The notes under the pieces: model-generated
Told to the model about the DNA's origin: nothing
Database searches by the model: none
Seen by the model: only the letters and a program-made list of their open reading frames with translations
Translations under genes and position numbers: made by a program
NCBI GenBank assembly: GCA_025055115.1
Contig: JANWYJ010000084.1
Span: 1-54,250 of the forward strand
DNA length: 54,250 nt
Reading direction: 5' to 3'
From: Gemmata sp.
Lineage (GTDB): Bacteria; Planctomycetota; Planctomycetia; Gemmatales; Gemmataceae
In this document: in pieces, positions 1-54,250 of the stretch
How positions within the stretch are numbered: the stretch's first letter is position 1
How the letters are laid out: the number at the start of each line of letters is the position of its first letter

Positions 1-105
1 CCCCCCCGGGCTCGGGGGGGCCGCCCCCCCCCCCGCCCGCCCGCCGGGGGGGCCCGGGCCGGGGGCGCGGCCGCGCGGGGCGCCGCGCCGGGGGGGCGGG
101 GCCAT
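1..105. other. Low-complexity G/C contig edge, probable assembly artefact
   Basis: The first ~105 bases are almost only G and C, in runs of 5-12 identical bases, unlike the rest of the window. The minus-strand protein reads sensibly (GGEEAVF, then VKHPVTG, as in its family) down to about position 105 and then becomes Pro/Gly/Arg/Ala nonsense. The most economical reading is unreliable sequence at a contig end. Confidence 0.7.
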
Positions 106-1479
106 GGCGGCACCGGTGACGGGGTGTTTGACCGGGCCGGCGCGTCGTCCGGTGGGTGTGCCTAGAAAGACGGCTTCTTCCCCGCCGCTGATGGGTGCGG
201 AAATCCCGACCCCTTTGCGGCCAATGCGGCCAAAAAACGCGGCAAACCCGTAGAAGTCGTCTTGCCCCCAGACTTCAAAGGGGTGGTGGTGGCACTTGGC
301 ACAATCGAGCCGCACACCGAGGAACAGTTGGCTGACCATGGTGGTCAGTTCCTCGGGTTCGCGGCGGTTGCGGTAGAACACCGTGGCCCCGTGGGTCCAG
401 GTGCTGCCATTGGCCGTGAGGATTTCCCGGACGAATTGATCGTAGGGTTTGTTTTCGCGAAAACTGCGGCGGATCCATTGATCGAAGTTATAGGTGGCCT
501 TCATGCCGACGTGGTAGGGGTTGGGGCGGAGGAGGTCGGCCCACTTGTTGGCCCAAAAGTCGGCATATTCGGGGCGGTCGAGCAACCGTTCAATGAGCTG
601 GGTGCGTTTGTTGGGGTCGGTATCAGCCAAGAATCGGCGGGTTTCGTCAGGGGTGGGCAGCCGGCCAATGATGTCCAGGAACGCACGGCGGTGGAATTGG
701 GCATCGGTCGAGCGTTCCGACGGGGTGATGTTGAGTTGCTGCAATTTTTTCCAGATCAGCTCGTCAATGAAGTTCTGGCGGGGCAGTTTCTCATAAACGG
801 ACGGCTCGACGGGCTGGGGCCGCGGAATCAGCACACTGCAGATCGCGAACTTTTCGGCATAGCGGGCCATGATGGCCGCTTCACCAGGGATGGGTCCGGC
901 TTTGATCACACCTTCGGGGCTAACACTGGCATAAACGCTGTCACTGGAGGAAAACTGGGCCAAGCGGGTTACGTCGTGCTGGGTACCATCGGAGTAGTGG
1001 GCGATGACGGTCAGCGGTTGTGTTTCGGAGAACTTCATCAACCGTTGGGTGGGGGAAACGGTGATTTTTTCCAATTTCGGGGCATTGGCTGGGGTCCGCG
1101 GAGTGCCTGTGGCGATCCATTTCTCCAGGGTGCGGTATTCCGGACTGTGGGGATCGAGCTTTTTGCCGCCGCCATGAGGCACTTGACCGGTCGCTTTCCG
1201 CAAAAGCAGGCTGAAGGAAGGATTGGCGGGAAAGATGCGCCGCCCGCGGGCTTCGGTGGTGATGGCGTGATAGTCGAAGTCGTGATCGTAGGCTAATAGT
1301 GATAAGGCAAAACCGTTTTGCCCCCGGGATTTCCCATGGCAGGCGCCGGCGTTGCAGCCATAGCGGGTGAGAATCGGCTGAATATCGCGCTCAAAGGTGG
1401 GGGGTAGCTCCGGATTCGCCGCGACACCGGCACCCGGGAAGACACCCACGAACAGGCTGATACTGATGAGAAGCCGCAT
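1..1479 (-). CDS. PSCyt/DUF1549-domain protein (DUF1553-type planctomycete cytochrome protein), 3' truncated
   Basis: The start is ATG at 1479 and the frame stays open to the contig edge, so only the N-terminal ~490 residues are present. It begins with a signal peptide (MRLLISISLFVGVF), followed by a haem-type motif CNAGACHGK inside a segment typical of the planctomycete cytochrome family (GQNGFALSLL, YDHDFDYHAI, GRRIFPANPS). A bacterial Ig-like stretch follows (VIAHYSDGTQHDVTRLA), then the DUF1549 domain (FIDELIWKKL, RRAFLDIIGRLPT, YADFWANKWADLLR, LFLGVRLDCAKCHHHPFE). The DUF1553 C-terminal domain that normally follows would lie beyond the edge. Full family members are about 700-900 aa. They are exported and usually neighbour DUF1501 proteins; their biochemical role is not established. 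The last ~35 codons (positions 1-105) are unreliable. Confidence 0.88.
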   Translation of the reverse strand, partial: MRLLISISLFVGVFPGAGVAANPELPPTFERDIQPILTRYGCNAGACHGKSRGQNGFALSLLAYDHDFDYHAITTEARGRRIFPANPSFSLLLRKATGQVPHGGGKKLDPHSPEYRTLEKWIATGTPRTPANAPKLEKITVSPTQRLMKFSETQPLTVIAHYSDGTQHDVTRLAQFSSSDSVYASVSPEGVIKAGPIPGEAAIMARYAEKFAICSVLIPRPQPVEPSVYEKLPRQNFIDELIWKKLQQLNITPSERSTDAQFHRRAFLDIIGRLPTPDETRRFLADTDPNKRTQLIERLLDRPEYADFWANKWADLLRPNPYHVGMKATYNFDQWIRRSFRENKPYDQFVREILTANGSTWTHGATVFYRNRREPEELTTMVSQLFLGVRLDCAKCHHHPFEVWGQDDFYGFAAFFGRIGRKGVGISAPISGGEEAVFLGTPTGRRAGPVKHPVTGAAMAPPPRRGAPRGRAPGPGPPGGRAGGGAAPPSPGG

Positions 1480-2255
1480 ATGGTGGGACAAATCGAGACA
1501 CCATTTCAGGCAGGAACCCCCAGCATACCAGCAATTCGCGCCGGACGCTAGAGCCTATCGACAGGATTTGGGCGGTTACGGATATTGTTTTGGGCGGTTA
1601 CGGGTATTGTGGCGGATTCAACCTCACTGTTGGACTGTTGGCCCAGCTCCCCCGACAACTGGCCCAGCTCCCCCGACAACCGTGTTATTCTCCAGCTTTT
1701 TTGCTTTTTTGCGGTTTTGGAACTCCTTCTGGTGGTAAAGGAAGACGACCTGCGATAGTTCGATCAATACCCGATGCCCGGGCTGTTGTTTCGATCAATA
1801 CCCGATGCCCAGGCTGTTCATCGCCGACAGATGGGGTGGTTTTCCCAAGGGACGTGCGCAGTGTTTGAGCCTTGCAGTCCTGCCAAGGTCTTATGAGTCC
1901 TGCCAAGGTCTCATGGGTTTCGACCATCCTTGGGACGATCACCACGCTCCCGACTATCGAGTTGAATCTCCCACTGTGGCCCGAGTGGCGAACAACATAC
2001 ACGGTTTCAACAAGAAACCCCAGCGCTCAAGAAAAGGAATGGGTCCATCCGAGGGAGATGATAACATCCGGAGGGAGATGAGGCAGTCGATGCTCTCCGG
2101 CTGTCTACAGTTGCGAGAGGAGAACTCCATCAAAGCAGAGTTGCAAGAGGAGAACTCCATCCAACGGATCGCCCACCATCATTGAGTCTTTGCTTGACGG
2201 ATGTCGATTTCTGCAGGACAATGACTTTTGTGGAACCCTCCTAGGGAGTCATCCC
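1480..2255. repeat. 776-bp gene-free gap packed with six separate short direct duplications
   Basis: I see no convincing gene here. There are six unrelated direct-repeat pairs in a row: 1568-1588/1590-1610 (21 bp, 1 mismatch); 1639-1659/1660-1680 (21 bp, perfect, adjacent); 1759-1787/1790-1818 (29 bp, 1 mismatch); 1876-1895/1896-1915 (20 bp, 1 mismatch, adjacent); 2046-2061/2065-2081 (16-17 bp, one indel); 2109-2131/2139-2161 (23 bp, 1 mismatch). Each pair has its own sequence. Open frames crossing the gap have no family resemblance and are interrupted by the repeats. Confidence 0.9.
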
Positions 2256-2903
2256 ATGACACCACTTCTGCTGACGCTTGTACTCGCCGCCTCTGGCCCG
2301 GATACGATCCGCGGGCAGTATGTCGAAGCGCGAACCTGCGATGTGTTCACCGGTTCCTGCTTCTCCAACGCCGATACCGGCTTGACGGGGAAAAATGCGG
2401 TTTTGGCGTGGAAAATTGACACCGGTACATTCGATGGTGTGAAACTGAATGGTTTGGGTGTCGCGGTTGTGTTGGCGACAACGGATACCCTCGGCCTGAA
2501 GCAAAGTGGCCCGGGCCAAAGCATTATCTATGTCGACAAACTCGCCACAACACGGCAGCGAGAAGCCCTGGTGAAGTTTGTCGAGGCGCAATTGGGTTCT
2601 TTGGTGGGCCAGGTCGTCGCGGTGCAAGCGACCGATTTCGCCCTCGAAATCTGCCCCTGTGATGGCCAAGCCTGCGCGGTGGTCCAATTGGAAAAAACGG
2701 TCACGATCAAAACACGCTGCCTCAATTTGGAACACGACAAAGCCTGCGGCAATGAGACCACACAATATCCGCCCTTGGCCAAGGGCGTTGTCGCCAATCC
2801 GGCAGTCACGGTCGAACACAGCTTCACGGGCAAAGGGCTGAACGTAACCTGGAAGGATGCTGGACGTCGTGGGGCGTTCGTCGGTACCTTCGTTACCCGT
2901 TGA
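2256..2903 (+). CDS. DUF1326 domain-containing secreted protein
   Basis: 215 aa. I chose ATG 2256 because it gives a signal peptide (MTPLLLTLVLAASG) and has a GGGAG-like site about 8 bp upstream; the frame is open further upstream to 2190, but that extension looks non-coding. The mature part begins GQYVEARTCDVFTGSCFSNAD, which is characteristic of DUF1326 proteins, followed by GKNAVLAWKID and the YVDKLATTRQREAL segment. It has several Cys (CPCDGQAC) in the C-terminal half. The function of DUF1326 is unknown. The next gene is 132 bp downstream on the same strand. Confidence 0.85.
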   Translation: MTPLLLTLVLAASGPDTIRGQYVEARTCDVFTGSCFSNADTGLTGKNAVLAWKIDTGTFDGVKLNGLGVAVVLATTDTLGLKQSGPGQSIIYVDKLATTRQREALVKFVEAQLGSLVGQVVAVQATDFALEICPCDGQACAVVQLEKTVTIKTRCLNLEHDKACGNETTQYPPLAKGVVANPAVTVEHSFTGKGLNVTWKDAGRRGAFVGTFVTR

Positions 2904-2991
2904 GCCGTCAGGCGATAACCGGACAACTCCATGAGCCGCGCCCGGTATGCGGTTCGGCTTAAATCCTGTGAATCCCATACAGCCCCACGTC

Positions 2992-3019
2992 GGCTGGACT
3001 TGCCCGGCTGGACTTGCCC
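2992..3019. repeat. 14-bp perfect tandem duplication just upstream of a CDS
   Basis: The unit GGCTGGACTTGCCC occurs at 2992-3005 and 3006-3019 with no spacer. It ends 16 bp before the start codon at 3036, directly before the ribosome binding site, so the duplication moved the upstream region relative to the gene. Confidence 0.9.
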
Positions 3020-3035
3020 TTTGAGGGAGAAGTGG

Positions 3036-3728
3036 ATGATGCGCGTCACGCTCGCTGTCATCGTTGCGGTGGGGGGGAGTGCTTGGGGCGGCGCAGAATC
3101 ACTGGTCGCCGCTGATCCACCACTGCGGGTCAAAGCGGAGAAAATGGCTCCCCCCCCTGAATTGACCGCGGCGGTTCGCGCTGTGTTGGCTGAACAAGCG
3201 ATCCACGTTCACGACGACAAAGGGCAATTGGTCTGCACGATATGGCCCGTCCAATCCCTGACGCTCAAAGATGGTGTGAAGGCCTCCGGTGGGGTGAAGT
3301 ACACCCATCTGGAAGAGTCGACCGTGCTCGGCGCGATCCATTTTCCCAACGATTGGCGGGATTATCGTAAGCAGAAAATCAAAGCCGGCGTCTATGTTCT
3401 ACGCTTGGGCCTGCAACCGATGGATGGGGACCACATGGGCACGGCCCCATTCAACGAATTCGCTCTTTTATGCCCCGCCAAAGAAGACACCAAACCCGAT
3501 CTCATCGACGTCGAAGCCTTGCATGAATTGAGTGCGAAATCGACCACCCGCAAGCATCCCGGCATGATGTTGCTTTTCCCCATCAAGGAGCCGCCGGAAA
3601 GCCCGACGGTGGAGGTCAAACCGAAAGAACACATCGTCGTCAACTATCAAGTCCCCGCCACGATCGGCAATATCAAAACCGCCATGGGCTTCAGTGTAGT
3701 GGTTGTCGGCGCTACCGCCGCGGAGTGA
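3036..3728 (+). CDS. Secreted protein of unknown function
   Basis: 230 aa from ATG 3036 (ATGATG; 3039 is equally possible), preceded by GAGGGAG. The N-terminus is a signal peptide (MRVTLAVIVAVGGSAWGGAES). The frame is open from 2931, but that part covers the tandem duplication and lacks protein character. The mature protein is predicted to be beta-rich, with GVKASGGVKYTHLEEST, KIKAGVYVLRLGLQPMDGDHMGTA and a C-terminal IVVNYQVP. I do not recognise a family. The stop is 3 bp before the XdhC gene, so it is probably the first gene of the molybdenum-hydroxylase operon and may be an exported accessory protein; that is inference from position only. Confidence 0.75.
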   Translation: MMRVTLAVIVAVGGSAWGGAESLVAADPPLRVKAEKMAPPPELTAAVRAVLAEQAIHVHDDKGQLVCTIWPVQSLTLKDGVKASGGVKYTHLEESTVLGAIHFPNDWRDYRKQKIKAGVYVLRLGLQPMDGDHMGTAPFNEFALLCPAKEDTKPDLIDVEALHELSAKSTTRKHPGMMLLFPIKEPPESPTVEVKPKEHIVVNYQVPATIGNIKTAMGFSVVVVGATAAE

Positions 3729-3731
3729 CGC

Positions 3732-4844
3732 ATGTTGGCTCTGCTGGCGGAACTGAACGCGGCGCTGGCCAACGGGGTTGCCTGCACTCACTGTATCGTT
3801 GTCGAAACACGCGGTAGCACTCCGCAAAAAGCGGGGGCGGCCATGCTTGTTTATCCCGATGGGCGACAGAGCGGTACTCTGGGCGGTGGTTGTGTGGAAG
3901 CCGAAGTCAAACGTTTGGCTCTTCAAGCTGTCCACGAAAGAACAACACCCGAACTGCACACGTTCTGCCTCGATAACGATTACGGCTGGGACGATGGTTT
4001 GATCTGTGGTGGCCGGATGACCATATTGGCCCAACCGCTGCGGGCTACCCCCTCGGTACGAACCGACGTCGTGGCGTATTACCAACAGCTTTTTGACTTG
4101 ATGAACCGCGGTCAGGGGTACACCGAAGTTGTCGCTATCAGTGATGCCGCGGGAGGAACCGTGGGTGATCGCTATTTGTTTGATGCACAGAATCGACCCG
4201 TCGCCAGCCTCGCCGAATCACCGCAATGGGATTTGATCAGCCCCCATCTGCTTCCCCTGGCGCAGCGGCCGAAACCTACCACCCGGCAAGGTTGGGCCTT
4301 CATTCCAGTCCCGCCGCGGATCACGCTGTTGATCGTCGGGGGAGGGCATGTGGGGCAAGCGGTCGCTCAATTGGCTGCCCAGGTGGATTTCGACATTTGG
4401 GTTCTCGATGATCGCGACCGCTACGTCAGCCCGGAGCGCTTCCCGATGGCGTCCCGGCGTTTGGTCGGTGATATCGGCACCACCTTACGCAATCTGGTGC
4501 CCACGCTCACGCCGCAAACATACGCCATCATCGTCACCCGCGGGCACAACCACGATGAGGAAGCATTGTATCATCTGTGTCGGTCAGCCTGTGGTTATGT
4601 GGGAATGATTGGAAGCAAGCGCAAGATTCGCATGATTTTCGATGATTTGGTGGCTCAAGGAATACCCGCGGCAGTGTTAGCCTCCGTTCATGCTCCATTG
4701 GGCTACAATATCGGCTCCCAGACGGTGCCAGAGATTGCCATCAGTATTGTGGCTGAACTCATCGCCTGCCGCAATGTCGGAAGTAGCACGGCGGCCCGAT
4801 GGAGCTGGCAACCGCGACGGGCCATGGATGAGGAAGGGCCGTGA
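3732..4844 (+). CDS. XdhC/CoxI family molybdenum hydroxylase maturation chaperone
   Basis: 370 aa. XdhC-type proteins bind molybdenum cofactor, support its sulfuration, and insert it into xanthine dehydrogenase-family enzymes. The N-terminal XdhC_CoxI domain shows ETRGSTPQKAGAAM and GTLGGGCVEAEV. The C-terminal Rossmann-like domain shows LLIVGGGHVGQAVAQ, then MIGSKRK and the family's end motif (APLGYNIGSQTVPEIAISIVAE). It sits directly before a cytidylyltransferase and the three enzyme subunits. In Escherichia coli the equivalent chaperone PaoD accompanies paoABC, so this is probably the dedicated chaperone of the enzyme encoded at 5678-9747. Confidence 0.92.
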   Translation: MLALLAELNAALANGVACTHCIVVETRGSTPQKAGAAMLVYPDGRQSGTLGGGCVEAEVKRLALQAVHERTTPELHTFCLDNDYGWDDGLICGGRMTILAQPLRATPSVRTDVVAYYQQLFDLMNRGQGYTEVVAISDAAGGTVGDRYLFDAQNRPVASLAESPQWDLISPHLLPLAQRPKPTTRQGWAFIPVPPRITLLIVGGGHVGQAVAQLAAQVDFDIWVLDDRDRYVSPERFPMASRRLVGDIGTTLRNLVPTLTPQTYAIIVTRGHNHDEEALYHLCRSACGYVGMIGSKRKIRMIFDDLVAQGIPAAVLASVHAPLGYNIGSQTVPEIAISIVAELIACRNVGSSTAARWSWQPRRAMDEEGP

Positions 4845-5473
4845 TTGTCGCGCTGATTCCAGCCGCGGGGTTCAGTCGGCGGATGGGCTGCCCCAAGTTG
4901 TCGCTGCCCTGGGCGGGCCGTACCATTCTCGAACATGTTATCGCGGCTTGCCGCACCGGTGGTGCCACGCGGGTACTGGTTGTTGTCGGCCGTCATGTCC
5001 TCGAGTTGGCCCGTTTGGCCGCAGCAGCGGGAGCGGATGTCTGTCGCCTCCCTGGGCCGACCGCGGATATGCGGGCGACCGTAGAATGCGGCTTCACCTG
5101 GATTGAACAGAACATTACCGTTCAACCGCTGGCGTGGCTGTTGGTCCCAGCCGATCATCCGCTTGTCGAACCAGCCGTGGTGCAACAACTCATCGCGTCC
5201 TTTCACGAACAACCCGCGTTTTCTATCTTCCTGCCAACCTTTCGCGGTCAACGCGGTCATCCCGTGTTGCTAGCGTGGCGGCATGTGGCCGGCATCCGGA
5301 ACTGGCCGCACGATAGCGGCATCAATCGCTATATCCGCCATTGTGCCGCGGAGTGTTGGGAAGTCCCGGTGGCCAGTGAAAGCGTCGTGTGGGACCTCGA
5401 TACCCCTGACGATTACCAACGGTTGCTGTCGTGGCCGGTCCATGAGTCATCTTCACGTCAGGCGGTGGATTGA
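4841..5473 (+). CDS. MocA-like molybdenum cofactor cytidylyltransferase
   Basis: 210 aa from GTG 4841, overlapping the xdhC stop by 4 bp (GTGA), which implies translational coupling. It is a nucleotidyltransferase of the MobA/MocA group: the N-terminus has AAGFSRRMGCPKL (the NTP-binding signature) and there is a LVPADHPLV metal-site motif near residue 103. By family knowledge MocA turns Moco into the cytosine dinucleotide form used by xanthine dehydrogenase-family enzymes. The position between the chaperone and the enzyme subunits supports that over MobA (the guanine form), but sequence alone does not settle CTP versus GTP use. Confidence 0.85.
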   Translation: MIVALIPAAGFSRRMGCPKLSLPWAGRTILEHVIAACRTGGATRVLVVVGRHVLELARLAAAAGADVCRLPGPTADMRATVECGFTWIEQNITVQPLAWLLVPADHPLVEPAVVQQLIASFHEQPAFSIFLPTFRGQRGHPVLLAWRHVAGIRNWPHDSGINRYIRHCAAECWEVPVASESVVWDLDTPDDYQRLLSWPVHESSSRQAVD

Positions 5474-5677
5474 AGCCACCCTAACGCCTCCCTTTCAGCC
5501 GGCAAAGCGTCCTCGTGTTCACACCCATTTCCCGCCTAGAGATGATGTCCTTATGTTCACAAATCCATGACGGCGAAACTTTGCCATCTGGGGAAGCGGA
5601 TGCTTGCTATCGCCAAAGACGCGGCTTAGAATCGGGCTTTTGAGGTTGTCTTCTTCTCCCCCGTTGGGGTGCACGCT

Positions 5678-6301
5678 ATGAACAACTCCCCCGGAGATCG
5701 CCACGACGGCGTTTCGCGCCGCGGATTCCTCACCGGCACAGGTGCCGTCGCGGCCGCTGCCGCCGGCCTGCAGGCCGAGCTGAAACAGGCCACCGCGCAA
5801 CCCCGGGTCGATGACACAAACCCCATGGGTCCGGCCCCGGTGTTGTTGCAACTGACCGTCAATGGCCGATCTCTCACCACTCACGTCGAGCCGCGGGTAA
5901 CCCTGTTGGACGCCTTGCGGAATTATTTGGATGTTACCGGCTGTAAGCGAGTCTGCGATCGCGCGACCTGTGGTGCGTGCACCGTGATGGTCAACGGCCG
6001 CACGGTGTATGCGTGCACGATGCTGGCGTTGGAAGCCCGCGGCTGCGACATCCGCACCGCCGAAGCGCTCGTCCGCGGGGGGAAACTCGACCCAGTCCCC
6101 ACAGCATTTGTCGATTGCGACGCGCAACAGTGCGGTTTCTGCACCCCTGGCTTCGTCGTCTCTCTGCGGGCGGCGTTGGATCGCAACCCCCGGGCCACCC
6201 CGGAGGAACTGGAAGCAGCCGTTTCCGGAAATATATGCCGCTGTGGAACTTATGAACAGATGCGGCATGCCATCGTTCAACTTTGCCAGAAAGGGGGCTG
6301 A
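5678..6301 (+). CDS. Tat-exported 2Fe-2S subunit of a molybdenum hydroxylase (PaoA-like)
   Basis: 207 aa. ATG 5678 is preferred over GTG 5669 because GGGG lies about 9 bp before it. A twin-arginine signal is at residues 13-30 (SRRGFLTG then an Ala-rich stretch). The plant-type ferredoxin cluster Cys are C93-x4-C98-x2-C101 and C113. The second 2Fe-2S domain has C152-x2-C155 and C187-x-C189. This is the electron-transfer subunit of a xanthine dehydrogenase-family enzyme. The Tat signal on the iron-sulfur subunit matches periplasmic aldehyde oxidoreductase PaoA, so the complex is probably folded in the cytoplasm and exported as a whole. The next gene starts 3 bp after the stop. Confidence 0.92.
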   Translation: MNNSPGDRHDGVSRRGFLTGTGAVAAAAAGLQAELKQATAQPRVDDTNPMGPAPVLLQLTVNGRSLTTHVEPRVTLLDALRNYLDVTGCKRVCDRATCGACTVMVNGRTVYACTMLALEARGCDIRTAEALVRGGKLDPVPTAFVDCDAQQCGFCTPGFVVSLRAALDRNPRATPEELEAAVSGNICRCGTYEQMRHAIVQLCQKGG

Positions 6302-6304
6302 GTC

Positions 6305-8719
6305 ATGGCGGAAGGCTGGCCCAAAAAACGTCGCTTACTCGGTACGAAAATCCGACGCATTGACGGACCCGACAAATCGACCGGGCGGGCCAAATACAGC
6401 TACGACATCAATCGCCCCGGCATGCTGCATGGGGCCATCTTACGCTGCCCGCATGCCCACGCCAAAATCACCCGGCTCGATACATCCGCGGCCAAGAAAG
6501 TCCCGGGATTCCAGGCTCTGGCCATGGTGCTTCCACCCAAAGATTGGTTGGTGGTGAAAGCCGATGAGGCCCGCAAAACCTTAGAGCTCAAGAGCGTCCC
6601 CAGCAAGAAAAAAACCGACAAAGCCGAACAGCGCACCGTAACCGTCGGTCCGGGCGTGACGATCCTTCGCGGTAACAAACCCGTCACACTGGCCGACTTA
6701 AAAGCTGATGATCTGGTGCAAGTGGAAGTGGAACAAGATGCCGTTGGCCGCGAATTGTTCTATGCCGGAGACGAAATTCTCGCGGTCGCCGCCGACACCG
6801 AAGAGCATGCCCAAGATGCCCTGCGCGCCATTCAAATTGAATATCAGGTGTTAGAGCATGTCGTCGATCCGGCGGAAGTTCTCGCCAAGCCGGGATTGCA
6901 CACCACACCGCTGCCTAATCTCAGCCCGGGCAAAGAATTCACCAAAGGCGACCCCGCGGCCGGTTTCAAAGCTGCCGAAGCGGTGGTGGAAGCCACCTAT
7001 GGCGTGGGGGTCATTTCCCACCAATGTTTGGAGACGCACGGGTTAGTTGCGGAGTGGGATGCCGAGGGCGGCCTGACGGTGTGGGCCTCGACGCAAGCGA
7101 CCGTGGCCACCGCGGCCGCCCTGGCCGGCCGCTTCGGTGTGCCCCCGGGGAAAGTCAAATGCATTACCCACTACATGGGCGGCGGCTTCGGTAGTAAATT
7201 CGGCCCCGATGTGCAAGGGGTTCTGGCCGCCGATCTGGCCCGCCGCACGGGCCAAGCGGTCAAGATCATGCTCGACCGCCATGAGGAAGTCATTGCTGCG
7301 GGCAATCGCCCCAGCGCCTACGGCAAGGTCAAAATCGGTGGCAAAAAAGATGGCACCATCACCGCCTACGCCATCGACTGCTACGGCACCCCCGGCTACA
7401 CCGGCGGCAACACGGTGAACCTCAACTTCCTGCCCTATGTGTACCAAGACGCGATCGAAAACTTCACCCGGTTGCATACGGTGGCCTTCACCAACGCCGG
7501 TGCCGCCCGGGCCATGCGCGCCCCGGGGCATCCGCAAAACTGTATCCTGACTGAGTTTGCGATCGACGATCTGGCCGCCAAACTCGGTATCGACCCCGTC
7601 ATCATCCGCCGCAAAAACCTGCCCCCCAATAACCCCAAAGCCAACAAAATCGACTGGGCGGGACGGCGCAACGACATTTATAACGAGCAAATCGACATCG
7701 CCCTGAAACTGTCGGGTTGGAAAGACAAATGGCACCCGCCGGGCCAGGGCAAAGCGGGGGTTATCAAACATGGTATCGGTATGGCCCTGCACACCTGGGG
7801 CGGCAATGCCGCCGGCGGTACCACCCCCAACGAATGCTTCGTTGTCATCGCCAAAGACGGCAGCGTAATTGCGGAATCGAGCACCCAAGACCTCGGCACC
7901 GCGCAACGCACCGTCACGGCCATCGTGGTGGCCGAGGTTCTCGGGCTACAACCGACCGACATCATTGTGAAAATCGGGGAAAGCACCTTCGGCTTCTCGA
8001 CCGGTTCGGGGGGAAGCACCACGTGCCCCACCCAAGCCCCGGCGGCTCTACTCGCCGCCCAACAAGCCCGCAACGATCTGTTCAAGAAGGTCGCTGCCAA
8101 ACTCGGGGCCGATCCGAAGAATTTCGCCATCGACGTGGGCAAAGTCGTCGATACCAAGACCCAACGAGAGTGGTCGTGGAAGGAATTCTGCGCCAAGTTG
8201 GGGATGGATGAAGCCAAAGGGAAGGGAGAATGGAATCTGGCGATCTCCAACGAACCGGGGAATGAAAACATCTCCAGCGGGCAGGTCGGCGGTGTTCAGA
8301 CCGCGGAAGTTCTGGTGGATACAGAAACGGGCTTGATTCGCCTGCAACACATCGTCGCCGTGCAAGATTGCGGTTTGGTCGTCAACAAACTGGCCTGCGA
8401 ATCGCAAGTCGCTGGCGGCGTCATTATGGGCATCAACTATGCCCTGTTTGAGGAAAACATCCTCGACAAAACCACCGGGCGGCAAGTCAACCCGGACATG
8501 GAGTTCTACAAACTCGGCGGTCTGAAAGACATGCCCAAGATCACCGTTCACATGCAAGACATGCCCGAACGTGGTGTCATCGGCATTGGCGAGCCGCCCA
8601 CCATCTCCACGGCAGCCGCCATCGGCAATGCTGTCTTCAACGCTCTGGGTGTGCGTGTGCCCATTCTTCCGCTTACTCCCAAACGCGTTCTCGATGCTCT
8701 GGCGAAGGGAGGTCAGTAA
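6305..8719 (+). CDS. Molybdenum-cofactor subunit of a xanthine dehydrogenase-family enzyme (PaoC-like)
   Basis: 804 aa, slightly longer than usual. It contains the Moco-binding motif GGGFGSK (292-298), the substrate-pocket segment AMRAPGHPQ, GGST near the cofactor, and the catalytic Glu in GIGEPPT near the C-terminus. Residues ~79-150 hold an insert between the N-terminal a/b hammerhead strands: a Lys-rich stretch, then a beta-rich unit (GPGVTILRGNKPVTLADLKADD) that looks like the small 'value-name-layer' beta units common in planctomycete secreted proteins. It has no signal of its own, so export would rely on the Tat signal of the 2Fe-2S subunit. Its natural substrate is unknown; aldehydes or N-heterocycles are the usual choices. 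Confidence 0.92.
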   Translation: MAEGWPKKRRLLGTKIRRIDGPDKSTGRAKYSYDINRPGMLHGAILRCPHAHAKITRLDTSAAKKVPGFQALAMVLPPKDWLVVKADEARKTLELKSVPSKKKTDKAEQRTVTVGPGVTILRGNKPVTLADLKADDLVQVEVEQDAVGRELFYAGDEILAVAADTEEHAQDALRAIQIEYQVLEHVVDPAEVLAKPGLHTTPLPNLSPGKEFTKGDPAAGFKAAEAVVEATYGVGVISHQCLETHGLVAEWDAEGGLTVWASTQATVATAAALAGRFGVPPGKVKCITHYMGGGFGSKFGPDVQGVLAADLARRTGQAVKIMLDRHEEVIAAGNRPSAYGKVKIGGKKDGTITAYAIDCYGTPGYTGGNTVNLNFLPYVYQDAIENFTRLHTVAFTNAGAARAMRAPGHPQNCILTEFAIDDLAAKLGIDPVIIRRKNLPPNNPKANKIDWAGRRNDIYNEQIDIALKLSGWKDKWHPPGQGKAGVIKHGIGMALHTWGGNAAGGTTPNECFVVIAKDGSVIAESSTQDLGTAQRTVTAIVVAEVLGLQPTDIIVKIGESTFGFSTGSGGSTTCPTQAPAALLAAQQARNDLFKKVAAKLGADPKNFAIDVGKVVDTKTQREWSWKEFCAKLGMDEAKGKGEWNLAISNEPGNENISSGQVGGVQTAEVLVDTETGLIRLQHIVAVQDCGLVVNKLACESQVAGGVIMGINYALFEENILDKTTGRQVNPDMEFYKLGGLKDMPKITVHMQDMPERGVIGIGEPPTISTAAAIGNAVFNALGVRVPILPLTPKRVLDALAKGGQ

Positions 8720-8721
8720 GC

Positions 8722-9747
8722 ATGAAAAACTTCACCTACTACCAACCGACATCCCTTTCCGGCGTCTTGAAGGTCCTGGATGAAGCCGCGGGGAAAGCGG
8801 AAATCCTCGCCGGAGGCACCGATTTGCTCGACCGGATGAAAGAGTACATCTCCCAACCCGAAAAAGTGGTGAGTCTGGTAGGCTTTTCTGGGCCGTTCAA
8901 GGAGATCAGCTCCATCGCCGGTCATCCACCGACCGTCACCATTGGCGCAGGCGTCAAGTTGGTCAACATCGCCGAAAGCGAACTGCTGCGGCCATATCCT
9001 GCCCTCACCAGCGCCGCCGCCCAGATCGCCGGACCGCAGATCCGCAACATGGGCACCCTCGGTGGCAGCCTCTGCCAACGCAACCGCTGCTGGTATTTCC
9101 GCGATGAACACGTCCAGTGCCTGCTCAAAGGTGGTCGCCGATGCTTTGCCCACGACGGCGAAAACCAATATCATGCCATTTTCACCCAAGGTCATCCGTG
9201 TGTGATCGTTCACCCCTCCACACTTGCGCCTCCCCTGATGGTCCTAGGTGCTACGTGCGACATTCGCTCGCACAAGGCGCAACGCCAAATTCCCATCGAA
9301 CAATTGTTCCAAGCCCCGGTCAAAGATGGTCAACGGGAACATACCCTCGCCCCCAACGAATTGTTAGTATCCGTCACGATCGCACCCAAAATCCCCCCCG
9401 GTGCGACCTTGCGCAATGCCAGCTACGAGGTGAAGCAGAAAGAAACCTCCGATTGGCCGATCGTTCAAGCGTCGGTGGCCTACTACACCGAAGCGGGGGG
9501 CCAAGTCGCCAAGGGGGTGCGAATTGCCCTCGGCCATGTCGCCCCAACACCTCTGCTGAGTCCTGCCGCTGCCAAAGTGTTGGAAGGGCAGGAAGTGAAT
9601 GAGAAGACCGCCAGCGCCGCCGCCGAAGCGGCCGTCGAAGGCGCACGACCACTGAGCCAAAATGCCTACAAGGTCCAACAGCTCAAAGTCGCTGTGCGGC
9701 GAGCGATTCTACTGGCCTCGGGTGCCAAACCCTATTGGGAGGGCTGA
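8722..9747 (+). CDS. FAD-binding subunit with extra Cys cluster (PaoB/HcrB-like)
   Basis: 341 aa, starting 2 bp after the large subunit's stop. FAD-binding motifs are AEILAGGTDLLDRMK (residues ~27-40) and RNMGTLGGSLCQ (~109-119). Residues 118-160 carry Cys118, 123, 133, 141 and 160 with CWYFRDEHVQC and CLLKGGRRC. This matches the insertion that holds an additional 4Fe-4S cluster in the 4-hydroxybenzoyl-CoA reductase beta subunit and PaoB, so an extra cluster is likely here too. The CO dehydrogenase FAD-subunit C-terminal domain follows (GATLRNASYEVKQKETSDWPIV). It receives electrons from the 2Fe-2S subunit. Confidence 0.9.
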   Translation: MKNFTYYQPTSLSGVLKVLDEAAGKAEILAGGTDLLDRMKEYISQPEKVVSLVGFSGPFKEISSIAGHPPTVTIGAGVKLVNIAESELLRPYPALTSAAAQIAGPQIRNMGTLGGSLCQRNRCWYFRDEHVQCLLKGGRRCFAHDGENQYHAIFTQGHPCVIVHPSTLAPPLMVLGATCDIRSHKAQRQIPIEQLFQAPVKDGQREHTLAPNELLVSVTIAPKIPPGATLRNASYEVKQKETSDWPIVQASVAYYTEAGGQVAKGVRIALGHVAPTPLLSPAAAKVLEGQEVNEKTASAAAEAAVEGARPLSQNAYKVQQLKVAVRRAILLASGAKPYWEG

Positions 9748-9749
9748 AC

Positions 9750-9992
9750 ATGGAACTACCGCAAGTGGGACCCCACGAAGTCGGACCCCACGCCGGACTG
9801 ACTCGCTGCATTCACCTGCAATCGAAGGCCATGGCCGTTTACGGAGAAGGATTCACCGCCGACCCCGATTTTCAAAATGACCTGACCGACTTCACCTGCC
9901 TCAAAACCGGTCGGCCCCTCGGTCCCGACAATGGCCCGGCGAACCTGACCCAATGCTGCAACGCTGAACGCGATTGCTACGAAGAATATTAA
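9750..9992 (+). CDS. Small Cys-rich protein of unknown function at the end of the molybdenum-hydroxylase operon
   Basis: 80 aa from ATG 9750, two bases after the FAD-subunit stop, so almost certainly cotranscribed. I do not recognise a family. The C-terminal half has five Cys (FTCLKTGRPLGPD, then TQCCNAERDCYEEY), which could bind metal or form disulfides. No signal peptide is visible. The N-terminus contains an in-frame 15-bp duplication that encodes QVGPH-EVGPH. It may be an accessory or partner of the enzyme; this rests on position only. Confidence 0.7.
   Translation: MELPQVGPHEVGPHAGLTRCIHLQSKAMAVYGEGFTADPDFQNDLTDFTCLKTGRPLGPDNGPANLTQCCNAERDCYEEY
9763..9792. repeat. 15-bp in-frame tandem duplication inside a coding sequence
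   Basis: 9763-9777 and 9778-9792 differ at one base. The length is a multiple of three, so the reading frame survives and the protein has QVGPH-EVGPH. It shows that the local duplications seen between genes also reach gene termini when they are tolerated. Confidence 0.85.
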
Positions 9993-10008
9993 CGCCCGCC
10001 AACCACCC

Positions 10009-10119
10009 AGGTGGTGCGACGACAGCGGCCACGGGGCGGCCGCGCAGAAAAGTTGATGGCGCATAAGTCTGGCTAATCGGTGAGGTGGTGCGACGATAGC
10101 TCCCACGGGGCGGCCGCGC
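10009..10119. repeat. 37-bp direct repeat pair in the 9993-10430 gap
   Basis: 10009-10045 and 10083-10119 match at 34 of 37 bases and are separated by 37 bp. The unit contains the GC-rich stretch CACGGGGCGGCCGCGC. The pair lies just downstream of the Mo-hydroxylase operon. Confidence 0.88.
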
Positions 10120-10250
10120 GGCAAACTGGTCAGTTGAGAGCCGCAAATCGCACCTGCCCACGCCCACAAGCTGAGCGGACGATGGAGAAACGCATCGCGA
10201 TCAGAGACACCTGATCGCGATCATTTGTTTACAATGTTCATTAATTCAGT

Positions 10251-10400
10251 TAAGATGGGGTGGCCGTTAGGGTGAGATGGATTCTCAACGGCCAACGCCA
10301 GCACGCGCTGCCTAAGAAACGCCAGCACGCGCTCCCTAAGATGGGGTAGTCGTCGGGGTAAGAGGGACTCTCAACGACCAACGCCAGCACACGCCCCCTA
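10251..10400. repeat. Nested direct duplications: 64-bp pair enclosing a 24-bp tandem pair
   Basis: The outer copies are 10251-10314 and 10337-10400 (64 bp each, about 80 percent identical). An inner tandem pair, 10294-10317 and 10318-10341 (24 bp, one mismatch), straddles the end of outer copy 1 and the beginning of outer copy 2. The inner pair is much less diverged than the outer, so the region was duplicated at least twice at different times. It ends 30 bp before the next start codon. With the 37-bp pair upstream this accounts for most of the 438-bp gene-free gap. Confidence 0.88.
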
Positions 10401-10430
10401 CCGCGGTATAGAAATCCGGGAGAAACAAGC

Positions 10431-11456
10431 ATGGTTCGCATTGGGATCGTCGGTATCGGTTTTATGGGCCGGATTCACTTTCTGGCTAGCCACCGATTGA
10501 ATGGTGGCCGGGTAACGGCCATTTGCAGCCGCGATCCGGCCAAACGGGCCGGCGATTGGCGGAACACCCGCGGCAATTTCGGCCCCGAGCCAGGTTTCGT
10601 CGACCTGACCGGTATCAAGACCTATGAGAGAGTGGAACAACTGCTTGCCGATCCGGATATCGACCTTGTGGATGTCTGTACAGTTACTGATCAGCACGCG
10701 CCCATCGCGCTGGCTGCGCTTCGAGCTGGTAAGCATGTCATCGTCGAAAAAGCCATAGCCCTCACTTTGGCCGATGCGGATGGCATGGTTCAAGCGGCTC
10801 GCAATGCTGGGAAACTGTTGATGGTGGCTCATGTATTGCCATTTTTTCCAGAGTTTCGCTATGCCGCGGAGATCATCACCAGCGGTCGCTATGGACGGGT
10901 TCTGGCGGCGGATTTCAAACGCATCATTTCCCAACCGGATTGGTCCGCAGATATTGGCGATGTGGCGAAAACGGGCGGACCGGCCGTGGATTTGCACATT
11001 CACGATACCCACTTTATCGGGCTGGTTTGTGGAGTACCGCGGGCGGTTTTTTCTGTCGGTACGGTCGAAAAGGATACTGTTACCTATCTGACAACTTCGT
11101 ACTTGTATGGCCCGGGTGGCCCAGCGGTGACATGCTCCAGCGGGGCCGTGGCGATGAAGGGGCGCCCCTTTGTGCACGGCTACGAAATCTACCTCGAAAA
11201 AGCGACGCTCGTCTACGATTCCTTTGGAATTCCGCTCAGGTTGCTAACAGCCGATGGGCAATCGTCGCAACCCCAAGTGGAAGGCTCGGGCGACCCCTTG
11301 TCGGCATTCACGCACGAATTGCAAGTCGCTGTCGATGGCGTCCGCAGTGGTCAAGAACCGGCCTTGTTGAGCGGAAAACTGGCTCGCGATGCACTGGCTT
11401 TGTGCCATTGCGAAATCGAGTCCGTGAAATTGGGGCAAGCGGTGGTCGTGCGCTGA
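10431..11456 (+). CDS. Gfo/Idh/MocA family oxidoreductase
   Basis: 341 aa. The N-terminal NAD(P)-binding Rossmann fold has IGIVGIGFMGRIHFLAS and AICSRDPAKRAG; the EKPIA-type active-site motif appears as VEKAIALTLADADGM (~residues 102-116), with Ala in place of the usual Pro. The C-terminal domain has GGPAVDLHIHDTHFIGLVCG, where the Asp/His residues normally bind substrate. These are cytoplasmic NAD(P)-dependent sugar or inositol dehydrogenases, but the substrate cannot be read from sequence. Two further genes follow on the same strand. Confidence 0.92.
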   Translation: MVRIGIVGIGFMGRIHFLASHRLNGGRVTAICSRDPAKRAGDWRNTRGNFGPEPGFVDLTGIKTYERVEQLLADPDIDLVDVCTVTDQHAPIALAALRAGKHVIVEKAIALTLADADGMVQAARNAGKLLMVAHVLPFFPEFRYAAEIITSGRYGRVLAADFKRIISQPDWSADIGDVAKTGGPAVDLHIHDTHFIGLVCGVPRAVFSVGTVEKDTVTYLTTSYLYGPGGPAVTCSSGAVAMKGRPFVHGYEIYLEKATLVYDSFGIPLRLLTADGQSSQPQVEGSGDPLSAFTHELQVAVDGVRSGQEPALLSGKLARDALALCHCEIESVKLGQAVVVR

Positions 11457-11603
11457 TTCCCTGCATTGCCCGGTTTCTCTCACCGGCAAACCTTGCGGAC
11501 CTTTCGCAACGACGCGGCTTGTTAAACGGCAACGGTTATCGCGTTCGAGTCGATTGTGTCGATTGAGAAAGGCAGGGCCAGCGGCGAAACGCGAGGATTG
11601 GCG

Positions 11604-12413
11604 ATGAAGTGTCGGTTTTGGATGGGTGCCTTGATCGGGATGAGCTGGGCAGCAACGGCTGGTTGTGTATCGTGCGGTCACCAACAGTATGCGAAAGTCT
11701 GGCAGCGTGGGGCGGACGTCGCCGGGCCATTGTCATGTCGCCAGCAAGTCTACGTCTTCCTCATTGATGGCTTGGCGCCAGCTTGTATTGCCAGTCTGGA
11801 AAGGCTCCGCGAGCCGCTGGCCAACCACGGCTTTGCCAAAGTGGGAGTGGCGAATGCCGTCGCGGGAGTTAGCATCGCGGAGGAAATTCGTGGGATTCAT
11901 GCCACAGCGCCCGAAACGAAATTCGTCTTGATCGGCTACGATGTTGGCGGGATGGTGGCCCAACTGCTGGCTCGCGAGCTACTCCGTGAGGGCATTCCGA
12001 TTGAAGCGGTTGTGCTCGTGAACCCCGTGCATGACCGACCGCCATGCGGGGTGCGAACCGTGCTCATCACCAATGGAAAAGCGCCGGCTTGCATGGCCGC
12101 GAACGATCGCATTGTCGTTCCCGAGGCGAACCATTTCCGCTTGCCAACGCATCCTACCACCGTCCGTGCGATCGTAAATTTGCTGGAGGACCTAGCCGCC
12201 AGCTGCATGGCACCGCCAGTAGACCCTGTTCCCCAGTGGTCTTACCCGCACGCCCCCGCTATGCGACCGATGATCCCACCCCAAGGCGGCGCGTGGGACT
12301 TTCTGGCCGATACGGGCATGGTGCCACGGCCCATTGGTCTGCGATTATCACCCGAGTCACGGCTGCCGACCGATCGTACCGAGATGACGCAGACCCCCAT
12401 CACGCCGCAGTGA
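11604..12413 (+). CDS. Lipoprotein with alpha/beta-hydrolase-like core, nucleophile Ser replaced by Asp
   Basis: 269 aa from ATG 11604 (GAGGA upstream). The N-terminus is a lipoprotein signal ending in ATAGC (Cys21). The core looks like an alpha/beta hydrolase fold: YVFLIDGL strand, TKFVLIGYDVGGMVAQLLARELL (nucleophile elbow, residues 106-127), VVLVNP, and EANHFRLPTHPTTVRAIVNLLEDL with a His (177) at the catalytic position. The nucleophile position reads G-Y-D-V-G, so Asp113 stands where Ser is usual. It is either a non-catalytic relative or one with an Asp nucleophile as in haloalkane dehalogenases and epoxide hydrolases. The C-terminal ~60 residues are Pro-rich. TruD follows 17 bp downstream. 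Confidence 0.7.
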   Translation: MKCRFWMGALIGMSWAATAGCVSCGHQQYAKVWQRGADVAGPLSCRQQVYVFLIDGLAPACIASLERLREPLANHGFAKVGVANAVAGVSIAEEIRGIHATAPETKFVLIGYDVGGMVAQLLARELLREGIPIEAVVLVNPVHDRPPCGVRTVLITNGKAPACMAANDRIVVPEANHFRLPTHPTTVRAIVNLLEDLAASCMAPPVDPVPQWSYPHAPAMRPMIPPQGGAWDFLADTGMVPRPIGLRLSPESRLPTDRTEMTQTPITPQ

Positions 12414-12430
12414 GTCGGTACAATAGCAGG

Positions 12431-13615
12431 ATGAAGCTGAAACAGCGACCCGATGACTTTCGGGTCGAAGAATTGACCGACGCGCAACCAGAGGCCGAAG
12501 GGGAATTTGCCTTCTACCGGCTCGACAAGACGGGATGGACCACTCTGGATGCCCTCGCGGTCATCCGGCGCCGGTGGCACATCGACCATCGCCGCGTCAG
12601 TTACGGCGGGTTGAAAGACCGGCACGCCGTTACCACGCAATATCTGACGATCTTCCGCGGCCCCCCCCGCGATCTATCCCAGCACGGTATTCGGCTGAGT
12701 TATCTCGGTCGGCGGAAGGAACCCTATACGTCTCAGTGTCTTCGTGCCAATCGCTTTCAAGTCACGCTGCGGGCGATGAATGAAGCGGCGGTTGACCGAG
12801 CTACTGCCGCGATGCACGAGGTGCACACAGTGGGCGTGCCGAATTATTTCGACGATCAACGGTTTGGCTCGGTTGGCCCGAATCAGGAATTTGTTGGCCG
12901 GGAGATGGTTTGCGGACGGTTTGAACGAGCGTTGTGGTTGGCTTTAGCGGCTCCTTATGAATACGATCGGGCAGCGGCCAAACGCGAAAAAGAACAACTA
13001 CGGGCCTCGTGGGGACGCTGGTCCGAGTGTTTGCAGCAGTTGCCCCGCGGGCATGCCCGTAGCCTGATCAGTTATTTGGCCACTCATCCGACGGATTTCC
13101 GCGGTGCCGTGGCTCGGTTGCGACCGGAGCTCCGCGGTCTGTACTTATCGGCGTATCAGAGTCATTTGTGGAATCGCATGTTGGCGTTGTGGCTACGCCA
13201 CAACTGCGGCGAAGATGAGCTGGTCGAGCTAGCCCTGAAAATCGGCCGCTTGCCTGCGCCGCGACGGGTTCCCGATGAAACCACTCGTTCGGCTTGGACC
13301 ACACTCGCACTGCCGCTGCCCTCAGCCCGACTGCGGCCAGATACCACAGCCGTCTGGTGGCCCCTGGTGCAGACGGTGTTGGGTGAAGAAGGGTTGACCT
13401 TGGGTGACTTGAAGGTGAAAGGGATGCAGAAACCGTTTTTTGCCAAAGGCGATCGGGCCGCCTGTGTCTTTCCGGCCCACAGTTCCCTCATCACGGAGTG
13501 GGATGAGCTTCATCGCGGCCAGAAAAAGCTCATCCTTCGCTTTGAGCTTCCTAAAGGCAGCTATGCGACGATTGTGGTGAAACGACTGACTGCGTTTCAC
13601 CCCCCGGCGGCGTGA
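12431..13615 (+). CDS. truD: tRNA pseudouridine synthase TruD
   Basis: 394 aa from ATG 12431. TruD converts U13 of some tRNAs to pseudouridine. The N-terminus KLKQRPDDFRVEEL is the family signature. The catalytic Asp lies in GGLKDRHAVTTQ (~residues 59-70). The downstream motifs NRFQVTLR, VPNYFDDQRFG and LRGLYLSAYQSHLWN are all typical, with the TRUD insertion domain between them. Length is within the family range. The upstream open frame to 12044 overlaps the preceding gene and is not real. Transcription is probably shared with the lipoprotein gene 17 bp upstream. Confidence 0.95.
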   Translation: MKLKQRPDDFRVEELTDAQPEAEGEFAFYRLDKTGWTTLDALAVIRRRWHIDHRRVSYGGLKDRHAVTTQYLTIFRGPPRDLSQHGIRLSYLGRRKEPYTSQCLRANRFQVTLRAMNEAAVDRATAAMHEVHTVGVPNYFDDQRFGSVGPNQEFVGREMVCGRFERALWLALAAPYEYDRAAAKREKEQLRASWGRWSECLQQLPRGHARSLISYLATHPTDFRGAVARLRPELRGLYLSAYQSHLWNRMLALWLRHNCGEDELVELALKIGRLPAPRRVPDETTRSAWTTLALPLPSARLRPDTTAVWWPLVQTVLGEEGLTLGDLKVKGMQKPFFAKGDRAACVFPAHSSLITEWDELHRGQKKLILRFELPKGSYATIVVKRLTAFHPPAA

Positions 13616-13649
13616 TGAAAATTCCAGACATCAGGTCCTCATCCGCGGG

Positions 13650-15038
13650 TCACTTTTTCTCCACCAACTGTTTGAAGGTATTGCAGATCACCGGCGCTGC
13701 TTCAGGACCAACGCTATTGATCTCGCCATATTGCGCTTTTTTCAAGCCATAGCAGAACGGCTCTTTCACGTCCCACTGCCGTTTGGGAATGAAGTAGCCG
13801 AGTTCATCGTTGGCTAGTCCGATCAACATCCGGTGGGGGCTTTTCAGTTGGGCATAGATGGCCGGCTCGATCGGCGCATCGGGGAAGTCGGCACCGGGGT
13901 CGACCGGGTCTTGCACCTGGCCCAAGACGTTTTCGGGGTAAATTTCACCGGGGATCGCGGCGACTTCTAAATCACCGAGCTTGAGATAGCCCACCTCTGT
14001 TTTCACCGCGACGGGTTGTTTAATATCTTTCGTTTCGAGCCACTTCGCCGGCACGGGGTTTCCGTCCCACACATACATTTTCCGTTTCAAGACACCGATT
14101 TGGAATCCCAGTTGGAAGTTTTTGTTCTCCACCGGGATGAGAATTTCGCGGGTGCGAATGTCAAAGGGGGTAAGCGTGATCCGAACCGCGTTCTTCAACG
14201 CTTTTTCCGCCAGTTGAGCCACCAAGAAACCATACCGATCGGCCTTCGCGAAGGTGCCATCGGCCAATTCCTGGCCATCTTTATCCTTCACGGGCAGACC
14301 CAAGGTCGTCATCAGGCCGCCCACAGTGCCAGTGAAGTAAGCGACGGGGCATTGATGGGATTGACGCAAATACTTCACGACATAGTAGGGGAAATCGGCG
14401 GTAATCTGGGTATTTTTGGAATCCAGAGCTTCGGGGTGATTGTTCCACTGCACCAACATGCCGCGTGATTGGCCGGTGCGTGGTGCGCGGAAGTGTAGAA
14501 TGACCAACTCATCGTGTTTGACGATCGGTAATCGGCTGTCGTGGAGGAGGTCCGGATCGCGGGCACGGCCAACATCCACGACCGCGGGTTGGCGGTTCTT
14601 ATCCGCCGCCTTGACGGCGTTCACACACCCGGCGATGAGTTTTTTCATGTACTCGGGATCGACACCGCTGGTAAACGGGGTGGCGCCCCAAAGGCCCATC
14701 GTGTCCGGTCCCTCGTGGTTGTGTGTGGCCGACACGAGGACATATTTGAAGCCCGGCAATTCGTCGCGGATGGCCTGGACCGTTTCCAGAAATAGCCCCA
14801 CCACATCGACCGTCACGAGGGCGATTTTGTCGTCGCCATCGGCCATGACGACCGCCCGAACCATAATCGGGTCATGAACTTCCGTCGCTTTGCGATTGTG
14901 ACCAAAGCCCGCCAGAAAGACGGTTTTTTTCCCCAACTCCGGTGTGATGTCGGTTTCACCAAAACCGACGGTGAATTCTCCAGCAGCGGCGGAGATACTC
15001 ATCAGTAGGATTGCCGAAAGACTCAATACCGGTTTCAT
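13650..15038 (-). CDS. Neutral/alkaline non-lysosomal ceramidase-like secreted protein
   Basis: 462 aa. ATG at 15038 gives a clean signal peptide (MKPVLSLSAILLMSISAAAG); the frame extends 10 codons upstream without improving it. The mature protein starts FTVGFGETDITPELGKKTVFLAGFG and has VLVSATHNHEGPDTMGLWG with zinc-ligand-type His residues, plus AAIPGEIYPE and NDELGYFIPKRQWD near the end. This is the pattern of the ceramidase N-terminal family as it occurs widely in planctomycetes. True ceramidases are longer (~650 aa or more) with a C-terminal Ig-like domain, which is absent, so the substrate is uncertain. Confidence 0.88.
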   Translation of the reverse strand: MKPVLSLSAILLMSISAAAGEFTVGFGETDITPELGKKTVFLAGFGHNRKATEVHDPIMVRAVVMADGDDKIALVTVDVVGLFLETVQAIRDELPGFKYVLVSATHNHEGPDTMGLWGATPFTSGVDPEYMKKLIAGCVNAVKAADKNRQPAVVDVGRARDPDLLHDSRLPIVKHDELVILHFRAPRTGQSRGMLVQWNNHPEALDSKNTQITADFPYYVVKYLRQSHQCPVAYFTGTVGGLMTTLGLPVKDKDGQELADGTFAKADRYGFLVAQLAEKALKNAVRITLTPFDIRTREILIPVENKNFQLGFQIGVLKRKMYVWDGNPVPAKWLETKDIKQPVAVKTEVGYLKLGDLEVAAIPGEIYPENVLGQVQDPVDPGADFPDAPIEPAIYAQLKSPHRMLIGLANDELGYFIPKRQWDVKEPFCYGLKKAQYGEINSVGPEAAPVICNTFKQLVEKK

Positions 15039-15142
15039 GATCAGCCTCGGTGGGGTGCGGGGAACCACTTTTCGACCGCTCTATCGCGTGCGGTTGTCAC
15101 CAACCCGCAAGGGGTCGGTTTTTCAAAGAGTGGATACTGGTG

Positions 15143-15967
15143 TTATGTTTGGATTTTTTCGGCACACGCACGCATATAACGGATGCTTTCACGGGCGATG
15201 GTGTCGGGATCCGGGGAGTAGTCGAACACCTCGACGGAAACCCATCCCGAATAGTGGATGTCGCGCAGGGCCGCGAAAATCGGTGTAAAGTCGGTCGTAC
15301 CGAATCCGGGACCGCGGCGGTTGGGATCGTTGGCGTGGAAATGGTGCAGCCATGCGCGATTGGCGCGAATGATCTCGGGTATCGGGGCGGCTTCTACGGA
15401 CATCGCTTTCACATCGAGATGGAGCTTAACATAGGGATGGTTGAGCTGCTGCGCCAGGGCGACAGCCTCCGCGGCCGAGTTGAGGAAATTCGTTTCTTGG
15501 GGGGTGAGAGGTTCTAAACACAGATAGACCCGGTTCTGCTCCAACGCGGGTAGGCAGTGGTGGAAGGTGTCGATAGCGTAGGCGATTCCTTGCTCCGCGC
15601 TCAGGCCGGCGGGCAGGCTGCGTTGCGCAGGTGAACCGAAGACCAGGATATTCCCGCCCAATTCCGCGGCAGCATGAGCCAGCTCAGCAAGGTACTCGCC
15701 GGTGCGGCGGCGGACGGCTGGGTCCGGTGAGGTGAGGTGAAAACCCTCCGTTTTGGCCAGCAGCCAATGCAACCCGATGATGGTGATGCCAGCCGCTTCG
15801 GCTTGCCGACGCAGTTCCTGGCGCTGCGCGGAACTCACATCGGTGATGCGTGGGGCTAACGTGAAAGGGGCGATCTCCAATCCGGTGTAGCCGAGTTCCG
15901 CGATCCGCTCACAAATGCGGGCATGGTCCCAGCCTTCGAAGGTTTCGTTGCAGATGGCGTATTTCAT
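15143..15967 (-). CDS. Sugar phosphate isomerase/epimerase-like TIM-barrel protein
   Basis: 274 aa from ATG 15967, which shares one base with the upstream stop (TGATG); GTG 15970 is an alternative. The xylose isomerase-like/AP-endonuclease family 2 barrel is visible: YAICNETFEGWDHARICERIAELGYTGLEIAP, IIGLHWLLAKTEG, YLCLEPLTPQETNFLN, VKLHLDVKAMSVE, WLHHFHANDPNRRGPGFG, WVSVEVFDY. The Glu, Asp, His and Glu residues of these segments form the usual metal site. The protein is cytoplasmic. Coupling to the PDZ protein upstream is tight, but I see no functional link. Confidence 0.9.
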   Translation of the reverse strand: MKYAICNETFEGWDHARICERIAELGYTGLEIAPFTLAPRITDVSSAQRQELRRQAEAAGITIIGLHWLLAKTEGFHLTSPDPAVRRRTGEYLAELAHAAAELGGNILVFGSPAQRSLPAGLSAEQGIAYAIDTFHHCLPALEQNRVYLCLEPLTPQETNFLNSAAEAVALAQQLNHPYVKLHLDVKAMSVEAAPIPEIIRANRAWLHHFHANDPNRRGPGFGTTDFTPIFAALRDIHYSGWVSVEVFDYSPDPDTIARESIRYMRACAEKIQT

Positions 15968-17433
15968 CACGGCAGTGTGACCTCACGTTCACGTCGTTTG
16001 GGGTCTTCGTTATCAATCACGGTCAACTTGAGGGTCTGTTGGCCTTTTGCGGCGCTGTAGAATTCGCGTGGTGTCCGCACCGGTTGGCCGTTGACCCGGG
16101 TAATCAACAAGGTTTCCGGCCGATCCGTGAGTTTCTTGAAAGCCGCTGCCGCCGGAGAATTTTCCACCAATTCCCGCACGCTTAAACCCAGCATCGTGGG
16201 GCCAAAATCGACCCGCAAACCGAATACCGACGGCGGGCGAACCGACGCCAACGTGGGCTGACCATGAGGTAATTTCCCCAAAAGCACCGGGATTTGTCGC
16301 GAACGGAAACCTTGGACCACGGTGAGGGTGACTTCAGAACCCGCCAGAGCCGAGCCGATGTGCAAAAGAAGGTCGTTGTAATGGCGTACGGGGATACCGT
16401 TGATATGGGTGATGACATCACCACTGCGCAGGCCAGCGAGGTCGGCCGCGCTATGCGGTGTCACCATTCCCACTTCGACGCTCGTGGTATCGGTTGCCAA
16501 ACTGACGCCCAGCGCACCGTATTCCACCTCTTCCCCCCGGCGCAGAACCTCGACCACGCGGCGGAAACACTCGTCTGCCGGAAACGCATACAAGGCCGCC
16601 CGTTCCCCCGAGATGGCCGCCGCGGAGGTCGTCAGTCCGATCATTTCCCCATCGAGATTGACCAGTGCCGCTCCATCCGCTCCCAGAGTCAGCTTGGCAT
16701 CATGCTGCAACAACGGACCGAAGTAGTAGTAACTCTCCAACTTGCGACCGCGTTCTTTGCTTTCGAGGGGTTGTTCGAGAATGTTGGTAATGCTACCCAA
16801 AGCAACGCTCGGCTTATCGATGGCAAAGCCGCTGACGTAAGCATGAGCCACTTGAATCGCTAACTTCCCCGGAAAAAGCGTGGGTTTTTGCTCGGGCCGC
16901 CGATTGAGGCGAACATCGGCCCAGCTGATGGCTTTCAAGGGGGCCGGCGGATTGATCAGTTTCAGCGTCGCCAAATCGTGGCGGGCGTCGGCCGCGTGGA
17001 TATCGGCGTAGGAACCTTTTCCCCCGGAGAGGTGAACGTAAATTTTCGTCGCCCCTTCGACAACATGATAGGGTACCAGAATAATACCCGTGGAATCGAT
17101 GATCACACCGCAGGCGGAAGAATGGTCGGCAATGCTCCGCGGATCGGACAAATCCAAGGATTCGGCCAGTCGTTTCTCATGCGGGTGCGTCTTGAGAAAC
17201 TCGTGAACATCGAAGGAACCCAGTTGCCCCGGGCGAAGTTCCCGGTCGGGCCGTTGGGGGTAACGGTCGCTTCGCGACACCACGACACAAACGACACTGG
17301 GGCCGACTTTCTCATGAGTGGCCTGAAGCTGCTGTTCAATCGCCACCAATAACTGCTGCTTGGTCGGCTCTGCGGCCAACAACGGGGCCGTCAGCCAACA
17401 CCCACCCGCAAGGATGCAGCTCACCCAACGCAT
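15967..17433 (-). CDS. HtrA/trypsin-like PDZ protein with catalytic Ser replaced by Asp (pseudoprotease)
   Basis: 488 aa with signal peptide (MRWVSCILAGGCWLTAPLLAA), so periplasmic. Trypsin-like domain ~40-290: His123 in LVPYHVVEG and Asp153 in DARHDLATLKL are in place. The active-site loop, usually PGNSGGPLVN, reads LGADGAALVNLDGEMIGL: Asp253 (GAT codon at 16677-16675) replaces Ser, and the oxyanion Gly-Gly-Pro is Gly-Ala-Ala. Two PDZ-like domains follow (about 305-390 and 400-488). Normal HtrA proteins are chaperone-proteases of the envelope; this one probably binds proteins without cutting them. The loss of both Ser and the GGP suggests a stable change, not a sequencing error. Confidence 0.88.
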   Translation of the reverse strand: MRWVSCILAGGCWLTAPLLAAEPTKQQLLVAIEQQLQATHEKVGPSVVCVVVSRSDRYPQRPDRELRPGQLGSFDVHEFLKTHPHEKRLAESLDLSDPRSIADHSSACGVIIDSTGIILVPYHVVEGATKIYVHLSGGKGSYADIHAADARHDLATLKLINPPAPLKAISWADVRLNRRPEQKPTLFPGKLAIQVAHAYVSGFAIDKPSVALGSITNILEQPLESKERGRKLESYYYFGPLLQHDAKLTLGADGAALVNLDGEMIGLTTSAAAISGERAALYAFPADECFRRVVEVLRRGEEVEYGALGVSLATDTTSVEVGMVTPHSAADLAGLRSGDVITHINGIPVRHYNDLLLHIGSALAGSEVTLTVVQGFRSRQIPVLLGKLPHGQPTLASVRPPSVFGLRVDFGPTMLGLSVRELVENSPAAAAFKKLTDRPETLLITRVNGQPVRTPREFYSAAKGQQTLKLTVIDNEDPKRREREVTLP

Positions 17434-17472
17434 AATAGACTTCTCCAGCAGGTTGTTTCCGTTGTAATCGGT

Positions 17473-17630
17473 AGGGGTCTGGAAAGCTAGTCGTGGATCA
17501 TGTAGGGGATGGAGGGGCCTGGAAAGCTAGTCACCGATCATCCCGAACCGACCGGAAAGTTCAGAACGGTCTCGTTTCGGTGCCGGTGAAGTCGCTGGGG
17601 CGCTCGCGTGAAGTCGCTGGGTCGCTTGCG
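17473..17630. repeat. Two direct repeat pairs upstream of the PLP decarboxylase
   Basis: 17473-17501 and 17513-17541 (29 bp, four mismatches) and 17586-17608/17608-17630 (22-bp unit, two mismatches) fill much of the 332-bp gap between the divergent PDZ-protein and decarboxylase genes. Together with the 36-bp pair that follows they make three consecutive unrelated duplications. Confidence 0.87.
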
Positions 17631-17678
17631 GGATGAGTGATCGACTTTCTGGCCAAGAGTCGAACGCGACAGATAACC

Positions 17679-17787
17679 CGAGTGAGGAACTCATGACACC
17701 AGAAGAATTTCGCCCAATGGAACCATTGCGGACCTTGATACAGGCTTGGGACGAGTGAGGAACTCATGACACCAGAAGAATTTCGCC
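17679..17787. repeat. 36-bp perfect direct repeat that duplicates the start of the decarboxylase gene
   Basis: 17679-17714 and 17752-17787 are identical. Each copy holds the SD-like GAGG, the ATG and the first seven codons (MTPEEFR). The downstream copy is the functional start at 17766. The upstream copy creates a short ORF that ends inside the second copy's SD region. Confidence 0.92.
17693..17758 (+). CDS. Possible 21-codon leader ORF created by duplication of the downstream gene's start
   Basis: It has the same SD and first seven codons (MTPEEFR) as the decarboxylase, then a different tail (PMEPLRTLIQAWDE) and a TGA at 17756-17758, eight bases before the real ATG at 17766. The stop overlaps the SD region of the decarboxylase, a geometry that permits translational coupling. 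Whether it is translated is unknown; it could equally be an inert by-product of the duplication. Confidence 0.4.
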   Translation: MTPEEFRPMEPLRTLIQAWDE

Positions 17788-19202
17788 AGTACGGCTATCG
17801 AGTGATCGACTTCATTGCCGATTATCGCGCCCAGATCGCCCAGTATCCCGTGCGGGCCGCCACCGCTCCGGGGGCGATTCGCGCTCAACTGGCGGCTCAG
17901 CCACCATTCCAACCCGAGTCCTTTGCTAGCATTCTCGATGATATCGTTATGAAACTGCTGCCGGGTTGCACACATTGGCAGCATCCGATGTTCTTTGGCT
18001 ATTTCCCATCCAATGCCGAACTAGCCAGTGTCTTGGGCGATTTTCTCAGTTCCGGACTAGCACAACTTGGCCTGAACTGGCAGGCCAGCCCGGCACTGAC
18101 CGAAGTGGAAGAACTCGTCTGTGATTGGATGCGCCAGATGGTGGGATTGTCCCCCGCGTGGCGGGGAGTCATTCAAGATACGGCCTCCACGGCGACATTC
18201 ATTGCTCTGGCTTGTGCCCGGGAACGGGTGACCGACTTTTCACTGGCCCGCGGTGGCTTGCAGGCCGAAGCCCAGCCGCTGACGGTTTATGTTTCCACCC
18301 AAAGCCACAGTTCCGTGGAGAAAGCGGCACTACTGGCGGGATTCGGCCGCCAGAATGTTCGTATGATCGCGGTGGATGAGGCTTTTGCGATGCGTACTGA
18401 GGCCCTGGAAGACGCTATCACCGAAGACCTAGCCGCCGGAAAACGCCCCTGTGCCGTGGTCGCCACAACAGGCACGACGGCGTCCACAGCGCTGGACCCG
18501 ATCCGCGACATCGCCGCGCTAGCCCAACGCTACCGGCTCTTTCTTCACGTCGATGCGGCTATGGCCGGTTCGGCCATGATTTTGCCCGAGTGCCGGCGGA
18601 TGTGGGATGGCATCGAAGCCGCTGATTCGCTGGTGCTTAATCCTCACAAATGGTTGGGGGCCAACTTCGACTGCTCGCTTTTCTATGTTCGCGATCCTCA
18701 GCATCTGATTCGGGTGATGTCCACAAGCCCCAGTTATCTCCGCACCGCTGCCGACGAACGCACTACCAACTATCGCGATTGGGGAATTGCTCTGGGCCGC
18801 CGCTTTCGGGCCTTGAAATTGTGGTGTCTGATTCGGGCCGAAGGCGTCGAACGGCTTCAGGCCCGCCTCCGCCGGGATATCGCCCATGCGAAGTGGCTGG
18901 CCGAGCAAATCGCGGCTACTCCCCCGTGGCAGGTCGTTGCTCCGGTACCGCTACAGACGATTTGTGTTGTGCATCAGCCGCCCGGCCTCAACTCGCAACA
19001 GTTGGATGCCCATACCCGAGACTGGGTCGAACGTGTCAATGCTTCCGGGGTCGCTCTTCTCACCCCGACGCTTCTGGGCCACCGCTGGGTAGCCCGTATT
19101 TCCATCGGGGCTTTGGCGACCGAGCGAAATCACTTGGAACAATTGTGGGCCGCTATGCAGCAGGCTGCCCGGATCAGTGAGAAGGCCCATCAATCCTGGT
19201 GA
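17766..19202 (+). CDS. PLP-dependent group II decarboxylase (aromatic-L-amino-acid decarboxylase-like)
   Basis: 478 aa, the usual length for the family. It begins MTPEEFRQYGYRVIDFIADY as aromatic amino acid decarboxylases do. Further signatures are WQHPMFFGYFPSNAELASVLGD, QDTASTATFIALACARE, the PLP-site His in STQSHSSVEKAALLAG, HVDAAMAGSAMILPE, and the PLP-binding Lys in NPHKWLGANFDCSLFYV. It probably decarboxylates an aromatic amino acid (Trp, Phe, Tyr or DOPA) in the cytoplasm. It stands alone between minus-strand genes; its start region is duplicated upstream. Confidence 0.93.
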   Translation: MTPEEFRQYGYRVIDFIADYRAQIAQYPVRAATAPGAIRAQLAAQPPFQPESFASILDDIVMKLLPGCTHWQHPMFFGYFPSNAELASVLGDFLSSGLAQLGLNWQASPALTEVEELVCDWMRQMVGLSPAWRGVIQDTASTATFIALACARERVTDFSLARGGLQAEAQPLTVYVSTQSHSSVEKAALLAGFGRQNVRMIAVDEAFAMRTEALEDAITEDLAAGKRPCAVVATTGTTASTALDPIRDIAALAQRYRLFLHVDAAMAGSAMILPECRRMWDGIEAADSLVLNPHKWLGANFDCSLFYVRDPQHLIRVMSTSPSYLRTAADERTTNYRDWGIALGRRFRALKLWCLIRAEGVERLQARLRRDIAHAKWLAEQIAATPPWQVVAPVPLQTICVVHQPPGLNSQQLDAHTRDWVERVNASGVALLTPTLLGHRWVARISIGALATERNHLEQLWAAMQQAARISEKAHQSW

Positions 19203-19264
19203 CACACTCACTTCCGCGAAGAACGCCCACCGATGCCTAGCCGCTGAAACTCTCGTGGGGTCAT

Positions 19265-20965
19265 TCACTTCACCACGATGCAAAAGTCGATGTGGTAAGG
19301 GGTTAACTCGCGCTGTTGGCTGATGGTATCGACCAGGCGCTTCGCTTCCACCGCAGTGGGTGCTTCGAAGCAGACGCTCAGCTTCTTCGTACCCATCCAA
19401 CGAACTTCCACACTGCGCGCCCGGCCCAAGCAAAGCTGTTGGATCAAAGCCACGATGGGGTCTGGCTGAGGATCGTTCACCTGACCGCGGGCCACAGGCG
19501 ACGTACTGCTAGCTTTCCACGGTGTCGGAGCTTCATTTCCCAAGGGTTGAACTGGTTGCGTCGGCAAGGGCGTGGGGGTGGGCGGCAGCACCGGCCGCAC
19601 GGCTGGCTCTTGTGTCGGACGTGTTGGTGCTGGCTCTTGTGCCGGAAGTGTTGGTGAAGGCAAGGTTTGCGTCGGAAGCGGCTGTACCCCCGGCGCCGGA
19701 ACCCACTGACCGGGCACGCTTCTTTCCGCAGCCGGTCGCCAATCCAACTCCATTGGAGCTGGGTTGGTGGTGAGGGAAGTCGGAAGTGGTTGCGGACCGG
19801 CGCTAGAGCTGGTGGGCTTGTTCGGTTCTGGCGGCGGAACCGCAACTCCTGACGCTGGCGGTGGGTTCGTGTTCGTTTTCGGTTCTGGCCAAGGCGATGG
19901 AACTATTGGGGAAGCGAGTGAGTTGGGCGTGATCCTGGGCGCTCGTCCGGCGTCGGTCGGTACCGGGAGTGGCTGAACCGCGGTTGTCGCAGAGGTCGTG
20001 GGTGAAACGGGAGTGATGGTCGGTACCGGTATCCGCGCCGGTGGTGGTGTTGGTGCGGCGGGTGGTGCGGCGGGAATCGTAATGTTTGGAGCGAATTTGG
20101 ATTCTTCCGCAGCCGGCTTCCGCGGAGGTTCAATCGTGGTGGCAGTTTCCATAAACTGTTGTATTGAATAGGTTTGCGTGCGAGGAAGCGGCGATGGTGG
20201 CAGGCTACCGACAGAGCGAGCAGTTCCGTAGCTGGGTGGATCGATGCCGGGCCAAGGTTGGCCGCTGCTGGTCACCGGCACAGGGAAGGCCCCCGGGGTG
20301 GCCCCGGTGATCTGATACCAATTGGCCGAGGCTCGGGGGTATTGCCCGTTGGGAGCCAGGGGATTGGTTCCCGGCGTCACGGTTCCCCACCCGTACCAAC
20401 GGTACGCTGGCGGGCCGGCGTAAACTGCCGCACCATTGTTGCCAACCGCTCGGAATGCAGTCGTTGCTGACGGAGGGTCTTTCGGGGTAGTCGTTGCCGC
20501 AGGGGGGCGGAACGATGGGGCTGGGGGTTGGTCGGCTGGTGGAAGAATTCGGTCCACCCAGCGTGCTGGGGCGGGGAGGCTAGCCGGCACAAGGCCCGTC
20601 GTGGGGCGACCCGCGACGGCTGGTGTCGATGGCCCAAAACCGGTCGGATTGGGCAAGGTGCGTTGTCCGGCTGGGTTCGGGCGGACATTCTTACCCGCCA
20701 CTGGTAACAGATTCGGATCAACTCCGCTGATCCACGAGGGACCCAGAGTGGCCTCGGCACGCTTCACAGGCGTGCTGGGCAGGCTTCCCCCCGCCGTGAT
20801 CGGGAATTCCGGGGCTGCCCCCCGGGCCACGGGCGGCAAATCCTCGGCGGGTAATGGTTCAGGTGCTTTCAGACTCGCGGCCCGAGAAGATTCCGTTGGC
20901 GACTGCCCCTGAGCCATCACCACGGTGACAATTAAAACCGCTATCGCACCCCAAAAGCGTCGCAT
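19265..20965 (-). CDS. Pro/Thr-rich secreted protein with small C-terminal globular domain
   Basis: 566 aa from ATG 20965, giving a signal peptide (MRRFWGAIAVLIVTVVMAQGQS); the upstream in-frame extension to 21067 is not needed. Residues ~25-495 are Pro/Ala/Thr-rich low complexity with no recognisable fold, except a short PAYRWYGWGTVTPGTNPLAP patch (~210-230). The last ~65 residues are a compact a/b domain (PIVALIQQLCLGRARSVEVRWMG, then TAVEAKRLVDTISQQREL), resembling BON or secretin-like periplasmic modules. It may be a wall- or matrix-spanning protein tethering that domain. It is on the same strand as a small secreted protein and an export lipoprotein, so an envelope/exopolysaccharide role is plausible. 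Confidence 0.8.
   Translation of the reverse strand: MRRFWGAIAVLIVTVVMAQGQSPTESSRAASLKAPEPLPAEDLPPVARGAAPEFPITAGGSLPSTPVKRAEATLGPSWISGVDPNLLPVAGKNVRPNPAGQRTLPNPTGFGPSTPAVAGRPTTGLVPASLPAPARWVDRILPPADQPPAPSFRPPAATTTPKDPPSATTAFRAVGNNGAAVYAGPPAYRWYGWGTVTPGTNPLAPNGQYPRASANWYQITGATPGAFPVPVTSSGQPWPGIDPPSYGTARSVGSLPPSPLPRTQTYSIQQFMETATTIEPPRKPAAEESKFAPNITIPAAPPAAPTPPPARIPVPTITPVSPTTSATTAVQPLPVPTDAGRAPRITPNSLASPIVPSPWPEPKTNTNPPPASGVAVPPPEPNKPTSSSAGPQPLPTSLTTNPAPMELDWRPAAERSVPGQWVPAPGVQPLPTQTLPSPTLPAQEPAPTRPTQEPAVRPVLPPTPTPLPTQPVQPLGNEAPTPWKASSTSPVARGQVNDPQPDPIVALIQQLCLGRARSVEVRWMGTKKLSVCFEAPTAVEAKRLVDTISQQRELTPYHIDFCIVVK
19602..19655. repeat. 27-bp in-frame tandem duplication within the Pro-rich coding region
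   Basis: 19602-19628 and 19629-19655 differ at two bases and encode two nine-residue units around TQEPA/AQEPA in the minus-strand protein. It is another example of a local duplication retained in a coding stretch with few structural constraints. Confidence 0.8.
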
Positions 20966-21118
20966 CGCTTCATCCTTGAAGTTTGCGATATACCAAGAAC
21001 AAACCTTCTGCTGACCTCGGATTACCAACGGCGCGGATCGCCCCGCGGCACTGCTCAGGCGAGCCAATCCGGGCGGGCCGACCGTTCACAGACAGATTGC
21101 TACACGGTTTATGGATCG

Positions 21119-21240
21119 TTGCGGTGTTCCCGCGTCGCTTGCAATCCCGTGTTGGTTGGTTCTGTGAGCCTTGCGGCGTTCCCCGGTTAGTTGCAACCCT
21201 GTGTTGGCTGGTTCTCTTACCGTCGCGGTATTCCCCCCCC
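21119..21240. repeat. 45-bp direct repeat pair plus a partial third copy
   Basis: 21119-21163 and 21171-21215 are 45 bp each, about 80 percent identical (shared blocks TTGCGG, TTGCAA, GTGTTGG, TGGTTCT). A shortened, more diverged third copy starts at about 21221. They lie between two minus-strand secreted-protein genes, and the third copy touches the 3' end of the downstream-coded one at 21217. Confidence 0.82.
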
Positions 21241-21669
21241 CCGAGGACCAAACGGCGACGGAAAGTAGCCCATTGTGTTATTGAACTGCACCGGATGGCC
21301 AGCCGGGGGCAGAATGTCGCCTTTGCCTGGCACCCGGGGGTCGCGATTGTCGGAATCACCGGCCGAAAGCTGGGGAAAGAACAAAGGGCGATTGCCACCA
21401 GCGGCCATGAAGGGCGCACCGATGGGAAATCCCGTTCCTCCGACGGTTCCCGGACGAACGCCGTAGTAATAGTTCACGCCCGGATTGCCCCCCGCCAACA
21501 AATTCAAATACGGACTGAGCGGTTGATAGCGCGGGTTGTAGATGTTTGGCATCACGTTCGGCACCATCGGGTAGGAGGGCACTCCCGGATACGGCGTCAC
21601 GGGAAACTGCCCCATAACTACATCCGCTGTCGTGATGAGGATCAACCAAGCCCCGATTGTGCGGATCAT
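21217..21669 (-). CDS. Small secreted planctomycete protein with NLL.GGNP motif
   Basis: 150 aa from ATG 21669, with a signal peptide (MIRTIGAWLILITTADVVMGQ). It is rich in Pro, Gly, Tyr and Asn. The segment SPYLNLLAGGNPGVNYYYGVRPGT (~50-73) is a signature I associate with a family of small secreted proteins repeated many times in planctomycete genomes, whose function is unknown. The C-terminus holds FNNTMGYFPSPFGPRGGG. It lies between the Pro-rich protein gene and the export lipoprotein gene, on the same strand. Confidence 0.8.
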   Translation of the reverse strand: MIRTIGAWLILITTADVVMGQFPVTPYPGVPSYPMVPNVMPNIYNPRYQPLSPYLNLLAGGNPGVNYYYGVRPGTVGGTGFPIGAPFMAAGGNRPLFFPQLSAGDSDNRDPRVPGKGDILPPAGHPVQFNNTMGYFPSPFGPRGGGIPRR

Positions 21670-21779
21670 GGCGAAACCCTTTGTACAATTGTTGGTCACT
21701 TACGCTGCCTGTGGCAGCGAGGGGGGCCGTGTCACCGTCATTGCCCCAGTTTTGCTCAGTTCATTATTCCATCTTCAGG

Positions 21780-22685
21780 CTAGTTGTTGTTGCCGAAACC
21801 AATACCCCGGCCAATCACTTGGTTCACCGTGCTGGTACCTAAGAGCGTGACACCAAAGACTCGTTCCACCGGTGCCAAGATGCGGGCCAAGGTGCGGTCG
21901 ATCGTGACCAGCCGTTGTGCCTTCACATAGATGCGATCGCCGGGCAATATTTGATAGTTGGTGAAGGTATGACCATGTTGGGTGATCCCCACCCAGTCGA
22001 CGGGGAGGATTTGCCAGGGTTGACCGGGATGGGGCGTGCGTCGTGCCACCCACACGTTTCGTTTACTCGAAACCTCGGAAAGCCCGCCGACATTGCTGAG
22101 AGCATCGAGTACCGTTTCGCTGCCTGTGATCGGGAACGAGACAATCTGTTCGCCGAAACCGCCGCCGTCGAAAATGACATAATACCGCTTACTGTTGTAA
22201 GCAATCACATCCACGGTGACGAAAATCGCTTCGGGTTTGGTCCCAAATTTGCTCAAGGTATCCTGGGCCAGTAGATGGTCACGAATGGCTTCCGCGGCCT
22301 GATCCAAAGTCAGCCCGGCGACAGGAACCTTACCCCAGATACCTAAGGCCACGGTGCCATCGGGGCGAACCAAGAACGGTCCCTGAATCTGCTGAATAGG
22401 TAGTCCGGTTACGGTATCTTTGAGATTGCCGGCATCGTCCTTCACTTTGGTGCGGAGAATCACCTCGATGAGGAGTTGATCGGGCGATTCGATCACATAC
22501 GGTGGCAGGGAAATTTTGTCCAGTTCCCGGGGGACCGCGCCAGGAGGGGGAACTTGGATATGGGCGGTGGGGTCGGTGGGTCGCGGCCCATGTTCGAGCG
22601 GACCAGGCGGAGCATGTAAACAGCCAACTCCCCCCAGCGCCACGCTCGCGGGCACGATCCACGACCACCAACGCGTGCTTGGCAT
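21780..22685 (-). CDS. Wza-like polysaccharide export lipoprotein
   Basis: 301 aa. ATG 22685 has a strong SD (GGGGGGAAAGG) and begins a lipoprotein signal with lipobox GGVGC (Cys22). The polysaccharide export domain follows: YVIESPDQLLIEVILRT, GPFLVRPDGTVALGIWGKVPVAGLTLDQAAEAIRDHL, VTVDVIAYNSKRYYVIF. An SLBB-like part has ETVLDALSNVGGL and the end YQILPGDRIYVKAQ. By family knowledge these proteins form outer-membrane channels for exopolysaccharide. The rest of an export machine (Wzc-like kinase, glycosyltransferases) is not in view, though two secreted-protein genes follow. Confidence 0.9.
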   Translation of the reverse strand: MPSTRWWSWIVPASVALGGVGCLHAPPGPLEHGPRPTDPTAHIQVPPPGAVPRELDKISLPPYVIESPDQLLIEVILRTKVKDDAGNLKDTVTGLPIQQIQGPFLVRPDGTVALGIWGKVPVAGLTLDQAAEAIRDHLLAQDTLSKFGTKPEAIFVTVDVIAYNSKRYYVIFDGGGFGEQIVSFPITGSETVLDALSNVGGLSEVSSKRNVWVARRTPHPGQPWQILPVDWVGITQHGHTFTNYQILPGDRIYVKAQRLVTIDRTLARILAPVERVFGVTLLGTSTVNQVIGRGIGFGNNN

Positions 22686-22805
22686 AGCCTTTCCCCCCAA
22701 CATACCGGAAAATCCGGCATCTGTGGAGTTATCGGCGTCACCCGAACGGAATCTGAAATATTCCCGGGCCAAACGCGAGTTTCTTTCAAGCTGGGTCGGC
22801 GATGG

Positions 22806-22846
22806 CAGATGACAAGCCGAGCGAGTCAGATGACAAGCCGAGCGAG
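22806..22846. repeat. 20-bp perfect duplication of the 3' end of the MgtE-like gene
   Basis: 22806-22825 and 22827-22846 are identical with one base between. Copy 2 encodes the last six residues and stop (LARLVI, TGA at 22828-22826) of the minus-strand transporter; copy 1 lies directly downstream and repeats the same codons and most of the stop codon after it. Confidence 0.9.
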
Positions 22847-23836
22847 ATTGAAATAAGCCAGTAAGACAATCATGTCGGCACAGGTCAGAGCGATGGGGCC
22901 TGCGGCGACTTGTGGATCACACCGCAAGATGCGCAAAAGATGTGGAATAGTCATCCCGCAGATCGCCGCTCCGGTGACGCCGATCGCAATTCCGCCGCCC
23001 ACAATCGCCAATAGTTCCAGATGCTGCTGCCACACAACCGCGATACTCGCCACCAAAAGACCCGTGGAAAGTCCCAGTAACAGCCCAGTGAGGGTTTCGG
23101 GGCGCAATTGCCGCAACAACTGCCCCCAGGAGGGTTTGCCATGCCGAAACGTATCCAAAGCGAGCGTAACCGATTGAATGGCAACACTTTCCGCCAACGC
23201 TAATACGACCGGGATGAACAACGCCAAAACGGCCAACTGCCAGTTCAATTCGTCTTGATAAATCCCGGACAGGATCGCCGCGAGTGTTCCCCCCGCCACA
23301 TTGCACAGCAACCACGGAAAGCGTCCGCGAAAAGCCGTCCACGGCCGGCTTTGTTGGGCGCGCGTCAGGCGTACACCGATGAGTTGGAACACTTCTTCCA
23401 TGTGCCGACGGCCGTTGTCATTCTCCTGTTGACTAGTTTCGGCCAATTCTTCGGTATAGGCTTCGATGTCGATCACCCCGACGATGCGCCGTTCGTCATC
23501 AACGATGGGGAAGGCCAGCAACCGGTGCATGGTGAAGAATTCGCACGCCTCCAAAAGGGTGGCTGAGGCCGGAATCGCTATCACCGAACTCATCATGATC
23601 GCGTGGATTTTCGCATCCGGTGGCGACAACAGCAGCCGACGGGTCGGCACGACGCCGACCAGCTTTCCCTCCGAGTTGATCACATAAAAGTAGATAATCC
23701 GGCCCGGTGGAGGATGGCGACGCATTTCTTCCAGCGCTTCAGCGACTGTCCAATCCGATTGAAGGGTGGCGAAATCCCGGCGGAGATATTGGGTGACGGG
23801 TTCATTGAGTTGCGCTTCCGTCAGGTGTAATGGCAT
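22826..23836 (-). CDS. CBS-domain MgtE-type divalent cation transporter
   Basis: 336 aa from ATG 23836 (AAGGAAGGA upstream). The N-terminal ~45-175 region holds a pair of CBS motifs (YFYVINSEGKLVGVVPTRRLLL, SSVIAIPASATLLEACEFF, AFPIVDDERRIVGVIDIEAY). The C-terminal ~155 residues form about five membrane helices with the MgtE pattern (LLCNVAGGTLAAILSGIY, VVLALAESVAIQSVTLALD, GVTGAAICGMTIPHLLRIL, CADMIVLLAYFNLARLV). MgtE proteins import Mg2+ and are gated by CBS-domain Mg binding. It lacks most of the usual N-terminal MgtE_N domain, so gating may differ. The divergent gap to moxR (194 bp) must hold both promoters. Confidence 0.88.
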   Translation of the reverse strand: MPLHLTEAQLNEPVTQYLRRDFATLQSDWTVAEALEEMRRHPPPGRIIYFYVINSEGKLVGVVPTRRLLLSPPDAKIHAIMMSSVIAIPASATLLEACEFFTMHRLLAFPIVDDERRIVGVIDIEAYTEELAETSQQENDNGRRHMEEVFQLIGVRLTRAQQSRPWTAFRGRFPWLLCNVAGGTLAAILSGIYQDELNWQLAVLALFIPVVLALAESVAIQSVTLALDTFRHGKPSWGQLLRQLRPETLTGLLLGLSTGLLVASIAVVWQQHLELLAIVGGGIAIGVTGAAICGMTIPHLLRILRCDPQVAAGPIALTCADMIVLLAYFNLARLVI

Positions 23837-24030
23837 CCGGTCCTTCCTTTCGAACCTCGTTGGGAGATCATCGGTCGGTTTTCCCGTTGGGGGAATCTCA
23901 CGGGGTTCTGCTTTCAGGATAGGAACCCTGTCAACCTGCAAAATCTCTGGGCAGAAAACGGAATCGGCCGCGACCGGAAGCGTCTTCGTTGGTATCGTGA
24001 GGATCAATCGTACGTCCGGGGGTGTTACTG

Positions 24031-25011
24031 ATGGCAGTGGATGTGGCCGACGTGGCCAACCGGATCATGGCCAACATCGAGAAAGTGATTGTGGGGAAAC
24101 GAACCACACTGACGCTGGCCTTGGCGGCTTACTTTTCGGAGGGTCACATTTTGTTGGAGGATGTGCCCGGGGTGGCGAAAACCATGTTCGCTCGGGCTTT
24201 GGCCCGCAGTGTCGGTTGCAGTTTCAAACGGTTGCAATGTACGCCCGATTTGCTTCCCTCCGATATCACCGGGGTTAGCATTTTCAATCAGAAGACGACG
24301 GAATTTGAGTTTCGCCCCGGTCCGGTTTTTGCCCAAACGCTTCTGGCAGATGAAATCAACCGGGCCACGCCGCGAACGCAGGCGGCACTTTTGGAGGCGA
24401 TGGCCGAGCGGCGGGTGAGTGTGGATGGCCAAACGTATGCGCTGAAACCGCCGTTTTTGGTGATTGCGACACAAAACCCTGTGGATCAAGAGGGAACTTT
24501 TCCACTTCCGGAAGCTCAGTTAGATCGTTTCCTCGTGCGTTTGAGCCTGGGTTATCCCACTTTGGAGGAGGAAGCGAACATGCTGTCACGACTCCAACAT
24601 GGCCACCCCATTGACGAGTTGAAACCCGTGGCCACTGCGGAAGAGGTCATCGCCTGCCAGGAAGCGGTTCGGGGTGTGGAGGTAGACGAGAAGGTAAAAC
24701 GTTACATTCTGGAGCTGGTGCATGCTAGCCGTGAGCATGAGGATGTTTTACTGGGGGGCAGTCCGCGAGCGTCGATCGCGCTATTCCGCACCGCGCAGGC
24801 CCTGGCCGCCCTCAGTGGCCGCGATTACGCCATTCCGGACGATGTCAAAAAAATGGCACTCCCTGTTCTGGCACATCGACTGATTCTTAAGCCCGAAAGC
24901 CGGCTGCGGAAACGCACCGCGGCCGTTGTCGTCGGCGATTTACTCGCCGATGCCCGCGTGCCCATCACCGACAAAATGCGCGCCACCCAGGAGGATTATT
25001 TCTCCTACTGA
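24031..25011 (+). CDS. MoxR family AAA+ ATPase
   Basis: 326 aa from ATG 24031 (GTG 24022 also possible). Walker A is DVPGVAKT (~45-52), Walker B LLADEINRA, sensor 1 IATQNP; the end HRLILKPESRLRKRT is the MoxR lid segment. MoxR ATPases act as chaperones that activate or mature partner proteins, usually ones with vWA domains. The partner here is probably the DUF58 protein encoded 12 bp downstream, the standard moxR-DUF58 arrangement. Confidence 0.94.
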   Translation: MAVDVADVANRIMANIEKVIVGKRTTLTLALAAYFSEGHILLEDVPGVAKTMFARALARSVGCSFKRLQCTPDLLPSDITGVSIFNQKTTEFEFRPGPVFAQTLLADEINRATPRTQAALLEAMAERRVSVDGQTYALKPPFLVIATQNPVDQEGTFPLPEAQLDRFLVRLSLGYPTLEEEANMLSRLQHGHPIDELKPVATAEEVIACQEAVRGVEVDEKVKRYILELVHASREHEDVLLGGSPRASIALFRTAQALAALSGRDYAIPDDVKKMALPVLAHRLILKPESRLRKRTAAVVVGDLLADARVPITDKMRATQEDYFSY

Positions 25012-25023
25012 CGGACCCGGCCG

Positions 25024-26394
25024 ATGAAATGGCTACTCGCTATCGTTTTGCTCATCCTTGTCGCTTTGGCCCTGAAAGCGGGCTTGGTTGCTTTTGCCGG
25101 CTATGTGCTGCTGGGTGTGTATGCCCTGTCGCGCTGGCTGGCGTGGCGCTGGGTGGATAACCTGCACGCCACGCGGCACTGTGACGCCAGCCCGCGCGAG
25201 ATTGGGGAAACGACCGAGGTGAAGGTCGTTCTCACGAACAAAGGCCTTCTTCCCATCGCTTGGGTATTAATTGAGGACTTGGTTCCCGATGAGCTGCTCA
25301 AGTCCCGTGCCCCCCGACTGACCGTAAAAGGCCGACGGATTCATGTTGTGACCCTGCTGAGCCACCAAGCGAAAACGATTCGCTACAAAGTCACCTTCCA
25401 CGCTCGCGGCTATTACCCCCTCGGACCAACGCTTCTTGATACCGGCGACGTGTTTGGCTTACACCGGCGACACCGCGTCGTGGGAAAGCCCGTGTATGTG
25501 ATGGTGTACCCCCCCGTTGTACCCCTACCCGAATACAACTTCGCCTCCGAGCGCCCCATCGGCGAAATTCGCTTGCAAGATCGTCTCTTCGAAGACCCCA
25601 CACGAACGGCTGGGGTGCGCCAGTACGTTCGCGGCGATCCCCTGCAACGGGTTCACTGGAAAGTAACTGCCCGTACCGGGCAACTCCATTGCCGCCTTTA
25701 TGAACCAACCACCCTCGCCGGCGCTACCATTCTCCTCGACTTCCACTCCGATAGCTACCCGTCACGCAGCGAGCCGCATCGATCAGAGCTGGCCGTAACG
25801 ACTGCCGCGAGTGTAGCTTACGCCGTCGCCACGCTGCAGCAACAGATTGGTCTGGCCACCAACGGCCGCGATGCCGCCGACCGTATCCGTGAAGAAGCCC
25901 TGGAACTCCAGCCGCCGGAGACGCAAACCCGCGGTTATGCAACACGTGATGAAGCCAAAGCTCGTTACGATCTTCACAAAGTTAACGATCGCTTGCGGCC
26001 GGTGGTGGTGGAGACCCAGCGAGGGTTCCACCAATTCCAGCAGGTCCGTGAAGCCCTCGCACGCCTGGAATTGACCGATGGCCTGACGTTTCCACAGCTG
26101 TGCTGGGAGATGACCCCCCGGCTGCCGCGCGATGCGACGATTATCGCCGTTCTGCCGCAAGTTCCTGTAGAATCTGCTGTTGCGCTGGGCATGCTCCGGC
26201 GGCAAGGCTTTGCCGTCACCGCGATTCTCATTGGTCTGGACGAATCTCAGCGGCTCGAAGCTCATGGACGCTTACTCGCCGAGAAGGTCCGCGATATTCG
26301 GTTCGTCAATTCGCTCGAAGAATTGGCCCATCTGGGACGGAATACAGCAGCCCCCGCGCCCGCCACCTATGCGGTTGATATACCACTGGCATGA
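25024..26394 (+). CDS. DUF58 domain membrane protein, MoxR partner
   Basis: 456 aa. It begins with a membrane segment (LAIVLLILVALALKAGLVAFAGYVLLGVYAL). The region ~60-190 is a beta-rich domain (TEVKVVLTNKGLLPIAWVLIEDLVP). The DUF58 signature is VRQYVRGDPLQRVHWKVTARTGQLHCRLYE (~200-229), followed by TILLDFHSDS, where a vWA-like fold begins. The usual DxSxS metal site is not obvious (LDFHSDS), and the C-terminal half is long. DUF58 proteins are thought to be MoxR clients at the membrane. Its stop overlaps the next gene by 4 bp. Confidence 0.9.
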   Translation: MKWLLAIVLLILVALALKAGLVAFAGYVLLGVYALSRWLAWRWVDNLHATRHCDASPREIGETTEVKVVLTNKGLLPIAWVLIEDLVPDELLKSRAPRLTVKGRRIHVVTLLSHQAKTIRYKVTFHARGYYPLGPTLLDTGDVFGLHRRHRVVGKPVYVMVYPPVVPLPEYNFASERPIGEIRLQDRLFEDPTRTAGVRQYVRGDPLQRVHWKVTARTGQLHCRLYEPTTLAGATILLDFHSDSYPSRSEPHRSELAVTTAASVAYAVATLQQQIGLATNGRDAADRIREEALELQPPETQTRGYATRDEAKARYDLHKVNDRLRPVVVETQRGFHQFQQVREALARLELTDGLTFPQLCWEMTPRLPRDATIIAVLPQVPVESAVALGMLRRQGFAVTAILIGLDESQRLEAHGRLLAEKVRDIRFVNSLEELAHLGRNTAAPAPATYAVDIPLA

Positions 26395-27344
26395 ACGCTG
26401 CACGCCTTCTGGCCTATGCCCAACTTCTCCGCATCCCAAATGTGTTCACTGCCTTGGCCGATATTGCCCTGGGGGCGACTGTGGCCGCCGCCCTGCTCCC
26501 ATCACGGATCGAGCTGTGGTTGGCTTACTCGCTTCTCGGGCTGACATCCGGATCGCTGTATCTGGCCGGTATGGTGTGGAATGATGTTTTCGATTACGCA
26601 GAAGATAAGAAAACGCGACCATTCCGGCCGCTGCCCTCAGGGCGCATCCGGCGGCGAACTGCTATTGGTTTGGGCGTGATGCTGCTTGCGGTCGGGGTGG
26701 CCTTCGCCGCACTGGCAGGATGGGCTACGCAACCCGATTGGCACCATGAGCCGTTGGTGTTGGCCGTAGCAATTGTCGTTGCGGTGCTCATCTACGATGG
26801 CGGGATGAAACGAACCCCCGCCGGCCCCGTAGCGATGGCCGCTTGCCGCTTCCTGAATGTACTGTTGGGGTTGTCGCTGATTCCTGATGAAATGCTACCG
26901 ACCGAATTGCGTGTCTGGCTGGCGGCTGTAGTCGGCTTCTACATCCTCGGTGTGACGTGGTTCGCACGCACCGAGGAAGGACGAAGCCGCCCCCGGGATT
27001 TGGTCTTGGCTGCTGGAGTGATGGCCTTTGCCCTGCTGGTGGCTTTGTTACTGCGCGCCAAGCTCCACAATGCGGCCGAAACGCTACCGGCCTTAGCTGC
27101 AGCGGGGACATGGGCATTCCCCTATCTGTTGGTTTGTTGGGGGTTTCTGATCGGTATCCCGATCGCCGCCGCCATTCGCGAACCCTCGCCCCGACTCGTC
27201 CAAGCCGCGGTAAAACGCTGCGTTCTGGGCCTGATTGCCCTCGACGCCCTGCTGGCAACGATGTTTGTAGGTCTTTGGGGCCTGCTGATCCTTTTGTTGT
27301 TGCCTCCTGCTCTTGTGGTCGGAAAATGGGTGTACTCGACCTGA
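26391..27344 (+). CDS. UbiA family prenyltransferase-like membrane protein
   Basis: 317 aa, ATGA overlap with the DUF58 gene. It has about eight hydrophobic helices. The first Asp-rich motif is NDVFDYAEDKKTRPFRPLPSGRI (~65-87), as in UbiA enzymes (NDxxDxxxD and the following Pro-Ser-Gly); the second region is IYDGGMKRTPAGP (~127-139). These enzymes attach isoprenoid chains to aromatic or other acceptors. The first motif resembles EboC-type proteins rather than 4-hydroxybenzoate transferases, so the acceptor is open. It is the third gene of the moxR operon, with no obvious functional connection. Confidence 0.85.
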   Translation: MNAARLLAYAQLLRIPNVFTALADIALGATVAAALLPSRIELWLAYSLLGLTSGSLYLAGMVWNDVFDYAEDKKTRPFRPLPSGRIRRRTAIGLGVMLLAVGVAFAALAGWATQPDWHHEPLVLAVAIVVAVLIYDGGMKRTPAGPVAMAACRFLNVLLGLSLIPDEMLPTELRVWLAAVVGFYILGVTWFARTEEGRSRPRDLVLAAGVMAFALLVALLLRAKLHNAAETLPALAAAGTWAFPYLLVCWGFLIGIPIAAAIREPSPRLVQAAVKRCVLGLIALDALLATMFVGLWGLLILLLLPPALVVGKWVYST

Positions 27345-27403
27345 ACCGCGACGCCAGAGCTTATCGGTTCGGAGAGCAACACTGTCCTAGCACGGGTGCC
27401 ATC

Positions 27404-29119
27404 ATGACCCTCGACCGCCGACGTTTTCTCGCAACCGGAGGAGCCGCTGTGGCCGGAACACTGTTGCCCCCGTCACTCAATGCCGCCGAGGCCAATGCTG
27501 AGGCTGTGGCGTTCATCAAAAACCACGAGTCGCGGATTCGCCCCTTGGAGGTGCAAGTCAATCTCGCCTGGTGGAACGCCAACATCAGCGGTAAAGATGA
27601 GGACTTCCAAAAGAAAGAAGAAGCTCAAAATAAACTCGATGAAGCGCTCGCCGACGAGAAAGCCCAAGAGAAAATTCAGGCTCTGCATCAATTCTATCGC
27701 GATGGCAAAATTACCGACCCAACGGTCGCCCGGCAAATTCACCTCTTATTTCTGCAATATCAGGAAAAGCGCGGTGGACCGCTGCTGAAGAAAATCAACG
27801 CGAAAGCCAATGCTGTGGAGCAAGCTTTCAATGTCTTCCGCGCCAAAGTGGATGGGCAGGAAATCCCCGATAGCAAAGTCCGTAACATCTTGAAGGAGTC
27901 CACGGATTCTGAGCTGCGGCGTAAGGTTTGGGAAGCGAGTAAAGAAGTAGGGGCGAAAGTGGCCGCGGACTTGGGCGAGTTGGTCCGCTTGCGCAATGAG
28001 CACGCCGTGGCTTTGGGCTACAAGTCTTATCATCAGATGAGTTTGACTCTCAATGAACAAGAGAGCAAGGAACTCGACGAGTTATTCGATGAACTGGATG
28101 AACTGACGCGCGAACCCTATCAGCGGGCCAAAGCCGAAATTGACGCTCGCCTCGCCCGAAAATACGGTATCCCCGTTGCCGACTTGATGCCGTGGCACTA
28201 CCACGATCCCTTCTTTCAAGAGGCGCCCGCGATATTTGAAGCCAACCTCGACGCACCTTACCAAAAAGCCGACATCCTCCGACTTTGTAGCGACTTTTAC
28301 AAAGGTATCGGCCTACCGATCGACGACGTCATCGCCCGCAGCGATCTGTATGAGAAGAAGGGGAAGTCGCCACATGCGTTCTGTACCGACATCGACCGCG
28401 AAGGCGATGTGCGGGTGTTGGCCAATATCGTGCCCAATGAATATTGGATGGCCACCATGCTCCACGAATTGGGCCACGCGGTCTACACGTCCAAGAACAT
28501 TCCGCAAACGGTGCCTTATGTCCTTCGCGATGCGGCACACATCCTGACCACCGAAGGCGTGGCCATGCAGTTTGAACGCTTCAGTAAATCGCGAGCCTGG
28601 TTGGAGAAAATGGGAGTCCAAGTCGAGAATGCCAAGGCCTTCGATGAAGCCGCCGCCCGCAGCCAACGCCACCAACTCCTGATCTTCAGCCGCTGGTGCC
28701 AGGTCATGTGGCGCTTCGAGCGCGGCCTGTATGGGGGGCAGTGGGAAGGGGGCGATGGCCGGAAAACAGCCAACGAAGCTTGGTGGGACCTTGTCGAGAA
28801 GTACCAACTGCTCAAACGCCCCCGCGGCCGCAATGCCCCGGATTACGCCAGCAAAATCCACATCTGTAGCGCTCCCGTCTATTACCATAACTACTTGATG
28901 GGGCAACTCTTTGCGTCGCAGGTTCATCATGCGCTGGCCAAGGAGGTGTACAAAGCCGATCCCGCAACGGTCCTCTACATTGGCGAGAAGAAAGTGGGTG
29001 AATTTATGCGGAAGAGGGTCTTCGAACCGGGACGGACGATGACCTGGCGCGAATTGACCCAACACGCCACCGGCGACAAACTCAACGCCCGTGCCTTCGC
29101 CCGCGACTTCCAAGGCTGA
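27404..29119 (+). CDS. Tat-exported M2-type zinc peptidyl-dipeptidase (ACE-like)
   Basis: 571 aa from ATG 27404. A Tat signal is at the N-terminus (DRRRFLATGGAAVAGTLLP). The gluzincin site is MLHELGHAVYTS (HELGH, residues 354-358) with the third zinc ligand Glu384 in TTEGVAMQF. The N-terminal half is helical and the body has FCTDIDREGDVRVLANI and DLMPWHYHDPFFQEAP, as in peptidase family M2. Such enzymes remove dipeptides from the C-terminus of peptides in the periplasm or outside. The gap to the UbiA gene is 59 bp. A strong terminator-like hairpin lies ~220 bp downstream. Confidence 0.88.
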   Translation: MTLDRRRFLATGGAAVAGTLLPPSLNAAEANAEAVAFIKNHESRIRPLEVQVNLAWWNANISGKDEDFQKKEEAQNKLDEALADEKAQEKIQALHQFYRDGKITDPTVARQIHLLFLQYQEKRGGPLLKKINAKANAVEQAFNVFRAKVDGQEIPDSKVRNILKESTDSELRRKVWEASKEVGAKVAADLGELVRLRNEHAVALGYKSYHQMSLTLNEQESKELDELFDELDELTREPYQRAKAEIDARLARKYGIPVADLMPWHYHDPFFQEAPAIFEANLDAPYQKADILRLCSDFYKGIGLPIDDVIARSDLYEKKGKSPHAFCTDIDREGDVRVLANIVPNEYWMATMLHELGHAVYTSKNIPQTVPYVLRDAAHILTTEGVAMQFERFSKSRAWLEKMGVQVENAKAFDEAAARSQRHQLLIFSRWCQVMWRFERGLYGGQWEGGDGRKTANEAWWDLVEKYQLLKRPRGRNAPDYASKIHICSAPVYYHNYLMGQLFASQVHHALAKEVYKADPATVLYIGEKKVGEFMRKRVFEPGRTMTWRELTQHATGDKLNARAFARDFQG

Positions 29120-29461
29120 GCTGGCTCGCCGCAGAAATGACGCCGCCTTCGCCCAACGAGCCGGTTTCTCGGCTACGTCCAAGACGGTGCCGTTCCATCA
29201 CATATCCAACACGCGGATTGCCCGCAGGGAATGGAGGGTTTCTCGGCTACGTCCAAGACGTTGCCGTTCCACTAGCCTGTTGTTGCGGTTCCATCAGCCT
29301 CTTATCCTCGCCTAAATTGTGAAGCTCCCCTTGACCGTGTGGGCCGTCCCGTCGCGGGGTGGACCTTTTTTCTTTGTATTTGATAATTTGTTCAGTTAAT
29401 TATTACTGCGCAGATGATAATTCATCCCAGGCCCACTCACATGAATGACAAGGAGTCTGGA
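29120..29461. repeat. 342-bp gap: 35-bp direct repeat pair, terminator hairpin and AT-rich upstream region
   Basis: 29163-29197 and 29237-29271 are 35 bp with one mismatch; a 15-bp piece of the same unit recurs at 29282-29296. After them comes a terminator-like hairpin (29342-29371) and then an AT-rich stretch (29366-29425) that could hold the promoter of the DUF1264 gene. No gene is seen. Confidence 0.85.
29342..29371 (+). terminator. Rho-independent terminator-like hairpin
   Basis: Left arm 29342-29351 (GGCCGTCCCG) pairs with right arm 29355-29365 (CGGGGTGGACC) over ten pairs, with two G-T wobbles and one bulged A, around a 3-base loop. Six T residues follow at once. It would end transcription coming from the M2 peptidase operon before the DUF1264 gene. 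Confidence 0.6.
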
Positions 29462-30172
29462 ATGAATCGGCGCGAACTATTGGGAACGTTGGGCGTACTG
29501 GGCACAGCTTCGCTCAGCCAAGCTCGCCATCCGGCCCCGCGGGCTGCCCATGCTGCCAAAGACGGCCCGATGTCGGCACCACATTTCCACTTTTGCGGCA
29601 TCCACATGGCCAAGAAAGACCCCAAGGTGCAATTCATTACCCAACACTACTGCGCGGCTCATACCGGCGGTCCGGATGGCGATGTGTTCCAATGCACGCT
29701 TTACGACGGCACGGGCAAGAACGCCAAACTGATTGGTATCGAATATCTCATTACCGATGCCGCCTATCGCAAACTCCCCGACGAGGAGAAGAAATACTGG
29801 CATGCCCACACCTATGAAGTTCTCGGCGGCGGGCTGATTGCTCCATCGATGACGCTGGAAGAGGAAATGAAGTTCATGAAGCTAGTCCTGACATTGTGGG
29901 GCAAGGCGTGGCACACCTGGCCCGACCCGACCACATCGGTTCCGTTAGGAGAACCGTTATTAATCTGGTCGTTGATGGGCGATGGTCAAGTCGATGAAAA
30001 GCTTCAAGCCCAACGAGATAAAGAGTTTAAGGTCGATACGGCTCAGATTCGCCAACAGCGGGAAAAGGCCTTCGGCCTTCGCGCCCCTAATGTCTCAGTG
30101 CCGAAAGACCTCAATACGATCGGTCGGATGTGGACGGATACCGGGGACGATCAGCCAACGCCCCTCAAGTGA
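29462..30172 (+). CDS. DUF1264 domain-containing exported protein
   Basis: 236 aa from ATG 29462, with AAGGAG upstream; earlier in-frame ATGs lack an SD. The N-terminus (MNRRELLGTLGVLGTASLSQ) resembles a Tat or Sec signal. The mature domain has FHFCGIHMAKKDPKVQFITQHYCAAH and DGDVFQCTLYDGTGKNAKLIGIEYLI, then EEKKYWHAHTYEV, the pattern of DUF1264 (OBAP-like) proteins. The conserved His and Cys could bind a metal. Function is unknown; plant relatives are oil-body-associated. It probably forms its own transcription unit. Confidence 0.85.
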   Translation: MNRRELLGTLGVLGTASLSQARHPAPRAAHAAKDGPMSAPHFHFCGIHMAKKDPKVQFITQHYCAAHTGGPDGDVFQCTLYDGTGKNAKLIGIEYLITDAAYRKLPDEEKKYWHAHTYEVLGGGLIAPSMTLEEEMKFMKLVLTLWGKAWHTWPDPTTSVPLGEPLLIWSLMGDGQVDEKLQAQRDKEFKVDTAQIRQQREKAFGLRAPNVSVPKDLNTIGRMWTDTGDDQPTPLK

Positions 30173-30303
30173 GATGCTAAGAGTTGTCTGGTCATAGCTG
30201 GGTGAGAGACGGTTTGAAAACCCGACACAAGCCGAACGATAAGCCGTATTCGGCAACTATCCCGGTGTTTGCAAACGTTTTCGCACGATTGAGTGACGGG
30301 ACC

Positions 30304-30346
30304 GTGTCTGAATGGAAGGGAAGACTGTGTCTGAATGGAAGGGAAG
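30304..30346. repeat. 20-bp perfect direct repeat pair
   Basis: 30304-30323 and 30327-30346 are identical (GTGTCTGAATGGAAGGGAAG) with three bases between. They lie in the 279-bp convergent gap between the DUF1264 gene and the large minus-strand paralogue; nothing else is seen there. Confidence 0.9.
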
Positions 30347-30451
30347 GATTGATCACGTTCCCGGAAATCTGGGTGTGTTCGCGCCTGTGGTACCTTCGAT
30401 GGGGTCAAGGATGCAGTCCGCCACACGAGTACCGCAGGCGGGCGGAAGTTG

Positions 30452-33400
30452 TTACTTCAGGCCTCGTTCGGCCAGTTCAGCGGCCATGTCGCGGTGAATC
30501 CGGCGGCGGATGAGGAATTCATCCTCATCCAGCCAGGCTCGAACCGCCGGACTGAGGGCAAAATCTTCGGTCACGATGGCCCGCACCAGACTATCCACCA
30601 AGCGCAGCACTTGTAACGTGAAGTAACAATTGGTCGAGGAAGAGATCGCAAGACGATCTGGAAGCTGGAGCAGTTCTTCTAGGCGGCCTAAGGCCAGAGT
30701 GGGGGGGGCGAGGCCGAGTGTTTCTGCGTAAAGCAGCATCAACTCAGTATGTTGCCGGGGCGGCAGGGGTGGGGGTAGACGCAGTTGGTCACGAGCCATA
30801 TCAAGGATTCGCCAGCCGGCTTCCGTGTCGCCCGCGACGAACCACCCGGCCGCTAAGGCGATCCGTGGCCTTAGCGATGAATGGGTGGCATCATTGTTCC
30901 AGTGGCCGCGCTGGGGGTCCAAGGATTCCATCAACGAGGCGACCAAGGGAGTGCATGCGCCGCGGCGAGCCGCTCGGAACAGCCGCAGAGCCGCAGCTTC
31001 GATAGCCGGCGGTATCCCGCTGATCGAACATGCTCTGATCAGGTATTTAAATAGCGATTCGATTGAACGCGGTGTCGCCACATCACTGGCCATGGCCAGA
31101 AGCGACGATCGAATCATTACCGCCTGGGAGAGACGCTCAGTTTCGGTCCATCGGCCGGCTTGGAGCCACGTTTCGACCCACTCCAGCGCGACTGGTACAA
31201 GCGCCAGAAGTTCCTCAGTCATGCGGCAATCAAAATATGCCGCGGATTGAAGCAAGCTGTATACCACGCGCGGAACGGTGGCGGTTGTTGGTTCCCGGGT
31301 GGCGAGGGCGAGCAACGCGCGGCCTTCTTCAACAATGATGGCTGGATCGGTCTGTGCTGCAAACAGATGTAAGCGGTCGCCCAAGCGATCGGAGCCGAAG
31401 AATTCGCGCAGGTCGCGGCCACCGTAGGGCCGGACCACGCCGAGGGGTTGTAAAATCCGGGAGTGTTGCCGGAGGCGATCAATCGCATAGCGGGCAAACT
31501 CGGGCAAGTTGTCCCAGCGTTGTTGGAAGGGGGGGGGCCAGCCGGGTTTGGGCAAGGTGCCTTCATTGGCTTCTTGGATGCGCCACAGGAACAGATCGGC
31601 CAAAAATGCATGGGCGGCGGGGTCGACACGGGGGGCGACAACTAAGCTGAGGGCTTTGCGGGCCCACGCGGCCCAATCGCGGGCTAGTGTTCGCTCGCCA
31701 AGAACAGCCAAGCCCCAGGCGAGCATCAGTTGAGCATATTCGACGGTAGCTTTCGTTTCTGCGGCCAATCCCACGGCCTGCAATCCGCCTAGGCCGCGTG
31801 GACGTTCCACCCACTCGCGAATTGGCTTGCGCAGGTGTTTTAAGCGGTCACAGGCTTGCTTGAAGCGCTCGGGACTGGCCCGGCCATGAAACCGCAGAAA
31901 CGAAGGGGCGTCGAGGTCGAGGGCTGGTCCGCGGTCCTGGAGCCGGCGCAGGAGTCGATCGTACCACCGGGCCAGCCCGAGGGTGTCCCCATTGCCACCG
32001 CGGGTGATAGCCCAGCGGGCTAGCCAAGCGGCACGCACGGGAATGTCGTCGAGTTTCTGTTCCAACATCCCCACAATCCGCGGGAGCAGCCGGACCCACT
32101 CGGAGGGAACGGCTTGCTGGCCCATCCCACTGGCTATTGCTGCGACGACGCGACCGATCCCGGGGCGGCTGGGGGAACTGAGCCAGCGATCCCAACTGTC
32201 GCTATGGTCGACACCGGCTGCGCGGCACTCGGCGGCGGCCCATTGCTGTAACCACTCCTGGGGGGGAGGGGAACAATCCCAGATGGCGTTCATCCAGCAA
32301 AGAGCCGCATCGAGGGCTTGTCCGGTGGTGGTGTACAAAGTGGCGAGTTCAGCCCACCGGCGCGCCCGTTGTTGCGCAGGCAGTTGCGAAAAATCCTCCA
32401 GGATACGACCTTCCAACGCCTGGCGACGTAAGACCCAATCGTGTCCCAAGCGCAGGGCCTCGGTGGTGGCGAGGGGCCGGCCCGTTGGCGCGGCTTCTGT
32501 GTCGGAGGGAGTTTCTTCCGCCGGTGCGGGCTGTGCTGAAGCCTGGGAGGTTGGATGACCTGAGGGTCGCGCTGAGGTCGGTGGGAGAGATGATGCTCTC
32601 TTCCGCCGCATCCAACTGAGAATCCGCGCGCAAGATTGCGCAAACCAACCGTGCGCGCGAGCTTTCGTGGTGGTTCCGATGGTGGGTGGGGAGATCGTCG
32701 GGGTGGGTGGAAGAAGATCGATGGTCGTTTCTGTTTGCAGAGTAAAACGCTCGAAGTCCAACGCGCCAGAGCGTCCGTGATGGGGTATCCATGAGACAAG
32801 CGGTGGGATGGAGTGTTCGAGTTGCTGATCAAGCGGCTGGAAGGCGGCGACCGGCACGCGGTGCAGGGTGAAGCCCGCATCCGTCCGTTCCAGCCACAGG
32901 ATGTACCCTGGTGAATAGGACACGGCGCGGGCCAGTTGCTCGGCGCGAAGGTGTGGTCGCAGTTGAAAGCCGGATGGAACGTGCAGGGCGGGGAGGCGCG
33001 GATCCGAAAAGAACCCCATCGCCGCCGGTGGAAGTGCGGCAGTGTTATCCGCGGCGTTCGTAAGCCGGATCAGGATTCGCTGCTCGTCACCATTTTCGAT
33101 TCTGGCACAAGACAGCTTTCGAAGAAGGTGTTCGTTGGCATCTGAACAGAATTGGTCAAAGGCCGATCGTTGTTCGGGCGGAAAAACCCACAGCGTAGGT
33201 GGCGGCGTGGTCGCACAGGAAAGCAGTCGGGGATGGATCGTGATGGGTGGTAAGGGATCGTGGCGAGTTGGGATGGTTGGTTGGGGTCGGAGAGTGAGTT
33301 CATAGTGGACCGGTTGGGGAACAGGACCGGGGCGATGAACGACACCTTCAACCGGATGGCACAGCAATATCGTGCCAGTGGGAACTACCAGTTGTGTTGC

Positions 33401-33916
33401 CAGGGGATGAACCCAATCGCGTGCGACCCAGACACCCGGAAGTTGTTCGTAATAGCTGCGGATTTCTGGGAATTTGTGATCGAACGCCACCGAAGGGGCG
33501 GGGGGGGGCTGAACGGTGACCCAAGCATAGCCGTCATAGGGTTGGGTGAGGAACTGCCAGCCGATCAGAGGGCGGGGGCCGCGACACAGCCAGCGCAGCA
33601 GTGCGGTCATCTGGCGTTGCGGCAATTCATAGAGGATCGTTGGGGCGGATTCGGTTTTTTGGGGATACAACGGAACGATTTCGGCCCAGGAAGCAATCGT
33701 GGACGGAGTGGTGGCAGGTCGCAGCGCGGGGATAATCCCCCAACGGGCCAAACTCGCCAGGATTTCGCGCGACGGTAGTTCGGCCACCTCCAGCCAGACA
33801 CCACCGGCGGGGTGGTGCTCCACCCGCGTGGGAGCTTGGGTCAGTGCGGAGGGTACCAGCCCACTGGCGAGCACCAATCGCATGGTGTCCCGGGTCGGGA
33901 AGAAAAGTGCCGGCAT
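30452..33916 (-). CDS. Large protein of unknown function, paralogue of the next gene (FtsH cluster)
   Basis: 1154 aa. It is unmistakably related to the protein at 34172-37678. Both begin with FP..DT.R..L.SG.VP and end with a WL.EDE(F/Y)L.RRRIH.DM motif, and both have the order N-terminal beta-rich region (~1-430), low-complexity linker, then a long helical C-terminal region (~480-1154). Matching segments include WVARDWVHPLATQLVVP, LWVFPPEQRSAFDQFCSDANEHLLRKL, ALDAALCWMNAIWD and FARYAIDRLRQHSRILQPLG. The linker (about 425-475) is Ser/Pro/Ala-rich after a basic patch WMRRKRASS. No known catalytic motif or signal peptide is visible. It is the last gene of the minus-strand FtsH cluster; likely a scaffold or regulatory component. 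Confidence 0.85.
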   Translation of the reverse strand: MPALFFPTRDTMRLVLASGLVPSALTQAPTRVEHHPAGGVWLEVAELPSREILASLARWGIIPALRPATTPSTIASWAEIVPLYPQKTESAPTILYELPQRQMTALLRWLCRGPRPLIGWQFLTQPYDGYAWVTVQPPPAPSVAFDHKFPEIRSYYEQLPGVWVARDWVHPLATQLVVPTGTILLCHPVEGVVHRPGPVPQPVHYELTLRPQPTIPTRHDPLPPITIHPRLLSCATTPPPTLWVFPPEQRSAFDQFCSDANEHLLRKLSCARIENGDEQRILIRLTNAADNTAALPPAAMGFFSDPRLPALHVPSGFQLRPHLRAEQLARAVSYSPGYILWLERTDAGFTLHRVPVAAFQPLDQQLEHSIPPLVSWIPHHGRSGALDFERFTLQTETTIDLLPPTPTISPPTIGTTTKARAHGWFAQSCARILSWMRRKRASSLPPTSARPSGHPTSQASAQPAPAEETPSDTEAAPTGRPLATTEALRLGHDWVLRRQALEGRILEDFSQLPAQQRARRWAELATLYTTTGQALDAALCWMNAIWDCSPPPQEWLQQWAAAECRAAGVDHSDSWDRWLSSPSRPGIGRVVAAIASGMGQQAVPSEWVRLLPRIVGMLEQKLDDIPVRAAWLARWAITRGGNGDTLGLARWYDRLLRRLQDRGPALDLDAPSFLRFHGRASPERFKQACDRLKHLRKPIREWVERPRGLGGLQAVGLAAETKATVEYAQLMLAWGLAVLGERTLARDWAAWARKALSLVVAPRVDPAAHAFLADLFLWRIQEANEGTLPKPGWPPPFQQRWDNLPEFARYAIDRLRQHSRILQPLGVVRPYGGRDLREFFGSDRLGDRLHLFAAQTDPAIIVEEGRALLALATREPTTATVPRVVYSLLQSAAYFDCRMTEELLALVPVALEWVETWLQAGRWTETERLSQAVMIRSSLLAMASDVATPRSIESLFKYLIRACSISGIPPAIEAAALRLFRAARRGACTPLVASLMESLDPQRGHWNNDATHSSLRPRIALAAGWFVAGDTEAGWRILDMARDQLRLPPPLPPRQHTELMLLYAETLGLAPPTLALGRLEELLQLPDRLAISSSTNCYFTLQVLRLVDSLVRAIVTEDFALSPAVRAWLDEDEFLIRRRIHRDMAAELAERGLK

Positions 33917-33931
33917 GTCGCCAGTTTAGTA

Positions 33932-34106
33932 CGTGTTCGGATCCCTGGGCAACCAGGGGGCCAGCTCCAGCGCTTCGCGGCACTGACTCTCGACCACATC
34001 GGTTCGTGTTTGAACCCCCGGGCCACCAGAGGGCCAGCTTCCCCAGTGCCGGCCAGCTGTGGGTGTGAGAAGAAGTGATATGTCAGCTGTGGGCGTGAGA
34101 AGTGAT
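33932..34106. repeat. Two direct repeat pairs between the two giant paralogues
   Basis: 33932-33968 and 34005-34042 (about 37 bp, ~78 percent) share CGTGTT, GGGC.ACCAG and GGGCCAGCT. 34054-34079 and 34084-34106 are 26 and 23 bp, with one mismatch and a 3-bp indel (CAGCTGTGGG.GTGAGAAG). They take up most of the 255-bp gap. Confidence 0.82.
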
Positions 34107-34171
34107 GGACCATTGGCCCCTCATGCCCGGAGTCTACCGGGGGTGATTAGGGGGAGGGAAGCCCGTTGGCT

Positions 34172-37100
34172 TCAGAGTTGATGCGCCTCCAACGCACGTC
34201 GCATGTCGGCATGAATGCGGCGACGAACCAAATATTCATCTTCCTCCAACCATTTGCGTGCCGACAGGCCCGAAGCGGATTCTTCCCCGATCAGCACTTG
34301 AATGACATCCTCTACCAAGGCAAGATGCAAGCGGGAATAATGTTGGGCGGTGGTGAAGGTGTTGGGGATTTTTCGGGGGTCCATCCGTTGGAATAGGTCC
34401 ATCAGCCAAGGTAACCCCATGTCGGGGGATGCTTGACCGATGGCCGACACATACGCTCGGGCCACGGCAGTGTAAAGTTGTGGCGGGAAAACCGCTGCCC
34501 GCTGATCGAGCAGTTGCTGGCGGGCCTCTTCTAGAATCGGCAGGGCCGGTTCACGAAGGCCGAAGTGCAACCACCCGCCCGCCAGGTTGAGGAGGGTTTG
34601 CAGGGCGGGTCCCCACTGCTCCGGTTTACCGCTGTAGCGTTGGCGTAGGGTGTCGAGGCTGGCGCCGCGGAGAACCTCATTTTGCAATTGCGTCAAGAAG
34701 CGGTCGAATTCATTGATCAGGCCAATCTTCTTGAGACTTCGCAGGCATTGACTCGCAACGATGTTGATCAACTTGAAGCGCAAGTCCTCAGGTTTGGCAT
34801 GAATGAGAGAGACAAATTCATCCACGAGCTGTTTGACAATCTCAACACGGTTGAAATGCCCCGCGTAGAGGAGGGCACGGCGTAGAAGTTCTCCCTGCTT
34901 GTCGAGCAGTTCGGTGGAGACCACCTTGGGGCCAAAGCCGACCGCCAACGCCGCGGGCACTCGCTCCAACAATTGCACTGTGAATTCTTCATTGATGCGA
35001 GCTGCCAGGGGCAATCCTTCACACAGAACGTGGAATCGGACCTCCTCGATGGGCTTGCCATGAACCCCGTCGGCGTAGAGTTTCCCGATACGTTCGGCGA
35101 GGTGGTGAGGCTGGCGGATATCTGCCAGCTCAGCCAGTTCCTTGGTGAGCGGATCGCTCCATTTGATCCAATTGGCGTAGGGATCGGGTTTCTCATGCGG
35201 CTCGAGAATCCACGACTCTTTGCGCATGCGGTCGATGCTGTATTTCGCGAGATCATAGGGATTATTCACAGGTCCGCGGCCATTTTTGCGACTCATCTGT
35301 TCCAAGTCATTGAGAATTTGTTGATCTAGGGGGCCGGCGTGGGGTTTTTCCGCGAGGGCTTGGTCGATGCGGAATTGGAAGGCCCGGAAGAGAAAATTGC
35401 GGACAATCGCCGTGATGATCGCGGGATCGTAGGGGTTGTCGCTGGTGGGGATTGGAATGACCATAGCGGCTTGGGCATCAGCGACCAATTTCCGCGCTTG
35501 CGTAGGCTCCCCCAGGCGGGCCAGAGCGAAGGCAAAAAAGAGGTCCACAAAGGGTTGGTTGGAAGCCAGCACGTCATTCCTCTGGGCGGTTGCCGAATTG
35601 TGGAGCCACTGACGAATGACGGCATGGAGTTTCATGGCCTCGTCGCGGATCATACGGCTGCGTCCGGAATCGCGCAATCCCGATTCGCGGAGAAAGTTAG
35701 GCAAGTCGCGTTCCGCCGTTAACCCTTGTGTCAGTAACTCTTCCAACAAACGATCGCGAATGCGAGCCAATCCCAACACATCCGAACCCGATAATTGCGC
35801 CAGGCGAAAACCTGCCAGCCACACGGCCCGGATCGGCAGGTACATCAGTTGCGATTCCAGGAACTGTTGTAGGGTGGGCAGTCGGGATTTTAGCCACGGA
35901 GGAATTGATCGTTGGGATGCGAGCCACAAAAACGCCGCGATCACCGCGCGGTTTTCATGGAGGCCGCGGATGGGCCGATGGAGGAGTTTGTCGAAATCTT
36001 CCGCGCGAATGGTTTCGCCGGCTTGCGGAAGTTCGCCGCGGACCCAGGCCCCGAGCCACTCGGGGGGCAGTGTGTCCATCGTCCACAGGGCGTTAAGCCA
36101 GGCAATCGCCGCGTCACGCGGTTCCTGGGCGCGGCTGTACGCCTCCGCCAACTGCGGCCAGAGGGCTTGGCGTTCGGGGGAATCCAATGGCCCGCTCAGA
36201 GCCAAGAATGCCTCCTCCAGCTCCTTGGCTTTTTGTTTCCATTCATTGGGACGGCGCAGCGGTTCCGGGGGCGGGAGGAAGTCCGCGGAATGACTTTCTT
36301 TGCCACCCTGAGAGACTGTTTTCGCGGATGTTTTCCCCGCAGCAGCAGCGCTTCTCGAGGCCTTCGACCCAACTTCACCGCGGGGGCTGTCTTTGCCACC
36401 CTTGTCGGGTTTGGGTTTGGGCTTGGGGCTGTCTTGGTCGGGGCAGACAAAGTGCTCGAAATCGAATTGGGTGGCTTGGATCCACGCTGTGAGCGGTTGT
36501 TGGTCACGGTCGATGACATACTCCACCCAGTCGGATAGGGAACGAAACGCAGCGTCAGGAATCGACTGAGGGGAAAAATGGCCGCCATCCGTCGGATAAA
36601 GCCAAACGATCTGATCCGGATCATCGGCGAGCAGTTTGCGAACACTATCGCGACGCAAGGTGGGGTGTAGTCGCGTTCCCAGAGGGAGAAAGAGATTGGG
36701 CAGTTTCCAGTACGGTTTGAAGGCCACTGCACGCTCAAGAGCCAAGGATGGTGGCGGGAGTTTGGAGGGCCGCACACGCACCACGGCGGTGGTTGTGCCG
36801 TGCGAGTCGGTCGCGATGGCAAACATCAGGCGCTGCAAGAGCCGTTCGTCGGCATCGCGGACCAGGGTATCCAACTGGTCGATGGCATTTTCGCGCACGA
36901 CCCACAGTTCGGGAGCATCCGTGGTTGTACTGGGGACTAACTTCACCGGAACAGTGATCGTCTGAGGATGAGCCACTTCGGACCACGTCACCGCCGCGGC
37001 GGGAAGCTGGAATTTCAAAACTTCGTAAACATCCTGGAATGGTCCATCGTCGAAATACCGCCATTCGTGGGGAGCACGAATGAGCAGAATCTGCTCGTCG

Positions 37101-37678
37101 GGCGCGCGGAGTTGATCGGCCAAAGGCAGAGTATACCCCAGTTCCACCCAAATCCTGGGTGCCTGTTCGCTGTAGGCATAGACGCGACCACGCGTGTTGG
37201 AGGCGGTTCGATCGATGGCACGCAGCAGCGTGTAGTACGGTGGCCCGATGACGCGCAGGAGTACCCCCTGACCACGGCTACGCTCTGGTGTGGCGAACCA
37301 GCGGAAACTTTGGCGATCGTTGCCCAAGCGCAGCATTTCGCTGACCAAAACGGGGAAATCGTCGCTGTACTCCAACTCAAATAGGATCGGTGCTTGCTGG
37401 GTGATGTGAGGAGCGGCCGTTTCGCGACGGAGCGGAAGCAGTTGGAGCCAGCACGAGACTTCCAACAGGCGCTCGTGAGCATGCCGCTTCGACCCCTTGA
37501 CACCGAGACGATCGAGATTTTTCAAGTTGGTTCTGGATAATTCGGCCGCTGTTTCGATGAAAATCTTACCGTGGGTGTCGAAACTGGCTGTGGCGGGGGT
37601 GAGGGCTACCTCCGCAGGAACCATTCCACTGGTGAGAGCCACACGCAGCGTATCGAGATCAGGAAATAACAAAATCAT
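34172..37678 (-). CDS. Large protein of unknown function, first of two paralogues (FtsH cluster)
   Basis: 1168 aa. ATG 37678 is chosen because it aligns with the paralogue's start (MILLFPDLDTLRVALTSGMVP); the GTG at 37693 adds five residues. Order: beta-rich N-terminal region (~1-425); Lys/Ser/Gly linker (~430-485: PKPKPKPDKGGKDSP, then an Ala/Ser/Lys run); a helical C-terminal region that starts ELEEAFLALSGPLDSPERQALWPQLAEAYSRAQEPRDAAIAWLNALW, a TPR-like pattern; and a C-terminal WLEEDEYLVRRRIHADMRRALEAHQL. No enzyme motif, signal or membrane segment is seen. The differing linkers but shared ends suggest the two proteins act in equivalent or adjacent positions in one complex with the FtsH-like protein. 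Confidence 0.85.
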   Translation of the reverse strand: MILLFPDLDTLRVALTSGMVPAEVALTPATASFDTHGKIFIETAAELSRTNLKNLDRLGVKGSKRHAHERLLEVSCWLQLLPLRRETAAPHITQQAPILFELEYSDDFPVLVSEMLRLGNDRQSFRWFATPERSRGQGVLLRVIGPPYYTLLRAIDRTASNTRGRVYAYSEQAPRIWVELGYTLPLADQLRAPDEQILLIRAPHEWRYFDDGPFQDVYEVLKFQLPAAAVTWSEVAHPQTITVPVKLVPSTTTDAPELWVVRENAIDQLDTLVRDADERLLQRLMFAIATDSHGTTTAVVRVRPSKLPPPSLALERAVAFKPYWKLPNLFLPLGTRLHPTLRRDSVRKLLADDPDQIVWLYPTDGGHFSPQSIPDAAFRSLSDWVEYVIDRDQQPLTAWIQATQFDFEHFVCPDQDSPKPKPKPDKGGKDSPRGEVGSKASRSAAAAGKTSAKTVSQGGKESHSADFLPPPEPLRRPNEWKQKAKELEEAFLALSGPLDSPERQALWPQLAEAYSRAQEPRDAAIAWLNALWTMDTLPPEWLGAWVRGELPQAGETIRAEDFDKLLHRPIRGLHENRAVIAAFLWLASQRSIPPWLKSRLPTLQQFLESQLMYLPIRAVWLAGFRLAQLSGSDVLGLARIRDRLLEELLTQGLTAERDLPNFLRESGLRDSGRSRMIRDEAMKLHAVIRQWLHNSATAQRNDVLASNQPFVDLFFAFALARLGEPTQARKLVADAQAAMVIPIPTSDNPYDPAIITAIVRNFLFRAFQFRIDQALAEKPHAGPLDQQILNDLEQMSRKNGRGPVNNPYDLAKYSIDRMRKESWILEPHEKPDPYANWIKWSDPLTKELAELADIRQPHHLAERIGKLYADGVHGKPIEEVRFHVLCEGLPLAARINEEFTVQLLERVPAALAVGFGPKVVSTELLDKQGELLRRALLYAGHFNRVEIVKQLVDEFVSLIHAKPEDLRFKLINIVASQCLRSLKKIGLINEFDRFLTQLQNEVLRGASLDTLRQRYSGKPEQWGPALQTLLNLAGGWLHFGLREPALPILEEARQQLLDQRAAVFPPQLYTAVARAYVSAIGQASPDMGLPWLMDLFQRMDPRKIPNTFTTAQHYSRLHLALVEDVIQVLIGEESASGLSARKWLEEDEYLVRRRIHADMRRALEAHQL

Positions 37679-37732
37679 GGGTGTTGCGGGCACCGTGGGG
37701 TTGGACGAATCAACCGATCCCTACCAATCAGG

Positions 37733-37818
37733 AGAAACCACTCTCCTGGGAAAGACGCGGGGGGTAGAAACCGCTCTCTTGGGAAAGACGCAAGGGTTGG
37801 CCAGAAACCATCGCTCGC
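37733..37818. repeat. 33-bp tandem duplication with a partial third unit
   Basis: 37733-37765 and 37766-37798 are adjacent 33-bp units (AGAAACC.CTCTC.TGGGA core, about five mismatches). A third partial unit begins at 37803. They lie in the ~155-bp gap between the 87-aa gene and the first giant gene, inside the FtsH cluster. Confidence 0.87.
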
Positions 37819-37833
37819 GATGACGATGGACGC

Positions 37834-38097
37834 TTACTGTTGCTGACCGTGTTTTTGCCGTTGCGGTTCCTGCGCTTGTTGTACTGGTGTTTCGGGGGCT
37901 TTTTCGGCTTCCCGCTCGACGATCAATTCGCCGAGGTCTTCGGGTCGAAGCCCTTTGCCGATCAACTTTTCTACTAGCGCTCGGTGCATCTGTTCGTGTT
38001 CCAGGGGCAGAGCGTCGGGGTCGGAATCGAGTTTGATGATGATGTTCTGTTTGCCGGTGTGGGGATCACGCCGCAGCAGGATGGTCAGTTCCGCCAT
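37834..38097 (-). CDS. Small protein of unknown function in the FtsH cluster
   Basis: 87 aa from ATG 38097, 9 bp after the stop of the FtsH-like gene (transcriptionally downstream), so cotranslated. The N-terminal ~55 residues look like a compact b-b-a unit (ELTILLRRDPHTGKQNIIIKLDSDPDALPLEHEQMHRALVEKLI); the tail is Glu/Gln/Pro-rich (AEKAPETPVQQAQEPQRQKHGQQQ) and probably disordered. I do not recognise a family. Small beta-containing partners of this kind are reported in predicted FtsH-type ternary systems, but that link is inference. Confidence 0.7.
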   Translation of the reverse strand: MAELTILLRRDPHTGKQNIIIKLDSDPDALPLEHEQMHRALVEKLIGKGLRPEDLGELIVEREAEKAPETPVQQAQEPQRQKHGQQQ

Positions 38098-38106
38098 CGT
38101 TACTCC

Positions 38107-40386
38107 TCAAGAGTGATTGGGGCCGTCGGGGGACGGCGCTGGCGAGGTTTTTTCCCGTTTCGCCGCTGCCGATTTATTTTGAGCGGGGTTGGGCTGTTTT
38201 GCATTGTCCGTAGCCGTGGTTGTTCCCGCACCGGCTCCCAGGCGGACTTCGGGTCCTGGAGCGCCGACATCCTGGGGATATTTCGCCCGCAGTTCCTCGA
38301 TGATTTGTTGCACCCGTTGGCCTTCGATGGTCTTTTTTTCGATCAACTCGTCGCGAAGTTGAATGAGGGTTTCTCGGTGTTTGGCCAGGATGGCGGCGGC
38401 TTTGGCTTGCGCTTCGACGATGATGGTATTGACCTGGCGGTCGATGGCTTCGGCCATGGAACTGGAGAGTACCTGCCGATCGCCTTTATGATCGCGGAAC
38501 GATCGCAGGGGGGCCGCCAGATTCGACATACCGCAGACCTCCACCATATATTCCGCGAATAACGACGCTCGCGACAAATCCGAATTCGGATTACCCATGC
38601 CACTGGCGCCGGTGGAGATGTCGCCGATGAGCAGGCGCTCGGCCTCGATGCCGCCGTAGAGCACGGTGATTTCGTCGAACATTTCGTTGCGGCTCATGCC
38701 GATCCGCTTTTTTTCATGGCGGAACTGGGTGAAGAAGGGCGCCCACGGCATATCGCTTTGGATGGTCACTTTCTCGGGTGGCGGATGATGGGGACAGAAG
38801 ATCGAGACGAGGAAGTGGCCCGCTTCGTGGGTCGCCACCACTGGCAAATCTTTTTCGTGCAGTTCGACTTTCTCATCGAACTCGGTCAGGGCGCGTTCGA
38901 TGAGTTGCGGTGTGGTGGGGCCGGTGATGTCTTCGCGCATGCGTAAGCGGGCGACCGCACGACAGATGGCGTTGATGTGGTCACCACTGAAGGCGGTGCC
39001 GGTGGCCGTGATGTAGCGGTTGCCGGTGCGATGGACAGCGTAATCGAGGGCTGCCGCATTGAACTGCAAGCGCATTTTTTCGTTGTAAATGGCGAAGATG
39101 GCCCGGCGGTCGTCATCGTCGGGATACGGAATATGAATGTGAAACTCGAAGCGACCGGGGCGTAGCAAGGCCGGGTCCAGCGATTCCACGAAGTTGGTTG
39201 TACCCACCACGAACACCAGCTCATCTTTGTGGAAGCCGTCCATTTCGGTGAGCAGTTGGTTCACCATGGAGTGTTCCACACCGCTGCCGGTGTAGGTACC
39301 GCGGGCGGTGGCGAAGGAATCGAGTTCGTCAAAAACAATGATCGAGGGAGCCGATTGCCGGGCTTTGTGGAAAATCTGGCGGAGATTCTCTTCGCTTTCT
39401 CCCACCCATTTGCTTTTGAGTTCTGGCCCGGAAACGATGGTGATGGCCGCGCCAATACTGGCAGCGATCGCTTTGGCAAAGTAGGTTTTGCCGGTGCCGG
39501 GGGGACCCCAGAAAATCATGCCACGAGGGATCAACTCTTCGAGCCGGGCGATCTCTTCGGGGTCGGTGGCGCGATCGCGTTTTTGCAATGTCTCAAGGAT
39601 TTCAGCGCGGAGTTTTTGTTTGACTTTGGTGTAACCGCCGATGTCTTTGTCGAGGTCGACCGTGGGAATTTCCATGTGGTTGGCCAACGTCGCTTGGCGG
39701 AGCTGGGCAAAAGCTCGTTTCGGGTCAGCGGGGTAATCCTCGCCTTCGAGTGTCGATAGTAAGCGGCGCAGCCGGACGGCATTCACACCGGAAACGTACT
39801 TGTAGAGTTGCCACGGGGAGAAGTTCTTGCCGAATTTCCGGCTTTCCTTTTGGGTCACCAGATAGCGGAGCCGATGGCGGGGCACACCCAGTATGCTCAA
39901 TCCATGGGGAAAAAGATTTTCGATCACCTTCGGCAGAGGGAAGGAAGGGTCTTTGAACCCGAGCCAAACCAGCTCAGGGTTTTCGTACAGTAGTGGAATC
40001 ACTTCCCGAGCTTCGCTCGTCAGTCCGCCTTGGCTGGTGGTGAGCAGGTCGAGATGCGGTAACACGACCACGCGCCGTTCTGTGGCCCCACGGACCGCAT
40101 CGCGCAGCTGGGCAATCATCGTGCCGATGAGGCCCAGGGGGACCGCTCCGGACGTTTCGCGTTGCCGACCATCGAGGTAGAGGCATTGCAACTTGGCTTG
40201 CCGCAATCGGTCGCGGATATTCATGAACAGATAGGGGGCCAGCTCCTTGTCGCATTCGATCAAAGTGGGCAGGCCGCGGATGAGTTTGCCAGCGACTTCG
40301 GCCAGTTCCTGGCTGTAGGCCGCCTCCACCGCTTCGGCGGGGGTCAGGCTCGCGGGAAGCTCGTTTTCAGGTATGACGATGCTCAT
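38107..40386 (-). CDS. Soluble FtsH-like AAA+ ATPase with M41 zinc-protease domain and degenerate N-terminal ATPase-like domain
   Basis: 759 aa with no membrane helices, unlike true FtsH. Residues ~25-235 resemble an inactive AAA unit (no Walker A; Walker-B-like RRVVVLPHLDLL at 105-115; FKDPSFPLPKVIENLF), as in Ycf46-type proteins. The active AAA+ domain has Walker A GPPGTGKT (294-301), Walker B IIVFDE (349-354) and the SRH/Arg fingers (LDPALLRPGRFEFHI). The M41 domain has HEAGH (520-524) and the third zinc ligand Asp603 in PNSDLSRASLFAEYMVE. The C-terminus is a coiled coil then a disordered Gly/Ala/Thr/Pro tail. All catalytic residues are present, so it should be an active cytoplasmic unfoldase-protease. 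It is the central gene of the cluster. Confidence 0.92.
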   Translation of the reverse strand: MSIVIPENELPASLTPAEAVEAAYSQELAEVAGKLIRGLPTLIECDKELAPYLFMNIRDRLRQAKLQCLYLDGRQRETSGAVPLGLIGTMIAQLRDAVRGATERRVVVLPHLDLLTTSQGGLTSEAREVIPLLYENPELVWLGFKDPSFPLPKVIENLFPHGLSILGVPRHRLRYLVTQKESRKFGKNFSPWQLYKYVSGVNAVRLRRLLSTLEGEDYPADPKRAFAQLRQATLANHMEIPTVDLDKDIGGYTKVKQKLRAEILETLQKRDRATDPEEIARLEELIPRGMIFWGPPGTGKTYFAKAIAASIGAAITIVSGPELKSKWVGESEENLRQIFHKARQSAPSIIVFDELDSFATARGTYTGSGVEHSMVNQLLTEMDGFHKDELVFVVGTTNFVESLDPALLRPGRFEFHIHIPYPDDDDRRAIFAIYNEKMRLQFNAAALDYAVHRTGNRYITATGTAFSGDHINAICRAVARLRMREDITGPTTPQLIERALTEFDEKVELHEKDLPVVATHEAGHFLVSIFCPHHPPPEKVTIQSDMPWAPFFTQFRHEKKRIGMSRNEMFDEITVLYGGIEAERLLIGDISTGASGMGNPNSDLSRASLFAEYMVEVCGMSNLAAPLRSFRDHKGDRQVLSSSMAEAIDRQVNTIIVEAQAKAAAILAKHRETLIQLRDELIEKKTIEGQRVQQIIEELRAKYPQDVGAPGPEVRLGAGAGTTTATDNAKQPNPAQNKSAAAKREKTSPAPSPDGPNHS

Positions 40387-40389
40387 GGT

Positions 40390-40417
40390 GTATCACTTCT
40401 ACGTATCACTTCTACGT
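40390..40417. repeat. 13-bp perfect tandem duplication upstream of the FtsH-like gene
   Basis: The unit GTATCACTTCTAC occurs at 40390-40402 and 40403-40415, followed by GT of a third. On the minus strand it lies immediately before the start codon at 40386, where a ribosome binding site would be expected and none is visible. Confidence 0.88.
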
Positions 40418-40539
40418 CCGTGGTCGGTGGATCCGTTAACAACCTTCATTAGGGTCGCGCATTGGGTCCTGTTGTGGGATAAGCGCGAGCAGAACCAATC
40501 AATGCCAGACGCGGTCAGCGACAGATTTTGGCTTGGAGT

Positions 40540-41112
40540 TTAAACTTCGATTTTGATGGTGAGAGAACCACTTTCCGCATCTTCGCTGATTTCTTTGACC
40601 GTGCCCAACTGTTGGGCTTTTTGCTTGAGGGCATCGCGGGTGACTTGATTGACGACATCGTTGATTTCCGGGGTCAGGTCCTGCAGGTGTTTTTCCAATT
40701 TTTCCGTGGCTTGGCTTTGCAATTTTGATTGTTCGTGTTCGAACTGGCGTTCGAGGTCCTGTTTGAGTTGTTCTTTGACACGCTCGCGCAGACTGCGTTC
40801 CGTGGGGCCGACATCGTTGAAGCCGGTGGCTTCGCGTTTCGCTTCTTGCGTGATCTGGGCTTCAGTTTCCGCTTTCACAGAAACTTCCCCGGTGCACGGA
40901 TCAACTTTCACCGTTACGTCGCCATCGCGGCGGATGAGGGTGCCGTCGTCTTGTTCTTCAAAACCACGCCGTTTCAGTTCCTCCCGCAAGAGGGTGGCCA
41001 TATCTTCGGGGGGTAGAATTTCGAGCAGTTCGAGTTGCGTACAAATCTCGTCGCCTGCTTTCAGGTGGCGGGATTCCGATTCTTTCACAGTGATACGGTA
41101 AGCACGGCTCAT
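40540..41112 (-). CDS. Charged coiled-coil protein with N-terminal beta domain, unknown function (FtsH cluster)
   Basis: 190 aa from ATG 41112, with AGGAG upstream. The N-terminal ~80 residues (YRITVKESESRHLKAGDEICTQLELLEILPPEDMATLLREELKRRGFEEQDDGTLIRRDGDVTVKVDPCTGEVSVKAE) read as an a/b unit whose end resembles the DUF2997/DUF1257 pair found beside AAA ATPases in cyanobacteria and planctomycetes; I am not certain of that assignment. Residues ~85-165 form a long charged helix rich in Glu, Gln and Lys. The final strand is SGSLTIKIEV. It is probably a partner or substrate-adaptor of the FtsH-like ATPase encoded next. Confidence 0.75.
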   Translation of the reverse strand: MSRAYRITVKESESRHLKAGDEICTQLELLEILPPEDMATLLREELKRRGFEEQDDGTLIRRDGDVTVKVDPCTGEVSVKAETEAQITQEAKREATGFNDVGPTERSLRERVKEQLKQDLERQFEHEQSKLQSQATEKLEKHLQDLTPEINDVVNQVTRDALKQKAQQLGTVKEISEDAESGSLTIKIEV

Positions 41113-41165
41113 AGCAGTTACTCCTCGCAAGCCAGGGGTCCAGAACAAAGATGGTCTTCAGGCCC

Positions 41166-42347
41166 TCACTCGGGACGATCCGTCGATGAACCCATTTCGG
41201 CGTCGTCAGTTCCTGGGTGCGGTCGGGTGGTGGTTCCCGGTCCACGGAGTGGTTCCAAAGTCGCCAAGACAGCTTGGGCTTGTTCGACCAAACGATCGCC
41301 GTGGACGGCTTCCCATTCACTTTTCCACAGTTGGCTCGCGGCGTAATCGTCATCGAAGAAGGCCACAACGCGAGCACGGGCTTGCCATTCGCGGAGAAGT
41401 TCCATCTGTCGGGGTACCGCCAACGCGGCCCGCTGGGTCTCGAGGCGGTCTGCCAAACGGGGCGGGCCACTGCCTTGCAATCCGCCGGTCCAAAATGCCA
41501 GGGTCGGGTTCAGGGACAAAATGGCGGCGTTGGTGCGTAGGATGAAACGCGCTAAATCGTGCCGGCGGGCACCATCGGCAGCTTCCAGATACTGCCGGAG
41601 AGTGGCATATTCGGCATGGCCAACCTGCCGCATTTTCGACCAGTCGCTGATTTGCCCCTTGGTGCGTTCATGGTTGATCCAACGCTGTTCGAGGTGGCGT
41701 TGGAGGCATTCCAGGAAAACTGCGCGTTGTTCGTGAAAAAGCGGCCTGAAATCGGGCAGTTGCGGTGGTTGGTTCTCCGGCGCCGTCAGATCCCCAGGAG
41801 CCAAGAGCCAGCAGAAGGGGTTGCGTTGGAAGGCCGCTCGGCGGCGCAGTACGGGCAACAGTTGGGGGTCGTGGCGGATGGCATCGAACGCCAAAGCGAA
41901 GAACAATTCGTCGGCGGGGGTGAGAGTTTCCGGGGTGGCGTCCCAGGCTTTTTTGCTGTCGTGAACCTTCTCGGCGGTCAGCCAAATGAGGAATTCCAGC
42001 ACCGGTTGCGACAACTGTAAAATCCGTTCTTCAAGCGGAATTCGCTGCCAGACGCGGCCTGGGACGGGCGCTGAACCCCGGAGGAACGTCTCGTTGCGCC
42101 AGCCACCGGCGCGTACGAGGAACAACACCATCGCCTTGGCCAGCGTATCTTTCACTAATTCCACGGCATTCCGACTCAAACAGGGCGGTTGCGGCACCGC
42201 GGCGCGGATCAGTTGCAATCCTTGGTCAGCCGGAAAATGCCCCAGGAGGAAACGTGTGATCCGCAGGAGATTGAACTCAAACTTCGAGACCGGCCGCGGG
42301 CTAGGGGAGGGGGCCGGTGGTGGAGGGGAAGTGGCGATTGACGACAT
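41166..42347 (-). CDS. Helical protein of unknown function (FtsH cluster)
   Basis: 393 aa from ATG 42347. A Ser/Pro-rich start (~1-20) is followed by an almost wholly alpha-helical body (FEFNLLRITRFLLGHFPADQGLQLIRAA, ILQLSQPVLEFLIWLTAEKVHD, ELFFALAFDAIRHDPQLLPVLRRR, RHDLARFILRTNAAILSLNPTLAFW). The C-terminus is a disordered Thr/Pro/Asp tail. I recognise no family or catalytic motif, and it has no signal peptide. Its gap to the radical-SAM gene is 27 bp, so the two are cotranscribed. It may be a fixed component of the FtsH-type system. Confidence 0.75.
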   Translation of the reverse strand: MSSIATSPPPPAPSPSPRPVSKFEFNLLRITRFLLGHFPADQGLQLIRAAVPQPPCLSRNAVELVKDTLAKAMVLFLVRAGGWRNETFLRGSAPVPGRVWQRIPLEERILQLSQPVLEFLIWLTAEKVHDSKKAWDATPETLTPADELFFALAFDAIRHDPQLLPVLRRRAAFQRNPFCWLLAPGDLTAPENQPPQLPDFRPLFHEQRAVFLECLQRHLEQRWINHERTKGQISDWSKMRQVGHAEYATLRQYLEAADGARRHDLARFILRTNAAILSLNPTLAFWTGGLQGSGPPRLADRLETQRAALAVPRQMELLREWQARARVVAFFDDDYAASQLWKSEWEAVHGDRLVEQAQAVLATLEPLRGPGTTTRPHPGTDDAEMGSSTDRPE

Positions 42348-42374
42348 GGGTTGCCTAGTCCTTGTGAAGTCGTT

Positions 42375-43025
42375 TTACTTGTCCTGGGGTATCAACGGTA
42401 GAGGCTTTTTCCGCTTCCAGCCGCGCCACAACCCGGCCGCCTGCGCTGCGGGGAAGCCGTTGACGGTGATTGTGCCGTTATTCATGCGGATTTCGAGGGT
42501 ATTCCGTTGCAACCAGGTTTCATCGAAGCGATAACGCGAACTGAGGAAATGAATCTGCTGATTCCGCGAACCAATCCAGCGCCGTTGTGTTTCCGGTTGT
42601 TCGCGGATATACGGACCATCAACCAGAATATCGGTGAGGGCGAGTAATTCTCCCACTTCTGGTTCCGGTCGTTGCCGGAGCTGCTCCAAGGTATAGCCAC
42701 TGAAGATCATGACTGAAAGATTCCGCTTCCGAATCTGGCGGACAAGAGCCAGTGCCGCGAACGCATGAGCAAATGGCTCACCACCCAGCAAGGTAATTCC
42801 TTCGATAGCCTGTTGTTGTTGTGTTTGGAAAATCCACTGCGTCATCGTGGCGACCGGGATGCGTTGCCCCCCCTGAAACGGTAAAAACTCGGGGTTGCAG
42901 CAGCCAGGACAGCGCAATGGGCAACCCTGAAACCACAGGGCAAAGCGCCGACCCGGCCCTTCAGCCTCTGTACAGGTTATCACTTGAGCGATCGGCAAGT
43001 CGATGTCCGTTGCCGGTGATTTCAT
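42375..43025 (-). CDS. Radical SAM activase-like protein (NrdG/PflA group)
   Basis: 216 aa from ATG 43025. The 4Fe-4S radical-SAM motif is CPLRCPGC (C-x3-C-x2-C, ~residues 35-42) in FQGCPLRCPGCCNPEF; SAM-binding LLGGEPFAHA (~79-88) follows. The fold is the short one of glycyl-radical enzyme activases. The C-terminal ~50 residues (RYRFDETWLQRNTLEIRMNNGTITVNGFP) are an unusual extra segment with a beta hairpin. No anaerobic ribonucleotide reductase or pyruvate formate-lyase gene is nearby; it is embedded in the FtsH cluster, so its target may be another protein of this cluster. Radical chemistry on a peptide or RNA is possible but unproven. Confidence 0.85.
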   Translation of the reverse strand: MKSPATDIDLPIAQVITCTEAEGPGRRFALWFQGCPLRCPGCCNPEFLPFQGGQRIPVATMTQWIFQTQQQQAIEGITLLGGEPFAHAFAALALVRQIRKRNLSVMIFSGYTLEQLRQRPEPEVGELLALTDILVDGPYIREQPETQRRWIGSRNQQIHFLSSRYRFDETWLQRNTLEIRMNNGTITVNGFPAAQAAGLWRGWKRKKPLPLIPQDK

Positions 43026-43126
43026 TTTTTCAAGCTCGTTGCCAGAATGTCCGCCGCTGGATCGTGTGTGGGACTTTCATTCCCTGACAATACGGCGTCT
43101 TGTCCTTATCAATTCAATCTGCCGCA

Positions 43127-44173
43127 TTATATCCGCGCCGGCAGTGACACCTGCCCCGATTTATCGTCGTCGATGCGGAGAATGATTGTACGATCCACAA
43201 ATTTCCGAACCGTTTCCATGTTGGTAGTCGTATGCCGGGTGATTTCTGCGACTCGATATTCGCTCGCGTCGTCACTCATGGCCAGCGGCAGCAGGAGTTG
43301 ATCGGCGGAATAAGGATCCACGGGAGCTTGGGAACGACGAAACGCCAAGGCCTGGTCTACGGCCTCGTCGGCGACCAATTCCGCCGGTTTGCCGCGTTCA
43401 CCCAATCCGAAAAATAATGTCGGTACGGGGGTTTGGCGAAAAATGATGGCCGCCATGGTCCCGGGATTGGCGGCGGTCCACTGCTCGATGCTGATATGTG
43501 ATTCCACCCCGGCGGCCTTCAAGCGGCTACTCAACCGGCGAGCCTGCCGCTGCGCGACCGACTCGGGCAGACCGGCGCTAGCGCTGATGCCGCTGGCCGT
43601 TGTCAGCAGGGGGCTTGTCAGCAGTGACAAGCCACGAAGTCGCTGGCAGGGATGGATCACGGCTCGGATTTCCCCACCCCCACGGGGATAGAACCCGGGT
43701 CGGATCAAGGTCAGATCGACATGAAGGCCCAGCCGCGCCATGTAACTGGCCCAAGTTATCGCCAAGAAGTGGTAACAGGGGGCATGGGCCGTATGAGTGC
43801 CGCCGGTGATGAGGATTTCACTGACGGTCCCACCTTTGAGAGCTAGGGGCAGATAGATCGTCTGCAACACCAATGCTGTGGAGCCGGCCGTGCCGATGGC
43901 GAAACGATAATCACCCGCCTGGACCGGCCCTGGCTCGAAGTACAGCACACTCGAACCTACCGTACCGCCTTTGTAATAGGCCCCGCAGATGGTCGCGGCC
44001 GCCCGCACACACATCAGGTGTTGTGGTTGTAAGCCGGGCTTGGCGCGCTTGGCGCGGATGTTGTACAGCTTGAAGGGCCGTTGGGTCAGCATCGACAGGG
44101 CGAGGGCCGAACGGAGAATTTGCCCACCCCCTTCGCCTTCCGAGCCGTCGATTTCTACAAGGCTACTGTTCAT
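43127..44173 (-). CDS. rtcA: RNA 3'-terminal phosphate cyclase
   Basis: 348 aa from ATG 44173. RtcA converts an RNA 3'-phosphate to a 2',3'-cyclic phosphate using ATP. Signatures: EIDGSEGEGGGQILRSALALSMLT at the N-terminus; RAKRAKPGLQPQHLMCVRAAA; FAIGTAGSTALVLQTI; RPGFYPRGGGEIRAVI; and the catalytic His in EITRHTTTNMETVRKF (~residue 314). Length is typical. No RtcB ligase gene is present. It stands 101 bp before the radical-SAM gene on the same strand, at the head of the FtsH cluster, so it may belong to the same transcript, but it could equally be independent. Confidence 0.94.
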   Translation of the reverse strand: MNSSLVEIDGSEGEGGGQILRSALALSMLTQRPFKLYNIRAKRAKPGLQPQHLMCVRAAATICGAYYKGGTVGSSVLYFEPGPVQAGDYRFAIGTAGSTALVLQTIYLPLALKGGTVSEILITGGTHTAHAPCYHFLAITWASYMARLGLHVDLTLIRPGFYPRGGGEIRAVIHPCQRLRGLSLLTSPLLTTASGISASAGLPESVAQRQARRLSSRLKAAGVESHISIEQWTAANPGTMAAIIFRQTPVPTLFFGLGERGKPAELVADEAVDQALAFRRSQAPVDPYSADQLLLPLAMSDDASEYRVAEITRHTTTNMETVRKFVDRTIILRIDDDKSGQVSLPARI

Positions 44174-44775
44174 AAGTTCTTACTGACTCGATCCTTGCGC
44201 TGTTCGCTGCTCAGAGATAGCAGCCCGCCGCCAACGGTCACCACGGCTTGGCCCAAGCCCTTGTTCATCCCTGCCAACAACCGTTTCGCCGCAATATTTC
44301 CCTATTCAACCTTCCCTGAATATCTCCCTACAAGCTGTTGTTCACCCCTGCCAATAACCGTTTCGCCAGGCATTGAAGCTCGCCGGGATCGCCGGTGCAT
44401 CGGAAGCTGACCTACGGCAGGCCCCTGCCGGCAATCGTTTCGCCAGGCACTGCCGCCCGCGTAGACATCTCCGCAAAGGTCAGGGTGTAGCTGCCATATG
44501 CGGCCGGCAATCGTTTCGCCAGGCACTGCCGCCCGCGGGTGACGGCCACGATGTCTTGCTTCCTAGAATGACCAACACTTCGCCCACCCGGTTCACATTC
44601 TGTTCTCCGAACGCGGCTCTCACTTCTCGGGCGAGTCGGGCATTGGCACCACAACATGCCAGGGACATCCCCACGGACGCCACTGCCACTGGTTCAGACG
44701 TAATGGCCGTCAGACCCAGTCGGCAGGTACCAGTCCAGTCGGTAGGAACCAGTGTGGCAAGGACAGCCGCAGCCA
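44174..44775. repeat. 602-bp gap with a four-copy ~30-35-bp repeat and a 19-bp tandem pair
   Basis: A family built on CC.GC(C)(A/G)(A/G)CAA(C/T)CGTTTCGCC is present at 44261-44290, 44338-44367, 44422-44461 and 44501-44537. The last two are identical over 35 bp (44427-44461/44503-44537), the first two differ at only a few bases over 30 bp, and the two sub-pairs are further from each other. In addition 44716-44734 and 44735-44753 are a tandem 19-bp pair with two mismatches. No gene is supported: a minus-strand frame from 44789 crosses the repeats and is rejected. The promoter of rtcA and the FtsH cluster should be in this gap. Confidence 0.85.
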
Positions 44776-45789
44776 CTATTTCAGCCATTGCGCGACGTCT
44801 TTGGCGTGATAGGTCAAAATCATGTCCGCTCCGGCGCGGCGGATGCTGGTGAGGATTTCCAAAGTGACGCGGCGTTCGTCGATCCACCCGCGGGCGGCCG
44901 CTGCTTTGACCATCGCGAATTCTCCGCTGACGTTGTAAGCGGCAACTGGCAGGGGGAAACGTTCTTTGACTCGGCGAATGATGTCGAGATAGGACAACGC
45001 CGGTTTGACCATGATCATGTCGGCCCCTTCAGCCACGTCAAGAGCCACTTCTTTGAGCGCTTCATCACCATTGGCGGGGTCCATCTGATAGGAGCTGCGA
45101 TCCCCAAACTGGGGTGGGCTTTCGGCGGCGTCGCGAAAAGGGCCATAAAAGCCGCTGGCGTATTTGGCGGCGTAGCTGAGGATGGGGACATGAGAGAAAC
45201 CCGCGGCATCCAAGGCCGTGCGAATCGCCTGCACCATACCATCCATCATGCCGCTGGGAGCAATGATATCTGCGCCGGCTCGGGCATGGCTGACACACTG
45301 TTGCGCTAAAAGAGGCAAGGTCGCATCATTATCGACGTCGATGGCCCCACGGCGCTCGTGCAAGACTCCACAGTGGCCGTGATCGGTGTATTCGCAGAAG
45401 CATTCATCGGTGATGAGAAGGACATCGGCGGAGTAAGCCTTGCGCAGCGCTCGCAAGGCTTGCTGGACGATACCGTCTTCCGCCAAAGCACTCGAACCGG
45501 TGGCGTCTTTGGACTCGGGGATGCCAAAGAGGATAAACGCAGTGATTCCCAGCGCGCGGGCGATACCGACCTCATCGACCAGTGTATCGCAACTGAGCTG
45601 AAAATGACCCGGCATCGATGGGATTTCTCGGCGCACGCCGCGCCCCGGGCGAACAAACAGCGGTAAGATCAAATCCCGCGGGGTGAGCGTCGTTTCGCGG
45701 ACCAATTCCCGCAGTAAGGGGTGGGCACGCAGCCGCCGGGGGCGTGAAACCGGGAAGGGAGGGATAGAAGAGACATTCGTGTGGCTCAT
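44776..45789 (-). CDS. hemB: Delta-aminolevulinic acid dehydratase (porphobilinogen synthase)
   Basis: 337 aa from ATG 45789. HemB condenses two 5-aminolevulinate molecules to porphobilinogen in haem synthesis. Signatures: [31 protein letters not shown]; Cys-type zinc site [12 protein letters not shown], which marks a zinc-dependent rather than Mg-only form; active-site lysines in [14 protein letters not shown] and [13 protein letters not shown]; ending [15 protein letters not shown]. Length is normal. The upstream in-frame extension is not needed. It appears to be a single-gene unit flanked by long repeat-rich gaps. Confidence 0.96.
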
Positions 45790-45853
45790 CACAACTCGGC
45801 TCACTGAACTGAAGAGAAAGAATCTCACGTCCCCTCCAGTTTACCGCCAGCCA

Positions 45854-46239
45854 CAGCCAGCGTCTCAAGGAACTCTTTGGGTTGTTGATGCGTGATGCTT
45901 TTGGTAACTATCAGCTTGTAAATTGGCCTGCTCAAGTCTCAATGAACTCTTTGGGTTGCCGATGAGTCGCGATTTGGGCGTAGGTTTGCACCGCGTCCCC
46001 GACAGCCAGCGTCTCAATGAACACTTTTTTGCTTGCTGATGCGTGATGCCTGATCAGGATATCGACCCTCGGCACGGCGATGTATGTCTCACTCAACTCT
46101 TCTGGTTGTTGATTTTGTGCTGCCGCCAGCCCTCAACAACCGGCAGACCGAGGCGGCAAGCGACGTAACATACAGGCTTTGGTGCTCATCAGCCGGGCCA
46201 TCGCAAGTCAACAACCGGCAGACCGAGGTGGTATGCGAC
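45854..46239. repeat. 654-bp gap (45790-46443): four diverged ~45-bp repeats plus a 32-bp pair
   Basis: Four related copies sharing GTCTCAA.GAACTCTTTGGGTTG and then GATGCGTGATGC occur at 45854-45898, about 45935-45972, 46003-46049 and about 46085-46113, at roughly 50-80-bp intervals. Copies 1 and 3 match best. A separate 32-bp pair (TCAACAACCGGCAGACCGAG core, three mismatches) is at 46133-46164 and 46208-46239. No gene is supported in this gap. Confidence 0.82.
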
Positions 46240-46427
46240 ACAAGCCCATGTCCCAGTTGCCGTTCGTGCCAGAGGGTCTGTGCGGTGGGCTGGCCGTAGC
46301 GCCACGCGGCGGCGGACCGGTCGTGCGGTTGCTGGTCATCAGGACTAGTGAATTCGGCTTCTCCCCGTCAGTCATGATGATCTGACTAGGAGAGCTTGCG
46401 CTGACAGATCCTCATCAAAGTGAGAGG

Positions 46428-46458
46428 TCAATTCGGCGGGGTGTCAATTCGGCGGGGT
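46428..46458. repeat. 15-bp perfect duplication of the 3' end of the response regulator gene
   Basis: 46428-46442 and 46444-46458 are identical with one base between. The right copy encodes the regulator's last residues (PPN) and its TGA stop at 46446-46444 on the minus strand; the left copy repeats those codons and the stop just downstream. Confidence 0.88.
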
Positions 46459-47859
46459 ATGGAGCATGTTGAGCTTTTGCAGTTTATCGCGCAGCGTGGT
46501 GCGTGAGATGCCCAACAATTCACTGGCTTGGACCTGGTTGTTGTTCACATGCCGGAGGACTTCGGTGAGTAACACCCGGTCGACTTCGAGAATGACCGCG
46601 CGATAAATGTCTGGGGTTCCTGTGGCCAATAAGTCGCGCACTAATCGTACGACATCTAAAGGCGGGATGGCATTGCCGGTGGGGATCGTCGGGCCGCCGC
46701 GGATCGCCGAAGGGAGGCATTCGGTAGTTAGCACATCGCCAATCGCCTGAATCGCCGCGAAGCGGATAACATTTTGCAGTTCGCGTACGTTACCTGGCCA
46801 ATCGTGGGCTTGGAGCAGGCGGAGCGCTTCGGGGGCGATCGAGGTAATATTTTTCTCCAGTTTTTTATTACAAAGACGGATGAAATGTTCGGCCAACAGT
46901 GGAATGTCCTCTTTGCGTTCCCGAAGAGGGGGCAAAGCGATCGTGACACCATTGAGCCGGTAAAGCAAGTCGGACCGGAATTTCTCCGCGGCGACCAGTT
47001 CATCGAGTTTCCGGTTGGTGGCGGCGATCACCCGAACATCGGTGCTGATCGTATCACGGCCGCCAACACGTTCAAATTGTTGTTCCTGCAGAATGCGTAG
47101 GACTTTGGCCTGGGTGGCCGGTGCCATATCGCCAATTTCATCCAGGAAGATCGTTCCGCCGTTGGCTTGCTCGAATTTCCCGATCCGTTGCCGGTCGGCT
47201 CCGGTGAAGGCTCCCTTCTCGTGTCCAAACAGTTCACTTTCTAGCAGGGAATCGGGAATGGCGGCGCAGTTGATGGCTACGAAGGGTTTCTCCGCACGCT
47301 TGCTGTGTTGATAGATGGCCCGGGCGACCAGTTCTTTGCCGGTGCCGCTTTCGCCGACAATCAGCACTGTCACATCTTGAGGGGCCACACGGCCAATCGC
47401 CTTGTACACCTCCTGCATCGGTGGTGATCGCCCGATGATTTGATCGGCCTGGCCTTCGACCGGCTCGTCGTCGAAGACCGCGGGGACATTCTGCATCCGG
47501 CGCAGAGCGACGGCCCGCTGAATCACTTCGCGGAGTTGGTGCAAGTCGACCGGTTTGAGCATGTACTCGAACGCGCCGCGTTTCATCGCTTCGATGGCGG
47601 TTTCTGTCGAGGCGTAGGCCGTGATGATCACTACCGGCAAGCGCGGATCCAGCGCCTTGATACGCTCAAATAACTCCAAACCCGACATATCGGGTAGTCG
47701 GACATCGACAATAACAGCATCGGGCATCAATTTGGGAATAAGAGCCAGTCCCTGGCGGGCGGATTTCGCGGTGGCGACGCTCAGCTCCTCGGTTTCCAAG
47801 CCGGATTGCAAGGAATAGAGCAAGTTCGGTTCATCGTCGATAATCAACAGGGTGGCCAC
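46444..47859 (-). CDS. NtrC-family sigma-54-dependent response regulator
   Basis: 471 aa. GTG 47859 has AAGGA at 8-bp spacing; TTG 47865 would overlap the kinase stop. The receiver domain (~1-120) has acidic DDE, phospho-Asp in DAVIVDVRLPD and TAYAS. The AAA+ sigma-54 domain (~145-380) has GESGTGKELVARAIY (Walker A), the sigma-54 contact loop EKGAFTGADRQR and GTIFLDEIGDM (Walker B). The C-terminus is a Fis-type helix-turn-helix (EVLRHVNNNQVQASELLGISRTTLRDKLQKL). It should activate sigma-54 promoters when phosphorylated by the kinase encoded immediately upstream. Its terminus is duplicated downstream. Confidence 0.95.
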   Translation of the reverse strand: MATLLIIDDEPNLLYSLQSGLETEELSVATAKSARQGLALIPKLMPDAVIVDVRLPDMSGLELFERIKALDPRLPVVIITAYASTETAIEAMKRGAFEYMLKPVDLHQLREVIQRAVALRRMQNVPAVFDDEPVEGQADQIIGRSPPMQEVYKAIGRVAPQDVTVLIVGESGTGKELVARAIYQHSKRAEKPFVAINCAAIPDSLLESELFGHEKGAFTGADRQRIGKFEQANGGTIFLDEIGDMAPATQAKVLRILQEQQFERVGGRDTISTDVRVIAATNRKLDELVAAEKFRSDLLYRLNGVTIALPPLRERKEDIPLLAEHFIRLCNKKLEKNITSIAPEALRLLQAHDWPGNVRELQNVIRFAAIQAIGDVLTTECLPSAIRGGPTIPTGNAIPPLDVVRLVRDLLATGTPDIYRAVILEVDRVLLTEVLRHVNNNQVQASELLGISRTTLRDKLQKLNMLHTPPN

Positions 47860-47861
47860 AG

Positions 47862-49355
47862 TCAAGTTCCTTGAAGGACAGGTTTCGGATGGCCCACCGG
47901 CAGCCGCGCCGGGGGCAGGGTGATGATGAAGGCAGCTCCGTGTTCGCGATTCTCGGCCGTCAAAGTTCCGCCGTGGGATTCCACAATCCGCTTACAAACC
48001 GACAAGCCCAAACCCACACCGGTTTCTTTGGTGCTGACAAACGGTTCAAAAATACGCTCGCCCAACTCGGGGGGAATTCCCGGTCCGCCATCTTCCACCG
48101 TCAGTACCAGCCCACTGGCTGCGTCATTGGCGATAACCACCCGAACAAAGCCGCCTCGGGGTTGCACATCGAGGGCGTTTAATAGCAGATTGTAGAGCAC
48201 CTGGCGCAGTTGGTTGGGGTCGGCCACGGCCTGAATGTCCGGCTCCGCAACCACGGACAGGGTGACGTTCTGGGCTTCGGCGCGGGGGCGGAAATTATCA
48301 AAAATTTGCTCCACCATCTCGGGGATGTCGACCGGTCGTGGTTGCGGCCGTGGCGGACGGGCAAAGTCCAAAAACCCACTGACAATCACTTCCAAGCGGC
48401 GGATTTCCTCCTCCAAAACCCGCAAATCGCGAGCAGGAAATCCCCCGGCTCGTTCGCCCGCGGCCTGGACTAGCAGTTTGATGGCCATCAAGGGGTTGCG
48501 GACTTCATGAGCGATTCCGGCCGCCATCTGTCCGACACTGGCCAGTTGTTCGGCCCGCAGGGCATCATGTTCGGACTTCTCCAGACGTTTGAGAACTGCC
48601 TGCACGGAGGCCGCGACCTGCTCCAAGGCATCATGCTTGCGGGTTTCGGCCGATAGTTGATCACGGGGGGGAACAGCGCGGTTGAGTTGCTCGGCGGTGT
48701 CGCGCAGCCGCTCTTCCGTCCGTTGCATCGAACGTCGTACGGCGGAGGCGATCACCCACCCCGCTAACAACCCGCCGACCGAACCAAAAACCCCCAAGAC
48801 GATCAGACCCACGGTTAAGCGCTGCGCCAACTGTTGATTGGTCGCATTGGCTTGTGTCAACATGCCTTCATTGAGCCGCAGATACTCGCGGGCCGGAGGC
48901 AGGATGTCTTTTTCCATCCGCTCTTGGGTCAATTTCTTGATTTCGTGATAGAAACCCTTGGGCGGATTCGGGTTACGGCGGGCCTTCTCATAATCCTCAA
49001 ACAGATCGGACAAGCCTTTTTCCACCCGTTGCATCAGCGCCCGTTCCTGCGGGGTGGTAGCCACAGCCTTGGCATTCTCCAACGCCTCATGAGTTTGGCC
49101 TTTGAGGCGGTCCAGTGGTTTTAAGTCGTCGCGGTCCAACGAGATGAGATATTGATTGAAAACGGCGTTCAGCTCCCGAACGCTGATTTCCAGCTCTTGG
49201 GCCGCGATCACACTGGCCACACTGGTGGCAATCGGTCCCGACGCCCGGGCTTGCATATCGCGGACATACCAAGCCGCCACGATGGTGAGAATCAGCAGCA
49301 ATCCGCTCACGATGCCGATCGGGGCCGTGAGCCGGGCCATGAGCAGCGGATTCAT
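47862..49355 (-). CDS. Membrane sensor histidine kinase, partner of the NtrC-type regulator
   Basis: 497 aa from ATG 49355 (GGAG at 8 bp); the longer frame to 49499 has no better start. TM1 is PIGIVSGLLLILTIVAAWYV (~10-29) and TM2 TVGLIVLGVFGSVGGLLAGWVIA (~180-202), enclosing a ~150-residue, mostly helical periplasmic sensor region. A HAMP-like/coiled linker follows. H-box GIAHEVRNPLMAIKLL, N-box LLNALDV and G-boxes VEDGGPGIPP and GVGLGLSVCKRIVESHGG form an NtrB/AtoS-type kinase. Its stop overlaps the regulator start region, so they form an operon. The signal is unknown. Confidence 0.94.
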   Translation of the reverse strand: MNPLLMARLTAPIGIVSGLLLILTIVAAWYVRDMQARASGPIATSVASVIAAQELEISVRELNAVFNQYLISLDRDDLKPLDRLKGQTHEALENAKAVATTPQERALMQRVEKGLSDLFEDYEKARRNPNPPKGFYHEIKKLTQERMEKDILPPAREYLRLNEGMLTQANATNQQLAQRLTVGLIVLGVFGSVGGLLAGWVIASAVRRSMQRTEERLRDTAEQLNRAVPPRDQLSAETRKHDALEQVAASVQAVLKRLEKSEHDALRAEQLASVGQMAAGIAHEVRNPLMAIKLLVQAAGERAGGFPARDLRVLEEEIRRLEVIVSGFLDFARPPRPQPRPVDIPEMVEQIFDNFRPRAEAQNVTLSVVAEPDIQAVADPNQLRQVLYNLLLNALDVQPRGGFVRVVIANDAASGLVLTVEDGGPGIPPELGERIFEPFVSTKETGVGLGLSVCKRIVESHGGTLTAENREHGAAFIITLPPARLPVGHPKPVLQGT

Positions 49356-49603
49356 CCGGAGCAACTCCGAGTTAGCCGTCGTCGCCTGTTCAAATTCTGA
49401 ACATACTGACCAATATTTGTGCAGGACCGACGAAGGGGTATCGATTTTCCGATGGTTTCTTCCGTCGGTAATATCCGCGGGCGGAACGCTGTGAGCCATT
49501 CGTTTGGGCCTATTGGGGCGTGGTCGCTCCGCAGGGGTTTTGTGTTGTGGTTCAAGCCTTTGGCACCATGGTATTTTACGTGTCTTGGCGGCGTTCTGGG
49601 GGG

Positions 49604-49650
49604 CTGACCCAGCGGTGGTCAGTCCGGTTGGGCAGTTTGGGGCTGGGTCA
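49604..49650. promoter_or_regulatory. Dyad operator-like sequences, possible enhancer site
   Basis: CTGACC (49604-49609) and GGTCAG (49617-49622) form a 6-bp dyad with a 7-bp centre. Overlapping it, TGACCCAG (49605-49612) is matched by its reverse complement CTGGGTCA at 49643-49650. If the sigma-54-like promoter next to it is real, they sit at about -55 to -100, where activators of NtrC type bind. The functional link is inferred. Confidence 0.35.
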
Positions 49651-49676
49651 CGAAACTCTTGGGTGTTGGCAGTTTC

Positions 49677-49690
49677 GGCATTGCGTTTGC
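49677..49690 (+). promoter_or_regulatory. Possible sigma-54 promoter of the trehalose synthase gene
   Basis: GGCA at 49677-49680, six bases, then TTGC at 49687-49690 fit the -24/-12 sigma-54 pattern with the correct GG-N10-GC spacing; the base before the GG is C, not the preferred T. The predicted transcription start is about 49702, ~114 bp before the start codon at 49816. The sigma-54 activator gene (46444-47859) is close by. A single match of this length can occur by chance. Confidence 0.35.
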
Positions 49691-49815
49691 CTCAGGTAGA
49701 GCGTGTGCAATTGCGGTGCCTAGAGTACCGCCTCTGACAGACGACCGGGTTTTTTACGCACGATCGTTGAACGACCCGGATTTGTCACTTCCTGAAGTCT
49801 GGCGAGGTTCCAACC

Positions 49816-51423
49816 ATGGGCTGGAGCAAAGAACGGCTCGAAGAGGTTGCTCGGACGCGACTCAATGGGGCCAAACTGGTCATTGTCGCGAACCGTGAAC
49901 CTTATATTCACCGTTATCGTAATGGTGAGATCGAGTGGATTCGCCCGGCTGGTGGCCTGACCACCGCCTTGGATCCGGTGATGCAGGCTTGTGGTGGCGT
50001 TTGGGTTGCGCACGGTTCGGGCGATGCCGATGCCCAGGTCTGCGATGAACAGGGTCGTGTTGGTGTGCCTCCCGATGATCCCAATTACATTCTGCGGCGG
50101 GTGTGGTTGACCAAGGAGGAGGAAGAAGGGTACTACTACGGAGCTGCGAACAGTATGCTGTGGCCGTTGTGCCACCAGGTGTTCGCTCGTCCGGTTTTTG
50201 ATCCGGCGCATTGGGACGCGTATCGCAAGGTCAATCAAACCTTTGCGGAGGCGGTTTTGGAGGAGGCAGCCGGTGGGCCGGCGATGGTTTTCGTTCAAGA
50301 CTATCACTTCGCGCTGCTGCCGCGATTGTTGAAGAACGCCCGGCCCGACTTGGTGGTCGCGCAGTTCTGGCATATTCCTTGGCCGAATTCGGAGAAGTTT
50401 TTGGTCTGTCCGTGGGCCAAAGAGCTGCTCGATGGCATGTTGGGTAATGATCTGTTAGGTTTCCAAACCCAGGGGGATTGCAACAACTTTCTTGAGAGTG
50501 TCGATCGTTCGCTGGAGTGCCGCATCGATCGTGAACGTTTTGCGGTCGAACGCAGTGGTCAGGATACCACCGTCAAACCCTTCCCGATCAGTGTCGATCC
50601 CGCGTTGGCCGATGAATATCTGGGTGATGATTGGGAAGCTCGGGCGGCGTTGGTTCGCAAAAAATACCGCCTTGGCCAGCGGCCTCTGTTGGTCGGTGTC
50701 GATCGCGTCGATTACACCAAGGGGATTCCTGAACGTCTCCGCGCGGTCGACCGGCTGCTCCACAAACACCCCGAACTGAAGGGCCAATTCCATTTTGTGC
50801 AAGTGGGCGCTCCCAGCCGGATGCACATTCCGGCCTATCGCCACCTTACCGAAGAAGTTGAAGGTCTGGCCGAGAAGATCAACTGGACCCACGGGAACTG
50901 GGCCTGGAAACCTGTGGTTTTCCTCAACGAACACTACGGGGCTGCCGACATCTTCGTTCTCTACCGCATGGCCGCGGGCTGCGTTGTCAGCTCCTTGCAT
51001 GATGGCATGAATCTGGTGGCCAAGGAGTTTGTTTCTGCCCGGGGTGATCACCAAGGTGTCTTGGTGCTCTCGAAATTCACGGGCGCTGCGCGCGAATTGA
51101 CTGATGCTGTTCTCATCAACCCCTTTGATGTCGATGAGCTGGCCGAAGGGATGGTCACGGCGTTGCACATGCCGCCGGCCGAGCAAGAGCGGCGCATGCG
51201 GCGCATGCGGTCGATCGTGGAAGAGCACAACATTTATCGCTGGGCGGGGTTATTGCTCTCCGAAGTCAGCAAGCGGGTTCCCGATCCTACTCCCGAAATG
51301 GAATCGGCATCCACCACTGCCCAGGCACCTCACAACCACGCTGCCGCGGCAACGGCGGTGGAAGAACGGATCGCGCGCGAAAACTTTCTGACGGCCATGC
51401 ACTTGGCCAGCGCTGGGGCCTGA
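49816..51423 (+). CDS. otsA: Trehalose-6-phosphate synthase (GT20 family)
   Basis: 535 aa. It transfers glucose from a nucleotide sugar to glucose-6-phosphate. GT20 motifs: IVANREPYIHR near the N-terminus, RPAGGLTTALDPVM, VQDYHFALLPRLL, FWHIPWPNSEKFLVCPW, LLGNDLLGFQTQGDCNNFLESV, GVDRVDYTKGIPERLRAVDRLL, and DGMNLVAKEFVSARG, with the ENITGAARELTD-like end SKFTGAARELTDAVLINPFDVDELAEGM. The last ~50 residues are Ala/Thr-rich. Glucosylglycerol-phosphate synthases share these motifs, so the exact acceptor is not certain. No phosphatase (otsB) gene is in view. Trehalose normally serves as an osmo- or thermoprotectant. Confidence 0.9.
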   Translation: MGWSKERLEEVARTRLNGAKLVIVANREPYIHRYRNGEIEWIRPAGGLTTALDPVMQACGGVWVAHGSGDADAQVCDEQGRVGVPPDDPNYILRRVWLTKEEEEGYYYGAANSMLWPLCHQVFARPVFDPAHWDAYRKVNQTFAEAVLEEAAGGPAMVFVQDYHFALLPRLLKNARPDLVVAQFWHIPWPNSEKFLVCPWAKELLDGMLGNDLLGFQTQGDCNNFLESVDRSLECRIDRERFAVERSGQDTTVKPFPISVDPALADEYLGDDWEARAALVRKKYRLGQRPLLVGVDRVDYTKGIPERLRAVDRLLHKHPELKGQFHFVQVGAPSRMHIPAYRHLTEEVEGLAEKINWTHGNWAWKPVVFLNEHYGAADIFVLYRMAAGCVVSSLHDGMNLVAKEFVSARGDHQGVLVLSKFTGAARELTDAVLINPFDVDELAEGMVTALHMPPAEQERRMRRMRSIVEEHNIYRWAGLLLSEVSKRVPDPTPEMESASTTAQAPHNHAAAATAVEERIARENFLTAMHLASAGA

Positions 51424-52012
51424 CATCCACCCTAGCTCCGCTTCTTTTGGGAACTCAAGTGGCGGCCACGCCGACATACACGGCGCGTTGGCCGCCGTAT
51501 CGGTGCCGTTGGCCTCTCTCGGGAGGTCGAGTGGCGGCCACGCCGACCGAACTTGGCCCGCGTCGCGGCCGGATACCGTGTTCCACAGCATGATCGCCTG
51601 GCGATCGGTGTCGTTCATGGAACGGGGTATTATCCCGTGTCAATGCCTCAGCGTTCCACAGCATGATCGCCTGGCGATCGGTGTCGTCGATCTTTGCCCC
51701 TTGGTGCGCTGGAGCTAGATCGATCCCCTGTTTTACACCCTCATCGCTTGGCAATCGGGGCGGCAATCGGGGAGGCAATCCCTCCGCGATCGCGTCATCC
51801 AGCCTGGACCCCTGGGAATTTTCTGTTTGCGATTTCAAGTGACCCACAGATGACACCCTGACCAGCGACGACCAAGACGTTGACCCTTGGGAATTTTCTG
51901 TTTGCGATTTCAGTAACAGTCCGATACAATCGAGTGATGATCAGGCAACCGTACAGGTTGTCCGCCTGGGCATTCCTCACTGTCCTTCCCTGGCTCCTTC
52001 TGGAGTTTCGCT
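51424..52012. repeat. 589-bp gap filled with four sets of direct repeats
   Basis: 51449-51475/51521-51547 (27 bp, three mismatches); 51580-51614/51653-51687 (35 bp, perfect); 51749-51760/51761-51772/51773-51784 (12-bp unit, GGCAATCGGGG core, last copy diverged); 51807-51837/51882-51912 (31 bp, one mismatch). Short frames across this region have no protein character. A promoter for the DUF1501 gene is expected at its right end. Confidence 0.9.
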
Positions 52013-53476
52013 ATGCTTGTCATTCCCGGTGCCTCCGCCAAGAACGATTGTGATGGTGTTACCCGCCGGGATTTACTCCGTGTCGGCGGCTCCGGTGTGC
52101 TGGGCGTTACGCTTGCTGATCTTTTCAAACTCCAAGCGGCCAACAATAACACTGTTTCGGTCGGCGAGGGCCGCGGTTTTGGCCAAGCCAAAAGCGTGAT
52201 TTTCATCTATCTGCAAGGTGGACCCAGCCATATCGACCTGTGGGACCCCAAAGATAATGTTCCCGAGAAAGTCAAAAGTGCCTTCAAGCATCAGCAAACC
52301 AAACTCCCTGGCGTCCATTTCACCGAATTGTTGCCGAAATTCGCCCAAGTCGTCGATAAAGTCACCCTGATGCGCGCCGTCAGCTACACCCCCAATGGCC
52401 TGTTCAACCATACGGCGGCCATCTATCAGATGCACACGGGTTACACGACCGACAAAGTCAGCGCTTCGGGGCAACTGGAACCTCCCAGCCCCAAAGATTA
52501 TCCCACCCTCGGCTCCAACATCATCAAGCTGAAACCCACCACCGAACCGATGCTGCCGTTCGTCATGATGCCGCGGCCGCTGCAAGAATCCAACGTTGTC
52601 GGCAAAGGGGGGACCGCGGGTTTCCTCGGCAAAGCCTACGATCCCTACACTCTTTATCCCCCCGGTGACGACATGGATATGTCCAAAATGGACCGCATCC
52701 GCACCGATGACCTCAAACTCCGCGACGAACTGACCCCGATTCGCATGGAACGCCGGGCTTCTCTCCGCGAAACCATCAGCAAAGGCATGCCCGAAGTCGA
52801 AAAGGCCGTGGAAAAGTACGATCTCGACCAATACTACGGCAAGGCGTTGGGCTTGGTCACCAGTGGGCGCGCCAAACGTGCCTTCGACCTGGCCTCCGAA
52901 AAACCCGAAATGCGCGAAAAATATGGCAAAAACACCTTCGGCCAATGCCTGCTGCTGGCTCGTCGTCTCGTCGAAGCCGGCACCCGCTTCGTCGAAGTCA
53001 TCTGGCCCAAAGTCGCCAACAGCGATAATCACTCCTGGGATGTCCACGTCGGCCTTTCCAAACGGATGAAAGACCAAGCCGCCCCAATGCTCGACACCGG
53101 GCTCGCCGCCCTCTTCACCGACCTCGATGAACGCGGCCTGCTCAACGAAACACTCGTCGTTTGCATCGGTGAATTCGGCCGCAGCCCGCAACGCGGCGTC
53201 AGCACCAGCGGCAATCAAAATGGCGACGATGGCCGCGACCACTGGCCCTACTGCTACACCGGTGTGATCGCCGGCGCCGGCATCAAACGCGGCTATGTCC
53301 ACGGCAAAAGCGACAAAACCGCCAGCGCCCCCGTCGAAGGGGCCATCCACCCCACGGAACTTCTCGCCACCATCTACCATTGTGTCGGCATCCGCCCCGA
53401 TACCATCGTTTACAACCACCTCAACCAACCCCGCGAACTGGTCAAAGGCGAGGTCGTCAGTGGATTGCTCCGCTAA
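52013..53476 (+). CDS. Tat-exported DUF1501 protein
   Basis: 487 aa from ATG 52013. The N-terminus has a Tat signal ([24 protein letters not shown]). DUF1501 signatures: [132 protein letters not shown], and [15 protein letters not shown]. The fold is related to the alkaline phosphatase/sulfatase superfamily, so a hydrolase acting in the periplasm is expected. DUF1501 genes usually pair with PSCyt/DUF1549 genes; one such gene is at the other end of this window but not adjacent. Confidence 0.93.
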
Positions 53477-53507
53477 CCACCGACACGCTCCATGAAGAGT
53501 CACTCAA

Positions 53508-53535
53508 CGAACCGCGCACTGCCCAGCGCGGTTCG
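53508..53535 (+). terminator. Hairpin downstream of the DUF1501 gene
   Basis: CGAACCGCGC (53508-53517) is perfectly complementary to GCGCGGTTCG (53526-53535), with an 8-base loop, 31 bp after the stop codon. There is no T run, so it may be a terminator of the hairpin-only kind, or a structure protecting the mRNA end. Confidence 0.45.
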
Positions 53536-53775
53536 CTCCAGCGACGCAACAAAACCTCAAGCCCCTCGTTAGACCCTCAGCACTTCCAACTAAGGTGCGT
53601 CCGCCAAAACGCTGAAGCGCGGTTCGACCATCGTATCCATCCTCCCCCTAACCGTTCCCACCAATTCGTATATAGCCCAGCAAAAAAGAATTTTTGACCA
53701 AGACAACAACCAACATTGACCATCGAGCACTGTAATGGTGAAATGGTGAAGTATGAAGCCAATAAGCGCAGTTCT

Positions 53776-53803
53776 TTGACAATTGGGACTTTACTCTCAA
53801 AAT
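53776..53803 (+). promoter_or_regulatory. Weak sigma-70-like promoter in the presumed CRISPR leader
   Basis: TTGACA at 53776-53781 is a consensus -35. With a 16-bp spacer the -10 would be CAAAAT (53798-53803), four of six matches. It points toward the array and would start transcription about 150 bp before the first repeat. The -10 is poor. Confidence 0.25.
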
Positions 53804-53959
53804 CGACTGTGACCCCCGCTCGCGAGTCGTAATCATTTGCTCTGTCGATACTTGCAACCTGACGACCGCTTCGAGGCCCGGGTTTTACTCGCGCATCGAG
53901 GCCACCGCTCGCGGGAACTGGTGGGATATTCCATCGCACATCAACTTGCGACAACCGCC

Positions 53960-54250
53960 CTCTCCACGGCTTCACCGCCGTGGCCGAATTGAAGCTTCGG
54001 AGTTAAGCAAGATGCCATCCCCCTTCTTCCCGTCTCTCCACGGCTTCACCGCCGTGGCCGAATTGAAGCGGTTTCCTGCGCGGGAGTGTGTTCTGCAAGT
54101 AGCGCCTCTCCACGGCTTCACCGCCGTGGCCGAATTGAAGCCACGTTCGTGGGTATAAACTGTTCGCACAAAATGCATCTCTCCACGGCTTCACCGCCGT
54201 GGCCGAATTGAAGCCCCGCGCCGGGGGGGGGAGGCGGCACCCCCCATGTC
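53960..54250 (+). CRISPR. CRISPR array, four 36-bp repeats, cut off by the contig end
   Basis: Four identical 36-bp repeats lie at 53960-53995, 54034-54069, 54106-54141 and 54179-54214. Spacers are 38 bp (53996-54033), 36 bp (54070-54105) and 37 bp (54142-54178); a fourth begins at 54215 but turns into G/C runs and is unreliable. The repeat contains a 7-bp stem, CCACGGC/GCCGTGG, with loop TTCACC, and ends in ATTGAAGC, similar to the 8-nt ATTGAAAC-type crRNA handle of type I and III repeats. That, and the AT-rich leader on the left, indicate plus-strand transcription. All four copies are identical, so this is probably the leader-proximal end of an active, longer array. No cas gene is present in the window. 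Confidence 0.95.

What the first reader, a model, noticed from the sequence alone, without database searches (positions are those of the whole stretch)
30452..43025. FtsH-centred seven-gene cluster: candidate multi-component NTP-dependent system
Seven minus-strand genes run in line: radical-SAM activase-like protein, helical unknown, coiled-coil protein, soluble FtsH-like AAA+/M41 protease, 87-aa protein, and two giant paralogues. Only two of the seven have recognisable catalytic motifs. Comparative genomics has predicted 'ternary' NTP-dependent conflict or quality-control systems built around FtsH-like or MoxR-like ATPases with large unknown partners; this locus has the right shape, but a radical-SAM enzyme and two giant paralogues in one operon would be a notable variant. 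The function is not established from sequence; conflict, stress or protein quality control are all possible.
Basis: partly seen in the sequence, partly recalled or inferred. Interest (0 to 1): 0.75.

Follow-up and report, generated by a model that had tools for sequence, protein, structure and literature searches.

The report
Dispersed FtsH ternary system with RtcA
The seven genes are the protease arm of an already predicted bacterial ATP-driven defence or stress machine (the FtsH ternary system); its two missing motor parts sit elsewhere in the same genome, and an RNA-end-processing gene, RtcA, is a conserved extra member that we did not find mentioned in the literature we could read.

Summary
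In detail: seven co-directional genes at the stated coordinates. Five match Pfam families named for 'FtsH ternary systems' (fvmX7 twice, fvmX3-analog, fvmX5, fvmX6); the others are an FtsH-type AAA+/M41 protease and an NrdG-like radical-SAM protein. Kaur et al. 2020 already describe radical SAM there, so it is not a new variant by itself. Presence agrees across 59 genomes (fvmX6/vWA: both in 30, neither in 27). NrdD was found in 0 of 59 genomes and no glycyl-radical domain in this one, so an NrdD-activase role is unlikely. The system is near-universal in the genus (18 of 19), which I read as favouring a resident damage or stress response over a patchy antiviral one. Function is inferred, not shown.

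The parts
30452..33916 (-). second fvmX7 giant (X7b), 1154 aa; fast-diverging tandem paralogue
   Evidence: Pfam PF20005 7.7e-51; median identity to five genus relatives 45%
34172..37693 (-). first fvmX7 giant (X7a), 1173 aa: alpha/beta N-terminal domain, low-confidence linker, long alpha-solenoid
   Evidence: Pfam PF20005 1.8e-115; AlphaFold2 model pLDDT 79.6, pTM 0.55
37834..38097 (-). fvmX3-analog, 87 aa, motif LPxEHExxH; candidate small substrate or adaptor
   Evidence: Pfam PF20002 4.5e-37; motif in 27 of 28; alignment A2
38107..40386 (-). FtsH-type AAA+ with M41 zinc protease domain, 759 aa, without a clear membrane segment; conserved 240-aa N-terminal region
   Evidence: Pfam AAA 1.5e-42 and M41 3.5e-30; HExxH in 37 of 38, Walker A in 37 of 38; N-terminal region
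40540..41148 (-). fvmX5, 202 aa as listed; probable true start near 41112
   Evidence: Pfam PF20003 1e-82; alignment A1
41166..42347 (-). fvmX6, 393 aa, all-helical apart from a short hairpin
   Evidence: Pfam PF20004 1.4e-151; AlphaFold2 pLDDT 90.6, pTM 0.86
42375..43025 (-). NrdG-like radical-SAM protein, 216 aa, Cx3Cx2C cluster motif
   Evidence: Pfam Fer4_12 2.3e-36; NCBIfam NrdG 99.8 bits, below its 126.1 cut-off; motif in 36 of 36
43127..44173 (-). RtcA, RNA 3'-terminal phosphate cyclase, 348 aa: head gene of the operon in this and many related loci
   Evidence: NCBIfam TIGR03399 350.2 bits, cut-off 250.05; HxxTN motif in 27 of 27; nearby in 22 of 42 loci

Best explanation
The operon is the FtsH arm of a MoxR-ivWA-FtsH ternary machine whose other arms are encoded at separate places in the genome, with a radical-SAM enzyme and RtcA added at its head. 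SHOWN: family membership of the parts, gene order, co-occurrence, dispersal of MoxR and ivWA, conserved ATPase and protease motifs, no NrdD found. INFERRED: the fvmX7 solenoid proteins recognise a damaged or foreign molecule; the MoxR-ivWA pair uses ATP to remodel the complex; substrate then reaches FtsH, which unfolds and degrades it, with fvmX5, fvmX6 and the small fvmX3-analog as scaffold, adaptor or substrate; the radical-SAM enzyme modifies a peptide or protein partner of the complex; [quoted passage not shown] I commit to a resident, vertically kept damage or infection response that works by regulated proteolysis.
For: Five proteins match FtsH-ternary Pfam families. Own genome: bpMoxR-type MoxR with the GxxxTAKS P-loop at C77:57275-58381 and ivWA plus ivWA-helical_N at C44. 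In G437 one run of genes reads X6-X5-FtsH-X3an-X7-MoxR-ivWA; MoxR follows X7 in 5 named loci, with ivWA too in L126 and L139. Presence over 59 genomes: X6/ivWA 30 both, 27 neither, 1 and 1 discordant; X6/MoxR 28 both, 26 neither, 3 and 2 discordant. Radical SAM in 30 of 31 X6-positive genomes. 18 of 19 genus genomes have X6. FtsH: Walker A, Walker B and HExxH each in 37 of 38, RPGR in 35 of 38. Median identity in the genus: FtsH 86%, neighbouring ALAD gene 83%, X7a 60%, X7b 45%.
Against: No experiment, expression data or complex model. The genomes are related, so co-occurrence is not independent evidence. The N-terminal inactive AAA domain said to mark the FtsH component was not detected. One family member's locus (G421, L069) shows fvmX5 directly followed by fvmX7, with no FtsH or fvmX3-analog at that place. 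RtcA is not near in 20 of 42 loci and is present in 9 of 28 genomes without X6, so it is not essential to the machine. That MoxR and ivWA act together with the window's operon is inferred from co-occurrence and from linked relatives.
Confidence: 0.6

Rival explanations
1. A dedicated antiviral conflict system, as Kaur et al. proposed for the whole class: fvmX7 senses phage, MoxR-ivWA fires the complex, and the cell stops the infection or dies.
For: The class prediction (PMC7159879, section 21 in full and section 35 part 1 of 2); fast divergence of both X7 giants; large multi-part ATPase assembly with a protease.
Against: Near-universal in the genus, 18 of 19, one fvmX6 match per genome, 20 other window ORFs scanned with no mobile-element or defence family among the matches, no fvmX5 match in 72,556 plasmid or 50,697 phage records, no fvmX6 relative confirmed in viral contigs (close relatives only). 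PADLOC gave only AAA matches to FtsH (IetA, TRIP13, DolB) and weak ones to fvmX5 (LeoB, LeoBC, Cyclase; E 8e-4 or worse) and to the radical-SAM protein (pVip, 2e-4). I noticed no exchange of effector genes in the 15 loci listed, but did not annotate them fully.
Confidence: 0.3
2. RtcA and the radical-SAM gene are only co-transcribed passengers; the machine is the fvmX-FtsH-MoxR-ivWA core.
For: 10 of 42 loci lack the radical-SAM gene nearby and 20 of 42 lack RtcA; RtcA occurs in 9 of 28 X6-negative genomes, and outside the genus within the family X6 and RtcA are not significantly associated (9, 3, 2, 4; p 0.14); RtcA adjacency needs only 3 changes on a quick FtsH tree, so it may be few inherited events.
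Against: Radical SAM tracks the system even when unlinked (30 of 31 X6-positive genomes; G437 has it 1.7 Mb away). RtcA-radical-SAM adjacency survives where fvmX6 identity to the window is down to 32-33% (L072, L075); all 27 pairs examined are co-directional with a median gap of 18 nt; all 22 RtcA-bearing loci of the 42 carry radical SAM.
Confidence: 0.25
3. The radical-SAM protein is an ordinary NrdG that activates an anaerobic ribonucleotide reductase and happens to lie here.
For: Best NCBIfam match is NrdG, 1.4e-28; its only solved relatives by sequence are pyruvate formate-lyase activases.
Against: Below the NrdG curated cut-off (99.8 of 126.1 bits); NrdD in 0 of 59 genomes while 6 of 14 control genomes ring; no Gly_radical match in this 98%-complete genome while 3 of 14 controls ring.
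Confidence: 0.02

Closest known systems
FtsH ternary system, simpler type (Kaur, Burroughs, Iyer and Aravind 2020, PMC7159879)
   Same: fvmX5, fvmX6, fvmX7 and fvmX3-analog proteins, AAA+ FtsH component, radical-SAM gene, vWA fused to an N-terminal helical domain, MoxR with GxxxTAKS P-loop.
   Different: MoxR and ivWA are not in the operon but at two other loci; RtcA heads the operon (0 occurrences in the paper's main text; its supplements and Figure 5B were not readable); fvmX7 is duplicated in tandem; near-universal in one genus.
MoxR-vWA beta-propeller ternary system (same paper)
   Same: The MoxR matches bpMoxR (PF20030, 1.6e-62), and X7a has a weak match to bpX2 (21.7 bits, cut-off 23.6).
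   Different: The vWA here is ivWA with a helical N-terminus; no beta-propeller family was among the matches of the proteins scanned.
Bacterial rtcBA RNA repair operon
   Same: Same RtcA enzyme family (TIGR03399 above cut-off); RtcB is present in the genome.
   Different: RtcB is on another contig (C93), and RtcA sits with fvmX genes instead.

Membership tests
FtsH ternary system | FtsH-type AAA+ with active ATPase motifs | tested here: met
   Walker A in 37 of 38, acidic Walker B pattern in 37 of 38, RPGR in 35 of 38; Pfam AAA 1.5e-42
FtsH ternary system | second, inactive AAA copy at the FtsH N-terminus | tested here: inconclusive
   No profile match between N-terminal and AAA regions (hhalign probability 0.1%, Neff 2.3); no Pfam AAA match in three N-terminal regions. 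The region is strongly conserved. No structure was predicted for it.
FtsH ternary system | MoxR AAA+ component, often with GxxxTAKS P-loop | tested here: met
   P0012 at C77, bpMoxR 1.6e-62, sequence GPPGTAKS; not on the window's contig
FtsH ternary system | divergent vWA fused to an all-helical N-terminal domain | tested here: met
   C44 protein: ivWA 2.7e-41 and ivWA-helical_N 2.8e-32
FtsH ternary system | the three core genes are neighbours (how the class was recognised; section 21 describes it by components) | tested here: not met
   Three contigs here. In single-contig G399 the three lie 0.4 to 1 Mb apart. Met in G437, L126 and L139. The parts are kept, the linkage is not, so I file it as a dispersed variant.
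FtsH ternary system | fvmX accessory proteins | tested here: met
   PF20002, PF20003, PF20004, PF20005 all far above cut-off
NrdG / glycyl-radical enzyme activase | a partner NrdD or other glycyl-radical enzyme in the genome | tested here: not met
   PF13597 0 of 59 genomes; PF01228 no match in own genome
Radical-SAM protein | Cx3Cx2C cluster motif | tested here: met
   36 of 36
RtcA | score above the curated cut-off of the RtcA equivalog model | tested here: met
   TIGR03399 350.2 bits, cut-off 250.05
Antiviral conflict system | protects against phage | not testable with these tools
   needs a bench test

The most novel reading that the evidence does not exclude
The operon is an RNA-damage-triggered proteolysis system: RtcA makes 2',3'-cyclic-phosphate ends on cleaved RNA, these ends or RtcA itself are the trigger read by the fvmX7/MoxR-ivWA complex, and FtsH carries out the response after radical-SAM modification of a small partner. 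This would parallel RtcA's role in Salmonella, where it is needed to make the tRNA-fragment signal for RtcR (PMC7790460, summary and passages seen), but with a protease instead of a transcription factor as output.
Probability: 0.15. Interest if true: 0.8.

Novelty: new variant of a known kind. Interest (0 to 1): 0.5.

Why it matters
FtsH ternary systems are, as far as we saw, known only as a prediction: the listings (5 of 5 papers; 1 of 1; 15 of 24; 5 of 5; 10 of 37) showed no title that reports an experiment on them. Here the recognised parts are identified in one genome, including two that a neighbourhood search would miss because the operon has broken up. That gives a concrete list of ten genes to delete and tag, in a family with cultured members (for example Zavarzinella formosa DSM 19928, locus L123). 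The RtcA link offers a testable idea about the trigger, and the lack of NrdD suggests that the NrdG-like enzyme acts on something else.

Tried and rejected
Rejected: NrdG activase. Rejected: the MoxR-DUF58 genes at 24022-26394 as the ternary MoxR; it is a canonical MoxR (AAA_3 214 bits, bpMoxR only 29 bits) on the other strand. Rejected: the C66 AAA+ protein as the ternary MoxR; it resembles a sigma-54 activator (by eye; it matches the window's NtrC-type regulator at 1.2e-92).

Led nowhere: residues conserved only where the radical-SAM gene is nearby, to find its substrate; none passed in fvmX6, X5, X3an, FtsH or X7 (3 to 10 negative loci each). Solved-structure searches with fvmX5, X6, X3an and X7 profiles gave only chance matches or designed repeat proteins. 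Foldseek found no match at E 0.001 or better for fvmX6 or X7a; VIA-align gave at best Z 7.1 (rmsd 5.3, 132 aligned) for fvmX6 and Z 12.4 (rmsd 32, 279 aligned) for the X7a solenoid, within the range of common helical arrangements. The X7a alpha/beta N-terminal domain was not searched alone. One sigma-54-type regular expression found nothing in the window. No Rfam match in 29000-46500. The upstream two-component pair 46444-49499 has a strong partner only in L051/L099 (apparently one locus), with weaker regulator matches in L072/L149, L012 and L074.

Results against the reading: with the fvmX6 family model, 8 of 392 phylum genomes matched, own included, and 2 were over cut-off, own included, so the recognisable system is narrow; RtcA is not near in 20 of 42 loci; G421's locus lacks FtsH and fvmX3-analog between fvmX5 and fvmX7; G425 has ivWA, MoxR and radical SAM but no fvmX6 match; G436, G167 and G121 have the radical-SAM homologue without fvmX6. 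Rows dropped before counts: loci with under 3 kb of upstream DNA in the adjacency count (14 of 56); FtsH rows under 650 aa in the motif count; matches under 80 bits in gap counts, which drops a 30-bit MoxR match in L123. My first adjacency count under-counted radical SAM (28 of 42) because long overlapping ORFs hid it; one search corrects it to 32. The presence sets were entered by hand; 'close MoxR' there means matches of 300 bits or more. Kaur's supplementary tables and Figure 5B were not readable, so RtcA could be listed there. Burroughs and Aravind 2016 (PMC5062991) is not held and was not read.
Full report
What is there. The window is a whole contig (C20) of a 4.93-Mb, 98%-complete genome. 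The nearest named locus in the genome collection is from an uncultured Gemmata sp. (fvmX5 91% identical). Pfam identifies five of the seven as FtsH ternary system families and the other two as AAA+/M41 and a radical-SAM activase-like protein. The link from these family names to Kaur et al. 2020 is my reading: the paper's main text does not use the fvmX names, but it describes FtsH ternary systems with these kinds of parts.

Conservation. With fvmX6 as query, 31 of 59 related genomes match: 18 of 19 in the genus (own included; the one miss is 68% complete), 12 of 18 others in the family and 1 of 22 beyond. Stretches were fetched from all 30 other positive genomes. Where the contig reaches far enough, most keep the order RtcA - radical SAM - fvmX6 - fvmX5 - FtsH - fvmX3-analog - fvmX7, with a second fvmX7 in some. 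Exceptions: RtcA is not next to the cluster in L070, L071, L073 and L074, radical SAM not in L074, FtsH and fvmX3-analog not in L069, and L068 has an extra gene before fvmX7. A scan of named genomes with an fvmX5 alignment gave 56 loci, mostly titled Planctomycetota, with a few Myxococcota or Deltaproteobacteria (Enhygromyxa, Plesiocystis and bins), one Verrucomicrobiales bin and one bin titled Bacteroidales. The pairs counted are all co-directional, for example RtcA-radical SAM 27 of 27 with a median gap of 18 nt and fvmX6-fvmX5 47 of 47.

The missing MoxR and vWA. The class is described with MoxR and vWA. Neither is in the window's operon. In G437, a genome of another family, the gene run continues after fvmX7 with a MoxR and a protein that is ivWA-helical_N plus ivWA. 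L126 (Planctomycetales bacterium 10988) and L139 show the same, and L121, L134 and L135 show MoxR after fvmX7; L017 also holds a MoxR match downstream. With these as queries, the window's own genome has one close MoxR on contig C77 and one ivWA on contig C44 (Pfam check); the C77 and G437 MoxR proteins are 74% identical. That the parts are really dispersed, and not split by assembly, follows from single-contig genomes: in G399 fvmX6, ivWA and MoxR are at 6.96, 6.42 and 6.00 Mb. Presence agrees: fvmX6 and ivWA are both present in 30 and both absent in 27 of 59 genomes (Fisher p 1.6e-14, but genomes are related); within the family outside the genus the table is 12, 0, 1, 5 (p 0.0007).

The radical-SAM protein. 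It is closest to NrdG but below that model's cut-off. NrdD was found in 0 of 59 genomes, while 6 of 14 control genomes ring, and no glycyl-radical domain is found in this genome. The protein is single-copy where found and present in 30 of 31 fvmX6-positive genomes, even where it is not in the operon (G437). In the three genomes that have it without fvmX6 or a MoxR of the close family (G436, G167, G121), it lies beside a gene for another AAA+ ATPase. So it looks like a recurrent partner of AAA+ machines. Its substrate is unknown; Kaur et al. suggested a peptide encoded by another gene of the system, for which the 87-aa fvmX3-analog is a natural candidate here, but the residue test gave no support.

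RtcA. It is the only RtcA found in this genome and scores above the equivalog cut-off. In 24 of the 28 genomes that have both fvmX6 and RtcA, the RtcA gene lies at the cluster (my count from the coordinates; exceptions G420, G422, G426, G437; in G420 RtcA is still next to the radical-SAM gene). Among named loci with at least 3 kb upstream, radical SAM is near in 32 of 42 and RtcA in 22 of 42, and every RtcA-bearing locus of these has radical SAM: a nested pattern, as if RtcA joined operons that already had the radical-SAM gene. On a quick FtsH tree with some long branches, RtcA adjacency (21 with, 15 without) changes three times, so it may be few inherited events. RtcA has 0 occurrences in the main text of Kaur et al.. 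Searches combining RtcA with FtsH, radical SAM, planctomycetes, Gemmata or gene neighbourhood showed no title on this link, in the 10 of 34, 5 of 5 and 10 of 37 papers listed. RtcB is present but elsewhere.

Rates and structure. In the genus, median identity to the window is 45% for X7b, 60% for X7a, 65% for fvmX6 and radical SAM, 71% for fvmX3-analog and RtcA, 81% for fvmX5, 86% for FtsH, against 83% for the neighbouring ALAD gene (5 to 15 loci each, alignments covering over 60% of the protein). The giants therefore look like the recognition parts and FtsH like the engine (inference). X7a is predicted as an alpha/beta domain (1-395), a low-confidence linker and an alpha-solenoid. fvmX6 is a confidently predicted helical protein without a clear solved relative.

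Conflict or housekeeping. For conflict: the class prediction and the fast-evolving giants. For a resident response: near-universality in the genus, single copy, ordinary neighbours (20 other window ORFs scanned, 18 with a Pfam match, none a mobile-element or defence family), no fvmX5 match on plasmids or phages. I weigh these towards a resident stress or damage response, at modest confidence; infection may be one of its triggers.

Verdict. A confirmed observation and a largely sound interpretation: by its parts, but not by their linkage, a case of a known predicted class, with one apparently unreported conserved partner. Confidence that it belongs with the FtsH ternary systems is about 0.9; confidence in the mechanism as worded is 0.6 at most, and the RtcA-signal idea is about 0.15.

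Noticed in passing
44254-44540: Four imperfect 35-40-nt repeat cores spaced 76, 77 and 77 nt with dissimilar sequence between them, upstream of RtcA; CRISPR-like spacing or regulatory sites. The exact 17-mer was found in 1 of 168 loci, L160, which is this same DNA. No Rfam match.
   Followed up: partly
24022-26394: Canonical MoxR and DUF58 genes on the plus strand, close to the operon but a different, ordinary MoxR.
   Followed up: yes
44776-45828: The ALAD (HemB) gene lies upstream of RtcA in many genus loci. In L068 a 451-aa ORF that looks by eye like a class-III aminotransferase sits between fvmX3-analog and fvmX7.
   Followed up: no
L163:7582-10165, L164:7442-9990, L166:8970-11423: Homologues of the radical-SAM protein beside other AAA+ ATPase genes (AAA_2 in two, AAA with AAA_lid_6 in one); L163 and L164 also carry a helicase-like AAA_11/AAA_12 protein. 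Possibly a separate AAA+-radical-SAM system.
   Followed up: partly
L013:8136-9188 and L081:8915-9901: A leucine-rich-repeat protein follows the ternary MoxR or ivWA in own genome and in G437, and MoxR in 2 of 7 other loci looked at (L084, L086); such proteins may be common in these genomes.
   Followed up: partly
46444-49499: Histidine kinase and NtrC-type sigma-54 regulator pair upstream of ALAD; the pair has a strong match only in L051/L099.
   Followed up: partly
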